The notes beneath the pieces are model-generated. The model made no database searches, had not been told where the DNA came from, and was given only the letters and a program-made list of their open reading frames with translations. From positions 344,247 through 408,246 of the forward strand of contig JAESII010000005.1 in the NCBI GenBank assembly GCA_016756725.1: a stretch of 64,000 nt of DNA. Reading direction: 5' to 3'. Below, in pieces: positions 1-64,000 of the stretch. The position numbers and the translations under genes are program-made. Source of the DNA: Synergistaceae bacterium. Lineage in GTDB: Bacteria; Synergistota; Synergistia; Synergistales; Aminithiophilaceae. Within the stretch, counting starts at the first letter, position 1. Each line of letters opens with the position of its first letter.

Positions 1-119
1 TCACCAAGACGCTTCTATCTTTTGATCAAACGATAGAACGTGCAGAAGCAAGTCTTGATAATTCTCAGTCGATGCTGAGAGCACTCAATTCAAACTGGGT
101 CGAGGTGCTCCATGTTTAA
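1..119 (+). CDS. 3' end of an upstream gene, possibly hsdS (partial)
   Basis: An open frame runs in from the left edge and stops with TAA at 117-119, overlapping the hsdR start by 8 bases. The visible 38 residues end in NSNWVEVLHV and look helical (FDQTIERAEASLDNSQSM), like the C-terminal coiled coil of a type I specificity subunit. The overlap with hsdR supports hsdS. The fragment is too short to prove the identity, and any hsdM would lie outside the window. Confidence 0.4.
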   Translation, partial: TKTLLSFDQTIERAEASLDNSQSMLRALNSNWVEVLHV

Positions 120-3066
120 CGAAGAAAATACTGTCGAACAGATGGTTCTCGACACGCTCTGCGGCGGCGTGACTTCGAACATGGTTGCCGAAGAGCTCGC
201 GAGCTACGGCGGCGAAATCAAAGGTTGGCGCTTCGTGGCCGCCGAGGAGCTGCCACGTCAGCACTCCGACGTGCTGGTGGAGTCGATGGTGCGCGACGCC
301 CTCATCCGACTGAATCCGGAAATCAAGGCCCAACCCGACCGCGCCGACGAGGTGCTCTACCGCCTGCGTACCATTCCGCTGTCGGTGCAGAGCGAAGGCC
401 TGGTTCGGGCCAACGAGCTGTTCGCCGAATGGCTGCGGGGCGAGAAATCCATGCCCTTCGGTGAGCGCGGCGAACACACGCCGGTTCGGCTGATCGACTT
501 CGAGAATCTCAGCAACAACGATTACGTGGTCACCAACCAGTGGGTTTACCCGGTCAAGGAAGGCGGCCGCCGCTTCGACATCATCATGCTGGTCAACGGT
601 ATCCCGTTGGTGGTCGGCGAGGCCAAAACGCCGGTGCGCCCGGCGGTGACCTGGGTGGATGGGGCCAGCGACATCCATAACGGCTACGAACAGAGCGTGC
701 CACAGATGTTCGTGCCCAACGTCCTCTCCTTTGCTACCGAGGGCAAGTGCTATCGCTACGGCTCGGTGCGCATGCCCATCGATATCTGGGGGCCGTGGCA
801 CGAGGGCGAAAACAAGGCCGAGGGGACGCTGGCGGACGTGCAGCGCTCCATCAGCTCCATGCTGCGCCCCCATGTGGTGCTGGACATCCTGCAGAATTTC
901 ACCCTGTTCGCCACCGACAAGAAGCACCGGCGCATCAAGATCATCTGCCGCTATCAGCAGTACGAAGGCGCGAACCTGATGGTGGCCCGCGTGGTCAAGG
1001 GCTATCCCAAGAAGGGCCTGATCTGGCATTTCCAGGGTTCGGGCAAATCGCTGCTGATGGTGTTCGCGGCGCAGAAGCTGCGGATGCACCGCAAGCTCGG
1101 CAACCCCACGGTGATGATCGTGGTGGACCGCATCGACCTGGACACCCAGATCACCGCCACCTTCAACGCCGCCGATATTCCGAACATGATCGGAGCCGCC
1201 ACCCGGCAGGAGCTGCAAGGCCTGCTGGCGGCCGATACCCGCAAGATCATCATCACCACCATTCATAAGTTCGGCGAGGCGGACGGCCGCCTGAACGAGC
1301 GCTCGAACATCATCGTGATGGTGGACGAGGCGCACCGCACCCAGGAAGGCGATCTGGGGCGCAAGATGCGCGACGCGCTGCCCAATGCCTTTCTCTTTGG
1401 CCTGACCGGCACGCCGATCAACAAGCGGGACCGCAACACCTTCTGGGCCTTCGGCGCGGACGAGGATGAGCAGGGCTATATGAGCCGTTACTCGTTCCAG
1501 GACTCGGTTCGGGACAAGGCCACGCTGCCGCTGCACTTCGAGGCGGTGGACGTGAAGCTGCACATCAACAAGGACGCCATCGACGAAGCCTACTCACAGA
1601 TGACCGATGAGCTGAGCGAGCTGGATCGTGACGACCTGGCCAAGCGGGCCGCCAAGATGGCGGTGCTGATCAAGGCCCCGGCCCGGGTGAACGCCATCTG
1701 CCAGCACATCGTCAAGCACTTCCAGGAGAAGGTGGAGCCGAACGGCTTCAAGGCCCAGGTCGTGACCTTCGACCGTGAATGCTGCGTGCTCTACAAGAAG
1801 GCCATGGACGAGTTGGTCGGCCCGGAGGCCAGCGCCATCGTCATGCACACCCAGGGCGGAAAGTCCGACGAGTACGCGGAATGGAAATTGGCCAAGGACG
1901 AGGAGGAAAAGCTCCTCGACCGTTTCCGCGATCCGAACGACCCGCTCAAGTTCCTGATCGTCACTTCCAAGCTGCTAACTGGCTTCGATGCGCCGATTCT
2001 GCAGGTGATGTACCTCGACAAGCCGATGAAGGACCACAACCTGCTGCAGGCCATCTGCCGCACCAACCGTGTCTACCCCGGCAAGACCCATGGCCTGATC
2101 GTGGATTACCTCGGCATCTTCGATGACGTGGCCACGGCCCTCGATTTCGATGAAAAGGCGGTGCAGAAGGTCATTACCAATCTGGATGACCTCAAGAAAG
2201 AGCTGCCCGGCGTGGTGGCGAGATGCCTGGCGTTCTTCCCCGGCGTGGACCGAACCGTGGGCGGCTACGAGGGGCTGATCGCGGCGCAGGACTGCCTGCC
2301 GGATAACGAGACCCGGGACAAGTTCGCGGCGGAATACTCGGTGCTCTCCCGACTGTGGGAGGCGCTGTCGCCCGATCCCTGTCTCGGCCCCTATGAAAAG
2401 GACTACAAGTGGCTGACCCAGGTGTATGAGTCGGTGAAGCCGCCCAGCGGCAACGGCAAGCTGCTCTGGCATGCCCTGGGGGCCAAGACCATTGAACTGG
2501 TGCATGAGAACGTGCATCTGGAGACGGTGCGCGACGATCTTGACACCCTGGTGATGGACGCCGAGGTACTCGAAGGGCTGCTCGATGCCAAGGACCCGGA
2601 CAAGAAATCCAAGGAAATCGAGATCAAGCTCATCGCCCGCCTGCGCAAGCACAAGGACAATCCGAAGTTCGTCGCCCTGGGCGAACGCCTCGAAAAGCTC
2701 AAGGAGCGGCACGAACAGGGCCTGCTCCACAGCCTCGATTTCCTCAAGGAGCTGCTGACCCTGGCCAAGGAGGTCGTCCAGGCCGAGAAGCAGGTGGACC
2801 CGGTCGATGAACAGGCCAAGGCCAAAGCGGCCCTGACCGAACTGTTCGCCGAGGTGAAGAACGGCAAGACGCCGATGGTGGTCGAGCGGATCGTGACCGA
2901 CATCGACGAGATCGTGCGGCTGGTCCGGTTCCCCGGCTGGCAAAACACCAAGGCCGGAGAACGCGAGGTCCAGAAGGCCCTGCGCAAAGTGATTTATGTG
3001 AAGTACCAGGTCAAGGACCAGGATCTGTTCGACAAGGCGTTCGGATATATCCGGCAGTACTACTGA
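112..3066 (+). CDS. hsdR: Type I restriction enzyme, R (restriction/translocase) subunit
   Basis: A 984-residue HsdR, about the usual length. In the HsdR2M2S complex this subunit translocates DNA with ATP and cuts at a distance from the recognition site. The N-terminal PD-(D/E)xK nuclease is visible as RFDIIML (Asp about 156) and VGEAK (about 170-173). The SF2 motor follows, with Walker A QGSGKS near 308-313, DEAH near 405-408, and a lobe-2 segment AICRTNRVYPGKTHG near 650. The C-terminal 250 residues are charged and helical, as expected for the part that docks on the methylase. The start overlaps the preceding frame, so it is probably co-transcribed with hsdS. All catalytic motifs look intact. 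The matching hsdM is not in the window. Confidence 0.95.
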   Translation: MFNEENTVEQMVLDTLCGGVTSNMVAEELASYGGEIKGWRFVAAEELPRQHSDVLVESMVRDALIRLNPEIKAQPDRADEVLYRLRTIPLSVQSEGLVRANELFAEWLRGEKSMPFGERGEHTPVRLIDFENLSNNDYVVTNQWVYPVKEGGRRFDIIMLVNGIPLVVGEAKTPVRPAVTWVDGASDIHNGYEQSVPQMFVPNVLSFATEGKCYRYGSVRMPIDIWGPWHEGENKAEGTLADVQRSISSMLRPHVVLDILQNFTLFATDKKHRRIKIICRYQQYEGANLMVARVVKGYPKKGLIWHFQGSGKSLLMVFAAQKLRMHRKLGNPTVMIVVDRIDLDTQITATFNAADIPNMIGAATRQELQGLLAADTRKIIITTIHKFGEADGRLNERSNIIVMVDEAHRTQEGDLGRKMRDALPNAFLFGLTGTPINKRDRNTFWAFGADEDEQGYMSRYSFQDSVRDKATLPLHFEAVDVKLHINKDAIDEAYSQMTDELSELDRDDLAKRAAKMAVLIKAPARVNAICQHIVKHFQEKVEPNGFKAQVVTFDRECCVLYKKAMDELVGPEASAIVMHTQGGKSDEYAEWKLAKDEEEKLLDRFRDPNDPLKFLIVTSKLLTGFDAPILQVMYLDKPMKDHNLLQAICRTNRVYPGKTHGLIVDYLGIFDDVATALDFDEKAVQKVITNLDDLKKELPGVVARCLAFFPGVDRTVGGYEGLIAAQDCLPDNETRDKFAAEYSVLSRLWEALSPDPCLGPYEKDYKWLTQVYESVKPPSGNGKLLWHALGAKTIELVHENVHLETVRDDLDTLVMDAEVLEGLLDAKDPDKKSKEIEIKLIARLRKHKDNPKFVALGERLEKLKERHEQGLLHSLDFLKELLTLAKEVVQAEKQVDPVDEQAKAKAALTELFAEVKNGKTPMVVERIVTDIDEIVRLVRFPGWQNTKAGEREVQKALRKVIYVKYQVKDQDLFDKAFGYIRQYY

Positions 3067-3088
3067 GAAGGTATGGTAATGGGGCTCT

Positions 3089-5251
3089 ATGGCTAAAACA
3101 GGTCAGGCAAAGCAGATCATTGAAAACCGCAGAGGCGACACCTTTGGCGGTTGGCCTGCCCGTACCCTGCTGGAGGCGGGCGACATTCCCATTGCCCAAA
3201 TCGCCGAGCTTGCCCTGCGTGAAGGACAGAGCTCGAATCCTTTGTATCGGGTCCACCGCTGGTTTGCTCGCCGGGTGGGCTCTCAGTTCCGTTCGATCCT
3301 CACCGCGTTGATCCTTCCTCCTGACAAGGCCGACACCTTTTGGGATACCTATCTCGGCAAAACCTCAGTGCATGGCGCTGTCGTTCTCGATCCCTTCATC
3401 GGCGGCGGGACAAGTTTGGTGGAGTCCATGCGCTGCAACGCCCGGGTGATTGGTTTTGATATCGACCCGGTCGCGACCTTTATTACCCGATTTGAGTTGG
3501 CCGCCTCCCGGATGGAGGATCACTACCCGGAAATCGATCAGATTTGCAATGAGGTCGCACAACTCATTACGCCGTTGCATCGGACCATGGTGGATGGCGT
3601 CGAACGGGATGTTCTTCATCATTTCTGGGTCCAGGTGAAGCAGTGCTCGAATTGCCAGAGCGATGTAGAGCTCCATCCCCATTTTCAACTGGCCTACTCC
3701 AAAGAGAAGGGACTGCAGTGGGTATTCTGCAAGGACTGTCATGCAGTCCACGAATTGCCGATTGAACGCAAGCTGCTGCACTGCTCTTGCGGCAAGCGCA
3801 CCACTATCAGCGCGGGCACGCACGGCAACGGGATCATGACCTGCCCGACCTGCAAGCACAGCCAGAAGATTGCTGCGGATGACCCTGACGGTGCCGAACG
3901 CCCCGCTTGGATGCTCTTTGCCCAGGAGTATCTGGTCGGAACCGGCAAGAACTGCACTAGACATTTCAAGCGCGTCGAAGAAGCGGACCAGGCGTTGTAC
4001 GACCGAACCACCCGTAAGCTGCGGATGATCGGGAATGGCTTGCTTGTGCCGACGAGAAGCATTCCCCGCGAGGGGCGTTCGGATGGACGACCTCTGATCC
4101 ACGGGATTCGGCATTACGCAGACTTTTTCAATGACCGGCAGAAGCTCCACCTGCACCTTCTCGGTTCGGCCATCGGCCGAGTGGAAAGCGATGAGGCGCG
4201 GCGCTGCCTTGAGCTGGCCTTCAGTGAGCATCTCACCACGAACTGCATGTACACGGCCTATGCGTTTGGCTATCGCCGAACGAGCCCAATGTTCTCCATT
4301 CATTCATACCGGCACATCACTCGTCCGGTCGAGCTGAACCCTTGGCAGGATGGCGTCGGACGGGGGACGTTCATCAACACGGTCCGGAAAATATCAAAGG
4401 CGATTGCCTTTGCCAAAGCGCCCGAGGAGCTGCATCCGGAAGGCACCAGAGTCGCTTATGAAGATGATTTCGAGCGCGAACAAGCCTGTCTTGGCTCAGT
4501 CGATGATGTATTAAGCGGCAGCGCCACGGCGGCGATTGAAACCCAGTCTTCCGAGGAACTCCATTTACTACCGGACGGCTCAGTCGATCTCGTGCTGACT
4601 GATCCGCCGTATTTCGACAATCTGAGCTACTCGGAACTCTCGGACTTCTATTTGGCCTGGCATCAGGCTTTGGGAATCGCACCGCCCCCGTATGACGATA
4701 ACGTCACTTCAGCTCCGATACTGCAGAACCTGGCCATCACGCGACGGTCCGACGAAGCCATCAAGGGATACCAGGAACGGCTTCAGCAGATTTTCATGGA
4801 ATGCAACCGCGTGCTCAAGCCGGACGGGATCTGCGTGTTCACCTACCACCATAAACTCGCATCGGCGTGGGATGCTCTCGGCACGGCTCTGCTTCATTCG
4901 GGACTCTCGGTAACCAAGGTTCTGCCCATGCGTGGCGAAGGCCAAGGAGGCCTTCACACTTACGATGGCACCATCAAGTGGGACGCGGTGCTGGTCTGTC
5001 GCAAGAAGAACGGTGTCATCAAGCGGGGCGTTCCGGTCATCAGCGAAACCGCCTTTAAAGACGCCACCTTGGAGGCGGACTCTCATTTTGAGGTCTTGTC
5101 CACCCATAAACGGATCGGCTTCAAAACACCTGATTTTACCAATTTGGCTCGGGCGTTGGTCATCAGCAGAAGTTTCTTAGGCGAGGCGGATGCCAGCACA
5201 CGACCGATGTCGGATGCATTGAAGAACATACCAACCCCGGGAGAGTTATGA
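3089..5251 (+). CDS. DUF1156-like adenine-specific DNA methylase with Zn-ribbons
   Basis: 720 residues. SAM-binding motif I is DPFIGGGTSLVESM near residue 100, and the catalytic motif DPPYFDNLSYSEL of an N6-adenine (or N4-cytosine) methylase lies near 504, so the order is gamma-like with a long insert. The insert (about 188-265) has paired cysteines (CSNC, CKDC, CSCG, CPTC) that probably form Zn-ribbons. The N-terminal part (ALREGQSSNPLYRVHRWFARR) resembles the DUF1156 region seen in such methylases. It starts 22 bases after hsdR, and its stop overlaps the next gene (ATGATGG), so it likely forms an operon with the nuclease and helicase that follow. It probably marks host DNA for that module. 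The target sequence cannot be read from the protein. Confidence 0.85.
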   Translation: MAKTGQAKQIIENRRGDTFGGWPARTLLEAGDIPIAQIAELALREGQSSNPLYRVHRWFARRVGSQFRSILTALILPPDKADTFWDTYLGKTSVHGAVVLDPFIGGGTSLVESMRCNARVIGFDIDPVATFITRFELAASRMEDHYPEIDQICNEVAQLITPLHRTMVDGVERDVLHHFWVQVKQCSNCQSDVELHPHFQLAYSKEKGLQWVFCKDCHAVHELPIERKLLHCSCGKRTTISAGTHGNGIMTCPTCKHSQKIAADDPDGAERPAWMLFAQEYLVGTGKNCTRHFKRVEEADQALYDRTTRKLRMIGNGLLVPTRSIPREGRSDGRPLIHGIRHYADFFNDRQKLHLHLLGSAIGRVESDEARRCLELAFSEHLTTNCMYTAYAFGYRRTSPMFSIHSYRHITRPVELNPWQDGVGRGTFINTVRKISKAIAFAKAPEELHPEGTRVAYEDDFEREQACLGSVDDVLSGSATAAIETQSSEELHLLPDGSVDLVLTDPPYFDNLSYSELSDFYLAWHQALGIAPPPYDDNVTSAPILQNLAITRRSDEAIKGYQERLQQIFMECNRVLKPDGICVFTYHHKLASAWDALGTALLHSGLSVTKVLPMRGEGQGGLHTYDGTIKWDAVLVCRKKNGVIKRGVPVISETAFKDATLEADSHFEVLSTHKRIGFKTPDFTNLARALVISRSFLGEADASTRPMSDALKNIPTPGEL

Positions 5252-7911
5252 TGGCGAAATTGGAGAAAAGTACCCTTGCTCTTACGTTTAAATTCGACTG
5301 CGACCGATTTCTCCGATTCCGTTTGGCTAGTGATGTCGAACGGGATGCTCTCGGAGTCTCGGACGAAACCTACAAACGCCCCGGTATTGATCTTATTCAG
5401 GCGGCCGGACGGCGTTGGGAGGCTGATAAATATCAGGACTTGATCGATACCTCAGAAGTGGGGAAGGTCGTGTTCCTTCTTGAAAATAAGGTCGATGATC
5501 TGTTGGGGCGCGAGCCCTTCAAGAAGATCCAGAACCTTTTTGACATTCTCCGGCAACAAGACCCACCCCAGACAATTATCGAGGCGGAATTCACGGTTCC
5601 CACAAACATTACTCCCGGTCTTCAAAAGGCATACGACGATTTCGGCCTCGAACAGGTAAGGGTTCGTCCTGACATCCTTTGGATTCGTCCAGGTGGCACT
5701 GGTGCGCCGCTGATCGGCAATGGGTCTGTGCCTGAATATGAAATCCATATCATCGATGTAAAGATGGCGGCGGAGCCATCTCTACGGCACTTCACAGAGG
5801 TGACCTACTACGCTCTGGCACTGGCCACAGCCATCGAGCAAGAGGGACTGAGTGGCAGATATGCCGTTTCAGCGGAAGGCGCCATCTGGCCCGGTAACCA
5901 CGATATAAATGCGTTCCGGAACCTGGTCCAGCTCTACCAGGCCAAGGGAGGCCAAGATCCCGTGTCCGGGGCTCTTTGCGAGACGCTGATCCGGGTTCCG
6001 TATGAAGTCTATGAAGTTCACGTGAAGCAGTTTTTTGAGGATCGTCTTCTTCGGGTTCTGCAGACCGCTATGGAGGACGCTAGTTGGCATGTCGGTCCTA
6101 AATGCCAGCTTTGTGACTACGTTCGCTACTGCCGAGAGAAGGCATCCGAATGTGACCATCTTTCCCGGCTGGCCTGGCTCAATCAGGGGCAGGCTGAACT
6201 GCTCCGTTCAAATGGCATCACCACTACGGCGGACCTGACTGAAGCCGTGACTACCGCCGATGATCGGTGGCTATCTGTTATCGACTCCAGCCACCAGTTG
6301 CGGGCGGATGGGCCAGCGCTGGCAACTCGCGCCCGTTCCCTGACTGAGGGGGCACCCTTGCCGGTCGACGGGCGACGCAGTGCGATGATCCCTGCCTGGA
6401 CTGACCAAAGCATCTTTATCACGATTCATTTCGACCCGGGTTCTGGTATCTCGTTTGCCTTGGGCGCGGCGCGGCTCTATTTCCCTCATGGCCGCAATCC
6501 GGGCGATCCTCCGGTGACGGACGAAAAGATTTTCATCGTCGACCGTGTCGATGCGATGAACCCGGAAACGGAGCGCGAGAGGCTGAAGGAATTTGCGACT
6601 GTGGTTTCTGAGTGGTTAGAGGAGGTGTCGACTGTCAACACCGGTCTACCCGCCCATGACCGGCTCTCTTCCCATATCTTCTTCTGGGACATGCTGGAGG
6701 TGCGTCAGCTCAAGCGCATGTTCGAACGTCATATGCAGAATTCTGACGTGATCGAACTGATCGAGGTGCTTACCCGATTCTTCCCGCCGGACAGCCTGTT
6801 GCCCGATCCGGATGCTTTCAAGTCCCAGCCTGGGACAATTGTCAAGGAAGTTCTTCGAATGCTTGTTGGGCTGCCGGTTGCCCACGATTACTCCCTATTT
6901 GATGCAGCAAACAGTTTCTTCCCAAATGTCCGGAAGGATGGCACCCCGTACAAGTTCGATTTGCCTTTTGGCTTCACTACCCCAATGAGCGATCAGATTC
7001 CTTTCGAGCGAGCCTATGAGCTTTGGCAGGACAAAATCTTCGTACGCCATTTCAACAAACTTCATCCTAAGGACCCGTCTAAGTGGAGGCGCTACACCCG
7101 GGACGAACTCTACGATGGAATTAAGCGGGCCACGAAGGTTCACCTGCAAGCTTTGCAGCACATCGTCCGGCGACTGCGTGAAAACTACAAAGACCGGTTG
7201 GTACTGAAAAAGAGCGGTTTCTCTGCCGCACGATCCTCCCAAGCAAGCGTTCCGGAGGCGGCAAGAAGCCTGATCGCTTTTGAGAAGCTCAATGTCGCGT
7301 GCCAGGAAATGGAGAACCGGAACACTCGCTCACTGCCTGTCGATGAACGGGAGGCGAGGTTTTTCTCGATACGCGGGTTGACCTTGAAGCCTCAAGCAGA
7401 GGCTGATCCGATCATCGATGAGATCAAGTTCGCGAATCCACAGTACCAACACGACACACTTTATGTTTTCGATTTTTCCCCGACCAGCAGGGACTCCCGA
7501 ATCAAGGAAGGTGATTTTCTAGTCGTAATCTCGAATGAAAACAAGGAAGACTTAGACGAGCCTTGGCGCAAATTTCTTGGCATCGATTTTTATTCTGCCA
7601 AATCCATTCTCGAAGAAAGAGGGATCTGCAGGAGCAAGCGCGATGACTGGAAAGTGAATAGTTCTATCGGGAAATTGCTGCAAGTCGAAATTATCGCTTT
7701 AGAAGCAATGCGAGAAACTCCTTATGTAGTAATAAAGCAAGGAAATGCGCAGCTATTTCAGTTTGCCTTGGACAATGGTTTTCTCGATCTCGACAAGAAA
7801 TTGGTTCTTGATCCTTTATTTGTTGATTTCACGAGTAAGAGGATAGATCAAGCTTTGAGGGCAGTCGGCGGCAAGGCAGCACCGATCAAACGTGCCAGGA
7901 AGCGGAGGTAA
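5248..7911 (+). CDS. RecB/Cas4-like PD-(D/E)xK nuclease with cysteine cluster
   Basis: 887 residues. The N-terminal 300 look like a RecB-family (TM0106/Cas4-like) nuclease: RPDILWIRP near 140, then IHIIDVKMA near 165-172, giving the Asp and the Asp-x-Lys of the active site. A cysteine group CQLCDYVRYC plus a later Cys (about 286-302) suits an Fe-S cluster, followed by a helix-hairpin-helix-like stretch (LLRSNGITTTADLTEA). The remaining 550 residues carry no motif I recognise. The gene overlaps the methylase by 4 bases and the helicase by 20. In many genomes a TM0106-type nuclease is fused to an SF1 helicase, and here the two parts are separate genes. The last 500 bases are richer in A+T than the rest. 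Confidence 0.75.
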   Translation: MMAKLEKSTLALTFKFDCDRFLRFRLASDVERDALGVSDETYKRPGIDLIQAAGRRWEADKYQDLIDTSEVGKVVFLLENKVDDLLGREPFKKIQNLFDILRQQDPPQTIIEAEFTVPTNITPGLQKAYDDFGLEQVRVRPDILWIRPGGTGAPLIGNGSVPEYEIHIIDVKMAAEPSLRHFTEVTYYALALATAIEQEGLSGRYAVSAEGAIWPGNHDINAFRNLVQLYQAKGGQDPVSGALCETLIRVPYEVYEVHVKQFFEDRLLRVLQTAMEDASWHVGPKCQLCDYVRYCREKASECDHLSRLAWLNQGQAELLRSNGITTTADLTEAVTTADDRWLSVIDSSHQLRADGPALATRARSLTEGAPLPVDGRRSAMIPAWTDQSIFITIHFDPGSGISFALGAARLYFPHGRNPGDPPVTDEKIFIVDRVDAMNPETERERLKEFATVVSEWLEEVSTVNTGLPAHDRLSSHIFFWDMLEVRQLKRMFERHMQNSDVIELIEVLTRFFPPDSLLPDPDAFKSQPGTIVKEVLRMLVGLPVAHDYSLFDAANSFFPNVRKDGTPYKFDLPFGFTTPMSDQIPFERAYELWQDKIFVRHFNKLHPKDPSKWRRYTRDELYDGIKRATKVHLQALQHIVRRLRENYKDRLVLKKSGFSAARSSQASVPEAARSLIAFEKLNVACQEMENRNTRSLPVDEREARFFSIRGLTLKPQAEADPIIDEIKFANPQYQHDTLYVFDFSPTSRDSRIKEGDFLVVISNENKEDLDEPWRKFLGIDFYSAKSILEERGICRSKRDDWKVNSSIGKLLQVEIIALEAMRETPYVVIKQGNAQLFQFALDNGFLDLDKKLVLDPLFVDFTSKRIDQALRAVGGKAAPIKRARKRR

Positions 7912-9520
7912 GGCAATGGCTAAGAGACCGACAAAAATGACTGAACCAGCCCATAGCCTGATGTATACCCCTGGCTCGCTGGCAGCAGGAAAAGCATTCG
8001 CTGACACCAACCAGTTGTACGCGAAGGTAGCACCATATCTGAAGGATGCCTTTAACGAAAAGCAGCAATCCCTTTTTCACAATGCATTCGGAAACAGGAT
8101 TTCTTTGCTTTGGGGGCCGCCGGGTACAGGAAAGACCACGGTCTTGGCCGGGACTATTCTTGGGTGGATTGAATATTACGCCGAGGCGGGAACTCCGCTG
8201 CGTATCGGTATCGGGTCCAGCAACTACAACGCTATCGATAACGTCCTCAACGAAGTCCTGGAACTGATCAACAGACGGACGGCCACGGTCGGAGCGTTAG
8301 CTTGCCCGGTTCGTGTCACAAGGGTGAGGAGCGACTCATCTGCGCCTCCTTTGAGTGATCAGGTCGAAGATATGCCGAGGACCTCCGCAACGGCTCAGGG
8401 ATTTGTGAATGCCCTGAAGGGCGACGACCCCGGGATCATCATCGTGGGTGGAACGTGGCAACAACTTGGGCGTCTGGCCGAGAAGGACCACCAGGATAGC
8501 GAGCCGACAGCCGAATGGTTTGATCTGCTGGTGATCGACGAGGCATCACAGGTTCAGGTTGCTGCGGCTGCGGCCTACTTTCTGCTTTTGAAGTCTGATG
8601 GGCATGTTGTTCTTGCGGGTGACGACCGGCAGCTCGGGCCGATCTACGGCTTCCAGATGAAGGATAGCGTTCAAGGTCTGTTTGACTGCATTTTCTCTTA
8701 CATGAAGGAGACCCACGGCATCACCCCGGTGCAGCTTAAACACAACTACCGGACCAACGTGGAAATTTCCGCATGGCCCTGCAAGCGTTTTTATAAGAAC
8801 GAATACGAGGCGTTCTTCCCCGAGAGGAAGCTGGATCTCGCCATCAATATTGATGGAAGACCCGCCGACTGGCCTGAGCAGTTGCCATGGTCCGACGAGT
8901 TTCTCCGCATTCTTGACCCAGCCTGCCCTGTGGTGGTGATCAGCTACTCCGCCAACACCTATACGTTATCAAACCCTTTTGAGGCGCAGATCGTTTCCGC
9001 TTTGACCCTTTTGTACAAGAAGCTGGTCGACGCTCAACAGGCCGGAGTAAGCGCCCAGGAATTTTGGACGCAGAAAATCGGCATCGTGACTCCCCACCGA
9101 GCCCAGATGGCATCCATCAGAAATCTGCTCGTGGACGCGGCCGGTATGACGATGGACCCGCCTCCATTTGTAGACACCGTAGACCGGTTCCAGGGTCAGG
9201 AGCGCGACCTGATTCTTTCCAGTTATGTGGTGGCCGACCGGGATTTTGTTGCGTCTGAAGATGCTTTCATCCTAAGCCCGAGACGATTCAATGTGACGCT
9301 GACCCGGGCGAGAAGCAAGTTTGTGATGCTTATCAGCGACGCGCTTCTCCAGTATCTGCCATCCGATCCGGACGTGGCCCGTGACGCTGCTCACCTGCAG
9401 CTCTTTGCCGAGCAGTATTGCAGTTCGGTATGCGACACCATCGACTTGCCGTTCTTTGAACGCGGTGCGCTGTCGACCATGAGATGCAAATTGAGGGGGC
9501 GATACGAGAATGGGGATTAA
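7892..9520 (+). CDS. SF1 DNA/RNA helicase (Dna2/Upf1-like)
   Basis: 542 residues with the motifs of a superfamily 1 helicase: Walker A LLWGPPGTGKTTVLAG (about 71-86), motif II LLVIDEASQVQ (about 211-221), VVLAGDDRQLGPI (motif III), KHNYRTNVEI (motif IV), VDTVDRFQGQERDLIL (motif V) and NVTLTRARSKFVML (motif VI). It is a minimal helicase with no nuclease domain of its own. It overlaps the preceding nuclease gene by 20 bases, so the two are probably translated together and act as a nuclease-helicase complex. With the methylase they form a modification/degradation trio. Frameshift splitting of an ancestral fusion is unlikely, because each part begins and ends cleanly. Confidence 0.85.
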   Translation: MPGSGGKAMAKRPTKMTEPAHSLMYTPGSLAAGKAFADTNQLYAKVAPYLKDAFNEKQQSLFHNAFGNRISLLWGPPGTGKTTVLAGTILGWIEYYAEAGTPLRIGIGSSNYNAIDNVLNEVLELINRRTATVGALACPVRVTRVRSDSSAPPLSDQVEDMPRTSATAQGFVNALKGDDPGIIIVGGTWQQLGRLAEKDHQDSEPTAEWFDLLVIDEASQVQVAAAAAYFLLLKSDGHVVLAGDDRQLGPIYGFQMKDSVQGLFDCIFSYMKETHGITPVQLKHNYRTNVEISAWPCKRFYKNEYEAFFPERKLDLAINIDGRPADWPEQLPWSDEFLRILDPACPVVVISYSANTYTLSNPFEAQIVSALTLLYKKLVDAQQAGVSAQEFWTQKIGIVTPHRAQMASIRNLLVDAAGMTMDPPPFVDTVDRFQGQERDLILSSYVVADRDFVASEDAFILSPRRFNVTLTRARSKFVMLISDALLQYLPSDPDVARDAAHLQLFAEQYCSSVCDTIDLPFFERGALSTMRCKLRGRYENGD

Positions 9521-9599
9521 AGGAAAATCAATCAGTCCAGCGCCAGAATATGGAGTGAGGAGATGGGCCACTACGGATACCACCACAAGCATGGGGGAA

Positions 9600-9614
9600 G
9601 CTGATGCCCGAGTC
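9600..9614 (+). repeat. 15-base direct repeat, copy 1
   Basis: GCTGATGCCCGAGTC sits on the start of the phosphoribosyltransferase gene. An identical copy lies at 15603-15617, over the stop of the DUF2188 gene. Together the copies frame the 6-kb block B. A 15-mer match in 64 kb is expected about twice by chance, so the meaning is uncertain. Confidence 0.4.
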
Positions 9615-16765: not shown

Positions 16766-19020
16766 GTGAAACTGTCTTTACCAAGGTCGATTACGACCTG
16801 GGGTCGCTGGTCAAGTATATCGCCCTGGGTGAGATCGGCCTGCCGGATATTCAGCGACCCTTTGTCTGGAAGAATAGCAAGGTGAGAGATCTGTTCGACT
16901 CCATGTATCGCGGCTATCCGGTGGGCTACCTACTCTTCTGGCAAAACGCCATGGCGACTGACACCCGCGCCATCGGATCTGATTCCAAGCAGAAGCCGCC
17001 CCGGCTGGTCATTGTCGATGGTCAGCAGCGGTTGACCTCACTTTATGCGGTCATCAAGGGCATCGAGGTGCTCCGGCAGAATTTTGAGCACGAGGCCATC
17101 AGCATCGCTTTCAACCCGCTGGTGGAGAAGTTTGAGGTGGCCGACGCCGCCATCCGCCGTGACAAGAGCTATCTGCCCGATATTTCCACGCTGTGGAGCG
17201 AAAAGACCGACCTCTTTGAGGTGGTTGACGATTATCTGGCGGGTTTGGCCTCCACTCGAGAGGTGAGCGAGGAAGAGAAAAAACGGGTCCGCAAGACGAT
17301 CAGCAAGCTTCAGGGACTGTTGAGCTTTCCCTTTACGGCCCTGGAACTTGACGCGAACATTTCCGAGGAAGATGTATCCGACGTCTTTGTCCGCATCAAC
17401 AGCAAGGGAACGCCGCTCAACCAGGCGGATTTCATCCTGACCCTGATGTCGGTTTTCTGGGACGAAGGGCGGGACGAATTGGAACGATTCTGCCGAGAGG
17501 CCGGAAAATCCAGTAAAGGAACGGCTTCCCCCTACAATTATTTTATCGTGCCATCCCCTGACCAGCTTTTGCGGGTCAGTGTCGGGTTGGCCTTCAAGCG
17601 TGCCCGTCTCAAGTATGTCTATTCGATCCTGCGCGGCAAGGATCTGGAAACCGAGCAGTTCAGCGACGAGCGCCGGCTGGACCAGTTCGCACGGATGAAG
17701 GATGGCCAGAAGCGGGTGGTCAATCTCCAGTACTGGCATGATTTCATGGCCTGCATCCGCCTGGCCGGATTCCGCAGCGCGGCGATGATCAGTTCCCAGA
17801 ACAATCTGCTCTTTTCCTATCTGCTCTATCTTATGGGACGAACCGAATACAAGGTGCCGGAATATGAGTTGCGCGGGGTCATCGCCCGGTGGTTTTTCAT
17901 GTCCAGTGTGACCGGGAGGTTCACCAGTTCGCCAGAGTCGGACATGGAGTTCGATCTGGCCCGTTTCAGGGAAGAGAAGAGTGCCGATGAGTTCATCAAC
18001 ACCCTGAACCAGATATGCGACATCACCCTTACCAGTGATTTCTGGAACGTGACCCTGCCAAACGATCTGGCCACCTCGTCGCCACGGAGCCCTTCACTGT
18101 TTGCCTTTCAGGCGGCGCAGGTCATCTTGGATGCTCGGGTGCTCTTTTCCAAGGCGCGGGTGAGCGATCTTCTGGATCCGGACCTGCATGCCCATCGTTC
18201 CCCCGTTGAAAGGCACCACCTTTTTCCGAAAGGATATCTCAAAACTCTCGGCATAACCGAGATTCGCGATACCAACCAGATCGCCAACTACACTCTGGTG
18301 GAGTGGGGGGACAACACACAGATCTCCGACAAGGCTCCGGTTGCATACCTCCCAGGCATGAAGCGGCGGGTTGACCCGGCTGAACTTGGCCGGATGTATC
18401 ATTGGCATGCCTTGCCGGATGCCTGGGAAACCATGGATTACAAGGCATTTCTGGAAGCCCGGCGTGACATGATGGCCCAGGTCATCCGTGAGGGTTTTGA
18501 GTCCTTGTCGAAAGGGGGAACCGCTGCAATCGTCACACCCGTTGAGATCGATCTGGAAAAGATCGTGGCAAACGGCGAGTCTGCCATGGTCGAATTCAAG
18601 TCAACCCTCCGGACCAATCTGCACACCGGTGATAAGGATCCGCGCATGGAGGCGGCAGCCCTGAAAACCCTTGCCGGTTTTCTCAATACCAACGGGGGCA
18701 CTTTAATTGTTGGCGTGTCCGATGATGGCTCCCCGATTGGCATTGAAAGAGACGGATTTGTCAACGAAGACATGATGAGTCTTCACCTGGTCAATCTCGT
18801 CAATTCCCGGCTGGGACCCCAGGTGATGACCTGTATTCACTCCCATTTCGAGGATCACGATGGCAAGAGGATCATGGTGGTGCATTGTACCAGGTCTCCT
18901 GCCGCCGTATTTGTCAAGGACGGCACGCTTGAGAAGTTCTACCTTCGGACCGGTCCGTCCACCACGGAATTGAGTGCCAGCCAGACTCAGGATTATATCG
19001 GCAAGCGTTTCAGGAGATGA
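16762..19020 (+). CDS. DUF262-HNH nuclease fused to AlbA_2 (Schlafen-type) domain
   Basis: 752 residues with three parts. DUF262: LPDIQRPFVWKNSKVRDL, SMYRGYPVGYLLFW and VIVDGQQRLTSLY (DGQQR near 86). An HNH-like DUF1524 region near 483: VERHHLFPKGYL, then NQIANYTLVEW. From about 605 an AlbA_2 domain: MVEFKSTLRTNL, then GFLNTNGGTLIVGVSDDGSP. AlbA_2 is a nucleic-acid-binding fold found in regulators and Schlafen nucleases. GmrSD proteins normally lack it, so the fusion may supply a sensor or second DNA contact. Translation is coupled by ATGA to the hsdS remnant, which suggests that it accompanied a type I system. It is the second DUF262 gene in the window, and not a close copy of the first. Confidence 0.85.
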   Translation: MSETVFTKVDYDLGSLVKYIALGEIGLPDIQRPFVWKNSKVRDLFDSMYRGYPVGYLLFWQNAMATDTRAIGSDSKQKPPRLVIVDGQQRLTSLYAVIKGIEVLRQNFEHEAISIAFNPLVEKFEVADAAIRRDKSYLPDISTLWSEKTDLFEVVDDYLAGLASTREVSEEEKKRVRKTISKLQGLLSFPFTALELDANISEEDVSDVFVRINSKGTPLNQADFILTLMSVFWDEGRDELERFCREAGKSSKGTASPYNYFIVPSPDQLLRVSVGLAFKRARLKYVYSILRGKDLETEQFSDERRLDQFARMKDGQKRVVNLQYWHDFMACIRLAGFRSAAMISSQNNLLFSYLLYLMGRTEYKVPEYELRGVIARWFFMSSVTGRFTSSPESDMEFDLARFREEKSADEFINTLNQICDITLTSDFWNVTLPNDLATSSPRSPSLFAFQAAQVILDARVLFSKARVSDLLDPDLHAHRSPVERHHLFPKGYLKTLGITEIRDTNQIANYTLVEWGDNTQISDKAPVAYLPGMKRRVDPAELGRMYHWHALPDAWETMDYKAFLEARRDMMAQVIREGFESLSKGGTAAIVTPVEIDLEKIVANGESAMVEFKSTLRTNLHTGDKDPRMEAAALKTLAGFLNTNGGTLIVGVSDDGSPIGIERDGFVNEDMMSLHLVNLVNSRLGPQVMTCIHSHFEDHDGKRIMVVHCTRSPAAVFVKDGTLEKFYLRTGPSTTELSASQTQDYIGKRFRR

Positions 19021-19117
19021 TGGGACGGAATCTGTGCCTTGCCACGGGCGGCGTGATGCTGGTGGATTCTGTAGACAGGAGCCATATACGAGGCCCTTAC
19101 CTACGGTTCTGAGAGAG

Positions 19118-19151
19118 GGATGAGGCGAGGCTTGATCATCTCGCCTCATCC
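19118..19151. other. Perfect 12-bp inverted repeat between convergent genes
   Basis: GGATGAGGCGAG and CTCGCCTCATCC flank a 10-base loop between the DUF262-HNH-AlbA_2 gene and the VIT/vWA gene, which point towards each other. Neither strand has a clear T-run after the stem. It may act as a bidirectional transcription barrier or be a protein site. Confidence 0.6.
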
Positions 19152-19177
19152 TGCTCGATTCTGAGGGTTCTGAGATG

Positions 19178-21694
19178 TCAATGTCCTGCAGCTGCCAGCA
19201 GGATCTCGAGTTCAAGCGATCTGCAGTGGATTTCGCAGGGTCCCTCAAAGCGGAGGCAGATTCTTTCGCCGCGCCTGAGCCTGATGTTGAGGGGGCGTTT
19301 GCCCTTCCGTCGTGCCAGGTCGGGCAGCGAGACCCGGAGGCGAACGTCACCGCCCACCTCGAGAACAAGTTTCCCGCCCTTCCATTGCTTCAGCTCCTCC
19401 AGATCGATCGCCTTTACCACGATCTCCTTGACTCGGATGTTGCCGGAGTGGGTATCTTTCAGCCCTTCCGGTGTGCCTTCGTAGAGGATCTGGGTCGTTA
19501 CTTGAGGAGACAGGCACCCTTTATAAAGGGACAGGATCTCGAGCCCCCTTCCCTGAAGCGGTGCCGATGAGGACGTTCTCTTCGCCCCGGCGTCGTAGGG
19601 GGTGATTGGGGAGGCGAGAAAAGGTGGCGGATTGAGGGGGCCATGACGCTCGAAAGAGAACTCTTCATCGTTGTCGTCCAGAAAGTCAGTGAGCGACGCC
19701 TTTTTCCCCCTACCCCTTATGGGCCCGAGGCAGGGCGCGAGCTGATCTCGCTCGAACTCCCAGCCGCGGGGTATGGCCTGAGGAACGATACAGGAGGTCT
19801 TGATCCCTTCCCCGGTTTTGTCTCCCACGGCCAGAAAGGAGGTCTCCGAGGAGGGCAGGCCCTCGGCCAGCGAAATCTCGACGATATGTTTCCTCAGAAA
19901 CTCCCCGAGGACTGTGCCCCGGTTTTCCGCATAGAGGGGTTCAGGGGGAGTCGTTAGTCCCAGCGTTTCCAGCCTCGAACGCACATCGATCCCCTCGCCG
20001 ATCATTTCACGGAGAATTTCCAGATGCCGGATGCGCCGTGCGGCAAAGAGTTTTCCCAGGCCTGCTGATTTTTTGCTGTAGGGACTGAAGGCATGATGGG
20101 CGAGGATGTCGCCGCGGTGATCGATCAGGTTGAGTCTTGCCTGTCCTGCTGGGCAACCCAGCCGCCCGAGAATGACCACCGGCCTTCCTGAAATGAGGCA
20201 GCCCAGGTGGATCTCGTCTACCGGTCCTCCCTCGGGAGTTTCCAGGGCGCTTCCTTCCAACCGCAGGCGAAGTCCCGAGGCCGCTGGGGGTGCAAAAACG
20301 GACAGAAACTTTTCCAGGGCTGTGGTGAGGTCGTGGTCGTCTGGATTGCTCGTGAGGAACTCGCAGAGTCCTCCGCCCTCGTGGGCAAGGGCCTCTGCCA
20401 GCGGTTCGTTGGGTGCCGAATCGATGCAGAGGATGCTGACCATTCTGTGTTGCCTTTCACGGGCCTTTCCGGCGAGAGAGAGGAGCCTGGCTCCGTCGGA
20501 AACCTGGGCGTCCGTGAGGATGATGATGTGGCGGGCGGTTTCCACGCTGTCTGATGTTGTGAAACTCATGGCCTGTTCGAGCGCCATGCCGAGTTCGGTC
20601 CCACCATCGGCTTGTGTCTCGTCCAGGAACCGCCCGGCACCGGCGATCTCCTTGGGTGTGCCGAGAGCGAGCCCCTTCCGGTACCATTCCGTGTCGCTTC
20701 CGAAGGTGCCCAGGGCAAAACGGTCACAGGGTCCAAGCGTGTCCAGGAGGCTGCGCACCGCCCAGTCGGCGGCAGCCTTCTTTGCCCCGCTCATGGAGCC
20801 GGAGTGATCCACCAGAAGGATCACCTCTCGGGGAATCCCCCTTTCGGACTTCTCCCGTTCCTTCGGAGGAGTGACGGTGGCCATGAAGGTGGTGTGGGGG
20901 CTTCCCTCCGGCCGCTCGATGGCCAGGCTCAGGAGGGAGCTGTCACTTGGAGTGGCCTGGGCCCATTCGAGAATAAGGTCCTGGTCAGGGACGATCTCCT
21001 CTTCGGAGAGACGGACTCTGAGACCCTCGGGGGTCTTTTCGGAGGTGACGGCGTTGGTGGGACAGCAGATGTTCGTGGCGTCCGTGAACGTCAGGTCCAG
21101 GCGGAATCGGTGTTCCGGATCGTGAACTAGGGCCAGGGGGCCCGTGCCGAAGACGTGACGCTCCGATTCGTCATCCCTGCTGTAGCGTGGGGCGGTGGTC
21201 AGGGGCAGCCTCATGGACCAGCCCGGCTCTGTCGTCCCTGCGTAGAGGAGAACGGCCGTCTCCACGATGATGTCGGTATCGGCCTCCAGCCCCGCAAGCA
21301 GAAGGGTGAAGGTGTCGGCACCGGTCCGATGGAGCCAGAGGGCCTGGTGTCCCTCCTTGCGGGCTTTCCTGTAACCCCTTGCCGCGTCCTCTTTTTCGAC
21401 CAGCTTCGTTTCGATACGGTGTGCGCCGAAGGTCACCGTCGTACCCAGAACCATCGCGTCTCCCGGCAGCGGGAAACGGTAGGCCGCCTCGATAGGTCCG
21501 GGACAGTCCGAGGCCTTGAAGCGGAAGGTGTGTGTCAGTATCAGGTGGGCCAGCGGCCCTGTTACGGTGCCCGTGCAGATTGTGGATTTGAGGGGGACGA
21601 AAAGGGGAGTGGCGTCCTTTTTCCTTTCGAATTGCCGGATCTCGAGAGAAACCGTCTCATCCTGTCTCTGGTTGGCAAATCTCGACGCGAACAT
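19178..21694 (-). CDS. VIT and von Willebrand factor A domain protein
   Basis: 838 residues from the chosen start. The ATG at 21694 has GGGAGG 8 bases upstream; an earlier in-frame ATG at 21835 has no ribosome site. An N-terminal VIT domain (TGPLAHLILTHTFRF, GPIEAAYRFPLPGDAMV) is followed by a vWA domain with an intact metal site (LLVDHSGSMSGAK near 293) and LTDAQVSDGARLL. The last 300 residues are unrecognised; they include a stretch CLSPQVTTQILYEGTPEG. VIT-vWA proteins act as Mg-dependent adhesion or scaffold modules. No signal peptide is seen, so it is probably cytoplasmic. It lies downstream of the XRE gene in the same direction and points away from the DUF488-RecQ operon. Confidence 0.8.
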   Translation of the reverse strand: MFASRFANQRQDETVSLEIRQFERKKDATPLFVPLKSTICTGTVTGPLAHLILTHTFRFKASDCPGPIEAAYRFPLPGDAMVLGTTVTFGAHRIETKLVEKEDAARGYRKARKEGHQALWLHRTGADTFTLLLAGLEADTDIIVETAVLLYAGTTEPGWSMRLPLTTAPRYSRDDESERHVFGTGPLALVHDPEHRFRLDLTFTDATNICCPTNAVTSEKTPEGLRVRLSEEEIVPDQDLILEWAQATPSDSSLLSLAIERPEGSPHTTFMATVTPPKEREKSERGIPREVILLVDHSGSMSGAKKAAADWAVRSLLDTLGPCDRFALGTFGSDTEWYRKGLALGTPKEIAGAGRFLDETQADGGTELGMALEQAMSFTTSDSVETARHIIILTDAQVSDGARLLSLAGKARERQHRMVSILCIDSAPNEPLAEALAHEGGGLCEFLTSNPDDHDLTTALEKFLSVFAPPAASGLRLRLEGSALETPEGGPVDEIHLGCLISGRPVVILGRLGCPAGQARLNLIDHRGDILAHHAFSPYSKKSAGLGKLFAARRIRHLEILREMIGEGIDVRSRLETLGLTTPPEPLYAENRGTVLGEFLRKHIVEISLAEGLPSSETSFLAVGDKTGEGIKTSCIVPQAIPRGWEFERDQLAPCLGPIRGRGKKASLTDFLDDNDEEFSFERHGPLNPPPFLASPITPYDAGAKRTSSSAPLQGRGLEILSLYKGCLSPQVTTQILYEGTPEGLKDTHSGNIRVKEIVVKAIDLEELKQWKGGKLVLEVGGDVRLRVSLPDLARRKGKRPLNIRLRRGERICLRFEGPCEIHCRSLELEILLAAAGH

Positions 21695-21800
21695 TTTCCC
21701 GCCTCCCTGCAAATTTATTCGCCACGCCTCTTCCGGGGGAACCGGCCTTTCAGACGGATCAAAGCGGTTGGGTCTGAAGAGGAAATGCCCTTTCCCCTTC

Positions 21801-22163
21801 CTATTCCTTGCTCCTTTTGTCTGCAAAGAGTTCATTCATGGCCTTGCGAATAAAGTCCTCGCTCAGCATTCCGCTGGCCATCAGGGCTACGGGCGAGAGT
21901 CCCGGACCGGCCAGGACACTTCCCAGCAGGAGGATTTTTTTGAGCTTTTCCGGGGATGCGCCCCTGTTCAGACGTTTTTGAAGGAAGGCCAGCATCTCGA
22001 GGTTTTTCCCCCTGGGGCGGGACTTGCCCGTCTCCCAGCGGCTCAGGGCGGCCACAGTGACTCCCAGGGCGCGGCAGAATTCCTCCTGGGTGCAGTCCAT
22101 GTCTTGCCTCAGTTTTCTGATGTCGGGAACCTGAATGTCGAGGCTGTCTCGGCCGCAAGGCAT
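21801..22163 (-). CDS. XRE-family HTH regulator
   Basis: 120 residues. An HTH_XRE domain covers about 14-70: IRKLRQDMDCTQEEFCRALG, then ALSRWETGKSRPRGKN. A C-terminal extension (LLLGSVLAGPGLSPVALMA) is moderately hydrophobic. AAGGAGG lies 9 bases before the ATG. It is the first gene of the leftward pair and is divergent from the DUF488-RecQ operon, 401 bases away. A sigma70-like promoter with a palindrome over the -10 precedes it, so it probably represses itself and perhaps the divergent operon. Confidence 0.85.
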   Translation of the reverse strand: MPCGRDSLDIQVPDIRKLRQDMDCTQEEFCRALGVTVAALSRWETGKSRPRGKNLEMLAFLQKRLNRGASPEKLKKILLLGSVLAGPGLSPVALMASGMLSEDFIRKAMNELFADKRSKE

Positions 22164-22204
22164 GTGTCAGTCCCTCCTTGCCCTGTAATGAGCTATGAGG
22201 ACTG

Positions 22205-22234
22205 TAGTATGATACTAGTAGTTTTTGAAGTCAA
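22205..22234 (-). promoter_or_regulatory. XRE-gene promoter with palindromic operator
   Basis: On the minus strand, TTGACT (22229-22234), a 17-base spacer and CATACT (22206-22211). A perfect 13-base palindrome TAGTAT-G-ATACTA (22205-22217) covers the -10, a typical place for autorepression by an XRE protein. Confidence 0.65.
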
Positions 22235-22564
22235 GCTCCCGCCGGATCTGCGGCCAGGGATAGATCTTGCCGTCATCGAGGATTTGTTCTCTCCGTAGCC
22301 ATGGAGGCAGGCGATACGGGCATTGCCAACGACCTCTCATGCCTTCGCTTCCTGCTCCTGTCCGCAGTCTTGGAAAGATAGCGTGCGCTATCGGATTTCT
22401 GTCGTCTTTTTCTCCACATAATGGGTTATTATGCTGGTGATAATGACGAAACGGCCGTTAGGTGCCGGGAGCTCCCCCCTTAGACTAACGTGGTCTTCAG
22501 GCTGTCCTGCGTGGAGGTGCCCTGTTGGAGCTGCGTCGATCAATGTGGAGATAAAGGAGACGAC
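22235..22564. other. Divergent intergenic region upstream of the DUF488 operon
   Basis: 330 bases without a gene. The stretch ATAATGGGTTATTATGCTGGTGATAATGA (about 22418-22446) is A+T-rich with repeated TTAT/ATAA motifs and may hold the rightward promoter, but I cannot fix a -35/-10 pair. AAAGGAGA at about 22554 is the ribosome site of the next gene. Confidence 0.4.
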
Positions 22565-23170
22565 ATGCCGCAAGAGGTCTTCACCGTCGGTCATTCGAGC
22601 GGAACGATAGAGCAGTTTCTGGAACTCCTCGCCCTTCATGGGATTCAGGTCCTTGTCGATGTGAGATCCAGTCCCTATTCGAAGTTCGCCGGTCAGTTCA
22701 ACCGGGAGCCGCTAAAACAAGCGCTCAAGAAGGCGGGGCTTTTCTACCTCTTCCTGGGCGATGCCCTCGGCGGAATGCCCGCAGACCGGCGCTTTTACGA
22801 TGAGGACGGGTACGTGCTGTACCGGCGTATTGCCGAAACGCCAGCCTTTCGGGAGGCCGTGGACCGACTGCTGAAAGGGCTTGAGAAGCACCGAACCGTT
22901 CTCATGTGTGGCGAGGAGAATCCCCAGGGCTGTCATCGTCACCTCCTGATTGCCCGCGTCCTTCGGGAGAAGGGGGTCCAGGTGAGACACATCCGGGGAG
23001 ACGGGAGGGTGGAAAGCGAGGAGGATCTCTGCCGGAAAGACGGGCTTGGCACTCGCGATAATCCGGACCAAAATATCCTCTTTCTCGGGCTGGAGGCGCC
23101 GCAGCAATGGCGTTCCCTGAAACCGGTCCCGAGGCAGAGGTCCGAGGATTCCGGGTGGACCGAGGAATAG
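22565..23170 (+). CDS. DUF488 protein, first of the RecQ operon
   Basis: 201 residues from the ATG at 22565, which has AAAGGAG 6 bases upstream; the frame is open further upstream but without a ribosome site. Family signs are EVFTVGHSSGTIEQFLELL, LVDVRSSPYSKFAGQFN, and VLMCGEENPQGCHRHLLIA near 116-134. The conserved Cys and Cys-His suggest a catalytic or metal site. The biochemical function of DUF488 is not established. It is followed by a second DUF488 gene after 15 bases. The C-terminal 50 residues (ESEEDLCRKDGLGTRDN) are less conserved in look. Confidence 0.85.
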   Translation: MPQEVFTVGHSSGTIEQFLELLALHGIQVLVDVRSSPYSKFAGQFNREPLKQALKKAGLFYLFLGDALGGMPADRRFYDEDGYVLYRRIAETPAFREAVDRLLKGLEKHRTVLMCGEENPQGCHRHLLIARVLREKGVQVRHIRGDGRVESEEDLCRKDGLGTRDNPDQNILFLGLEAPQQWRSLKPVPRQRSEDSGWTEE

Positions 23171-23185
23171 GGGGAGCGGGAGATC

Positions 23186-23623
23186 ATGGAGATCTGCACG
23201 ATCGGTTTCTCAAAAAAAACGGCCCGGACGTTTTTCGAAAGCCTGAAGCTGTACGGCATTCGGCAACTCATCGATGTTCGTCTGAACAACGTCTCTCAGC
23301 TCGCCGGGTTCACAAAAAAGGAGGACCTCGAATATTTCCTGCGCGAGATCTGTGGCTGCGCCTATCTGCACCTTCCCTTTCTGGCTCCCACCAGGGAGCT
23401 GCTTGCCGGCTACAGACAGAAAACCCTCAGCTGGGAGACGTACGAAAAGTCCTTCCGCGATCTGCTCTGTGCCGGGGCCGTAGAGCATAAGCTGGATCGA
23501 AGTCTTTTTGAGGTCCCCGTGGCGCTGCTTTGCAGCGAGGCGGAGGCGACGTTCTGTCATCGGCGGCTGGTGGCGGAATACCTCCAGGAGCGTTGGCCTG
23601 ACGTTACCGTCCGCCATCTCTAA
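23186..23623 (+). CDS. DUF488 protein, second of the RecQ operon
   Basis: 145 residues, GGGAG ribosome site. Same family as the gene before it but shorter and diverged: ICTIGFSKKTARTFFESL, IDVRLNNVSQLAGFTKK, LLCSEAEATFCHRRLVAEYL. The Cys...Cys-His-Arg-Arg pattern is retained, so both copies look active. Two adjacent, non-identical DUF488 genes suggest a heterodimer or two successive steps. The spacing of 11 bases to the next gene supports one transcript. Confidence 0.85.
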   Translation: MEICTIGFSKKTARTFFESLKLYGIRQLIDVRLNNVSQLAGFTKKEDLEYFLREICGCAYLHLPFLAPTRELLAGYRQKTLSWETYEKSFRDLLCAGAVEHKLDRSLFEVPVALLCSEAEATFCHRRLVAEYLQERWPDVTVRHL

Positions 23624-23634
23624 GGAGGGAAACC

Positions 23635-24402
23635 ATGAGAATCGTTGTGACCCAGGTGACGCGCATGAAAGATTCCCGCATCTGCGTCGCGGGCGTCGAC
23701 TGCGACTCGGGCTGTAACGTGAGGCCTGAGCCTCGTCAAGGCGAACCTCATCTCAGTGTCGACGATCTGGATACCCGGGCGGGGGGCCTTTTCGGCCTGG
23801 GGAAGGTGATCGATCTGGGGCCCGTTGTCACCCGCTCCGATCCTCCCCATACAGAAGATCGGCTCTATTTCCGCAAAGAGGCAACAGCCGTTCAGGCAAT
23901 GGCCGGTCCGGAGTTTTGGGACCTGGTGCAAAAGAGGGTCAAACCCTCACTTTCGGACTGCTTCGGCCCGAGCCTTAGCAAGAGCGGCAAGACTTGTGCC
24001 ATGGCCAAGGGAACGGGAGAGGTCTCGCTGGGCTACCTGAAGCTGCACGGAAAGGCAAAGGTCGTTCCGAGGGAAGACGTCAAGAAGGCCTATCTGCACT
24101 GGCGCTGTGCCTCTTTCGGGGATCTTGAGACGGCCCTTACGGATCTCCGCTTTTTTTCGGTTCCGGATTTTGATCTCAAAGCCCCCCTTCTGGAGGAGGC
24201 AAATCGGAGGCTTTCCGCCGGCGCCCCGGCAGTCCTGGGGCTGGGGCTCTCCAGGGCCTTTGCCGGTGGAGATTTCAAGGAGAAACGCCATTGGCTGCAG
24301 ATCAACGGGTTGTATTTTGAAGAGGATTTCGCCGCTGCGATAAGCGGCACTCGCCTTTCAGCGGCCACCCTGGGTAGGGCCCTTTTTCACGGAAAAGGCT
24401 GA
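23635..24402 (+). CDS. Possible dual-OB-domain protein (function unknown)
   Basis: 255 residues with an ideal AAGGAGG ribosome site. No enzyme motif is visible. It starts MRIVVTQVTRMKDSRICVAG, has an all-beta look in the first 140 residues (LFGLGKVIDLGPVV, VSLGYLKLHGKAKVV), then a helical/beta part ending HWLQINGLYFEEDFA. This reminds me of the dual-OB (DuOB) family of nucleic-acid-binding proteins found next to DUF488 and helicase genes; I could not check that. If right, it would bind DNA or RNA for the RecQ-like enzyme that follows. Confidence 0.5.
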   Translation: MRIVVTQVTRMKDSRICVAGVDCDSGCNVRPEPRQGEPHLSVDDLDTRAGGLFGLGKVIDLGPVVTRSDPPHTEDRLYFRKEATAVQAMAGPEFWDLVQKRVKPSLSDCFGPSLSKSGKTCAMAKGTGEVSLGYLKLHGKAKVVPREDVKKAYLHWRCASFGDLETALTDLRFFSVPDFDLKAPLLEEANRRLSAGAPAVLGLGLSRAFAGGDFKEKRHWLQINGLYFEEDFAAAISGTRLSAATLGRALFHGKG

Positions 24403-24456
24403 TGATCGTCTGTGGGGCTGATGCGTCGCGGTTTTGACGAAGAGGGTGAAAAGGGG

Positions 24457-27400
24457 ATGGAGAGGGGCACGAAAGTCGACTTCAACAAGGCCTTCTGGGT
24501 TCATGTGAAGGGGGCTCTCGGGATCGGCGTCTCGGACCAGACCGAACTGGAACCGCTGGGGATGGTGCCTGTCCCTTTACGGGGGCTCCTTTTGACGCAG
24601 TTGGAGTTGCTTCCCGATCCTCCCGTCCGCGTCTTTTGGCAGACACAAACCCTTGCCGACGGGAAAGTCTATCGCTTTCCCGAAAGCTGGGAGTTCCGCG
24701 ACCCGGCATATCGGGAATCGCTCTTTCAAAGGCCTCTCCCGGGAGATGCGCCGCGAGGTGAGCTTTGGCCGAGATTCCCTCTGCTGTGGCGGACTTATCA
24801 GCTTGCGGCGCTGGGAATCCTTTACGAGGCCACAGCCGCCGGGGTGCCGGAAGTCGTTTTCGCAGATGACCATCCGGGACTTCCTCTGCTGGAGCTGGCC
24901 ATCTTGGATGTCCTCGAGACGGCCCGGAATGTGGCCCGTCTCTGGGGAGTCAGAAGCTGGAAAGGCCCTACTTTCCGCATCGTCATGATCTCCCCCTCGC
25001 CGTTGACGCTCATTCTCCTCGAAGAATATTGCCGACTGCTTAATCCGACATCGACCTCAATCTTCAATCCCCTCGACGGAGTGGTCCTTTGCCGGCAGGA
25101 GACGTTGCCTTCGGAGGAGGTCCCCCTCTTCGTGGGAGAGTCGCTTCGGGAGTCCGGTTCTGAGGGCCACAGATCCCACAGCTGCCTGAATTTAGTCGAC
25201 CTGGACGAGTGGATCGGGGCGCTCCAGGCCGAACTGGGCTGGCTGTCTCCCCTTTCCATTCGGTCCCAGGAGCCCCCCTGCTGGTCGGCGACGGAGGACG
25301 TCCTGCACTTTTTTGCCCGCCGCTTTTTCCCTTTGGCCTGTCTCAAGGACGAACAGACGGCGCTGCTTCTGCGCCTGATCGGGGGGGGAAGCTGCCTCGG
25401 CGTCTTGCCCACCGGTTTCGGGAAATCCCTGGTCTATCAGCTCTTGGGCATCCTTTTCCCCGGCCTGGTCCTGATCATCAGCCCCTTGATATCTCTCATC
25501 AGGGATCAGCTTTTCAATCTCTCCGAACAGGGGCTGATCTGCGCCACGGCCCTCTTCTCCGGGGAGGAAGACGCGACCCTCCCGTCTTCGGTGGACGATC
25601 TGGACGTGACCGGCACCCGTCTCCTTTTCATCGCTCCCGAAAGGCTTCGCATCCGAAGCTTTCTTCGCGGTCTGAGGGCAAAGCTTCGGTCACTCACGGT
25701 ACGGGCCATTGCCGTCGATGAAGCTCATTGCCTTTCCGAGTGGGGCTACGACTTCCGGCCAGCCTACCTCCAGATCGCCGACTTCCGCGCCATGCTCAAA
25801 GAGGAGCAGGAAGTGCCCATCCCGCTGGCGGCACTGACGGCGACGGCCTCGTCCCGCATTGAGGACGATATCTGCAAGATGCTGGATATCCCTTCCGATT
25901 CGTTGGTCCGATCTCCCTCTTTGGACAGACCCAACCTCACCTTTTCCGCCTGGGAGCTTTCACCGGAAAAGGGATCTCATCCCGAAGGGAAGATCCTTGC
26001 CGTCAAGGAACTCCTCTGCAGGCACATCCCCAGGGCTCTGAAACTGGAGGGGCTTTTCAGGCCTGATCATGAAGGCCGCTATCCCCATTCAGGACTGGTC
26101 TTCGGATTCTATGCGGCCCCTCAAGGGGCTTCTACCTACATGGATGGCGTCCATTATATCGCCGCCAACCTCGGGGGGGCTTTGGCCCTTCCCCCGAATT
26201 TGATCCGGGCCCATGCCAGCAAGGCCGCCAGGCAGTGCCCTGCCTGCGGTTCCCGCTTCTTTCGGCCTGCCTTGCAAGAAGACTTCCCTTCTGAAAAACA
26301 GAAGAGGCCGCTGGGGCATTGCATGACCTGCCTGAACTGCGGCAGGGTGGTTCCCGAGAAAGAACTCAGAGATCCGGCCCGAGAGGAATGGGAGCGCGAG
26401 ATCCATCGGACCCAGCAGGATTTCAAGCAGAGCCGTTTCCCCCTTCTTGTGGCGACCAAGGGTTATGGCATGGGCATCGACAAGGGCAATATCCGGTACG
26501 TCGTTCACAACGGCTTTTCCAGCGGGATCATGGGGTACTATCAGGAGGCTGGCCGTGCGGGACGGGACGGACAGGTCGCCCATGTCGCCCTTGTCTATCT
26601 TCCTCCCTGCCCGGACTGCGTTGACGAGATCCAACGCCGGATGAGGGACGATCCCAAGGCGATTCCCGGGCCCCGGTGTCATGCCAGCTGGGCCTGTGGC
26701 TTTGGCCGTTCCTACCTCTGTGATTTCGGAAAACAGTCGAAACTCCTCTTTTCATCTTTTCAGGGTGAAGAAAAGGAGGTCAAAGCGGCTCTTGATCTTT
26801 TTGTTGCCCTTCAATCGGGGAAGAGCCCTCGGGTCAAGAACGATGAGGAGCTGAAAAAGACGGAGCTTGCCCTCTTTCGGCTCCGCGTTCTCCGGACGAT
26901 AAAAAGCTATTCGCTCGATTATCGCGGGCCGCAGCCCCAATGGTTCGTTGAAGGCTTCGATGAACCCGCCTTCGAGGTGATGTTTCAGGGGCTTTCCGAT
27001 TTCCTGAGAAAAACGGACTTGAGCGAAGACAAGATCGCAGAATATCCGACCTATATCTGGAATCAAGCCGAAAAGAAGGGAAGAGGGAAAGCCTCTTTTC
27101 TGGCCCTTCTTGAGGGCTGCCTGGGCCTGCTGATCCGGAGGATCTACCGGGTCATTCCCCGAACGCGCTTTCAGATGCTCCTCAACGAATACCAGTATGC
27201 TCGTGGCGGTGCCCTCAAGGAGGCGTCTCAAGCGGTCTGCCGCCGAGCCTTGCTGCTGAACCTCCTTGGGATGGAGACGGTACCTGACGATTATCGCTGT
27301 GAACGTTGCGACGTCTGCCGTCCCGATTTGGATTTTCAAATAAAGGACCTTGCCGGGGAAAAGGCCGATGGTCCCCGCAGGCCCTATGACCAACTGGTCC

Positions 27401-28002
27401 TGAGGCTTCAGGAGGCTTTAGGCCGTCCTTTCAGCTCTACTGAACTGGATGACCTGGTGGAGGCTTTTGTCTCTGCCCGTTTTCTGACCCGTCTTTGGGG
27501 CACGGTGCTTGCCTTTCTCGAACAGGCCTCTTTCAGCCTTTCCGCCCTTTATCTGGCCGGCCAGGCCAGCCTCAGGATGGAAGGAGGGGACGAAGAAGCC
27601 CTGCGCTATCTTTCCGACGGCTTCAGGGAGGCCCTGATTCAGCTAACGGACAGGGAGGGAGTGCTGGCCTTCTACAGACTGGCGTCCGATGCCTTTCCCG
27701 ACGAGGCCTACTCCTGGCTTTACAGGGAGGAGAGCCTCTGGCGGGACGACCGTTCCTTCTGCCACAAGGAGGCCTGCCGACTTTTCGGTGACGAAAGCGC
27801 CCAAGCTCGAACGATCCGGCTTCTCCTTCGCCTGGAGCGGCTGGAGAGGGTCAAAAAGCCCCTTCAGGTCTTTGTCGAAAAGAGGAGATTCCTCGACAGG
27901 GCCTGGAGGCCAAGGCCCGAGCGGGGATCGACCGGTGGCGGAAAGCCCAAAAAGAGAGGGAGGGGAGAAAGAGAAAATGCCACGTCCTTTGGACGGTCTT
28001 GA
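24457..28002 (+). CDS. RecQ-like SF2 helicase with Zn-ribbon insert
   Basis: 1181 residues from the ATG at 24457; in-frame GTG 24412 and ATG 24421 are possible. The first 300 residues are unrecognised. The RecQ core has Walker A LPTGFGKSLVYQLL (about 316-329), VDEAHCLSEWGYDFRP (about 419-434), LTATASSRIEDDI, ATKGYGMGIDKGNIRYVVHN and YQEAGRAGRDGQ (about 695-706). Between motifs IV and V lies an insert with CPACGSRFF and CMTCLNCG (about 593-628), and motif IV itself looks altered (SGLVFGFYAAPQGASTYMDG). A later CERCDVCRPD near 948 resembles the RecQ zinc site. It is much longer than RecQ (about 600). Context suggests a DNA-unwinding effector of a defence module; the DpdF helicase of the Dpd system is another long RecQ-like protein, but no other Dpd gene is present. 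Confidence 0.85.
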   Translation: MERGTKVDFNKAFWVHVKGALGIGVSDQTELEPLGMVPVPLRGLLLTQLELLPDPPVRVFWQTQTLADGKVYRFPESWEFRDPAYRESLFQRPLPGDAPRGELWPRFPLLWRTYQLAALGILYEATAAGVPEVVFADDHPGLPLLELAILDVLETARNVARLWGVRSWKGPTFRIVMISPSPLTLILLEEYCRLLNPTSTSIFNPLDGVVLCRQETLPSEEVPLFVGESLRESGSEGHRSHSCLNLVDLDEWIGALQAELGWLSPLSIRSQEPPCWSATEDVLHFFARRFFPLACLKDEQTALLLRLIGGGSCLGVLPTGFGKSLVYQLLGILFPGLVLIISPLISLIRDQLFNLSEQGLICATALFSGEEDATLPSSVDDLDVTGTRLLFIAPERLRIRSFLRGLRAKLRSLTVRAIAVDEAHCLSEWGYDFRPAYLQIADFRAMLKEEQEVPIPLAALTATASSRIEDDICKMLDIPSDSLVRSPSLDRPNLTFSAWELSPEKGSHPEGKILAVKELLCRHIPRALKLEGLFRPDHEGRYPHSGLVFGFYAAPQGASTYMDGVHYIAANLGGALALPPNLIRAHASKAARQCPACGSRFFRPALQEDFPSEKQKRPLGHCMTCLNCGRVVPEKELRDPAREEWEREIHRTQQDFKQSRFPLLVATKGYGMGIDKGNIRYVVHNGFSSGIMGYYQEAGRAGRDGQVAHVALVYLPPCPDCVDEIQRRMRDDPKAIPGPRCHASWACGFGRSYLCDFGKQSKLLFSSFQGEEKEVKAALDLFVALQSGKSPRVKNDEELKKTELALFRLRVLRTIKSYSLDYRGPQPQWFVEGFDEPAFEVMFQGLSDFLRKTDLSEDKIAEYPTYIWNQAEKKGRGKASFLALLEGCLGLLIRRIYRVIPRTRFQMLLNEYQYARGGALKEASQAVCRRALLLNLLGMETVPDDYRCERCDVCRPDLDFQIKDLAGEKADGPRRPYDQLVLRLQEALGRPFSSTELDDLVEAFVSARFLTRLWGTVLAFLEQASFSLSALYLAGQASLRMEGGDEEALRYLSDGFREALIQLTDREGVLAFYRLASDAFPDEAYSWLYREESLWRDDRSFCHKEACRLFGDESAQARTIRLLLRLERLERVKKPLQVFVEKRRFLDRAWRPRPERGSTGGGKPKKRGRGERENATSFGRS

Positions 28003-28606
28003 AGAGATCGAGGCCGAGTTCGACCGCCTGGAAGAGGATCTGTTTTCGGTCTGTGCCGTGCTCGATGAACTCAACGAGCTCGGCCAGACGAGACAAGAGA
28101 TCGTCGCCCTTCATGATCGGCTTCGCCTGGGCCTGGAGGAGCTGAATCAGGCCCGAGAGAGGCTGGAGCAGACGATTGATCGTCCCCTGCAAGGGATCAT
28201 GCTTGCCCAGGAAAACGTGGAGACCGAACTGGCCGACCTTAAAAAACGGCAGCAGGTCTTTTCCTCCAACATTGACGAGCGGCAGGAACAAATGGCCCGG
28301 GAGCTTGAGGCTCGGTTCCGGCAGTGTCTGCTTCTGGACGATAGGCTCAAGGATCTGAATGGCCAAAAGGACCGGATTCGGGGTGACCTGGAGGCGCACG
28401 TCGCCGCTTGCCAAAGGGCCCAAACTTCCCTGGCCGGGCGGTTGGACGCCGTCGAAAGGCTCATAGAGGAACAGGGAGGAAAACTCCAGTCTCTTCATCA
28501 GGCAGAGGAGGCTCTCAGCGATCGCCTGACCCTGATTCGGAATATCGCCGCAGCTTCGCTGCTTTTAGGAGGAGCCGGTCTTCTGCTGGCCCTGATCGGT
28601 CCGTGA
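27977..28606 (+). CDS. Coiled-coil protein with C-terminal membrane segment
   Basis: 209 residues, overlapping the helicase gene by 26 bases, with GGGGAG before the ATG. Nearly all is heptad-like coiled coil rich in Leu, Glu, Gln and Arg (for example DLKKRQQVFSSNIDERQEQ). The last 20 residues (NIAAASLLLGGAGLLLALIG) form one membrane helix. It has no signal peptide, so it is probably a tail-anchored protein with the coiled coil in the cytoplasm. In a defence setting it could tether the helicase complex to the membrane or act as an effector. No enzymatic motif is seen. Confidence 0.75.
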   Translation: MPRPLDGLEEIEAEFDRLEEDLFSVCAVLDELNELGQTRQEIVALHDRLRLGLEELNQARERLEQTIDRPLQGIMLAQENVETELADLKKRQQVFSSNIDERQEQMARELEARFRQCLLLDDRLKDLNGQKDRIRGDLEAHVAACQRAQTSLAGRLDAVERLIEEQGGKLQSLHQAEEALSDRLTLIRNIAAASLLLGGAGLLLALIGP

Positions 28607-28670
28607 CCGGGCGAGGGCCTCTGTGGCCCGACAATGACGCTGTCCGTTCAGGCTCAGTCGCCAAGTTGAC

Positions 28671-28699
28671 TTGACAATTTTCGAAGGTCCACGTAATTT
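28671..28699 (+). promoter_or_regulatory. Sigma70-like promoter of the BREX operon
   Basis: TTGACA (28671-28676), 17-base spacer, TAATTT (28694-28699), about 115 bases before the HTH gene start. It is the only clear promoter seen before brxL. Confidence 0.65.
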
Positions 28700-28814
28700 T
28701 GTCCTAATTTAGCCTGATCCAACCTGATGAGAGCAGATTGAGACGACCTAAGCCCTGTATCAGTGGCTTTAGTGCCCTATGAGATGGCGACGAGTGGCTG
28801 GAGTGAAAAAACAT

Positions 28815-29000
28815 ATGGAAGACAGATGGCTATCGGTAGATGAGATTGGAGCCTATCTCGGTGTGAAGCGAGATACGGTCTACAAATGGATCGTCGAAAA
28901 AGAAATGCCCGCTCACAAGGTCGGTCGTCTCTGGAAATTCAAGAAAGACGAAATCGACGAGTGGGTGCGCAAAGGCAGAGCCAGTGAAACAAGAGAGTAG
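28815..29000 (+). CDS. Excisionase-type (MerR-like) HTH protein
   Basis: 61 residues from the ATG at 28815; GGAG lies 12 bases upstream, and an in-frame ATG at 28779 has no ribosome site. DRWLSVDEIGAYLGVKRDTV, then WIVEKEMPAHKVGRLWKFKK is a complete HTH_17/excisionase domain with a short tail. It is encoded directly before brxA and ends 1 base before the brxA ATG. Such small HTH proteins are common at the head of BREX operons and probably regulate them. An Xis role is less likely, because no integrase is present in the window. Confidence 0.8.
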   Translation: MEDRWLSVDEIGAYLGVKRDTVYKWIVEKEMPAHKVGRLWKFKKDEIDEWVRKGRASETRE

Positions 29001-29001
29001 G

Positions 29002-29787
29002 ATGACGGAAAAGAAAAAACTCTTGGCTCGGTTCGGGTTCAGCTTCGAACGCGGCGGTGCCCACACCGCCCGCACGATGATGCTCGCGGAGCTCCGGACC
29101 TTGTTGGCCTATGTCGATCGTCCCGAGGCCGATCGGAAAGATTACCTTCAAGCGATCAAACAAGAGAACTGCCTGGGCAAGCGCTCCTGCAAAAACCGGG
29201 TTCTCACCTATCAGCACCTTGTCGATCTCTATTCCCTGGACTGCACAAAGGCTCTTTTTCGAGCCCTTCGCTATCTCTGGGATCGTGAAATCAAGGGGCA
29301 AGCCCTGCTGGCACTGCTTTGCACCTACGCTCGAGATCCGATTTTCCGCTCTACGGCACCGTTCATCCTGCATTTTCCGGAAGGGACGACTGTCCTGCGC
29401 GAATCCCTTGAGGAGTTCATCGATGATCTGGAGCCCGGTCGGTTCAGCAAGGCGACTCTGACATCGACGGCCCAGAACATCAATGCGACGTGGACGCAAT
29501 CGGGCCATCTTCGAGGGCGAGTCAGAAAGGTGCGATCAAGGGCTCATCCGACGGCAGGAAGTCTTTCCTATGCCTTGCTCCTGGGCTATCTCTCGGGTGT
29601 GCGAGGGCAGTCTCTTTTTCAGACGGAATATGTCAAGTTGCTTGATTGCCCCCTCGACGGGGCCATTGAGCTTGCCGATGAGGCGTCTTGCAGGGGCTGG
29701 ATTGCCTTTAAACATCTAGGTGGCGTTATGGAGGTCCTCTTTCCCAAGCTGATCAGTCAAGAAGAAATGGAGTGGCTCCGTGAGTAA
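29002..29787 (+). CDS. brxA: BREX protein BrxA (DUF1819)
   Basis: 261 residues from ATG 29002; GTG 28984 is an alternative start that would overlap the HTH gene. The sequence LLARFGFSFERGGAHTARTM, YLQAIKQENCLGKRSCKNR and LTYQHLVDLYSLD is the DUF1819/BrxA pattern. BrxA is a small DNA-binding protein, needed in some type 1 BREX systems. It overlaps brxB by 8 bases. Length and order (brxA-brxB-brxC) match type 1 BREX. Confidence 0.9.
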   Translation: MTEKKKLLARFGFSFERGGAHTARTMMLAELRTLLAYVDRPEADRKDYLQAIKQENCLGKRSCKNRVLTYQHLVDLYSLDCTKALFRALRYLWDREIKGQALLALLCTYARDPIFRSTAPFILHFPEGTTVLRESLEEFIDDLEPGRFSKATLTSTAQNINATWTQSGHLRGRVRKVRSRAHPTAGSLSYALLLGYLSGVRGQSLFQTEYVKLLDCPLDGAIELADEASCRGWIAFKHLGGVMEVLFPKLISQEEMEWLRE

Positions 29788-30331
29788 AATTAAACGGCTG
29801 GTCCAATCTTATGCCAAATACATCTCTATCCCCTGGCGTGACGATGCCGCTGCCGCTCAGCGGGTGGTTTTCTGCGTCTACAGTGAGGCGGAGGAGCGCC
29901 GGATCCGGGCCAAAATGGATGAGTTCGAAATTGCCACCAGACAGGCAGGCCACGAATGGGCCCTTTTCGACCTGACCGATACTTTTGCCATTTGGCTTGC
30001 CTCACAAAGGTACGCCAGGAGTTATTTCCAGAAGCCCCATCTGCTCTCCACGCTGTTGCCGAAATACCTCACATTCATCACCGATCAATTCGAGGCCTTC
30101 CTTCAAAAGAACGACATCGGCCCTGATTCCGTCGTGGCGATAGAAGGCGTCGGTTCGCTTTTCGGATTTCTGAAAGTGAAAGAAGCCGTCGACAAGTTGG
30201 CTCCCATGGTCAAGGGGCGGCTGCTGGTCTTCTTCCCGGGCAGCTTCGAAAACAACAACTACAGGCTCCTAGATGGCTACGACGGGTGGAACTATCTCGC
30301 CGTGCCGATCACTGCGGACAAGGAGTATTGA
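29780..30331 (+). CDS. brxB: BREX protein BrxB (DUF1788)
   Basis: 183 residues, GTG start overlapping brxA. KIKRLVQSYAKYISIPWRDD, RVVFCVYSEAEERRIRAKM, then KGRLLVFFPGSFENNNYRLL and DGWNYLAVPI match the DUF1788 family, which in BREX is BrxB. It probably works with PglZ and BrxC in the core complex. Normal length (about 190-200). The stop is followed after 2 bases by the brxC start. Confidence 0.92.
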   Translation: MSKIKRLVQSYAKYISIPWRDDAAAAQRVVFCVYSEAEERRIRAKMDEFEIATRQAGHEWALFDLTDTFAIWLASQRYARSYFQKPHLLSTLLPKYLTFITDQFEAFLQKNDIGPDSVVAIEGVGSLFGFLKVKEAVDKLAPMVKGRLLVFFPGSFENNNYRLLDGYDGWNYLAVPITADKEY

Positions 30332-30333
30332 AG

Positions 30334-33300
30334 ATGGGTTTGATGATGAAGAATCGTGATATTTACCAAAAAGATCCGGCCACCCGAAAACTGGTCAACG
30401 AAGGTGTGGCAAGCGTCAACGACGAGAAGACCAGTCAGGCCCTGGCGGTACTCCGTTACGAGCTTGAGACCTTCGTCTGCGACGGCCAATACGAGAAGGG
30501 GATGGCTCACATCCTTGAGACCTATCTGAAGAATATCGACCAGGCTCAGCAACCTGCCGTCTGGATCAGTGGCTTCTACGGCTCGGGTAAATCTCATCTT
30601 GTCAAAATGCTTCGTGCCCTTTGGGTGAATTCCGTTTTTGACGACGGAGCTACAGCACGCGGTATTGCCAACCTGCCTCAGATCATCCGGGACAGCTTCA
30701 GGGAGCTCGACACTCAGGCCAAGCGCCACGGTGGCCTGCATGCGGCCTCCGGTACTCTGGGAGCCGGTGCCAGCGGCAGCGTCCGCCTGGCCCTTCTGCG
30801 GATCATCTTCAAATCCGCTGGATTGCCTGAGCAGTATCCGGTTGCCCGCTTCGTCATGTGGCTCAAACACGAAGGAATCTATGACCAGGTCCGCGCCCAT
30901 GTTGAGAAAAATGGCTTCGACTGGGACGAAGAACTGGACAACTTCTACGTGGCAGAGGGTCTCCATGAAGCCCTTGTTCAGTTGAAGCCCAATCTCTTTC
31001 CCTCGCTCCCATCCTGCGTCGAGACCCTGAATAATCTCTACCCCTACGTTCAGGACGTCTCCAGTGATGACATGGTCAAGGCCATTCGGCAGGCGCTGAC
31101 GAAGGACGGCAAATTCCCGCTGACATTGATGGTGCTTGACGAGGTGCAGCAGTACATCGGCGAAGACAGCCAACGCTCCATCGACGTCCAGGAGGCGGTG
31201 GAAGCCTGCAGCAAGAACATCGGCGGCAAACTGCTCTTCATCGGAACCGGTCAGACGGCCGTGACCGGCACCAGCAACCTGAAGAAACTCGAGGGACGGT
31301 TCACCATCCGTGTGGAACTCTCCGATGCCGACGTCGATGCGGTCATCCGTCAGGTCCTTCTGGCCAAGAAGCCGGAAGCCAAGACGCCCATCGAGCAGAT
31401 CATGCAAACCAACCTGGGAGAAATCTCCCGGCATCTGGCGGGTACGACCATCGGCCACAGGCAGGATGACATTCCGCATTTCCCCCAGGACTATCCCCTT
31501 CTGCCGGTGCGCCGCCGTTTCTGGGAAAACACCCTCCGGGTCCTGGACCAGACCGGAACGGACAGCCAGCTCCGCAACCAGCTCAGCATGGTCCACAAGG
31601 TCATCCAGACCAACCTCGATGAACCTTTGGGTCATGTTGTGCCGACCGACTATCTCTATTTCGACTCTGCCGACAAACTGCTCCAGTCGCGCATTCTGCC
31701 GCGCAAGGTCCACGAAAAAACCATGAGCTGGAGTAAGGGGTCGGAAGACGAACAGCTCATGGCCCGCGCCTGCGGCCTGGTCTTCCTCATCAACAAGCTC
31801 GGCAGCCAGAACAACGAAATCGGCATTCGGGCCACGGTGGACACCCTCACCGATCTTCTCGTCGAAAACCTGTCTCGCGGCAGCAGCGGTTTGCGCAGCA
31901 AGCTGCCCAGACTGCTCGATAAATGCGAACTGCTGATGAGGGTCGGTGATGAATACCGCATCCAGACCGAAGAAAGCGCGGCCTGGAGCGACGAATTCTT
32001 GAGCCAACGTTCTGCCTTGGGAAGCGAAGGCCATCGCATCGAGGCCGAACGCGACGACCGCATCCGCAAGCGCTTTGGCGAGATGGTGCGCAAGCTCTCC
32101 CTGACCCAGGGTAGCTCGAAGGTCACCCGCGACATCGACCCGGTGTTTGACGCCCAGCTTCCCACCGACGCCGAACAACGCATTTGCGTCTGGGTTCGCG
32201 ACGGCTGGAGCATTGACGAAAACTCGGTACGGGCCGATTCAAGGCAAGCGGGCAGTCAGTCCCCGATCGTTTTTGTGTTCATCCCCAAGCGTTCGGCCGA
32301 TGACCTCCGCCACCACCTCATCGATTACAAGGCCGCCAGCGCCACGTTGGATAAACGCGGTGTTCCCAACACTCCGGAAGGCACCGAAGCCCGTGCGGCC
32401 ATGGAGACCACCAAACAGGCGGCCGAGGGCAAGATTTGCGAACTGCTCGAAGAAGCCTTCTCCGGAGCCCGCGTCTTTCAGGGCGGCGGCAATGAAATCC
32501 TCGGCAGCGATCTGCAGGAGACGGTGCTCGAAGCCTCCGGCAAGGCGTTGCAACGGCTCTACCCGCAGTTTTCTGCCGCCGACCACGTGGGGTGGTCCAA
32601 GGTTTATGAAAAAGCCCAGAAAGGCGCTCCCGATGCGCTCAAGGCCGTCGGTGACGACGGCGAACCCGTCAAAAATCCAGTATGCAAAGCCATCCTCGGC
32701 TTCATCGCCGGTGGCAAAAGAGGCGCGGAAATCCGCACCCGGTTCGAATCTTCGCCCTACGGATGGTCGCGGGACGCCGTGGACGGCGGTCTGCAGGTGC
32801 TGTTGGTGGCCGGGCTGATCCGGGCGAAGGATGAGCGCGGCCAAACCCTCGACCCCAAGGAGCTGGAGCGCAAAACCATCGGCAAGGTGATGTTCAAGGT
32901 GGAATCGGCCACCGTCACCACCGCCCAACGCATCCAGATCCGCAAGCTGTTGCAGAAGGTTGGCCTCTCGGCCAAACAGGGCGAGGAACTTAGCCTTATA
33001 CCGCAGTTCCTGCAGAAAATGGTGGAGCTTGCCGACCAGGCAGGCGGTGAGGCACCGAAACCGGCCCGGCCGGACACGAAGTCCCTCGACGAAATCCGCC
33101 TCACAGCGGGCAATGAGCAACTGCTTGCCCTCTACAACCGGCGGGATGAACTGGGCGGCAGCATCGATAGCTGGACCGATCTCGCCGAACGCATCGCTGA
33201 ACGCTGGCCCAACTGGGCTGTCTTGAAGCGCCTGATGGCCCACGCCTCCGGGCTTCAGGACCTTGATGCGATCCTGGCCCAGGTGAAAACCATCGAGCAT

Positions 33301-33783
33301 CAGCGCCAGCTTCTGGAAGAGCCCGACCCGGTCGCGCCGCTGATCGCGGGCCTCACCCAACTGCTGCGCGATGAGCTCAACAAGCTCAATGACGAATATG
33401 CCTCCCGTCATGCGGAAGGCCTCAAGCGCCTGGCGGACGACAGTAACTGGCAGCAACTGGAACCGGAGCAGCGCGACCAGCTCATGTCTGCCCAGTTCCT
33501 TCACGAATCTGCCCGGCCCAAGGTGGAGGTGCAGTCGACCAGCGACGTGCTGATCACACTGGACAACTGCGCCTTGTCGATGTTTGCCGACCGTGTAGCA
33601 GCCATGCCTTCGCGGTTCGACAACGTTGCAAGTAACGCCGCTGAACTGTGTGAACCCAAGGCTCAGTTTATTCAGGTGCCCCGCCGTACGCTGAAAACCG
33701 ATGAGGAGATTGATGCCTGGCTCGATGAGGTGAAAGAACAGCTCAAAGTTGCTCTCAAAGAGGGGCCAGTGGTCATACGTTAA
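30334..33783 (+). CDS. brxC: BREX protein BrxC (ATPase)
   Basis: 1149 residues from ATG 30334, with AAGGAG 8 bases upstream; the longer open frame starting inside brxB lacks a ribosome site. It begins MMKNRDIYQKDPATRKLVNE, with Walker A WISGFYGSGKSHLVKML near 77-93 and Walker B LMVLDEVQQYIG near 264-275. The C-terminal half is helical and rich in charged residues. BrxC is the large AAA-type ATPase (DUF499-related/PglY-like) essential for BREX defence. No truncation is seen. Leading residues and length match the type 1 family. Confidence 0.95.
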   Translation: MGLMMKNRDIYQKDPATRKLVNEGVASVNDEKTSQALAVLRYELETFVCDGQYEKGMAHILETYLKNIDQAQQPAVWISGFYGSGKSHLVKMLRALWVNSVFDDGATARGIANLPQIIRDSFRELDTQAKRHGGLHAASGTLGAGASGSVRLALLRIIFKSAGLPEQYPVARFVMWLKHEGIYDQVRAHVEKNGFDWDEELDNFYVAEGLHEALVQLKPNLFPSLPSCVETLNNLYPYVQDVSSDDMVKAIRQALTKDGKFPLTLMVLDEVQQYIGEDSQRSIDVQEAVEACSKNIGGKLLFIGTGQTAVTGTSNLKKLEGRFTIRVELSDADVDAVIRQVLLAKKPEAKTPIEQIMQTNLGEISRHLAGTTIGHRQDDIPHFPQDYPLLPVRRRFWENTLRVLDQTGTDSQLRNQLSMVHKVIQTNLDEPLGHVVPTDYLYFDSADKLLQSRILPRKVHEKTMSWSKGSEDEQLMARACGLVFLINKLGSQNNEIGIRATVDTLTDLLVENLSRGSSGLRSKLPRLLDKCELLMRVGDEYRIQTEESAAWSDEFLSQRSALGSEGHRIEAERDDRIRKRFGEMVRKLSLTQGSSKVTRDIDPVFDAQLPTDAEQRICVWVRDGWSIDENSVRADSRQAGSQSPIVFVFIPKRSADDLRHHLIDYKAASATLDKRGVPNTPEGTEARAAMETTKQAAEGKICELLEEAFSGARVFQGGGNEILGSDLQETVLEASGKALQRLYPQFSAADHVGWSKVYEKAQKGAPDALKAVGDDGEPVKNPVCKAILGFIAGGKRGAEIRTRFESSPYGWSRDAVDGGLQVLLVAGLIRAKDERGQTLDPKELERKTIGKVMFKVESATVTTAQRIQIRKLLQKVGLSAKQGEELSLIPQFLQKMVELADQAGGEAPKPARPDTKSLDEIRLTAGNEQLLALYNRRDELGGSIDSWTDLAERIAERWPNWAVLKRLMAHASGLQDLDAILAQVKTIEHQRQLLEEPDPVAPLIAGLTQLLRDELNKLNDEYASRHAEGLKRLADDSNWQQLEPEQRDQLMSAQFLHESARPKVEVQSTSDVLITLDNCALSMFADRVAAMPSRFDNVASNAAELCEPKAQFIQVPRRTLKTDEEIDAWLDEVKEQLKVALKEGPVVIR

Positions 33784-33795
33784 GGAAGAGGAGCT

Positions 33796-35517
33796 ATGCG
33801 AACAGCCAAGGATATCATCGAGCTTCTGCTTGAATTGGAGCACGGCATTGCCGATGACCTGGAAGATCAGGATCTCGACTTCAAGCAATGGGATGCCCAA
33901 AGTCGCGACAAGGCGGTCAAGACCCTGGTACAGATGGCGGTGTGCATGGCCAACGGTGGCGGCGGCACGGTGGTGCTGGGCGTGGCGGATCGTGTGCAGG
34001 GGCGGGCTAAGGCTATCTTGGGGGTTCCCCCGGAGATCGATATCAACCTGTTGAAAAAGGCGGTCTATGACCAGACCGATCCGAAGATTACACCGGTCTT
34101 TGAAGATCTTTCCGTCCCCGAAGGTACGGGCCGCTTGATATTGATGCAGATTTATCCCGGCATGCCGCCCTACACCGACACTGCCGGGCGAGGCACCGTC
34201 CGCATCGGCAAGGAATGCCAGCCACTCACGGGTACATTGCGACGCAAAATCGCCGTCGAGACGGGCGAAACAGATTACACAGCCGAATCCATCGCACCCT
34301 TCAACCCGCAGTTTATCTCGGCCATCGCCATGGAAGCTTTGCGCAACCAGGCCGCCAAGGAGCGTGCCCCCGAGGATTTACTGAAACTCTCGGATGCCGA
34401 ACTGCTGGCCATCCTCGGCTTGGTCAGGCATGGGAAGCTTGCCCGGGCCGGATTGCTGCTCGCCGGCACCGAAACGGCCATCAGAGAATACGTGCCCGGC
34501 CACAACTGGACCTTCCTTCAGATGACCACTGACACCGAGTACGGCATCCGGGAAGATCGGGTCAGCGCCTTGCCTTTGTCTGTTCAGCGCATCGAAGAGC
34601 TGCTGGCCCCTTTCAATCCCATCACGACCTATGAGCAGGGGCTGTTTCACTACGAATACCGCACCTGGCCCGAGATCGCCGTGCGCGAGGCCCTCATGAA
34701 CGCCTTCTGCCATGCCGATTTGCGCATCGCTGGCCCGATCATGGTCAAGCTCTACCCAGGTCGCCTGGAGATCAGCAACAACGGCGGATTTATTGCCGGT
34801 ATTACGCCGAGCAACATTCTGCACCATCAGCCAGCAGCTCGAAACCCGCTGTTGGTGGAGGCGCTGACGAGGCTTCGCCTGGTAAACCGAAGCAATTTGG
34901 GCATTAACCGCATGTTCAGTGCCCTGCTGATGGAAGGTAAAGAGCCGCCTGCGATACGGGAGATCGGAGAATCCGTCCTGGTGAGTTTCTCCAAGCGCGA
35001 GCTGAACGCCGCCTTCCGTCTCTTTGTGGGCGAAGAAAGCCGCCGAGGGCGCAACCTGGGCGTGGACGAGCTGCTGCTGTTGCAATATCTCCTTCAGCAT
35101 CCGGAGGTGGACACGGCCACCGCCGCTACCCTGTGCCAGCGCAGTGAGGCGGAGATCCGCGAGCGCCTGACGACAATGGAGGGGCGCGGCTACATCGAGC
35201 ACGGCGGTGCCAAGCGGGGCGCCTACTGGTGTATACATCCAGCCCTCTATACGCGACTTGCCGACGATGGTCAGGCAGAAAAACGCCGCCGTATCGACTG
35301 GGAGGCGGCGAAAACCCGCGTGCTTAGCATTCTGATGGAACGTGCCAGGCGGGGAGAACCAGGACTAAGCAACAAGGAGATTCGCCAGATCACCCGCTAC
35401 GACCGCAGCCAGGCGCGGCGCCTTATGCAGGAGCTGATGCAGGAGGATGCCGGCCTCCGGCAGGTGGGTGAGCGGCGCTGGGCGCGCTATGAGTACAGCA
35501 ATGCGTGTCAGCATTGA
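33796..35517 (+). CDS. AlbA_2/ATPase-like protein with C-terminal winged helix
   Basis: 573 residues, GAGGAG ribosome site. An N-terminal AlbA_2 (divergent AAA-4) domain has LDFKQWDAQSRDKA and ANGGGGTVVLGVADRVQGRA. The middle carries an HATPase-like region (AVREALMNAFCHADLRIAGP, ISNNGGFIAGITPSNILHHQ, LRLVNRSNLGINRMF). The end is winged-helix: ELLLLQYLLQHPEVDTATAA and LSNKEIRQITRYDRSQARRL. The type is usually annotated RecG-like or transcriptional regulator. It sits between brxC and pglX, a place occupied by accessory genes in other BREX loci. The repeated ATGCGC/GCGCAT elements directly downstream could be its binding sites. Confidence 0.75.
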   Translation: MRTAKDIIELLLELEHGIADDLEDQDLDFKQWDAQSRDKAVKTLVQMAVCMANGGGGTVVLGVADRVQGRAKAILGVPPEIDINLLKKAVYDQTDPKITPVFEDLSVPEGTGRLILMQIYPGMPPYTDTAGRGTVRIGKECQPLTGTLRRKIAVETGETDYTAESIAPFNPQFISAIAMEALRNQAAKERAPEDLLKLSDAELLAILGLVRHGKLARAGLLLAGTETAIREYVPGHNWTFLQMTTDTEYGIREDRVSALPLSVQRIEELLAPFNPITTYEQGLFHYEYRTWPEIAVREALMNAFCHADLRIAGPIMVKLYPGRLEISNNGGFIAGITPSNILHHQPAARNPLLVEALTRLRLVNRSNLGINRMFSALLMEGKEPPAIREIGESVLVSFSKRELNAAFRLFVGEESRRGRNLGVDELLLLQYLLQHPEVDTATAATLCQRSEAEIRERLTTMEGRGYIEHGGAKRGAYWCIHPALYTRLADDGQAEKRRRIDWEAAKTRVLSILMERARRGEPGLSNKEIRQITRYDRSQARRLMQELMQEDAGLRQVGERRWARYEYSNACQH

Positions 35518-35520
35518 AAT

Positions 35521-35544
35521 GCGCATAGATAAATTTCTATGCGC
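35521..35544. promoter_or_regulatory. Perfect inverted repeat before pglX
   Basis: GCGCATAGA-TAAATT-TCTATGCGC: 9-base arms, 6-base centre, in the 150-base gap before pglX. Further half-sites (TATGCG at 35547-35552, CGCATA near 35572) occur next to it. It has the form of an operator; no T-run follows, so it is not a terminator. Confidence 0.55.
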
Positions 35545-35667
35545 GGGCTATGCGATTATTGGTCGAATGACGCATATCAAGTCGCACCGATGGGACAGGA
35601 AAAGGTGTTTTCACGGTACAAACGCCCTAGCCGTGGCATCACTTTCAGGATTGGGGAAGTAAAAAAC

Positions 35668-38600
35668 ATGCAGCCACTCGACAAGACCCAGAGAAACCGC
35701 CTCGAACGCACCATCAAGGATGCGCGTGACATTGCCGAAGACGCCGCCCGTGCCGCGCTGGAACAACTCGGTGTAGGTGAAGCTGCGCCCTTTGCTCACC
35801 TGAGCGAACAGGACCGTGAACTGCGCCGCAAGCTGCGTGTTCATGGCCGCCAACTCGGTGATTCCCTGAACGGCGGCAAGATCCAATCCATGGACCGGCT
35901 GATCGAAGAGGTCGCCTACGAGCACTGGCACCGTATGCTGTTTGCCCGCTTCCTGGCCGAGAACAATCTGCTGATGTATCCCGACCCGATTGACCCGGTG
36001 GCGGTCACCTTAGAGGAGTGTGAAGACCTCGCCGCTGATGAAGGCGCGGCCAACGGTTGGGAGCTGGCCGCCCGGTTTGCCGCCCGCATGCTGCCGCAGA
36101 TCTTCCGGCTCGATTCGCCGGTTTTTCAACTCACCTTGCCGCCGGAGCATCAGCAAAAACTGGAGCGCCTGGTGGCCGACCTGCCGCTGGAGGTTTTCAC
36201 CGCCTCCGACAGTCTTGGCTGGGTCTACCAATTCTGGCAGGCCAAGAAGAAGGACGAGGTCAACGCCTCCGAGGTCAAGATCGGCGCACGGGAACTCCCC
36301 GCCGTCACCCAGCTCTTCACCGAGCCCTACATGGTCAGCTTCCTGCTCGACAACTCTCTGGGGGCCTGGTGGGCAGCAAGACGGCTCACCGAGACCGACC
36401 TCCAAAACGCCAGCAGCGAGGAGGAACTGCGCCGGAAAGCGGCGATCCCCGGTGCGCCGCTGGACTATCTGCGCTTTGTCCAACAGGAGGATGGCACCTG
36501 GATACCGGCCGCCGGAACCTTCGACGGCTGGCCGGAGCAGCTTGCCGACCTGAAGACACTCGACCCCTGCTGCGGTTCGGGTCATTTCCTGGTGGCAGCC
36601 TTCCTGATGCTGGTGCCGATGCGGATGGAGCGCGACGGGCTCTCGGCCAAGGAGGCGGTGGATGCGGTGCTGCGGGAAAACATCCATGGCCTGGAGCTAG
36701 ACCAACGCTGCGTGGAGCTGGCCGCCTTTGCCTTGGCGCTGGCCGCATGGAAATACCCGGGCGCTGGCGGCTACCGGGTGTTGCCGGAACTCAATATCGC
36801 CTGCTCAGGACTATCCGTCAGTGTGGCAAAAGAGGAGTGGAAGCAGCTTGGTCTGGGCAAAAAGAACCTCACCATCGCCCTCGACTGGATGCACGACACC
36901 TTCGAGGATGCACCGGTGCTGGGCAGCCTGATCAATCCCGCCAAAACCGATGCCGCCAAGATTGTGCAGTGGGATGAACTCTCCGGCGCACTGGAGCAGG
37001 CGTTGAAGCAGGAGCAAAGCGAGGAACAACAGGAGGTCGCTGTTGTTGCTCAAGGGCTGGCCAAGGCCGCAACTCTGCTTGCCGGGCGATATCAATGGGT
37101 GATTACAAACGTGCCTTACCTGGCTCGGGGCAAGCAGGGTGACATTCTGAAAAATTTCTGTGAACGTCACTACCCAAAGGCAAAAAACGACCTGGCGACG
37201 GTATTACTCGACCGCTGCCTGGAGCTCTGCGTCGAGGGCGGTACCTCCAGCCTCGTGCTGCCCCAGAACTGGCTCTTTTTGACCAGCTACAGGAAAATCC
37301 GGGAAAAATTGCTGAAACACCATACCTGGCATCTGATTGCCCGTTTGGGGCCAGGAGCCTTTGAAACCATTAGTGGCGAAGTGGTGAAAGCCATCTTGAT
37401 CAGTCTCAGCCGTGGCAATTCAACAAAAGAATCAGGCGGATTGTTCGACGATGTCAATGACGGCAACCTGATTCGGGGTGTGGATGTGTCCGAGCCCCGC
37501 ACCGCCGCCGAAAAAGCAGCGCAATTGCTGACAGGGGAAATCAAGAGTGTCGAGCAAGCAAAGCAGTTGGAGAATCCGGATGCACGGGTGGCGCTGGAGG
37601 AGGATTCGGGTGGAGAGTTGCTTGAAACTATCTCGTATAGTTTTCACGGCTTAACTTCAGGCGATATGCCACGAATGAAATTCTGTTTTTGGGAATTGAT
37701 TAATTGGGGTTCAACTTGGATTCCCTTTCAGAGCACCGTCAAAAATGCTCAAGAATTTGGTGGAAACGAAACACTTCTAAGATGGGTAAACGGACAGGGT
37801 GCTATCAACGAGCTTGAAGGTGCCAGGAAAGACGGAACTGGAGCTTGGGGTAAACACGGTATTTTAGTAAGCCAGATGCGTGAACTCCCGGTAACTTCTT
37901 ACAACAAGTTCGCCTTTGATAATAATACAGCGGTAATAATCCCAAATGACGAATCCCACCTCCCCGCCATCTGGTGTTTCTGCTCCTCACCCGAGTACAA
38001 CGAGGCGGTGCGGCAAATTGATCAAAGTCTGAAAGTCACCAACGCCACCCTGGTCAAGGTCCCCTTCGACCTCGACCACTGGACCAAAGTTGCCGAGGAA
38101 AACTACCCCAACGGTCTCCCCAAGCCCTACACCGATGATCCCACCCAATGGATCTTCCACGGTCACCCCTGCGGTTCGGTGATCTGGGATGAGGACCAAA
38201 AGTGGACGGCTCACGGCCCGCTGCGTACTGATGAGACTGTGCTGCACGTCGCCGTCGCCCGCCTCCTGGGCTACCGCTGGCCTGCCGAGCTGGACCCGAA
38301 CATGGAACTGGCCGACGAGCAACGCGAATGGGTCAAGCGCTGCGAAGCCTTGGCTGGCTACGCCGAAGATGACGGCATTGTCTGCATCCCGCCGGTACGG
38401 GGCGAGGCTTCTGCGTCCGACCGCCTGCTGAACCTGCTGGCCGCCGCCTATGGCGATGCCTGGTCCAACGACACCCTGGCCGCACTGCTCAAAAGCGCCG
38501 ATCACGCAGGCAAGACTCTGGAGACCTGGCTGCGGGAGAAGTTCTTCCTCCAGCACTGCAAGCTGTTCCAGCACCGTCCCTTCATCTGGCACATCTGGGA

Positions 38601-39093
38601 TGGCCTGCCCGATGGTTTCGCCGCCTTGGTCAACTACCACAAGCTCGATCACAAGAAGTTGGAGGCCCTGATCTACACCTACCTGGGCGACTGGATCAGC
38701 CGCCAGAAGCGGGACATTGCCAGCGGCGTCGACGGCGCCCAGGAACGCCTGGCTGCCGCAGAAAGCCTCAAGAAAAAGCTGGAGCTGATCCTGATCGGCG
38801 AAGCGCCCTATGACATCTTCGTGCGCTGGAAACCACTGGAGAAACAGCCCATCGGCTGGGACCCCGATCTTAACGACGGTGTGCGCCTCAATATCCGCCC
38901 CTTCCTCACCGTGCCCGATGTGGGCAAGAGAGGCGCCGGGTGCTTGCGCGACAAACCCAAGATCAACTGGAACAAGGACCGGGGCAAGGACGTGCCATCC
39001 GCCCCCTGGTATCACGTCTTCGGTGGCGACCGCATCAACGACCACCACCTGACCCTGGCCGAGAAAGGCGCCGCAAGGGAGGCCGTTAGATGA
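35668..39093 (+). CDS. pglX: BREX adenine-specific methyltransferase PglX
   Basis: 1141 residues from ATG 35668 (GGGGAAG upstream); the open frame extends further upstream but has no ribosome site. Motif I is DPCCGSGHFLVAAF near 299-312. Motif IV reads TNVPYLARGKQGD near 480-492, so the usual N/D-PPY is NVPY here. PglX methylates host DNA at the BREX site and supplies specificity. The region about 650-765 (37620-37960) is clearly richer in A+T than the rest and probably spans part of the target-recognition domain. The C-terminal 250 residues continue with normal composition. It overlaps pglZ by 4 bases. Confidence 0.92.
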   Translation: MQPLDKTQRNRLERTIKDARDIAEDAARAALEQLGVGEAAPFAHLSEQDRELRRKLRVHGRQLGDSLNGGKIQSMDRLIEEVAYEHWHRMLFARFLAENNLLMYPDPIDPVAVTLEECEDLAADEGAANGWELAARFAARMLPQIFRLDSPVFQLTLPPEHQQKLERLVADLPLEVFTASDSLGWVYQFWQAKKKDEVNASEVKIGARELPAVTQLFTEPYMVSFLLDNSLGAWWAARRLTETDLQNASSEEELRRKAAIPGAPLDYLRFVQQEDGTWIPAAGTFDGWPEQLADLKTLDPCCGSGHFLVAAFLMLVPMRMERDGLSAKEAVDAVLRENIHGLELDQRCVELAAFALALAAWKYPGAGGYRVLPELNIACSGLSVSVAKEEWKQLGLGKKNLTIALDWMHDTFEDAPVLGSLINPAKTDAAKIVQWDELSGALEQALKQEQSEEQQEVAVVAQGLAKAATLLAGRYQWVITNVPYLARGKQGDILKNFCERHYPKAKNDLATVLLDRCLELCVEGGTSSLVLPQNWLFLTSYRKIREKLLKHHTWHLIARLGPGAFETISGEVVKAILISLSRGNSTKESGGLFDDVNDGNLIRGVDVSEPRTAAEKAAQLLTGEIKSVEQAKQLENPDARVALEEDSGGELLETISYSFHGLTSGDMPRMKFCFWELINWGSTWIPFQSTVKNAQEFGGNETLLRWVNGQGAINELEGARKDGTGAWGKHGILVSQMRELPVTSYNKFAFDNNTAVIIPNDESHLPAIWCFCSSPEYNEAVRQIDQSLKVTNATLVKVPFDLDHWTKVAEENYPNGLPKPYTDDPTQWIFHGHPCGSVIWDEDQKWTAHGPLRTDETVLHVAVARLLGYRWPAELDPNMELADEQREWVKRCEALAGYAEDDGIVCIPPVRGEASASDRLLNLLAAAYGDAWSNDTLAALLKSADHAGKTLETWLREKFFLQHCKLFQHRPFIWHIWDGLPDGFAALVNYHKLDHKKLEALIYTYLGDWISRQKRDIASGVDGAQERLAAAESLKKKLELILIGEAPYDIFVRWKPLEKQPIGWDPDLNDGVRLNIRPFLTVPDVGKRGAGCLRDKPKINWNKDRGKDVPSAPWYHVFGGDRINDHHLTLAEKGAAREAVR

Positions 39094-41444
39094 GAGTGCT
39101 TGATCATCTCCTGAAAGCGGTTCGTGATGCCGCCGTCTTCAACCCGGAGGTCCAAGTCGCCCCGGCCTGTATTCTGTGGCCCGATCGTGACCGTCAGTGG
39201 GAAGCCGTCATGCCCGTTCTTCAGGCCGAACTGCCCGAACTCATGATCCTGGGCGACTATGCGCCCGAAAAGCGTATTGGGCCTGCCATCTGGTTGCGTT
39301 GCGTGATTGCCGGTCAAGCCGAGGGGGTTTCGCTGCCCAAGGACCGGACGCCGATTTTCTATCTGCCCGGCGTCAGCCGCCAGGACCTGCGGGCTGTCGA
39401 AAGTTGCCCGGATCACCTTAAAGCCCTTGCTGAACTGCAATGCCGGGGCGTGGTCTGGTCCCAAATCAATGCGAAAGACTGGACAATACTGGCCTATCTG
39501 AAATCCGATCAGGGAGGGCTTGGGCTGGATGTCGCCCAAGACAACGATGCCAAGAACGCCATGCAGCTCGCGTTGTGTCGGCTCCTCGATGAGGATGTCT
39601 CCTTGCTTAAGGCTAAGCGTCTGGACAAGGACTACTTCAACACCCTGTTGACGGGTGGCGACCCGATTCGCGACCTGCTGCAGTGGCTCGACCAGGGGGA
39701 CGCCTTCCAGGCAAGTCGGGGCGAGAACGAATGGAAGGCCTTTGTCGAGGTCTGCAAGTCTCAACTGGCCTTCAACCCGCAGAAAGAAGGCGTTTTGGCC
39801 GGGAGCACCAAGCTCGCGAACCATGAAGGTCCGTGGCATGCCGTTTGGGAGCGCTACTGCGAGGCGCCTAAGCGCTACCCCAACATTCCGGCACAAATCA
39901 GAAAATGTCGTCCGCCGAGTGACACCCTTTTCTGGCACATGGGAGACGGTTCTTTCGACGGCTGGCCTCAGTGGAATGACGACCAGGAGAAGAACCTTCA
40001 CCGTGATTTGATGGCCCTTGCCAAAGCGCCCGCACACGAAGCGAGGGCTAGACTCACGGAGCTGGAAAAACAGCACGGACGCAGGCGCTCTCTGGTCTGG
40101 GCCGAACTGGGTGATGCACCCCTGGCCTGCGCAGTGGAACATTTGGCGACCCTTGCCGAGATCACCAAAAGCGGCCTTGCCGCAGGTTCGGTGGACGACC
40201 TTGCAGCGGGATATCGCAGTCAGGGATGGCGGGCCGATGACGGAGTGATCCGGGCTTTGGGCCAGGTCGAAAGCTCTGCCGACTTCGATGCCGTGACGAC
40301 CGCTATTCGATCTGTTTACCTGCCCTGGGTGGAAGAATCGGCCCGCTATCTCCAGAAATTGGTAGAGGGTGCATCCTACCCGGGAGGCACCTGCCTTACG
40401 GCAAGGGCAGCATCTTTCAGCCCCGGGGACTGCCTTCTCTTCGTCGATGGATTGCGTTTCGATGCTGGGAAGCGTTTGGTTGGCTCTTTAGAGGCGTGTG
40501 GGTTTGATGTTTCCGAGGAACCTGCCTGGACGGCCCTGCCGAGTGTAACGGCAACGGGCAAGGCGGCGGTAACCCCGGTACGAGACAGCATTCGCGGTGA
40601 GGATGGCAGCCCAGATTTTGAGCCGTCTGTAGCGGACGGCGGTCAGTCACTAAAGGGCGGCTACCACCTGAAGAAGCTATTGACTGATGCCGGATGGTCG
40701 ATCCTTGAGCGCTCTGCTGATGGCGATGGCCAGGGTATGGCTTGGTGCGAGTTTGGCGATATCGACCACGAAGGCCACGACCGTGGGTGGAAACTTGCCA
40801 AGCACATCGATGGCCTGATTGTTGAGATCACAGACCGTATCACGGAGCTTCTGGCGGCAGGATGGAAGCGTGTTCGTGTTGTGACGGACCATGGCTGGCT
40901 GCTGCTGCCCGGTGGTTTGCCCAAAATCGACCTTCCCTGTGCCCTGGCCGATAACAAGTGGGGCCGATGCGCCTCATTAAAACCCGGGGCCACTTCCGAG
41001 GAGCGGCTTTACCCATGGTACTGGAACCCGAACCGGTATTTTGCCCTCGCTGATGGCGTGAGTTGCTTCAAGAAAGGCGAAGAGTTCACCCATGGCGGCC
41101 TAAGCCTGCAAGAGTGCCTGACGCTTCAATTGACGGTAACGCGAGGTGAATCTGCTCAGGCTGCGGCATCTGTCGAATTTACCGACGTGGTGTGGAAGGG
41201 GCTGCGCTGTACCGTTGCTGTGGATGGCAATTTCTCGGGCTTATCCCTTGATGTTCGAAGCCATGCAGGCCATTCGTTGTCCAGTGTGGTCGTAGGCAGC
41301 AAACCGCTTAAAGACAACGGAACAGCCTCTGTGGTCGTCGAGGACGAGGATATGGAGGGGTGTGAAGCAACAGTGGTCCTGACCGGTGCTGATGGATCGC
41401 TGGTTGCGCAAATCGCTACAGTGATTGGTGGAGGTAAGCCATGA
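39090..41444 (+). CDS. pglZ: BREX alkaline-phosphatase-like protein PglZ
   Basis: 784 residues, overlapping pglX (ATGA) and brxL. It opens MRVLDHLLKAVRDAAVFNPE, and the PglZ/alkaline-phosphatase core is visible as LLFVDGLRFDAGKRL near 449-463 and VVTDHGWLLLPGG near 597-609. The length and the beginning (PEVQVAPACILWPDRDRQWE) fit the type B subfamily of BREX-1 PglZ, an assignment made from memory. PglZ is essential for the modification and defence functions of BREX and is thought to be a metal-dependent phosphodiesterase. The C-terminal 120 residues look like a beta-rich domain (VVLTGADGSLVAQIATVIGG). Confidence 0.93.
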   Translation: MRVLDHLLKAVRDAAVFNPEVQVAPACILWPDRDRQWEAVMPVLQAELPELMILGDYAPEKRIGPAIWLRCVIAGQAEGVSLPKDRTPIFYLPGVSRQDLRAVESCPDHLKALAELQCRGVVWSQINAKDWTILAYLKSDQGGLGLDVAQDNDAKNAMQLALCRLLDEDVSLLKAKRLDKDYFNTLLTGGDPIRDLLQWLDQGDAFQASRGENEWKAFVEVCKSQLAFNPQKEGVLAGSTKLANHEGPWHAVWERYCEAPKRYPNIPAQIRKCRPPSDTLFWHMGDGSFDGWPQWNDDQEKNLHRDLMALAKAPAHEARARLTELEKQHGRRRSLVWAELGDAPLACAVEHLATLAEITKSGLAAGSVDDLAAGYRSQGWRADDGVIRALGQVESSADFDAVTTAIRSVYLPWVEESARYLQKLVEGASYPGGTCLTARAASFSPGDCLLFVDGLRFDAGKRLVGSLEACGFDVSEEPAWTALPSVTATGKAAVTPVRDSIRGEDGSPDFEPSVADGGQSLKGGYHLKKLLTDAGWSILERSADGDGQGMAWCEFGDIDHEGHDRGWKLAKHIDGLIVEITDRITELLAAGWKRVRVVTDHGWLLLPGGLPKIDLPCALADNKWGRCASLKPGATSEERLYPWYWNPNRYFALADGVSCFKKGEEFTHGGLSLQECLTLQLTVTRGESAQAAASVEFTDVVWKGLRCTVAVDGNFSGLSLDVRSHAGHSLSSVVVGSKPLKDNGTASVVVEDEDMEGCEATVVLTGADGSLVAQIATVIGGGKP

Positions 41445-43486
41445 TTGAAATGGACCAGATCGACAGCAAAGCGGCCTCCTCGCTGGAGGGGTACCTGGTC
41501 CGGAAGGATCTGGTCCGGACCTTCAGCCGCCAGTTTCCGGTGCCCACTTATGTCGTCGAGTTTCTACTCGGCCGGTACTGCGCCAGCACCGAGCAGGACG
41601 AGATCGACGAGGGGCTCGAGATCGTCCAGCGGCAACTCAAATCACGAACGGTCAAGGCCGGAGAAGAAGAGCTCTTCAAGGCGAGGACCAGGGAGAAGGG
41701 CGAGATCAAAATCATCGATCTCATCACTGCTCGCCTCGATGCGAAGACCGACTCCTATGTCGCCACACTGCCCAGCCTGCGGCTGACCGATGTCCGCATC
41801 TGCCCTGAGCTGGTCAACCGGCATGAACGGATGCTGACGGGAGGTTTTTATGCAGAAATCACCGTGAGCTACGATGCGGCCATCGCCCAGGAGACCAAAG
41901 GGAGGCCATTCGGCGTCGATTCTCTCCGAGAAATTCAGCTATCCCAACGAGATGTGCTCGATATCCTGGCCGAGGCCCGCAAGTCCTTCACTACCGACGA
42001 GTGGAAAGAGTTTCTCCTTCGATCCGTCGGCATAGAACCGAACGGATTGTCCCGCCGGCAACGCGATGCCTTGATGCTGCGCATGGTGCCCTTTGTTGAG
42101 CGCAACTACAACCTGGTGGAACTCGGCCCCAGAGGGACGGGCAAAAGCCATCTCTTCCAGCAGGTTTCCCCTTACGCCCATTTGCTCTCCGGCGGAAAGG
42201 CGACCGTTGCCAAGATGTTCGTCAACAACGCGACAGGGCAGCGCGGGCTGGTCTGTCAATACGATGTGGTCTGTTTCGATGAGGTCTCCGGCATCTCCTT
42301 TGATCAAAAAGATGGCGTGAACATCATGAAGGGCTATATGGAGTCCGGTGAATTCAGCCGAGGCAAGGAGAGCATCCGAGCCGACGGGAGCATTGTCCTC
42401 GTCGGTAACTTCGAGGTCGACGTCGAGCATCAGCAGCGCATCGGTCACCTGTTCGGTCCCATGCCGCCCGAGATGAAAGACGATACGGCTTTCATGGACC
42501 GAATCCACGCCTTTCTGCCCGGTTGGGATGTTCCCAAAATCAGCAGGGAGCTGCTGACGAATCACTTCGGCCTCGTGAGCGACTTCTTGTCCGAGTGCTG
42601 GAGCCAGCTCCGCTATCAGAGCCGGGTCAGCGTACTGCAAAACCGGGTGTTCTTCGGTGGCGCACTGTCAGGGCGTGATACAAACGCCGTCAACAAGACA
42701 GTGAGCGGTTTGCTCAAGCTCCTCTATCCCGGCGAGGGAGAAGTTCCCGAAGAGGATATCGAGTGGGCTGTCCGCGTCGCCATGGAGGCTAGACGTCGCG
42801 TCAAAGAGCAACAGAAGCGCATCGGCGCTGCGGAATTTCGCAACACCCACTTCAGCTACGTGATGGGAGCTGATGGCGTCGAAAAGTTTGTCTCGACACC
42901 GGAGCTGCACAGCGAAAACAGCATCGGTGGCGACCCCCTTGAGCCGGGCCAGGTCTGGACCATCTCGCCAGGTGGAGGGGGGGAACACCCGGGACTCTAC
43001 CGTATCGAGATCAACGAAGGCCCCGGTTCGGGCGTCAAGATCCTCAACAAACCCGTGCCGCCGGCTTTCAAGGAAAGCATGGGTTACGCAGAGCAGAACC
43101 TCTACGCCCGCTCTATGCAACTGGTCGGGGACAAAGACCCTCGTCACCACGAATTTAGCGCCCAACTCCGAGCTTTTGACGCATCCAAGTCCGGCGCGAA
43201 ACTCGGCATGGCATCCCTCCTTGCGCTCTGCACGGCTCTCTTAAAGAAGAGTGTCCGTGGCGGACTCATCATCGTGGGGGAGATTAACCTGGGCGGATCT
43301 ATCGAGCCTATTCACAACCCCGTAACCATTGCTGAGATCGCAGTTGAAAAAGGTGCCTCGGCTCTCTTGATGCCGGTTTCCTGCCGTCGGCAGCTTTTTG
43401 ACCTATCCGATGATATGGCGACCAAGATCGACATCCAGTTCTATTCAGATACCAGGGATGCTCTCTTGAAAGCCATGGTGGAGTGA
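41441..43486 (+). CDS. brxL: BREX Lon-like ATPase BrxL
   Basis: 681 residues. The N-terminal domain (DLVRTFSRQFPVPTYVVEFL) is typical for BrxL. The AAA part has Walker A ELGPRGTGKSHLFQQV near 227-242 and Walker B VVCFDEVSGISF near 275. A Lon-type C-terminal domain follows: GMASLLALCTALLKKSVRGG, VGEINLGGSIEPIHNPV. In the place of the Lon catalytic serine motif I read ASKSGAKLGM, so proteolysis is doubtful; BrxL is known as a DNA-binding AAA ring needed for defence. It overlaps pglZ by 4 bases and ends 5 bases before the Mrr-like gene. Confidence 0.95.
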   Translation: MIEMDQIDSKAASSLEGYLVRKDLVRTFSRQFPVPTYVVEFLLGRYCASTEQDEIDEGLEIVQRQLKSRTVKAGEEELFKARTREKGEIKIIDLITARLDAKTDSYVATLPSLRLTDVRICPELVNRHERMLTGGFYAEITVSYDAAIAQETKGRPFGVDSLREIQLSQRDVLDILAEARKSFTTDEWKEFLLRSVGIEPNGLSRRQRDALMLRMVPFVERNYNLVELGPRGTGKSHLFQQVSPYAHLLSGGKATVAKMFVNNATGQRGLVCQYDVVCFDEVSGISFDQKDGVNIMKGYMESGEFSRGKESIRADGSIVLVGNFEVDVEHQQRIGHLFGPMPPEMKDDTAFMDRIHAFLPGWDVPKISRELLTNHFGLVSDFLSECWSQLRYQSRVSVLQNRVFFGGALSGRDTNAVNKTVSGLLKLLYPGEGEVPEEDIEWAVRVAMEARRRVKEQQKRIGAAEFRNTHFSYVMGADGVEKFVSTPELHSENSIGGDPLEPGQVWTISPGGGGEHPGLYRIEINEGPGSGVKILNKPVPPAFKESMGYAEQNLYARSMQLVGDKDPRHHEFSAQLRAFDASKSGAKLGMASLLALCTALLKKSVRGGLIIVGEINLGGSIEPIHNPVTIAEIAVEKGASALLMPVSCRRQLFDLSDDMATKIDIQFYSDTRDALLKAMVE

Positions 43487-43491
43487 CGAAT

Positions 43492-44547
43492 ATGAGTGTC
43501 CAGAGTGCAGCAATAGAGGTACTGAAGGGGGCAGGTAAGCCTCTCCATGCCAATGAAATCGCCAAGCTGATCATCGAAGCTGGGCTCTGGAAGTCTGATG
43601 GTAAGACACCGGAGGCCACCGTTAGCGCCCGGCTCTACTCCGACATCAAGAGCAATGGGGATAAGTCGTGCTTTGTAAAAGTAGGCCCTCAGACCTTCGC
43701 ACTTCGGGATTCCACAGAAATAGAGGGTGACACGGCTTCGGCTCTTGCACCTGTCGAAAAGACCCCAAAACCTCATCTCGCCAACGCGGGCTTTTCCTTC
43801 ACCGATTGCGCTCAGAAGGTGCTTGAGGAGTTCGGCGGCAAAAATCCGATGCACTACAAGGAAATCACCGAGAAGGCGTTGGAAAAAGGATGGTTGGTGA
43901 CGAGCGGAAAAACGCCGGAAGCCTCCATGTACGCCCAGGTGATCACTGAGATCAAGCGCCAGCAGAAACGCGGTGAGCGGCCCCGCTTCGTTCAGCACGG
44001 CCGTGGCTATATCGGCCTGAGCCAATGGATGGGACGCGGTCTGGCATTCCAAATCGAGCAGCATAACCACCAGGTTCGGAAAGCACTGCGTGAGCGCCTG
44101 CTGGCCATGAAACCCGGCGAGTTCGAGGAACTCATCTCGCAGTTGCTGGCGGAGATGGGCTTCGAGATGGTCGAGGTAACCAAACTCAGCGGCGACGGCG
44201 GCATCGATGTCCGGGGCACACTGGTGGTCGGTGACGTGGTCCGCATCAAGATGGCCGTCCAGGTCAAAAAGTGGAAGCTCAAGAACAACATCCTGGCCCC
44301 AGTGGTTCAGCAGGTGTGCGGAAGCCTCGGAGCGCACGAACAGGGCCTGATTATTACTACCAGCGACTTCAGTGCCGGAGCCATCAAGGAAGCGGCTCAG
44401 CCCGACAAGACTCCCATCGCCCTGATGAACGGTGAACAAGTCGTGATGTTGCTGATGGAAAACGGCATCGGCGTCCATCGCTCCACACCGGATCTGTTCG
44501 AGATCGATGAGGAGTTTGCCGTAAAAGATCTTAACCACGCAAATTGA
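43492..44547 (+). CDS. Mrr-type restriction endonuclease with two HARE-HTH domains
   Basis: 351 residues from ATG 43492 (GGTGGAG 8 bases upstream); a GTG at 43483 overlapping the brxL stop is an alternative. Two winged-helix HARE-HTH modules (KPLHANEIAKLIIEAGLWKS and NPMHYKEITEKALEKGWLVT, each followed by GKTPEA) precede an Mrr_cat domain: GEFEELISQLLAEMGFE, DGGIDVRG near 237 and AVQVKKWK near 258, the Asp and Gln-x-Lys of the Mrr active site. Mrr enzymes cut modified DNA. It is transcribed with brxL. BREX loci often carry a type IV enzyme of this sort, so phages that escape BREX by base modification may be met here. Confidence 0.85.
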   Translation: MSVQSAAIEVLKGAGKPLHANEIAKLIIEAGLWKSDGKTPEATVSARLYSDIKSNGDKSCFVKVGPQTFALRDSTEIEGDTASALAPVEKTPKPHLANAGFSFTDCAQKVLEEFGGKNPMHYKEITEKALEKGWLVTSGKTPEASMYAQVITEIKRQQKRGERPRFVQHGRGYIGLSQWMGRGLAFQIEQHNHQVRKALRERLLAMKPGEFEELISQLLAEMGFEMVEVTKLSGDGGIDVRGTLVVGDVVRIKMAVQVKKWKLKNNILAPVVQQVCGSLGAHEQGLIITTSDFSAGAIKEAAQPDKTPIALMNGEQVVMLLMENGIGVHRSTPDLFEIDEEFAVKDLNHAN

Positions 44548-44748
44548 TCAAGGCGGGCGTTCGATTTCGATATGGCAAAAACACCTAAAAGCCTCGCTAA
44601 TAAATGCAGAAAGAAGAAAGCCTTTGAGGACTCTCGACGAAGGACATAAGACCGTCCTGGGTGAACGGCTCGACTTGTCCTGTCCGAAGAGGCGATCGAG
44701 GGGGCTATGGCGGAGCCTTGGGACTCTGCCGAAGGAGAGGCGAAAGTG

Positions 44749-45048
44749 ATGAAAAACCCCGACAGGAAGAGAGTTCCCAGGCTCGATGAGCTGCCCAATA
44801 TCGGCCCGTCCATCGCGGCCGGCCTGGCTTCCATCGGCATCACCCACCCTAGGGAGCTGATCGGCAGAGACCCGCTGGATCTCTACAGGCAGATCGGTGC
44901 AAAAAGGGGCTGCCGTCAGGACCCCTGCCTGCTCGATGTGCTCATGGCGGCCGTCCGCTTCATGGAAGGCGGTGATTCTCTGCCCTGGTGGACCTTCACG
45001 GAAGAGAGGAAAAGACTCCTCAAGGAAAAGGCAGATCCTTTGCCGTGA
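44749..45048 (+). CDS. Cdd1-type helix-hairpin-helix protein
   Basis: 99 residues from ATG 44749 (GAGAGG 8 bases upstream); ATG 44707 is an alternative. RVPRLDELPNIGPSIAAGL is a helix-hairpin-helix, followed by ELIGRDPLDLYRQIG, DPCLLDVLMAAVRFMEG and PWWTFTEERK, the pattern of the Pfam Cdd1 family (named from a gene beside the C. difficile pathogenicity locus). It probably binds DNA non-specifically; role unknown. It marks the change from defence genes to ordinary chromosome. Confidence 0.75.
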   Translation: MKNPDRKRVPRLDELPNIGPSIAAGLASIGITHPRELIGRDPLDLYRQIGAKRGCRQDPCLLDVLMAAVRFMEGGDSLPWWTFTEERKRLLKEKADPLP

Positions 45049-45286
45049 CCTCGACAGAGTTCGTGAAGGGCGAGCGCCTTCGCCGGGCAACGGGAGGGCA
45101 GGTTAAGGTTCTGACGCCCGTCGGGACTTTCAGACCCGGGAAGAGTTCACAAAAGATGGCCTGTTACCGTGAAGTGGGTTAGAATTGCTAGAATTGAAAA
45201 GATGTCGGCCCGTCGGAATTAGGGCAACCTCGCCGCGCAGCCGCTGGTTGGACAGGGCGTCCCTTTCGCCGGGAGTCCTGCCCGTG

Positions 45287-46723
45287 ATGGTCTCTTGTCT
45301 TCTCCTGAAAGGCGGTGCCTCTGCCTCCATGTCTCGAGCCCTTTCGTCCCTTCTTGTGGCTCTCCTTGTTGCCCTGGCGTCACCTCTTACTGTCCGGGCC
45401 GGCGAGGGCCCCTATCTTTTCGTCGGCAACGAGAGGCTGAGGCCGCTGATCTATTCCCAGGACGGGGAGCCGGCGGGGCTTGTCGTCCAAATCACCAGGG
45501 CCATGGCCGAGGCGGCGGGTCTCGACATCGAAATCAGAGTCCTCGACTGGGCCCGGGCTCAGGAGATGATGCAGCGGGGAGAGGCCGACGCCCTGCTTCA
45601 GATCAACTGGACCGAAGAGCGCGACGGCCTCTACGATTTTTCCGTTCCCCTTCTTGACTCGAACTTCACGATCTTCCGCCGCATCGAGCGCGTCGACATC
45701 AACGGCCGTCGTTCCCTTCAGGGCAAGACCGTCGGCGTCGAGACGAAGGGGCTGCCCTGTACGGTTTTGCGGGAGGACCCCGGTGTTCTTCTGAGGCCCG
45801 TCGCGAGCTGGCGGGAAGGTTTCGAGGGGGTTCGCTCCGGCGTGATCGATGCCGTCGTCGTCGACCGGTGGATCGGCGAGTACGAGCTCTATCGGGCCGG
45901 ATTCAACGACATCGTCCCCGTGAGCAGCCCCGTCGCGGTGAGCTGCTCGTCCATCGCCGTCAGGAAGGGCAATAGAGAGCTTCTCGACAGGATCAACGAA
46001 GGCCTGACGGCTATTCAAGCCGACGGGACGAGAGAACGGATCCTCTCCGAGTGGAGCGGCAAGAGGATCGTCTACCTGCCCGAAGAGAAGATGAAGGCCT
46101 ATTACGTCATCGGCGGCCTCGCCCTGGTCAACGTGATCCTTCTCGTCGTCGCCATCGTCTATGCCTGCCTGCTGATGAAGACCAAAAAAGAGGCGGAAAG
46201 GCTGGCCAGCACCGATGGGTTGACGGGGCTTTTCAACTACCGCTCCTTTTATGCCGCGGCGGAGCGGGAGCTGGCCATTGCAGGGCGGCACGGCTGGCCC
46301 CTTTCGATCGTCCAGATCGACATCGACTCCTTCAAGGAGATCAATGACGCCTGGGGCCATCTGTTCGGCGATACCGTTCTCGTCGCCGTCGCCGACGCGA
46401 TCCGCCGGTCCGTGCGCAGCACCGATATCTGTGCCCGAATGGGAGGCGACGAGTTCACCCTTCTCCTTCCGGAAACCGCCGCCGACGAGGCGAGAATCGT
46501 CGCCGAAAGAGTCCGCTCCGCCGTTGCGGCCTTGAAGATGAGGGCCTCGACGGATGTCGTCAGCCTTTCCGTCAGCATCGGGGTGACGACCCGAACCGGA
46601 GGCGGATCGGATCTGGAAGGCCTCATCCGTGAGGCCGACGACGCCCTCTATGAAGCGAAAAGGAGAGGCCGCAATCTGGTCGACGTCTACGGAGCCTGCC
46701 CTAACGCCAAGGACCCTTCCTGA
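45287..46723 (+). CDS. Diguanylate cyclase with periplasmic solute-binding sensor
   Basis: 478 residues from ATG 45287 (GGGAG upstream); ATG 45329 would give a more compact signal peptide (SSLLVALLVALASPLTVRA). After the signal comes a family-3 solute-binding domain (IYSQDGEPAGLVVQITRAMA, WARAQEMMQRGEADALLQI), a membrane helix (IGGLALVNVILLVVAIVYAC near 275), and a GGDEF domain with intact ARMGGDEFTLLLPE near 383-396. It should make c-di-GMP in response to a periplasmic ligand, perhaps an amino acid. A 9-base tandem (TAGAATTGC TAGAATTGA, 45181-45198) lies about 90 bases upstream. Confidence 0.88.
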   Translation: MVSCLLLKGGASASMSRALSSLLVALLVALASPLTVRAGEGPYLFVGNERLRPLIYSQDGEPAGLVVQITRAMAEAAGLDIEIRVLDWARAQEMMQRGEADALLQINWTEERDGLYDFSVPLLDSNFTIFRRIERVDINGRRSLQGKTVGVETKGLPCTVLREDPGVLLRPVASWREGFEGVRSGVIDAVVVDRWIGEYELYRAGFNDIVPVSSPVAVSCSSIAVRKGNRELLDRINEGLTAIQADGTRERILSEWSGKRIVYLPEEKMKAYYVIGGLALVNVILLVVAIVYACLLMKTKKEAERLASTDGLTGLFNYRSFYAAAERELAIAGRHGWPLSIVQIDIDSFKEINDAWGHLFGDTVLVAVADAIRRSVRSTDICARMGGDEFTLLLPETAADEARIVAERVRSAVAALKMRASTDVVSLSVSIGVTTRTGGGSDLEGLIREADDALYEAKRRGRNLVDVYGACPNAKDPS

Positions 46724-46841
46724 GGCCAGAAGAATCCCTCAGGGCCGTGTGTCAGCCTGTGGAGGAGAAGCTCACTCCGCTGCGGGGAGAGCCGGATTGT
46801 CATGGCCGTGCTGTGAAGAAATTCGCAGAGGCCTTTGGGGC

Positions 46842-46870
46842 TTGACGTCTCTTTGTCCGAAGAGTTAGAT
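46842..46870 (+). promoter_or_regulatory. Sigma70-like promoter of ilvE
   Basis: TTGACG (46842-46847), 17-base spacer, TTAGAT (46865-46870), about 100 bases before the ilvE ATG. A GGGGAGG ribosome site lies 7 bases before the start. Confidence 0.7.
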
Positions 46871-46973
46871 AAAGTGAAGTTGCACCGGCTTATCTGTCCA
46901 CTCGCGTCCGTCCCTTTCGGCCGGGCCTTGTGGCGGAAGGAAGAAAACGACAGCATGAAGGGGAGGCGAACGC

Positions 46974-48002
46974 ATGGGCAAGCCCATCAACATCGATTGG
47001 AACACCCTTGGCTTCAAGTACATCAAGACCGATCTGCGCTATGTCTCGCGTTGGAAGGACGGAAGCTGGGACGAGGGGACCCTCGTTGCGGACAACACCC
47101 TCACCATGAGCGAGGGCTCGACGGCCCTTCACTACGGCCAGACCTGTTTTGAAGGGCTCAAGGCCTACCGGACCAAGGACGGCTCCATCCAGCTTTTCCG
47201 GCCCGACGAAAACGCCAAACGGATGCAGGAAAGCTGCCGCCGGTTGCTTATGCCCGAAGTGTCGGTGGAGAAGTTCGTCGATGCCTGTGGGCAGGTCGTC
47301 CGTGCCAACGAGCACTATGTGCCTCCCTATGGCACGGGGGCGACCCTCTATATCCGCCCCTTCGTGATCGGCGTCGGAGACAATATCGGCGTCGCGCCAG
47401 CTCAGGAATATATCTTTTCCATCTTCTGCACGCCCGTCGGAGCCTACTTCAAGGGCGGCATGGTCCCCGTCAACTTCACCGTTTCCGACTACGACCGTGC
47501 CGCGCCTCGGGGAACGGGCGCCGTCAAGGTGGGCGGCAACTATGCCAGCAGCCTTCTGCCCCATCATCTGGCGGTGGAGAAGGGATTTGCCGACTGCATC
47601 TATCTCGACCCCGCGACGCGGACCAAGATCGAGGAAGTGGGGGCGGCGAACTTCTTCGGCATCACAAAAGAGGGGACCTTCGTGACGCCCGCCTCGCCGT
47701 CGATTCTGCAGAGCATCACCCGCCGGTCTCTCATGGACGTGGCCAGGGACATCCTGGGCATGAAGGTGGAACAGCGGGACGTCTACATCGACAAACTCGA
47801 TGAGTTCGTCGAGGCCGGAGCCTGCGGGACGGCGGCGGTCATTACGCCCATCGGCGGCATCGATTACAAGGGCAAGCTCCACGTCTTCCACAGCGAGACC
47901 GAGGTGGGGCCGGTCACGAAAAAACTCTACGAGACGCTCTGCGGAATCCAGTTCGGCGACCTCGAAGCTCCGGCAGGGTGGATCCACAAGGTCAAGATCT
48001 AA
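46974..48002 (+). CDS. ilvE: Branched-chain amino acid aminotransferase
   Basis: 342 residues. PLP-dependent class IV aminotransferase of the long (BCAT type II) form, transferring the amino group between Leu/Ile/Val and 2-oxoglutarate. Marks include [41 protein letters not shown] with the PLP lysine in GAVKVGG (about 184), and [11 protein letters not shown]. Complete and of normal length. It has its own promoter and a terminator at 48020, so it is a single-gene unit. Confidence 0.95.
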
Positions 48003-48019
48003 GGCAGTGAGGGAACTCG

Positions 48020-48055
48020 AAAAAGGCGATCTCCGAAAGGGGGATCGCCTTTTTA
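48020..48055 (+). terminator. Terminator after ilvE
   Basis: AAAAGGCGATC / GATCGCCTTTT stem with GAAA-containing loop, ending in TTTTT. Confidence 0.85.
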
Positions 48056-48075
48056 CGCCTACAGAGAGGCCGGCA

Positions 48076-48441
48076 ATGAGCCAAGCAGAAGCGATTGCGG
48101 CCAGACGCGTCTACGAGAAGCCAAAAGATGATGACAGCCTGCGGGTCCTCGTGGACCGCCTCTGGCCGCTGGGTATGTCCCGGGAAAGGCTCCAGGCCGA
48201 CTTATGGCTCAAGGATGTGGCGCCCAGATCGGAGCTCCGCCGTTTCTTTCACCGTCATCGGGAAGACGGGGAGCTCTTCCGGAAAGAGGGCCTCGCCGAG
48301 CTTGAGGAAAACGCCGCTGCATCCCGGATCCTCGATCTGGCCCGTCAGGGCCCGGTGCCCCTTCTTTTTGCCTCCCACGACGCGGAGCACAACCACGTCC
48401 TCGTCCTCAAGGGGGTTCTCCTGAGCCGCCTCGGCCGTTGA
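48076..48441 (+). CDS. DUF488 protein (YeaO-like)
   Basis: 121 residues from ATG 48076 with GAGAGG upstream. RRVYEKPKDDDSLRVLVDRL, WPLGMSRERLQADLWLKDVA, FFHRHREDGELFRKE and PLLFASHDAEHNHVLVLK are the marks of the short YeaO type of DUF488. It is a different subfamily from the two DUF488 genes at 22.5-23.6 kb and lacks their Cys motif. It is common in bacteria outside defence islands; function unknown. Confidence 0.85.
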   Translation: MSQAEAIAARRVYEKPKDDDSLRVLVDRLWPLGMSRERLQADLWLKDVAPRSELRRFFHRHREDGELFRKEGLAELEENAAASRILDLARQGPVPLLFASHDAEHNHVLVLKGVLLSRLGR

Positions 48442-48444
48442 CCG

Positions 48445-48909
48445 TCACCTTCCTTCCCGAGGCCCTCTCCCTTTCCAGAGGGTCTCGTCGTCCTCGCAGT
48501 AGAGACTGATCCCCGCTTCACGGAACAGTCGGGCCGTCAGGCCCTCTCCGGGGACGAGGATGCCCTCGAAGCGGCCGTTGTAGACGGCATGGACGCCGCA
48601 GGAGGGGCTCCTTTCCTTCAGGATGGCGGCGTCGGCGCCGACAAGGCGGGCCAGCTTGAGGCTCTCACGGGCGCCACGGAGAAAGGCCCCCGTCAGGTCC
48701 TGCCCCGATAGGGAGTGGACCTTCGGTTCTCTCCCGTGCCCCGGCCGCTGTTCTGCCGGCTCGCGGGGAGTGCCCAGGCCTCCGAGCTGCTCCGGGCAGA
48801 AGGGGAGGGCCTGGCCGGCGGCGACCAGCTCCCGGATCCAGGCGACTGCGTTGTCTCTGCCGTCGTAGCGGCAGGCGAGTCCTGCCAGACAGGCGCTGAC
48901 GAGAATCAA
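48445..48909 (-). CDS. DUF523 protein
   Basis: 154 residues. ILVSACLAGLACRYDGRDN, then LPFCPEQLGGLGTPREPAEQ, AAILKERSPSCGVHAVYNG and GEGLTARLFREAGI are the DUF523 (YbbK-like) pattern, with conserved cysteines at about 7, 13, 38 and 104. It is convergent with the DUF488 gene (3-base gap). Function is unknown, possibly metal or Fe-S binding. Confidence 0.9.
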   Translation of the reverse strand: MILVSACLAGLACRYDGRDNAVAWIRELVAAGQALPFCPEQLGGLGTPREPAEQRPGHGREPKVHSLSGQDLTGAFLRGARESLKLARLVGADAAILKERSPSCGVHAVYNGRFEGILVPGEGLTARLFREAGISLYCEDDETLWKGRGPREGR

Positions 48910-49159
48910 GGGGAGTCACATCCTTTCTGCTCTTTTTGAAAAAACTGTTCCGATCATACCGCTTCCGGTGGTTTGCCGCCCCGTCAGGAGTTGCCTCGAA
49001 GGGATAAGCTGATGATCGACGGGGCGTCCTGCCTTTTCTGACGTCTTTGACTTGCTCTGCCTGAATCGCTTTTAATAATGAAAGAAGGCCCGTTACGATT
49101 CTTGGGCCAAAGCCGGGCCGTCGTGACCCGGCAGAGCGAAAAGGAGAGTGCGGCGATGA

Positions 49160-49435
49160 CTGGGACCGATCCGGCCGTCATCGCCGCCGGAGGCGAAGCG
49201 GCCCGAGGGCCCTGCGACGCTCCTCCAGTATTACGGTCCCACCGCCCAGGGTTCCAACTACGGACTTCTCTTCACCGCCTGGGGTGTGGCGGGATTCTGT
49301 GGTCCCTACTTCGGAGGCATGCTTCAGGCCATGACAGGCTCCTTCTTCGTGCCCTTCATCGCATCGGCTGTTGTGCTGGCATTGGCCGTGGTGATCCTCG
49401 CCTCTCTCAAGGCCCCCGAAAGAAAGGCCGCCTGA
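49160..49435 (+). pseudogene. Fragment of an OFA-type MFS transporter
   Basis: One frame reads the last part of an oxalate/formate antiporter-like MFS protein: LQYYGPTAQGSNYGLLFTAW, GVAGFCGPYFGGMLQ and two hydrophobic helices (SFFVPFIASAVVLALAVVIL), ending in KAPERKAA and TGA. A TGA at 49157-49159 lies in the same frame just before it, and no start or upstream transporter is present. So only the last three or so of twelve helices survive. Confidence 0.7.
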
Positions 49436-49572
49436 ACGCCGCTAGTTTCCTCTGGAGCAGGCTCTTTGCCCGTCCCTGTGGGGCCCTGGCTGATCCTGCC
49501 GAACCGAGGAGAAAGCTGCAATCGGACGGTTTCAGTCTTGAGGTCCCGTCAGGTCCGGCCTTTGGGCAGATC

Positions 49573-49601
49573 TTGACGGCAAGCCCCTTTTCCCTTATGG
49601 T
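49573..49601 (+). promoter_or_regulatory. Sigma70-like promoter of wrbA
   Basis: TTGACG (49573-49578), 17-base spacer, TATGGT (49596-49601), 42 bases before the wrbA ATG. Confidence 0.6.
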
Positions 49602-49643
49602 TTCAGAAATTATTTAATTCTAAATCATGAGGAGGCGTTGACC

Positions 49644-50240
49644 ATGACGAAAGTGCTCGTTCTCTACTATTCCATGTACGGCCACATCGAGGCGCTGGCT
49701 CAGGCTGTCGCCGAAGGGGCCCGTCGTGTTGAGGGCGTCGAGGTGACAGTCAAGCGTGTTCCTGAGACGATGAACCCCGAGGCCTTCAAGGCCGCCGGGG
49801 GCAAGACCGATCAGGAGGCGCCCATCGCCGCTCCTGAAGAGCTGGCCGAATACGATGCCATCATCGTCGGCACGCCGACGCGCTTCGGCAACATGGCCGG
49901 CCAGATGAGGACCTTCTTCGACAGGACCGGTGGGCTCTGGGCCAAGGGCGGCCTCGTGGGCAAGGTGGGAAGCGTCTTTTCCTCGACCGGCACGGGCAAC
50001 GGCGACGATATGACCATCTTTTCCACCTGGACCACACTGGCCCATCACGGTATGATTCTCGTGCCCTTGGGTTTTGCGGCGCCGGAGCTGGCCGACATTT
50101 CCCAGGTGGGCGGCGGAACGCCTTACGGAGCCTCGACGATTGCCGGTGCCGACGGGTCCCGCTGGCCCGACGGGCGGGAGATCGCCATCGCCCGCCACCA
50201 GGGCGAGGCGGTGGCCAAGGTGGCCCGAAAACTCGCCTGA
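49644..50240 (+). CDS. wrbA: NAD(P)H:quinone oxidoreductase, WrbA type
   Basis: 198 residues from ATG 49644 (GGAGG 8 bases upstream; the in-frame TTG at 49638 is less likely). A flavodoxin-like FMN protein: [19 protein letters not shown] (phosphate loop), [42 protein letters not shown] and [12 protein letters not shown] are WrbA hallmarks. It reduces quinones by two electrons and protects against oxygen stress. Single-gene unit with its own promoter and terminator. Confidence 0.95.
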
Positions 50241-50252
50241 GTCAGAACGGTC

Positions 50253-50288
50253 CGAGGGCGGCTCCGAAAAGGGCCGCCCTCGTTTTTT
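50253..50288 (+). terminator. Terminator after wrbA
   Basis: 10-bp stem CGAGGGCGGC / GCCGCCCTCG with a 10-base loop, followed by TTTTTT. Confidence 0.9.
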
Positions 50289-50302
50289 CCTGGAGGCTTG
50301 AC

Positions 50303-51568
50303 ATGATCGAAAACATGCACAGCACCCCCGTGGCGAACCGTTTCCACATCGCCATCTTCGGCCGCAGGAATGCGGGCAAGTCCTCTCTCATCAACGCCCT
50401 GACGGGGCAGGAGATCGCCGTCACCTCCGAGGTGGCCGGCACCACGACCGATCCCGTCTTCAAGGCCATGGAGCTTCTCCCCATCGGCCCCGTCGTGCTC
50501 ATCGACACGGCCGGCCTCGATGACGAGGGCGAGCTGGGACGAAAGCGCGTCGAGAAGAGCTACGAGGTCCTCCGGCGCTGTCACTTCGCCGTCGTCGTCA
50601 TCGACAGCCGGACGGGATGGACCGATTTCGAGCGCGCCTTTCTTGACGAGCTCCGCCGCCGCGAGATCCCGGCCCTGGCCGTACTGAACAAGGCCGACCT
50701 CGTTTTGGCCGATCGTCTTGGGGACCTCCTGAAGGAGACGCCGCCGGGCACGAAAGCCGTGGCCGCTTCGGCAGTGACGGGAGAGGCCGTGACGGAGATC
50801 AAGGCCCAGATCGTCGCCATCGGCTGGAAGGACCCCGTCGAACCGGCCCTGCTGGGCGATCTCGTCGCTCCCGGCGCGATGGCCCTCCTCGTGACGCCCA
50901 TCGACAAGGCGGCCCCCAAAGGGAGGCTCATCCTGCCTCAGCAGCAGGTCATCCGCGATCTTTTGGACCATGGGGCTTTGGTGTCTGTCACCCGCGAGAC
51001 GGAGCTGGAGAGGGCTCTGTCCCTGCTTGCCGAGCCGCCGGCGGCGGTCATCACCGATTCCCAGGCCTTCAAGGTCGTCGCGGCGGTGACGCCGCCGTCG
51101 ATTCCGCTCACATCTTTTTCGATCCTCTTCGCCCGCCAGAAGGGGGACCTGGCAGAGCTGATCGGCGGCATCGGCCGCATCGCCGCCCTCAGACGGGGCG
51201 AGAAGGTTCTCATCGTCGAGGGGTGCACCCACCACCGCCAGGATGACGACATCGGCACCGTCAAGATCCCCCGCTGGATCAGGGAGATCGCCGGCGATGA
51301 GATCCGCTTTGACTGGGCCTCGGGAGCCTCCTTCCCGCGCGATCTCTCGGACTATGCCGTCGTCGTCCACTGCGGCGGCTGCATGCTGAACCGCCGCGAG
51401 ATGACCTATCGCATCGCCAAGGCCCGCGAGGAAGGGCCGGCCATCACCAATTACGGTCTTCTCATCGCCTATGTCACGGGCATTCTCGAACGGGCTGTGG
51501 CTCCCTTTCCCGAGGCCCTTCAGGCCTGGGAAGAGGCCGTCACCGCAGGTGCCAGGCGCCGCCCCTGA
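50303..51568 (+). CDS. hydF: [FeFe]-hydrogenase maturation GTPase HydF
   Basis: 421 residues. N-terminal GTPase: IFGRRNAGKSSLINALTG (P-loop), SEVAGTTTDPV, LIDTAGLDD, LNKADL. The C-terminal cluster domain has the HydF-specific CTHH near 307 and HCGGC near 355-359, fitting C-x-H-x(~45)-HCxxC. HydF is the scaffold on which HydE and HydG build the di-iron site for the hydrogenase. Its presence implies an [FeFe] hydrogenase elsewhere in the genome. The stop codon lies inside the stem of the following terminator. Confidence 0.96.
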   Translation: MIENMHSTPVANRFHIAIFGRRNAGKSSLINALTGQEIAVTSEVAGTTTDPVFKAMELLPIGPVVLIDTAGLDDEGELGRKRVEKSYEVLRRCHFAVVVIDSRTGWTDFERAFLDELRRREIPALAVLNKADLVLADRLGDLLKETPPGTKAVAASAVTGEAVTEIKAQIVAIGWKDPVEPALLGDLVAPGAMALLVTPIDKAAPKGRLILPQQQVIRDLLDHGALVSVTRETELERALSLLAEPPAAVITDSQAFKVVAAVTPPSIPLTSFSILFARQKGDLAELIGGIGRIAALRRGEKVLIVEGCTHHRQDDDIGTVKIPRWIREIAGDEIRFDWASGASFPRDLSDYAVVVHCGGCMLNRREMTYRIAKAREEGPAITNYGLLIAYVTGILERAVAPFPEALQAWEEAVTAGARRRP

Positions 51569-51584
51569 GGGCGGCGCCTTTTTT
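51555..51584 (+). terminator. Terminator overlapping the end of hydF
   Basis: 10-bp stem GGCGCCGCCC / GGGCGGCGCC with loop CTGA, then TTTTTT. It separates hydF from convergent asrC. Confidence 0.9.
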
Positions 51585-52546
51585 CAGTACTTGATTCCCT
51601 GCCAGTAGAGGGGCGTGAAGACCCGGGCCTTGGCCGGAAGATTCACGTCCTTGAGAGCCCAGCCCTTGAACTCCTCGAATCCGGTCCGGTCGACGATGTA
51701 GCCGATGTGCTCCTTACCGCCCGGAGCGTTTCTGTCGATGTATTTCTCGACGTAGTCGTAGGTGTTGAGGATGATCTTGATGATGCTCGCCTCATCGCCC
51801 CATTTGATGAAATCCTCGCCGAGGCGGGGGTTCTTCTTCCCCGTCCGCCCCATGAGGGTGAGGCGGTAATATTTCTCCTTGCTTCGTGTCCAGGCCATGT
51901 TGGGGCAGTTGAGGACGCATTCGCCGCAGCCGATGCACTTCTCCTCGTTCCTCTGGGGCCGGTATTTGACGGCCTTCAGGGCCGTGACGGACTTTTTTGC
52001 GCAGACGTCGATGCAGGCCTCGCAGCTCACGCACCGCTGCGGCTCGAACTGGGGTTCTGTCATGCCCATGATGCCGAAGTCGTGCATGCGCACCTTCATG
52101 CAGTCGTTGGGGCAGCCCGTGAGAGCGATCTTGAAGTGGAGGTCGTTGGGGAAGACGGCCTTTTCGATGCGCCTGGCGAAGGCTGTCGTGTCGTAGCAGG
52201 CGTAGGGGCAGACGCGGTTTCCGATGCAGGCTGTGATGTTCCGCGTGCCCGAGGCGGGGTAACCCGTCCCCGGCTCGCTCTGGTTGATGTCGAGGCCCTC
52301 GATGAGGGGCTGGAGCAGGGCGTTCACCTCGGCCATCTTCTCGTAGGGAATGCCGGGGATCTCAAAGCCTTGGCGGCTCGTGATGTGGATCGTGCCGTTG
52401 CCGAAGCGCTCGGCGATCTCCTGGATCTTGCCGAGATAGCGGGCGTCGAGGTGGCCGCCGGGGACGCGGATCCGCGAGGCCGTCATGCCCCGGACCTTGG
52501 TGACGCGGAAGGCGTTTTTCTTGAGTTTCTTCGTGTTGATGTCCAT
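51584..52546 (-). CDS. asrC: Anaerobic sulfite reductase subunit C (siroheme)
   Basis: 320 residues. The catalytic subunit reduces sulfite to sulfide. It shows HITSRQGFEIPGIP, ITACIGNRVCPYACYDT and ALTGCPNDCMKVRMHDFG for the siroheme/4Fe-4S site, then two ferredoxin clusters, CVSCEACIDVC and CIGCGECVLNC. It is last in asrABC; asrB ends 14 bases before its ATG. Complete and normal in length. Confidence 0.95.
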   Translation of the reverse strand: MDINTKKLKKNAFRVTKVRGMTASRIRVPGGHLDARYLGKIQEIAERFGNGTIHITSRQGFEIPGIPYEKMAEVNALLQPLIEGLDINQSEPGTGYPASGTRNITACIGNRVCPYACYDTTAFARRIEKAVFPNDLHFKIALTGCPNDCMKVRMHDFGIMGMTEPQFEPQRCVSCEACIDVCAKKSVTALKAVKYRPQRNEEKCIGCGECVLNCPNMAWTRSKEKYYRLTLMGRTGKKNPRLGEDFIKWGDEASIIKIILNTYDYVEKYIDRNAPGGKEHIGYIVDRTGFEEFKGWALKDVNLPAKARVFTPLYWQGIKY

Positions 52547-52559
52547 GGCCTTGCCCTCC

Positions 52560-53363
52560 TCAGTCGATCAGGGTCCGGCCCTTGGTGTAGTTGAAGACGG
52601 GGCCGTCGAGGCAGACGTAGACGTCGCCGATCTTGCAGTGGCCGCATTTGCCGATGCCGCAGCACATCTTGCGTTCCTGGGAGATCCAGATGTTCTTTTC
52701 GGCGAAGCCCAGCTCGAGAAGGCCCAAGACGGAAAAACGCATCATCGCCGGAGGTCCGACGACGATGGCGACTGCCCTGGAGATGTCGCCGAGTTTGACC
52801 TTGGGAAGGTGCTCCGTCACGAGGCCGATCTGGCAGGCCGCCGGTTTGTCGCCGTCGTCGGCGCAGTCGACGGTGAGAATGACCTCCATCGACTGTTTCC
52901 AGCGGGCCAGATCGCCGAAGAAGAGGATGTCCGCCGGTGACTTGAAGCCGGTGATGAGGGTCATGCCTTTCACTTCTTCCGGGTGGCGGGCGAAGTGATC
53001 CACCACGCCCCTGACGGGGGAGAGTCCCGTGCCGCCAGCGACGACGACGAGCTCGCGGCCCCGGTAGTCGTCGAGATCGAAGCCGTTGCCGTAAGGGCCC
53101 CGGAGGAAGAGGTGGTCGCCCATGGTGTGCTCGAAGACCTCGTTTGTCACCTTGCCGACCTTGCGGATCGTCAGGTCCACCGTGCCGTCACCGATGCCGC
53201 TCACCGAGATGGGGGCCTCGCCGTACTTGGGGATGGAGACCTCGAAGAACTGGCCCGGTTTCACGTCGCCGTCGTAGGTCATGCGGAAGGTGTACTCGAT
53301 GTCGGTGTGACGGATAATTTCGGTGATCTTCGAGAGGAAGGGGACGTACTCGTTGTCCGTCAT
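52560..53363 (-). CDS. asrB: Anaerobic sulfite reductase subunit B (NADH/FAD)
   Basis: 267 residues from the ATG at 53363 (AAGGAGG 9 bases upstream); a longer open frame upstream is only the asrA region in another frame. FNR-like: FFEVSIPKYGEAPISVSGIG, LFLRGPYGNGFDL, VVVAGGTGLSPVRGVVDHF, then a 2Fe-2S motif CCGIGKCGHC and C in YVCLDGP. It passes electrons from NAD(P)H through flavin to AsrA and AsrC. It overlaps asrA by 4 bases (ATGA). Confidence 0.93.
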   Translation of the reverse strand: MTDNEYVPFLSKITEIIRHTDIEYTFRMTYDGDVKPGQFFEVSIPKYGEAPISVSGIGDGTVDLTIRKVGKVTNEVFEHTMGDHLFLRGPYGNGFDLDDYRGRELVVVAGGTGLSPVRGVVDHFARHPEEVKGMTLITGFKSPADILFFGDLARWKQSMEVILTVDCADDGDKPAACQIGLVTEHLPKVKLGDISRAVAIVVGPPAMMRFSVLGLLELGFAEKNIWISQERKMCCGIGKCGHCKIGDVYVCLDGPVFNYTKGRTLID

Positions 53364-54376
53364 CGTCCGGAAACCTCCTTCATGGCCTGGTCGAGCTTGT
53401 TGACGCTGTTGGAGAAGGAGATGTACTCGGGACAGACGTCGTCGCAGCGGCCACAGCCGACGCACATGTGGCTGCCGGTGCGGACTTTGAAGTCGTAGAC
53501 CTTGTGGAGGACCTTGAAGCGCATGCGCTCGCCGTTTTTCTTGCGGTAACTGCCGCCGCCGGCGACGTCGGTGAAGCCGTCGACCATGCAGGAGGCCCAG
53601 ATGCGCCGCCGCTCGCCGACCCGTCCGTTTTCGGTGTAAAAGAGATCCTGCATGGTGAAGCAGGTGCAGGTGGGGCAGACGAAGTTGCACCGGCCGCAGT
53701 CGATGCAGCGGTTGTCGTATTCGTCCCAGATCCTGCTTGAGGCCACCTGAATCGTCAGAGTCTCGGGGATGTTCACGGTCACAGCGTTTTCGGTGACATG
53801 CCGTGGTGTCACGTCCAGCTCGGCCTCGGCTCTGGGGGTGATCCTTTCGGCCCAGGCTTCACTCTTGCAGTCGACGAGAAAGCCGTCGCCTTCGACGTCG
53901 ACGCTGATGGCGTAGTCCGTTGCCTGATTCGTCCCCATGGAGACGCAGAAGCAGTTCTCGAAGGAATGGGGGCAGCCCATGAGGACGAACTGGACCCGGT
54001 CGCGGAGGCGCCGGTAGTAGGCGTCCTCGGGGCCGTTGCGCAGGTAGATCTCGTCAAGGCGCTTGAGGCCGTGGAGGTCGCAGCTGCGCAGAAAGATGAT
54101 GGCCCCCTTTTTGGGAGGGTCCGCCTCCTTGACGGTCTCTTCGGTGAAGAAGAACAGCGTCTCCGATACGGGAAGGAGGGCCTCCTTGAAGGAATAGAGC
54201 GATTTGCTGTCGAAGACGATCTCGTCAACGGCCTGAACCTGGCCGTAGCGGATGCAGTCCGTGTCGGAATAGATCCCCCCCTGCTCAAAGCGTTTCGGGG
54301 CGAAGAGGACGTAGTCGTCCGTCCAGCTCTGAAGCACCGCGTCAAAAGCTTCCCTGCTCAGCTTGAAACCCATCAT
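53360..54376 (-). CDS. asrA: Anaerobic sulfite reductase subunit A (Fe-S)
   Basis: 338 residues from ATG 54376; neighbouring TTG 54379 and ATG 54373 are equally close to the AGAGGG site. Two ferredoxin clusters, CIDCGRCNFVCPTC and CVGCGRCDDVCP, plus LRSCDLHGLKRLDEIYLR near 97-114, the pattern of the AsrA/hydrogenase beta-like electron-transfer subunit. First gene of the operon; the 5' region has a large inverted repeat at 54425-54466. Confidence 0.93.
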   Translation of the reverse strand: MMGFKLSREAFDAVLQSWTDDYVLFAPKRFEQGGIYSDTDCIRYGQVQAVDEIVFDSKSLYSFKEALLPVSETLFFFTEETVKEADPPKKGAIIFLRSCDLHGLKRLDEIYLRNGPEDAYYRRLRDRVQFVLMGCPHSFENCFCVSMGTNQATDYAISVDVEGDGFLVDCKSEAWAERITPRAEAELDVTPRHVTENAVTVNIPETLTIQVASSRIWDEYDNRCIDCGRCNFVCPTCTCFTMQDLFYTENGRVGERRRIWASCMVDGFTDVAGGGSYRKKNGERMRFKVLHKVYDFKVRTGSHMCVGCGRCDDVCPEYISFSNSVNKLDQAMKEVSGR

Positions 54377-54424
54377 CAACCCTCTTTCCCTGCCGAGATG
54401 GCGTCATTTCCGCCACGGGAAGAA

Positions 54425-54466
54425 ACAGGCAGGAGCACCGCCAGATTGCTCCGTGCACCTGCCTGT
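54425..54466 (-). terminator. Large hairpin between the cupin gene and asrA
   Basis: ACAGGCAGGAGCAC and GTGCACCTGCCTGT form a 14-bp stem with one mismatch and a 14-base loop. On the minus strand it is followed by TTTCTT, so it may end the cupin transcript. It also lies about 50 bases before asrA and could control it. Confidence 0.55.
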
Positions 54467-54542
54467 CTGCCGCAACGGGATGGACCTTGGGGATCATGGT
54501 CGGCGGGGCCTTCCGGTCCCCGGTTTTTTCCAGGCCCCTCCG

Positions 54543-54881
54543 TCAGAGGAGCTTCGTCGTCGCCGTCGGCCTCGGGGCCTTCACGACGAGAACGCGGAAG
54601 GTGGCGTCGCTTTCGTTGTACCAGCAGTGGGGAATCCCCTTGGGACTCTCGATGAGGGTGTCGCGGCTCACGGCGAGTTTCTCGTCGCCGACTTCGACGA
54701 CGCCGGTGCCTTCAAGGACATAGAAGAAGACGTCAACGGGGGTCATGTGCTTTTTGAGGGCCTCGCCGGGTTCGAGGGTGATGTGGACCGCCTGGGCGTC
54801 CTCTGTGTCGTAGAGCTTGCATGCTTTGACGCCGTGGGGCGTCGCGATCGTCTCGGCCTGATCGAATCGGGTGGTCTTCAT
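54543..54881 (-). CDS. Cupin-domain protein
   Basis: 112 residues from the ATG at 54881, with AAGGAGG upstream. Single cupin barrel: LEPGEALKKHMTPVDVFFYV, LEGTGVVEVGDEKLAV, GIPHCWYNESDATFRVLVVK. His at about 44 and about 83 and a Glu could hold a metal. A small stand-alone cupin of unknown substrate. It is followed by the hairpin before asrA and has no obvious partner. Confidence 0.85.
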   Translation of the reverse strand: MKTTRFDQAETIATPHGVKACKLYDTEDAQAVHITLEPGEALKKHMTPVDVFFYVLEGTGVVEVGDEKLAVSRDTLIESPKGIPHCWYNESDATFRVLVVKAPRPTATTKLL

Positions 54882-54978
54882 GATCTGTCTCCTCCTTCTG
54901 AGGGCTGAAGTGTGGGCAGTCGGTTTGAGTTGCGGCAATTTTATCCCGACGTGAGACTTCTGTCCTTGAGGCAGATCA

Positions 54979-55008
54979 AGAAAAGGCCCCGACGATCCCG
55001 TCGGGGCC
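54979..55008 (-). terminator. Terminator after prfC
   Basis: 10-bp stem GGCCCCGACG / CGTCGGGGCC with loop ATCC (plus-strand reading); on the minus strand it is followed by TTTTCTTG. Confidence 0.85.
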
Positions 55009-55014
55009 GGAAGG

Positions 55015-56634
55015 CTAGAGATGTTCGCAGCTGCCGTGGAAGGCGATGTCGGGCCATTTCTTGACGACGTACTTGAGCTCCCACTCGCTGGGTGAGAGGT
55101 AGACGAGATTATCGTTCCTGTCGTGGGCGAGATTGCCGCCGTTGTAGTTCTCGAACTCGGCGAGCTTCCTGGCGTCGTCGCACTCGATCCAGCGGGCAAC
55201 GGAGAAGTTGATCGGCTCATAATCGGCCTCGACGCCGTATTCGGCCTGGAGGCGTGCCACGGCGACGTCGAACTGGAGGACGCCGACGGCGCCGAGGACA
55301 TAGCTGTTGTCCGTCAGGGGTCGGAAGAGCTGGATCGCTCCCTCCTCGGAAAGCTGGAGGAGCCCCTTCTGGAGCTGCTTGGCCTTGAGGGGCGTGAGGA
55401 GCCGGACCCGCCGGAAGTGTTCCGGGGCGAAACTGGGGATGCCCGTGAAGCGCAGCTCCTCCTTCTCGGTGAAGGTGTCGCCGATCTTGATTGTCCCGTG
55501 GTTGTGAATGCCGATGATGTCGCCGGGCCAGGCCTCTTCGATGCCCGTCCGGTCCTGGGCCATGAAGATGATGGGGTTGGCGACGGTGATCTCCTTGCCC
55601 AGACGGTGGTGGACGACTTTCATCCCCTTGAAGAAGCGTCCCGAGCAGACGCGAAGAAAGGCCAGACGGTCCCGGTGGGCCGGGTCCATGTTGGCCTGGA
55701 TCTTGAAGACGAAGCCGGAGAAGTCTTCTTCCAGGGGATCGACGAGGCGTGTCGTCGTCTCCCTCGGTTTCGGGGCCGGGGCGATTTCGGCGAAGGCGTC
55801 GAGCATCTCCCTCACGCCGAAGTTGTTGATGGCGCTGCCGAAGAAGACGGGCGTCTGGTTGCCCCGGAGGTAGTGCTCCTCGTCGAAGGGGTCGGCCGCG
55901 CCTTCGAGAAGGGCCAGATCCTCACGGAGCTGGTGAGCCTGATGTCCCAGGTGCCGTTCCAGGAGGGGATCGCTCAGGTCGCGGACAGTGACGACGTCGG
56001 TGGGACGCTGGTCCTGACCGGGCCGGAAGAGATTGAGCTCCCTGCGGTAGAGGCTGTAGGTTCCCCTGAAGTTCTTTCCCATTCCGATGGGCCAGGTCAG
56101 GGGGGCGCACTCGACCTGGAGCTTGTCTTCGATCTCTGCGAGCAGATCGAGGGGCCCCTTCCCCTCGCGGTCGAGCTTGTTGATGAAGGTGATGATGGGC
56201 GTGTTCCTCATGCGGCAGACTTCCATGAGCTTCAGCGTCTGAGGTTCGACGCCCCTGACGCTGTCGATGACCATGATGGCACTGTCGACGGCCGTCAGGA
56301 CCCGGTAGGTGTCCTCCGAGAAGTCCTGGTGTCCCGGCGTGTCGAGGAGGTTGATCTCGTAGTCTCTGTAGTGGAATTTCATGACCGAACTGGTGACGGA
56401 GATGCCCCGTTCCTTCTCGATCGCCATCCAGTCACTCGTGGCGTGCCGTCCCGCCTTGCGGGCCTTGACGGCTCCTGCCATCTGGATGGCGCCTCCGAAG
56501 AGGAGCAGTTTTTCCGTCAACGTCGTCTTGCCCGCGTCGGGGTGGCTGATGATCCCGAAGGTGCGCCTACGGGCCACTTCCTCAGCCAGCCGCGACGGGG
56601 CGGTGAGGAGCTGTTCCGTTTTTTCCATGGCCAT
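55015..56634 (-). CDS. prfC: Peptide chain release factor 3
   Basis: 539 residues. GTPase that recycles RF1/RF2 from the ribosome. [20 protein letters not shown] (P-loop about 29-40), [10 protein letters not shown] (switch I), [14 protein letters not shown] and [11 protein letters not shown] are typical for RF3 (G3 motif DTPGHQDF). Domain II/III sequence continues normally to [13 protein letters not shown]. The stop is TAG, so TAG serves as a real stop in this genome. Confidence 0.96.
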
Positions 56635-56874
56635 ATCCCATCCCTCTTCAAATCCGAATCTGACAGGTAATGATGGCCTGAAGGGAGTTCTTTGTCAAAC
56701 GCGACCTGAGGGGGGAGTCGGAAAAGATCCCCGGCGGCTTAAGGCGCAACACGTGGCTGTCGGGGCTTCCTCCCGGGCGGGAAAGGTCGGTGTCCTGCCG
56801 ATTTCCACGCAGGTGCCGGCCGGGAAGCGAAAGACCCGCCGAGGAGGCCCTGGCCGAGGGACTCCGTCAGAGCC

Positions 56875-57088
56875 TCAGTGCCCATGAACCCAGTCGACGA
56901 GGGTGATGAAATCGAAGACGGGCAGTCTCGTCTCCTTCCTGATGGCCCGGGAAAAGGGGGAAGATCGGTGCACTCGAGAACGAAGGCGCCGATGGCCGGG
57001 TTTCTCTGCCAGACCTGTCAGGCCGTCGTTACGACCTCATCGGCAATCAGATCGAGATCGACAGCCTCGTCGGTCGCTCGACGGGGGT
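56875..57088 (-). pseudogene. Remnant of an Asp/Glu racemase-family gene
   Basis: Read on the minus strand, pieces of the last 65-70 residues of an aspartate/glutamate racemase-type protein remain: DLIADEVVTTA, a TGA in frame, QVWQRNPAIGAFVLECTDLP, then after a frame change at a CCCCCTTTTCCC run, RLPVFDFITLVDWVHGH and TGA (56875-56877). FVLECT is the catalytic-cysteine motif of the family. The stop plus the frameshift and the missing N-terminus mark it as dead. Confidence 0.65.
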
Positions 57089-58528
57089 CTACGAGGACTG
57101 AAGCCGGGCGACGAGGAGGTCCCGGACGGTCTCAAGGACGGTGATCCTCGCAAGGCGCTTCGAGTCGGTGGCGACGATCGTCCAGGGAGCCTCGGGCGGG
57201 CTCGTCCGGGCCAGCATTTCCGCCGCCGCCTCCTGGTAGAGCGGCCATTTTTCGCGGTTCCGCCAGTCCTCGTCGGTCAGTTTCCAGTTGCGCTCGGGGT
57301 CGTCGCGGCGGCTCTCGAAGCGGCGGAGCTGTTCGTCGGGGCTGATCTGGAGCCAGAACTTGCCGATGGCCGCGCCCCAGGAGAGGAGATGGCGCTCCAT
57401 TTCGTTGATTTCCCGGTAGGCTCGGCGCCACTCGTCGTCGCGGCAGAATCCCTCGACGCGCTCGACGAGGACCCGTCCGTACCAGCTCCGGTCGAAGATG
57501 ACGATGTTTCCGGGATCGGGCAGGGTTCGCCAGAAGCGCCAGAGGTAGGGATGGGCCCTCTCCCAATCGTTGGGAGCCGAGACGGGCACCACTTCGTAGG
57601 TCCTGGGGTAGAGAGCCTCGGTGAGGCGCCGGATGGCCCCTCCCTTGCCGGCGGCGTCAACGCCTTCGAAGAGGAGGATCACGGGCAGTTTGCGGCGAAA
57701 GACCTCGATCTGAAGAATGTGGAGCTCCTTCTGGAGCGCGGCGAGACCTTTGCGGTAGGGCTTCTTCTTCATCGTCGCGCTGTAGTCAAGCGAATCCAGG
57801 CGGGAGCCGTGGACGGTCGTCTCCGGCAGGAAGGCGCCTTTGCAGGAACCTTCCGACGCGCCCAGGCGGGCCGTCATGGCGTCGCTCAGGGCCTCGAGAA
57901 GGGTCACCGCGGCATAGCGCCCGCAGTGGGCGGCGATGACCGTCCAGGGCGCCCATTCCGTCTCGGTGGCGTTGAAGAGGCGCTCCAGCGTCCGGAGATT
58001 GTCGTCGTACTCCTTATTCTGACGCCATTCGCCGGGTTCGAGAGTCCAGGTGGCATCGCGGTCCTTGCGGCGCTGCTTGAGCCGATTTTTCTGCTCCTCG
58101 GCGTCGATGTGGAGGAAGGCCTTGAAGACGAAGACGCCCGCTTCGGCGAGCTGTCGCTCGAAGGCGGCAATGTCGGCAAATAGGGCCTCGTCACCGAGGC
58201 GCCAGGCGTCGTGGTACCAGCTCCGGCCGAAGAGGGCCATCCGTCCCGCCGGGGGGATGAGGCCCCAGTAGGGCAGAAGTGTGCCCTCTTCCTTCGCCCG
58301 GGGCTCGACGTAGTGGAAGGAATAACCTCGGGGGTCCAGGGCCAGGATGACGCTGTTGGCCGCCTTGCCCCGGCCCGAGGCGGCCCAGCCTTCGAGGACG
58401 ATCACCGAGGCGATCGCACGGTCCCGAAAGGCTCTCTGGAGGGCGCCCACCGATCGTGAGAGTTCCTTGAGGCGCTCTGACGCCTCCTTTTTGGGCAGGC
58501 TCAGTGAGAGATCAAGCATTTCGAGCAT
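57089..58528 (-). CDS. pap: Polyphosphate:AMP phosphotransferase (two-domain PPK2)
   Basis: 479 residues with two PPK2 domains in tandem. The N-terminal copy has VILEGWAASGRGKAANSVI, a degenerate P-loop (the usual Asp is Ala here), and FGRSWYHDAWR. The C-terminal copy has the full LLFEGVDAAGKGGAIRRLTE near 293-312 and IFDRSWYGRVLVERVEGF near 352-369. Two-domain enzymes make ADP from AMP with polyphosphate, with catalysis mainly in the C-terminal half. It overlaps the upstream methyltransferase gene by 17 bases. Confidence 0.93.
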   Translation of the reverse strand: MLEMLDLSLSLPKKEASERLKELSRSVGALQRAFRDRAIASVIVLEGWAASGRGKAANSVILALDPRGYSFHYVEPRAKEEGTLLPYWGLIPPAGRMALFGRSWYHDAWRLGDEALFADIAAFERQLAEAGVFVFKAFLHIDAEEQKNRLKQRRKDRDATWTLEPGEWRQNKEYDDNLRTLERLFNATETEWAPWTVIAAHCGRYAAVTLLEALSDAMTARLGASEGSCKGAFLPETTVHGSRLDSLDYSATMKKKPYRKGLAALQKELHILQIEVFRRKLPVILLFEGVDAAGKGGAIRRLTEALYPRTYEVVPVSAPNDWERAHPYLWRFWRTLPDPGNIVIFDRSWYGRVLVERVEGFCRDDEWRRAYREINEMERHLLSWGAAIGKFWLQISPDEQLRRFESRRDDPERNWKLTDEDWRNREKWPLYQEAAAEMLARTSPPEAPWTIVATDSKRLARITVLETVRDLLVARLQSS

Positions 58529-59633
58529 GGGACACCTCCTCAGGGTCGGTCCCCCGCAGGGAGAGGAGGACCAGTGTCTCCACGTGGCGTGTCCGGGGGA
58601 AGAAGTCGTAGGGGCTGATGGACGCTACGTCGTAGGCCTCTTCAAGGCGGTTCAGGTCGCGGCGGAGGGTGCCGGCACTGCAGGACAGATAGGCGATCCG
58701 TCGGGGCCGTGCGCTGAGAAGCCAGGCTGTTACGGTGTCCCCCAGGCCCGTCCGGGGCGGATTGACGTAGGCCAGACGCCTTGTCTCGTCGTGAGGGCTG
58801 AAGAAGGTCTCAAGCTGGGGAATCCTTTCCTCGCAGGTTCCGCGGAGAAGGAGGGTGCCCGGGGCGTTGACGGCGGCGTTTTCCAGCGCTTCGCCGCCCA
58901 GTTCGACGCCGCAGGCGGTGGCTCCACGGCGGCGCCATCGGGCCAGGCCCGCTCCGTTTCCGCAGTAGAGGTCAGCCACGGCGTCGCCCGGACCGGGATC
59001 GAGGAAGGTTTCGGCTTCGTCGAGGGAGAGGTGGTGAAGGCGCGGCAGAAGCTGCTGAAAGGCCGTCGGTCCGTAAAGGAGTCCCTGGCCGTCGCGGGAT
59101 CGCGGGATTCCCCAGAGGAGTTCCCAGCCTCTTTTGGCGAAAAGGCGCCTGCCTGCCGAGGGGTTGAGGTGGAGCCATAGCCCTTCCAATCCCGTTTCCT
59201 CAAGGAGTTTGCCGAGGGCCGAAATCCAGCTTCGGTCAGTCATCGTTGCCGTCTTGGCGACGAGGGTGGCCTGGGCTCCGGACTGGACGTAGAAGGCGAA
59301 GGCCAGAGCCCGATTGGCGGGAAGTCCCTCCGTAAGGGCGGCCAGGGTCCGGGCGACGCGGCGGGACTGGACGGGACAGCTCTCGAGAGGGACCAGTTCG
59401 TCGCGGACGATCATGCCGAACCGCCATTGTCCGTCAATGATTCCGCCATGGAGGCGGACGCGGTCGCGATAGAAGAGCCGCTCTTCGTCGGTGGCGCCCC
59501 TCAGGGAGGCGATCCGGTCGGCCCAGGGTTCAAGCTGGCCGAGGAGCCACCTCGTCTTCTGGCGCTCGCTTTCCTCTGGCGTCAGGTGGCGGTGATCGCA
59601 GGCCCGACAGAGGGAAGGACAGCCGTCGTTCAC
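58512..59633 (-). CDS. TrmA/RlmD-family RNA (uracil-5-)methyltransferase
   Basis: 373 residues, GTG start overlapping... the CoA-transferase gene end lies 7 bases before it. A cysteine group CPSLCRACDHRHL at the N-terminus may hold an Fe-S cluster. The SAM domain has VADLYCGNGAGLARWRRRGA, VNPPRTGLGD and YLSCSAGTLRRDLNRL with the catalytic Cys. The family makes m5U in tRNA or 23S rRNA; the N-terminal TRAM domain is absent, so the exact target is unclear. Confidence 0.85.
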   Translation of the reverse strand: MNDGCPSLCRACDHRHLTPEESERQKTRWLLGQLEPWADRIASLRGATDEERLFYRDRVRLHGGIIDGQWRFGMIVRDELVPLESCPVQSRRVARTLAALTEGLPANRALAFAFYVQSGAQATLVAKTATMTDRSWISALGKLLEETGLEGLWLHLNPSAGRRLFAKRGWELLWGIPRSRDGQGLLYGPTAFQQLLPRLHHLSLDEAETFLDPGPGDAVADLYCGNGAGLARWRRRGATACGVELGGEALENAAVNAPGTLLLRGTCEERIPQLETFFSPHDETRRLAYVNPPRTGLGDTVTAWLLSARPRRIAYLSCSAGTLRRDLNRLEEAYDVASISPYDFFPRTRHVETLVLLSLRGTDPEEVSHARNA

Positions 59634-59639
59634 CGTCCG

Positions 59640-60971
59640 TTAGCCCCTGCGGTTGGAGCGTCGCCAGATGCCGGCCCTTTCGGCCTTGGCGACGAGGTCG
59701 TCGCGGAAGTCGGGATGGGCGATGGCGATGAGGGCCTCGGACCGCTCCCAGGTGCTCTTGCCGGCCAGATTTGCCAGACCCCACTCGGTGACGATGAAGT
59801 GTGATCCGGACCGCGTGGCGGTGACGATCGTGCCGGGGTCGAAGTTGCCCACGATCCGGGAGCGTCTTGCGCCGTTTTGTGGGTCGGTGAAGGTCGAGGC
59901 CAGGCAGAGAAAGGCCTTGCCCCGCAGGGCCTTGAAGGCGCCCTCGACGAAGTCGAGCTGGCCGCCGGTGCCGCTGATTTGGCGGAATCCGGCCGATTCG
60001 GACGAAACCTGGCCGAAAAGGTCCACCTCGAGGCAGCTGTTGATGGAGATCATGTCATCGTGACAGGCAATGACGGCCGGGTCGTTGGTGTAGTCGATGG
60101 GGTAGGAGGCGAGGCCGGGGTTGTCGTCGATCCATCGATAGAGGTCGTCGCTTCCGGCGGCGAAGGACCAGACCCCCTTGTGGCGGTCCCGTTCCTTGAG
60201 ACGGTTGGTGAGTTTTCCTGAGCGGTGGAGTTCGAGGAAGGCGTCGCAGAGCATTTCCGTGTGCATGCCCAGGTCGCGGCAGCCCGAGCTCGCCAGGAGA
60301 TGGCCGATGGCGTTGGGCAGTCCTCCGATGCCGAGCTGGAGCGTTGCGCCGTCGGGAATTTGCTCGACCAGAAGAGAGGCGATGGTCTTTTCGATCTCGG
60401 AAGGCTCGCTCGGCGGCAGTTCCGAGAGGGGCGGGTTCGCTCCTTCGATGATGACGTCCACGTCGCTGATGTGGATGGACTCGGCGAAACCGCCCAAGGC
60501 CCGGGGCATCCTCTGGTTGACTTCGACGATGACGAGTCCGGCCTTTGCGAGGATCGCCCGCGACGCCGAATTGGAGATGGAGAAACTGAAGTGACCGTGA
60601 TGGTCGATGGGGGCCACCTGGCAGACGGCCACGTCGACGGTCAGCTCCCGCCGGTAGTAGAGGGGCATGTTGCGGTAGAGCATGGGGAGGTAGTGGCATC
60701 GCCCCTGGGCGGCGAGTTTTCTCTCGTAGCAGCTGAAGTGCCAGCTGTTGTAGGAGAAGCCCTCTGCCTCGGCCGCCTTGAGGGGCTTCAAAGCCAGCGT
60801 TCCCCTGATTTTGACGTCGTCGATCTCTCCGCTCCGGGCGGCCAGGGCCTCGTCGAAGGCGACGGGCATGTTGAGGGCGAATCCGTAGTCGACCCAGTCG
60901 CCGGAACGGACGAGGCCTGCAGCTTCCTAGGCGGTGCGGCGTTTGCTGCGGTATTGCGCGGAATAGGTCAT
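59640..60971 (-). pseudogene. Acetyl-CoA hydrolase/transferase gene with in-frame TAG
   Basis: A full-length frame of 443 codons from the ATG at 60971 (GAGAGGA upstream) is broken only by TAG at codon 15 (60927-60929). It starts MTYSAQYRSKRRTA, then after the TAG EAAGLVRSGDWVDYGFAL. The rest is intact: SISNSASRAILAKAGLVIVE, LQLGIGGLPNAIGHLL, GTGGQLDFVEGAF, VTEWGLANLAGKS. It belongs to the butyryl-CoA:acetate or 4-hydroxybutyrate CoA-transferase family. A restart at ATG 60869 would lack the first 34 residues. It may be a recent mutation, a sequencing error, or readthrough. Confidence 0.75.
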
Positions 60972-61064
60972 GCCATCCTCTCCGTTCTTCGGTGAAGTCG
61001 AAAAGTCTTTTCGATTCTACCCCAGAGAGGGCTTTTCTTGCGAGAGGTGCTGTCCCGATCGGAT

Positions 61065-61301
61065 TCAATCGAAGCAGAGGCGGTTACGCCCCTCTTCCTT
61101 GGCCCGATAGAGGCGCTCGTCGGCGAGGGCGATACGGTCCGAGGGCTCACCCCAGAAGGTCCAGTTCCCTCTTCGGAGGGCCAGGTTCAGGTCTCCCGGG
61201 CGGAGAGGACGGACCATCCGGGCCGTCAGTTTCTCTTGGACCTGAAGAACCGATTGGCGGAGGGACAGGAGGAGCCGCTGGTGGCGGACCTGCTCCGCCA
61301 T
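61065..61301 (-). pseudogene. GGDEF-domain remnant
   Basis: Only the last part of a diguanylate cyclase is recognisable: IALADERLYRAKEEGRNRLCFD matches the C-terminal helix of GGDEF domains. The preceding 55 residues (QSVLQVQEKLTARMVRPLRP) are not clearly related, and no GGDEF signature, start region or sensor domain is present. Confidence 0.6.
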
Positions 61302-61432
61302 GGTGTGCTTGCCCTGGCGATGTGGGTTGCCTACAGTGCGCCAGGAAAGGTCTCCTTTCGGCGCACTGTGGCGACTTCCACCTCGTCTGGCCTTTGATTC
61401 TAGGCACTACGATGCATTTATATGGAGAAGGA

Positions 61433-62062
61433 TCAGGGTTCGTCGAAGGGTTTTCTCATGCGGAGGATCAGGGATTTAAGTCCGTTCAAGAGGGCCAGGA
61501 GAAGGCCTTTCAGTCCTTGCGGTTCCTCCGTGGCGGTCAGCCCCTCCAGGGCTTCGATGAGAGGTCCCGTATCGATCTGGGCAACCAGCTCCTGCCGGAG
61601 GTGGTCCATCTGAAGGCTGTCGAGGCTCCGTTTCTGCGTCAGCATCAGTGCAGCCCGGCGTATCACGAGAAGGCTCGCGGGGGAGTGAAAGAGGTCTCTG
61701 GCGAGGGCGACGATTCTCTCAATGTCGTCACGGTCGCGCCGCCGGTAGTGAGCCAGGTAGTTTTCGAGGGCCTCCAGGGCGTCATGGCGGTCTTTGAGGC
61801 CGCCCTCTTCATCCTGAAAGAAGCGCTCCTCGGCCATGACGCCGCCCATGGCCAGGAGAAATCGGCGGATTCCCACCGGGTCAGGCGTGATGACGACGCA
61901 ACGCCCCAGTTCTCCCGGCGCCTCTTTTCTTCGCCCGAGATCGCAGGAGAGAACGTCCATGTGAAGCAGAAAGGCCATGATCAGATGGCCCGCCTCGTGA
62001 AAGGCGACGCGGCGACGGTCCAAGATCTTAGCTGGCCTTTTCGGTGACGACGCAGTTGCCAC
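61433..62062 (-). CDS. Stand-alone M41-like (FtsH-type) metallopeptidase domain
   Basis: 209 residues from a GTG that overlaps the end of the GGDEF gene by 35 bases. [20 protein letters not shown] carries the HExxH zinc motif in the form seen in FtsH (family M41), with [10 protein letters not shown] like the FtsH segment after the metal site. There is no AAA domain and no clear membrane segment. Probably a Zn protease domain used alone, or a regulatory relic. It is translationally coupled to the upstream diguanylate cyclase, so both may act together. Confidence 0.7.
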
Positions 62063-63281
62063 CGCGCCTCTTGGCCTCGTAGAGCAGCCGGTCGGCGGCG
62101 GCGAGCAGGCCCGTCACGTGACCTCGGCCCTGGCAGCAGGCGATGCCGATGCTGAGGGAGATGGCCAGCTCTCCCTGGCCGATGGGGTTTTCCCGGACCC
62201 TCCGGCAGAGCTTGTCGGCGACGACCTGGGCTCCGTCGACGGACGTCTCGGGGAGGACGACGAGAAATTCATCGCCGCCCCAACGTCCGACGAGGTCCGT
62301 GGGGCGCACGTTCTGGCGGATCAGGACGCTCAAGGTCCGCAGGATCCTGTCTCCGGCGAGGTGACCGCGGTTGTCGTTGACGGCCTTGAACCGGTCCAGA
62401 TCGATCATCATGAGACAGAGAGGGGTCCCCTCTTCGTCGGCCCTGCCGATCTCCTCGCGGAGCCTCTCCAGGATGAAGCTCCGGTTGTACAGACGGGTCA
62501 GAGGATCCCGTATGGCTCTTTCCCTCAGGGCTTCCTGGGCCTGTTCAAGTTCGGCCGTCCGTCGGACGACAGCATCCTCAAGAAGCTCCTTGTGCTGAGC
62601 GAGCCTTTCGGCGGCTGCTGAAAGTCGTCGGGCCTGGATCTGGAGAAGGGCGACGAGGGGAAGGGAAAGGAAAAGAAAATAAAAGCCGACGAACAGGGCC
62701 TCCTTGGCCTCTCTTTGAGCCAGAGCGGCAAGATGGTCGGCGCCGTAGTCAGCACAGGCTAAAAATCGCCTGCCTCCCGGCGAGGTCTGGGCCACGACGA
62801 CGGAGCGGAACGATCCCCACTGGTCGTCGTAGCTGACGTAGGCCACCCCCCCTTCGTCGAAGACGCGGCGGAAGGCCTCGGGGATGTCGTCGTAGGGGTG
62901 GTAATACCAGCGCCGCTGCTCTTGTGCCTCCTCGTCGCTGACGGTGGGAGCGGCGAAGAAGAAGCGACCGCCCTCCTCGACGAGGGTGTAGACCCAGGCC
63001 AGTCCGGTCTCGGCTGTCAGGGCGTTGAAGGCCAGGCGGTTTCTCATCTCCTCCTCGAAGGAAATGGATTCCGGGCCTGTGGCCCGGTCGTGGAAATCGT
63101 CGGCCAGAAGGTGTTTCAGCGTTTTCGCCGCTACGAGGAGTTTCTCGTCCGTCTCCGCCAGGTTCCGTTCCAGAGAGCGGTTGTAGGCGAAGAGAGAAAA
63201 GGCCAGGACCCCGGCCAGGTAGAAGGTCAGGCTCAGAGTGAGATAGAAGCGGAAGCGCCTGACTTTTGCCTCGTCGATCAT
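62028..63281 (-). CDS. Membrane diguanylate cyclase (sensor-GGDEF)
   Basis: 417 residues from the ATG at 63281 (GGAGG 8 bases upstream). N-terminal membrane helix ([20 protein letters not shown]), an extracytoplasmic sensor region of about 140 residues, a second helix ([20 protein letters not shown]), a coiled coil, then a GGDEF domain with the full signature [15 protein letters not shown] near 333-347. It should make c-di-GMP. The sensor resembles Cache-like regions ([16 protein letters not shown]) but the ligand is unknown. Confidence 0.9.
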
Positions 63282-63421
63282 TACAGACTCCTCCCGTTGA
63301 GCGCCGCGCGAGCTTCTGCGAAAGCGTAAAGAGGGGAATGGCAAGAACTCCTGATTAGATTAATTATAGCGGGGATATGTGAAAATACAAGGAAAAGTAA
63401 GGCTTAATCTCTTGTCGCACG

Positions 63422-63460
63422 AAAAAGGGAACACGTCACCCCTGCAGAGAAGGTTCCCTT
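63422..63460 (-). terminator. Terminator after the response regulator gene
   Basis: 8-bp stem AAGGGAAC / GTTCCCTT with a 20-base loop; on the minus strand it is followed by TTTCG after the stem T's. It lies 20 bases after the stop at 63481. Confidence 0.55.
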
Positions 63461-63480
63461 CCGGAGTCATGCCTTGAGTG

Positions 63481-64000
63481 TCAGCAGTGTCGGAGGCGGT
63501 AGAGTTTGACGGGACGTCCTACCTCGCGGAAGGCGAACTCGACATCGGCCCGGCCTTGTTCAGCCAGGTATTCCAGGTATCGCCGTGCCGTCGATCGGGA
63601 AACGCCCAGCAGATCTCCCGCTTCAGCGGCCGAGAGGGGCTTGTCCCAGGCCTGGAGAAGGGCCGTGACGTCGCCGATGAGCTTGGCCTGAAGACCCTTG
63701 GGCGGAGCCTGATCAAAGGCTGCAGACGGGATGAGGACTGTCCCCGTCAGGCGGTCCAGTTCCTCCTGTTTCCAGGGTTCGCGCCTTTCCGTCAGGCCGA
63801 GATGGTAGATGCGGTAGGCCTCAAGAGCGGCTTTGAAGCGGCTGTAGGCGAAGGGTTTGATGAGGTAGTCGAAGGCGCCCAGGCAGAGAGCGCCGCGGAC
63901 GGCATCAGGAGCGGAGCCGACGGAGAGAATGATGAAGTCGACGCGGGGATGGGACAGACGTGTCCGGCGCAGCCCTTCAAGCAGCCCGAATCCGGGCAGG
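63481..64000 (-). CDS. CitB/DcuR-family response regulator (partial, 5' end outside)
   Basis: The last 172 residues of a response regulator; the N-terminus lies beyond the right edge. The receiver end (VDFIILSVGSAPDAVRGAL, LGAFDYLIKPFAYSRFKAAL) is followed by PPKGLQAKLIGDVTALL and an HTH, SAAEAGDLLGVSRSTARRYL, then GRPVKLYRLRHC. This layout is that of CitB/DpiA/DcuR regulators, which answer citrate or C4-dicarboxylates with a paired sensor kinase. The conserved phospho-acceptor Asp is outside the window. Confidence 0.85.
   Translation of the reverse strand, partial: LPGFGLLEGLRRTRLSHPRVDFIILSVGSAPDAVRGALCLGAFDYLIKPFAYSRFKAALEAYRIYHLGLTERREPWKQEELDRLTGTVLIPSAAFDQAPPKGLQAKLIGDVTALLQAWDKPLSAAEAGDLLGVSRSTARRYLEYLAEQGRADVEFAFREVGRPVKLYRLRHC

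Follow-up and report, generated by a model that had tools for sequence, protein, structure and literature searches.

The window (the whole stretch of DNA that was analysed, 64,000 nucleotides) carries five tightly packed genes on the + strand: two DUF488 genes, a gene for a dual-OB-like protein, one for a RecQ-like helicase and one for a coiled coil with a membrane helix. An XRE gene and a VIT/vWA gene precede them on the opposite strand. The ORFs and a Pfam scan place all seven genes where the first-pass annotation had put them, and the order and spacing of the five rightward genes also hold, with gaps of 15, 11 and 54 bases followed by a 26-base overlap; the 54-base gap presumes that the helicase starts at ATG 24457 and the overlap that the coiled coil starts at ATG 27977. 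The G+C content is even over the five genes (0.57–0.60, with 0.588 for the window), and composition therefore gives no split between modules. Between 21700 and 29100 there are five promoter-like matches (1.5 expected), and the + strand of the gap ahead of the cluster has none of these; terminator-like matches in the same interval number ten (9.0 expected).

The setting is a defence island, as had been claimed. On one side lies a gene with GmrSD_N and Schlafen-AlbA domains (16762–19020; Pfam), beyond which are an HEC-05 gene (12361–14199; E 3.7e-215), a PsyrA/ShosA-like DprA gene (10497–11453; PsyrA E 2.3e-59), a phosphoribosyltransferase-like gene (9604–10500; E 4.8e-8 to the C-terminal region of PsyrT) and a partial DpdJ match (7892–9520). 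On the other side a BREX set (BrxA, BrxB, BrxC, PglX, PglZ and BrxL) runs from 28984, beginning 377 bases downstream of the cluster. BREX is nevertheless a separate system; RecQ, DUF488 and rhodanese are absent from the main text of a BREX survey (PMC12839542).

The VIT/vWA gene (19178–21835, − strand) encodes 885 residues (PF08487, 2.4e-14; PF13768, 4.6e-13) and overlaps the XRE gene (21801–22163, − strand; HTH_3, 5e-12) by 35 bases. The divergent intergenic region of 326 bases (22164–22489) contains a palindrome of 7+7 bases (22377–22392) that occurs exactly once in the window. This may possibly be the XRE operator, judging from its sequence, with a count not above chance: allowing up to three mismatches gives three matches in the window against 2.3 expected, which is no excess. 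No match to the VIT/vWA protein was obtained in the 31 other loci searched, and we rejected the VIT/vWA–XRE pair as a cluster member. The two genes are neighbours of the cluster, unlinked to it in the loci searched, and their membership is not supported.

DUF488 protein 1 (22565..23170, + strand) is of the PDC-M45B type (PADLOC PDLC04657, E 9.7e-56; Pfam DUF488, 1.1e-25). Its ORF is open from GTG 22490; by eye, ATG 22565 behind an AAAGGAG site is the better start, giving about 201 residues. DUF488 protein 2 (23186..23623, + strand) is of the PDC-M45C type (PDLC04658, E 1.2e-58; PF22751, E 2e-10) and belongs to the Pfam DUF488-N3a ('active') clade. Both proteins retain the conserved cysteines of their family, and for DUF488 protein 1, Cys-x-Glu and Cys-His-Arg are invariant in an alignment of 13 proteins (A4). 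The names DUF488-N3 and DuOB are said to come from the work of Burroughs and colleagues in 2023 on the rhodanese–phosphatase superfamily, which reportedly predicted a role in DNA-end processing.

The third gene (23635..24402, + strand) occupies the PDC-M45A position and encodes a divergent protein, whose dual-OB assignment is a weak one made from sequence comparison. It scores E 1e-4 with PF22557 (DuOB) over residues 1–224, at 22.9 bits below the cut-off of 27, and E 0.03 with our own nine-sequence DuOB profile; a profile comparison with 13 DuOB proteins gave E 1.9e-4 and a probability of 47%, in the N-terminal half only. The PDC-M45A models of PADLOC did not match it at E 0.1. The AlphaFold model has a mean pLDDT of 29.8, too low for use, and searches of solved structures gave nothing credible for DuOB (best 3oop, E 0.34) and no match for DUF488b.

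PDC-M45 is a candidate system of PADLOC-DB 2.0.0, in which M45A is a dual-OB family and M45B and M45C are DUF488 proteins. The window resembles it in having B- and C-type genes that are adjacent and co-directional, with a dual-OB-like gene next; it differs in that the M45A models fail to recognise this divergent protein and in that the helicase and coiled coil follow. The claim that the gene content matches no known defence system is not supported for two of the three upstream genes, the third distantly resembling the third family of PDC-M45. A literature search found no paper under the name PDC-M45, which is a catalogue entry, and nothing fitting on DUF488, judged by titles and abstract openings. 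Such candidates remain unvalidated according to the available text of PMC12988326.

Comparable triads are found on plasmids of Allochromatium (inside a type III-B CRISPR region), Rhodovastum and Agrobacterium (adjoining CBASS cyclase and HORMA genes); the Rhodovastum and Agrobacterium DuOB proteins were detected with a profile that excluded both. At G091 a DUF488 gene is followed by an EcoRI-type methylase gene and a GmrSD/HNH gene, with a DuOB gene behind. Single DUF488–DuOB pairs have dnaJ/alaS/dapA-like genes close by in many genomes belonging to one genus, and a single DUF488 gene adjoins uvrA, uvrB and frmR on plasmids. Triads stand without a window-type helicase at L049, L050, L060, L268 and L269, and the helicase model found no match in the loci L060, L268 and L269. 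Across 185 genomes of the phylum, including the triad-bearing G097 and G184 (the latter only 55% complete), the window helicase was matched beyond the RecQ core only in G000 and G180, among the matches listed. Conversely, DUF488 profiles run over 20 loci (18 helicase-family and two RecQ-only) matched only the window and L001, helicase loci fetched later being viewed as gene lists only.

The helicase (24457..28002, + strand; 1181 residues, with GTG 24412 a possible start) matches Pfam DEAD (2.6e-14) and Helicase_C (7e-8), and RecQ_Zn_bind below the cut-off (0.0097). Pairs of cysteines that look zinc-ribbon-like by eye lie between its helicase lobes, and its C-terminal cysteines are of the RecQ type. 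The Pfam scan at E 1 returned these three families only, with no phosphoribosyltransferase or HAD domain, and no DUF559-type nuclease match was found in the protein. We rejected its identification as a housekeeping RecQ: it fails the RecQ equivalog model TIGR01389 (233.6 bits against a cut-off of 640) and passes only the broad subfamily model TIGR00614 (223.3 against 219.8). Searching solved structures returned RecQ-family helicases only, and the AlphaFold model (mean pLDDT 33.7) is too low in confidence for use. The first helicase profile matches nine of 389 genomes (E ≤ 1e-60), and in three of these the match resembles ordinary RecQ in score and length. Viral-sequence scans with single helicases each returned the query only, and 12 partial matches to the RecQ core came from phage records. 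Giant RecQ-core helicases of 1,716–1,857 residues (L258–L264) were rejected as family members at 255–302 bits, with no coil partner seen.

The last gene (27977..28606, + strand) overlaps the helicase gene and encodes 209 residues with a heptad z of 7.2 and a hydrophobic helix from residue 186, a predicted C-terminal tail anchor; Pfam gives weak coiled-coil matches only. Both the coil score and the rule for membrane helices are simple measures of our own, not a published predictor. The helicase and coiled coil recur as a pair, which the first-pass annotation had not separated out. In the close family the coil gene follows the helicase in all 15 loci (five split or masked, several near-duplicates), as it does in the 11 loci of a wider set partly gathered by the coil, and no coil-like ORF follows the other 94 RecQ-core ORFs. 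The coil scores are weak at L156 (z 4.8–5.5) and L121 (z 4.0–4.3), both with a membrane helix. Because the 19 close or wider loci with an intact helicase form 14 groups (50% identity over 500 residues), this hand count is not one of independent cases.

The pairing was also counted by ORF, with identical copies and ORFs with less than 330 bases of downstream DNA removed and fragments counted. Profile A1 was made from the first four helicases, picked solely for their similarity to that of the window. Among its members (at least 400 bits), a coil-like ORF comes next in 13 of 18, compared with nine of 103 other RecQ-core ORFs; the five members without it are L058, where a transposase gene intervenes, and split genes represented by 5' or internal fragments. 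Eight of the nine coil-positive controls belong to later wider-family loci (L157, L161, L180, L221–L224 and L229=L257) and the ninth is a 3' fragment of the helicase at G203. With all start codons tried, the coil is next in 14/19 members and 8/102 controls for profile A2, and in 18/22 and 4/99 for the wide profile A8. Using the first start codon only, A8 included, it is found for 19 of 28 family ORFs (one of them the 3' piece at L133, counted through a transposase ORF, with its own coil gene behind) versus two of 95 controls, both 3' fragments of family genes.

Selection bears on these figures. L156, L161 and L180 first drew attention through their coil gene and afterwards went into the making of A8; they cannot serve to test the pairing, and the wider family is partly circular; L157, in the control list, was likewise first seen with its coil. 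G272 and G282 were taken up for length before their neighbours were seen (A1 224 bits, against 207–210 for ordinary RecQ). Coil-blind selection, with the coil seen only afterwards, applies to seven loci outside G203, to G655 and to the plasmid loci. The window helicase scores 1605 bits with A1 and 1391 with A2 by construction, being in both profiles, whereas with A1 the helicases of L161, L180, L221 and L222 score 235–271 bits and ordinary RecQ up to 285; the wider family separates from ordinary RecQ only with a profile containing most of it. The literature, searched largely through titles and abstract openings, yielded no description of the helicase–coil pair and no paper combining DUF559, RecQ and phage.

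Upstream partners vary among the helicase relatives. A DUF559 domain scores above the Pfam cut-off at L120, L121, L180 and L221, and the enterobacterial relatives have the order DprA, HAD/DUF559/RecQ protein, tail-anchored coil. An Eco57I-type methylase gene lies at L136; in the wider family there are terminase genes at L161, a phage integrase at L180, a reverse transcriptase that hits PADLOC defence models at L156 and type I restriction genes at L222 and L223. Some partners (MrfA-like, UvrD, MutS_V, ParA/ParB) suggest DNA repair or plasmid partition instead, and near L057, L120 and L121 no defence gene is in view. Mobile settings are by nature favoured in the plasmid and viral collections.

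The reading that we prefer, at a probability of about one half, is that two modules share one apparent operon and work jointly. Module 1 (22565–24402) would be a PDC-M45-like triad, in which a divergent dual-OB protein joins two DUF488 enzymes; module 2 (24457–28606) would be the RecQ-like helicase and its tail-anchored coiled coil, found elsewhere with other upstream partners. The analysis shows which genes are present, their motifs, a membrane helix (as a prediction), that the pairing recurs, and that some relatives lie in mobile or defence settings; the functional steps, the joint action and any trigger are our inference. The coiled coil may tether the helicase at the inner membrane, the entry site of injected DNA, where the helicase would load onto foreign or replicating DNA at free or single-stranded ends and then translocate. 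Cutting would fall to a fused DUF559-type nuclease in some relatives; in the window, with the dual-OB protein as guide, the two DUF488 enzymes may work on the DNA ends that are exposed, or on the phosphates there, such that phage DNA would be neither replicated nor circularised. More tentatively, at somewhat less than even odds, the helicase (partly DUF559-fused) and tail-anchored coil may be the constant core of an undescribed, phylogenetically wide, membrane-acting immune system with interchangeable upstream modules (DUF488 pair and dual-OB protein, DprA, ParA/ParB, MrfA-like helicase or reverse transcriptase), like the sensor/effector swapping known elsewhere.

The first-pass annotation had taken the five genes as one undescribed module, with the helicase as effector, the dual-OB protein as adaptor, the DUF488 pair modifying or sensing and the coiled coil as anchor. 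The close spacing on one strand suggests a single transcript, the G+C content is even and the G180 copy is collinear; yet the triads without helicase and the helicase loci without DUF488 argue for separable parts, and we consider one integrated system unlikely. The five-gene set was seen only in the window and on the G180/L001 contig, the sole match in the search of genome contigs. We rejected this contig as an independent second case, since it is about 99% identical, is a short MAG contig with the helicase frame split and may be mis-binned. With no independent co-occurrence found, a conserved five-gene system was rejected: co-occurrence elsewhere fails for the five genes together and holds for the triad and for the helicase–coil pair.

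A role in DNA repair or genome maintenance, with a RecQ-type helicase and end-processing enzymes treating damaged or cross-linked ends and present in the island by chance, has a similarly small, if anything slightly smaller, chance of being right. MrfA-like and UvrD helicases, a MutS_V protein and ParA–ParB adjoin relatives, DUF488 occurs beside uvrA, uvrB and frmR, and the DUF488–DuOB pairs sit at apparently one chromosomal place. Such a role fits poorly with the patchy distribution of the helicase noted above, the phage-type contigs and defence-gene neighbours of part of the loci, the restriction-type nuclease domains seen in some relatives and the dense island of defence genes in the window. 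A toxic helicase of the PsyrTA/RqlHI type, with its partner elsewhere in the island (the DprA and phosphoribosyltransferase-like genes at 9604–11453), is improbable. These two genes do match PsyrA and the C-terminal region of PsyrT, a RecQ-type helicase is central to PsyrTA/RqlHI too, DprA lies directly upstream in the enterobacterial members of the wider family, and in E. coli RqlH is restrained by RqlI, rqlHI being a likely two-gene operon (PMC4670107, available text). The toxicity of RqlH, however, maps to its phosphoribosyltransferase domain (same text), whereas the window helicase shows neither this nor an HAD domain, and the DprA gene, rather than being adjacent, lies about 13 kb upstream. 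The tail-anchored coil after the window helicase is a further difference, the word 'coiled' being absent from the available text of PMC4670107.

In Hachiman, a helicase senses genome integrity and releases a nuclease (PMC12278908, available text); the operon proteins gave no match to HamA or HamB at E 0.1, and here the partner is membrane-anchored instead. DpdF is the best PADLOC model for the window helicase (1.1e-74), over the RecQ core; the best stretch covers only positions 13–214 of 610 in that model, and with NCBIfam DpdF, whose cut-off is 550 bits, the helicase scores 121.6. We therefore rejected DpdF as its identity, and Dpd membership, which would call for a full-length DpdF with dpd neighbours, fails, with a RecQ core and one partial DpdJ match found. 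If the preferred reading is right, the five-gene cluster is better treated as two parts, and the helicase–anchor pair would explain loci annotated piecemeal ('DEAD/DEAH or RecQ helicase', 'hypothetical protein') on plasmids of E. coli and Thermus and in phage-type contigs, offering a testable case of membrane DNA surveillance. The PADLOC DpdF and PsyrT matches in such loci may then mark a different unit.

Gene calling agrees with the first-pass annotation on the layout and coordinates of the cluster: a VIT/vWA gene (885 aa) and an XRE gene lie to the left, followed by five rightward genes encoding DUF488, DUF488 and a 255-aa protein (22565–24402), then a RecQ-like helicase (1,181–1,196 aa) and a coiled coil whose gene ends at 28606 (the pair beginning at 24457). 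The tight packing claimed there also holds, with intergenic gaps of 15, 11 and 54 bases and then one overlap, which is 26 bases provided that the coil starts at 27977; judging by this spacing, the five genes are probably co-transcribed. Pfam matches DUF488 twice (E = 1.1e-25 and 3.3e-23) and also DEAD, Helicase_C, VIT, vWA and HTH_3. The divergent intergenic region holds two palindromes, at 22209–22221 (placed approximately, by eye) and 22377–22392, which are possible XRE operator sites; the one at 22377–22392 was not above chance as tested.

The defence-island setting proposed for the window is borne out by PADLOC matches to a type I restriction enzyme (112–3066), a PsyrA-like gene (10497–11453), HEC-05 (12361–14199), PDC-S02 (a gene at 43483–44547) and BREX (from 28984). 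A 542-aa protein (7892–9520) has a partial DpdJ match (7.7e-61) and matches to Mokosh helicase models; it is preceded by an 887-aa gene without a PADLOC match at E 1e-6. A gene that resembles the C-terminal region of PsyrT, its phosphoribosyltransferase part (E = 4.8e-8), runs from 9604 and overlaps a PsyrA/ShosA-like DprA gene (10497–11453; E = 2.3e-59); the two, which lie ∼13 kb upstream of the helicase, are a possible ShosTA/PsyrTA-type pair. BrxC and PglX are separated by an additional gene of 573 aa (33796–35517); PADLOC finds nothing for it at E 1e-6, and by eye it resembles an AlbA-type protein.

The five genes had been proposed to form one unit, but their joint inheritance is not borne out: the sole second copy (locus L001, from genome G180) shares ∼99% identity with the window, over collinear pieces that span 22750–30033. 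Its contig of 6,964 bases carries the module together with the first part of BREX; its helicase reading frame is split, and three stretches of the window (∼75, 121 and 133 bases) are absent. The record is a Synergistaceae MAG, and G180 belongs to the same order as the window's genome and is placed in another family; the copy may represent a recent transfer or mis-binning.

The helicase–coil pair, which we rate as a variant among RecQ-helicase-based defence or toxin systems, recurs apart from this copy. A profile of the first four helicases (A1) matches nine of 389 genomes at E ≤ 1e-60: clearly in the window's genome, G180, G203 and G304, at 224 bits in frames of >1,200 codons in G272 and G282, and at 207–210 bits, as for ordinary RecQ, in G218, G310 and G363. 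Seven of 111 genomes of the G203 phylum match at E ≤ 1e-80, and one of seven in the G304 class, G304 itself. Among plasmids, nine records have a match to the window helicase at E ≤ 1e-30, three of them aligning with it at 29–35% identity (A1). The close family comprises loci with an intact helicase (the window, L057, L058, L059, L120 and L134–L138) and loci in which it is split or masked (L001/L039, L118/L119, L133, L139 and L140). In each of the 15 the last helicase piece is followed by a coil gene, with a transposase gene intervening in L058 and L133. The fairest test of the pairing sets members by A1 at ≥400 bits and takes the remaining RecQ-core ORFs as the comparison: a coil-like ORF comes next in 13 of 18 members (the other five are L058 and fragments of split genes from the 5′ end or the interior) and in nine of 103 other ORFs (none in 94); each of these nine belongs to a wider-family locus or is a piece of the G203 gene. 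Among 19 loci with intact helicases (14 groups at 50% identity), the coil protein has a C-terminal hydrophobic helix in 14 (in L257, in a second small gene); none was found in L059, L120, L137, L138 and L157 (5/19).

With an eight-helicase profile that includes L120 and L121 (A2), full-length close members score 1,046–1,552 bits and other RecQ-core proteins mostly ∼345 or less. L161, L180, L156 and L221–L223 score only 330–428 bits and were placed in a wider family by size (1,176–1,737 aa), N-terminal domains and the coil gene. A further profile (A8) was built from such members joined to the family, so that their scores of >1,200 are by construction; beyond its own rows it recovers L222 (1,227; a near-duplicate of L221), G282 (652), L257 in G655 (664–708) and L157 (485). 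In the A8 survey of 386 genomes, 98 have a RecQ-core match (E ≤ 1e-75), among which G304, G272, G655, G282 and G203 stand out at ≥522 bits, the next being 355. All 11 wider loci have a coil-like gene downstream: L121, L122, L221–L224 and L257 were fetched first for helicase similarity or length, and L156, L157, L161 and L180 were noticed with the coil and hence are no test of pairing. In L257 the coil of 81 residues is followed by one of 153 residues, which has the membrane helix.

Four of the eight A2 proteins match MTES_1575 and two match DUF559, both nuclease-type models, at E ≤ 0.5. In single-protein scans DUF559 is above the Pfam cut-off in L120, L121, L180 and L221 and below it in L223; MTES_1575 is under the cut-off throughout (L120 1.7e-7, L058 0.036, L161 0.015). 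Eight relatives, chosen for nuclease matches or kinship, show an E-x-[DE]-[GD] motif. Pfam scans found no domain of either type in the window helicase, L057, L156 or L257.

Upstream of the helicase, where the window has the DUF488 trio, L136 has ParA and ParB (with an Eco57I-type methylase further downstream, past the coil), L059 an MrfA-like helicase with a PRTase and a weak HAD match, L137 and L138 genes sized like that helicase (in L137 the coil is followed by a UvrD-type gene), L221 and, by annotation, L222 DprA, L156 a reverse transcriptase (PADLOC RT models, 1.1e-96) and a 241-aa gene, L257 a MutS_V protein, and L223, whose plasmid also carries a type I restriction gene, a gene of 1,003 aa. 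L180 follows a phage integrase, and L161 has terminase and ParB genes as neighbours. Mobile or defence settings are clearest in the wider family; nothing defence-like is among the neighbours in view at L057, L120 and L121. On the E. coli plasmid of L221 (5443–11566) the order is DprA, a HAD/DUF559/RecQ protein and a tail-anchored coil, a form with a near match in seven of 5,426 E. coli genomes (four on plasmids, three on chromosomes).

In PADLOC 2.0.0 the family helicases match only models such as DpdF and PsyrT, via the RecQ core, the L180 match being broader (17–764 of one DpdF model); the coil proteins match generic coiled-coil models or nothing. No fitting published description was found in the openly available literature, mainly titles and abstract openings, or in the accessible portions of PMC4670107, PMC9503650, PMC12278908, PMC12704722, PMC12839542 and PMC12988326.

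By its matches the trio is near a catalogued PADLOC candidate, the predicted system PDC-M45: the window DUF488 proteins match PDC-M45B (9.7e-56) and PDC-M45C (1.2e-58). The DUF488-adjacent proteins of four loci (L047, L049, L050 and L060) match both Pfam DuOB (6.9e-21 to 1.7e-57) and PDC-M45A (2.2e-13 to 3e-75), and PDC-M45A is therefore the dual-OB family. The 255-aa window protein has no match to PDC-M45A at E 0.1; its Pfam DuOB match spans its length and is weak (E = 1e-4, under the model cut-off), and a 13-member DuOB profile matches its N-terminal half (E = 1.9e-4, probability 47%), which points to a distant resemblance. Cys-x-Glu and Cys-His-Arg residues are invariant across 13 aligned DUF488 proteins (A4), so neither window copy looks inactive. 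We take DUF488 to be a member of the rhodanese-phosphatase superfamily. As described in part of PMC9503650, phosphate is passed to an active-site cysteine in this superfamily, and DUF4326, a clade distinct from DUF488, is predicted to act on ADP-ribose phosphates; that part does not mention DUF488.

In the scheme we propose, the helicase, held at the membrane, would meet incoming or exposed DNA, and the trio, as a chemistry module, would act on DNA ends. The helicase motifs, conserved cysteines and settings fit this scheme, as do the predicted tail anchor and the nuclease domains fused in some relatives, and we infer that DUF488 here stands in for domains (PRTase/HAD or nuclease) that relatives carry. 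The accessible text on Hachiman describes a helicase reading genome integrity (PMC12278908), and that on RqlH a RecQ-like helicase toxic through its PRTase domain and restrained by RqlI, a partner with a DprA-like region (PMC4670107).

An M45C-type match occurs in 27 of 185 genomes of the window's phylum (E ≤ 1e-15). Stretches from all 27 (1.8 to 64 kb) were scanned for DuOB, and 16 have such a gene ≤4 kb away on the same strand, by a profile of 13 proteins, most from the same loci, that the window dual-OB protein escapes. Two DUF488 genes are present in four (the window, its copy in G180, G097 and G184). In 13, all of genus g3, one or more of the short motifs standing for dnaJ, alaS or dapA were found, which suggests that these 13 DUF488 loci occupy a common chromosomal place. 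In G091 (L055, 7307–9448) an EcoRI-type methylase (4e-135) and a GmrSD_N/HNH protein lie between DUF488 and DuOB, and L056 (6633–9525, in G163) has the same order, by eye from sequence starts; these sets are a restriction-like form of the DUF488–DuOB pair.

Eight DUF488 plasmid matches were examined, from searches reporting 130 and 73 records. Plasmid triads lie inside a type III-B CRISPR region in Allochromatium, and also occur in Rhodovastum and in Agrobacterium, in the latter with a CBASS cyclase and a HORMA gene alongside; the dual-OB genes of the latter two score 6.7e-27 and 2.2e-29 with a profile not containing them. Two DUF488 genes and cas1/cas2 are present in Rhodothermus, along with a third gene that was detected only by a profile that includes it. 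Bosea, Aeromonas and Kosakonia have a single DUF488 gene at the place examined, and the Methylorubrum record carries no annotation. The helicase profile has no match in DUF488 loci L268–L273 and L060. An M45C-like DUF488 gene stands alone near uvrB and frmR on plasmids of Kosakonia (L061, with uvrA as well) and Aeromonas (L272), settings which hint that DUF488 may have a role in formaldehyde DNA damage.
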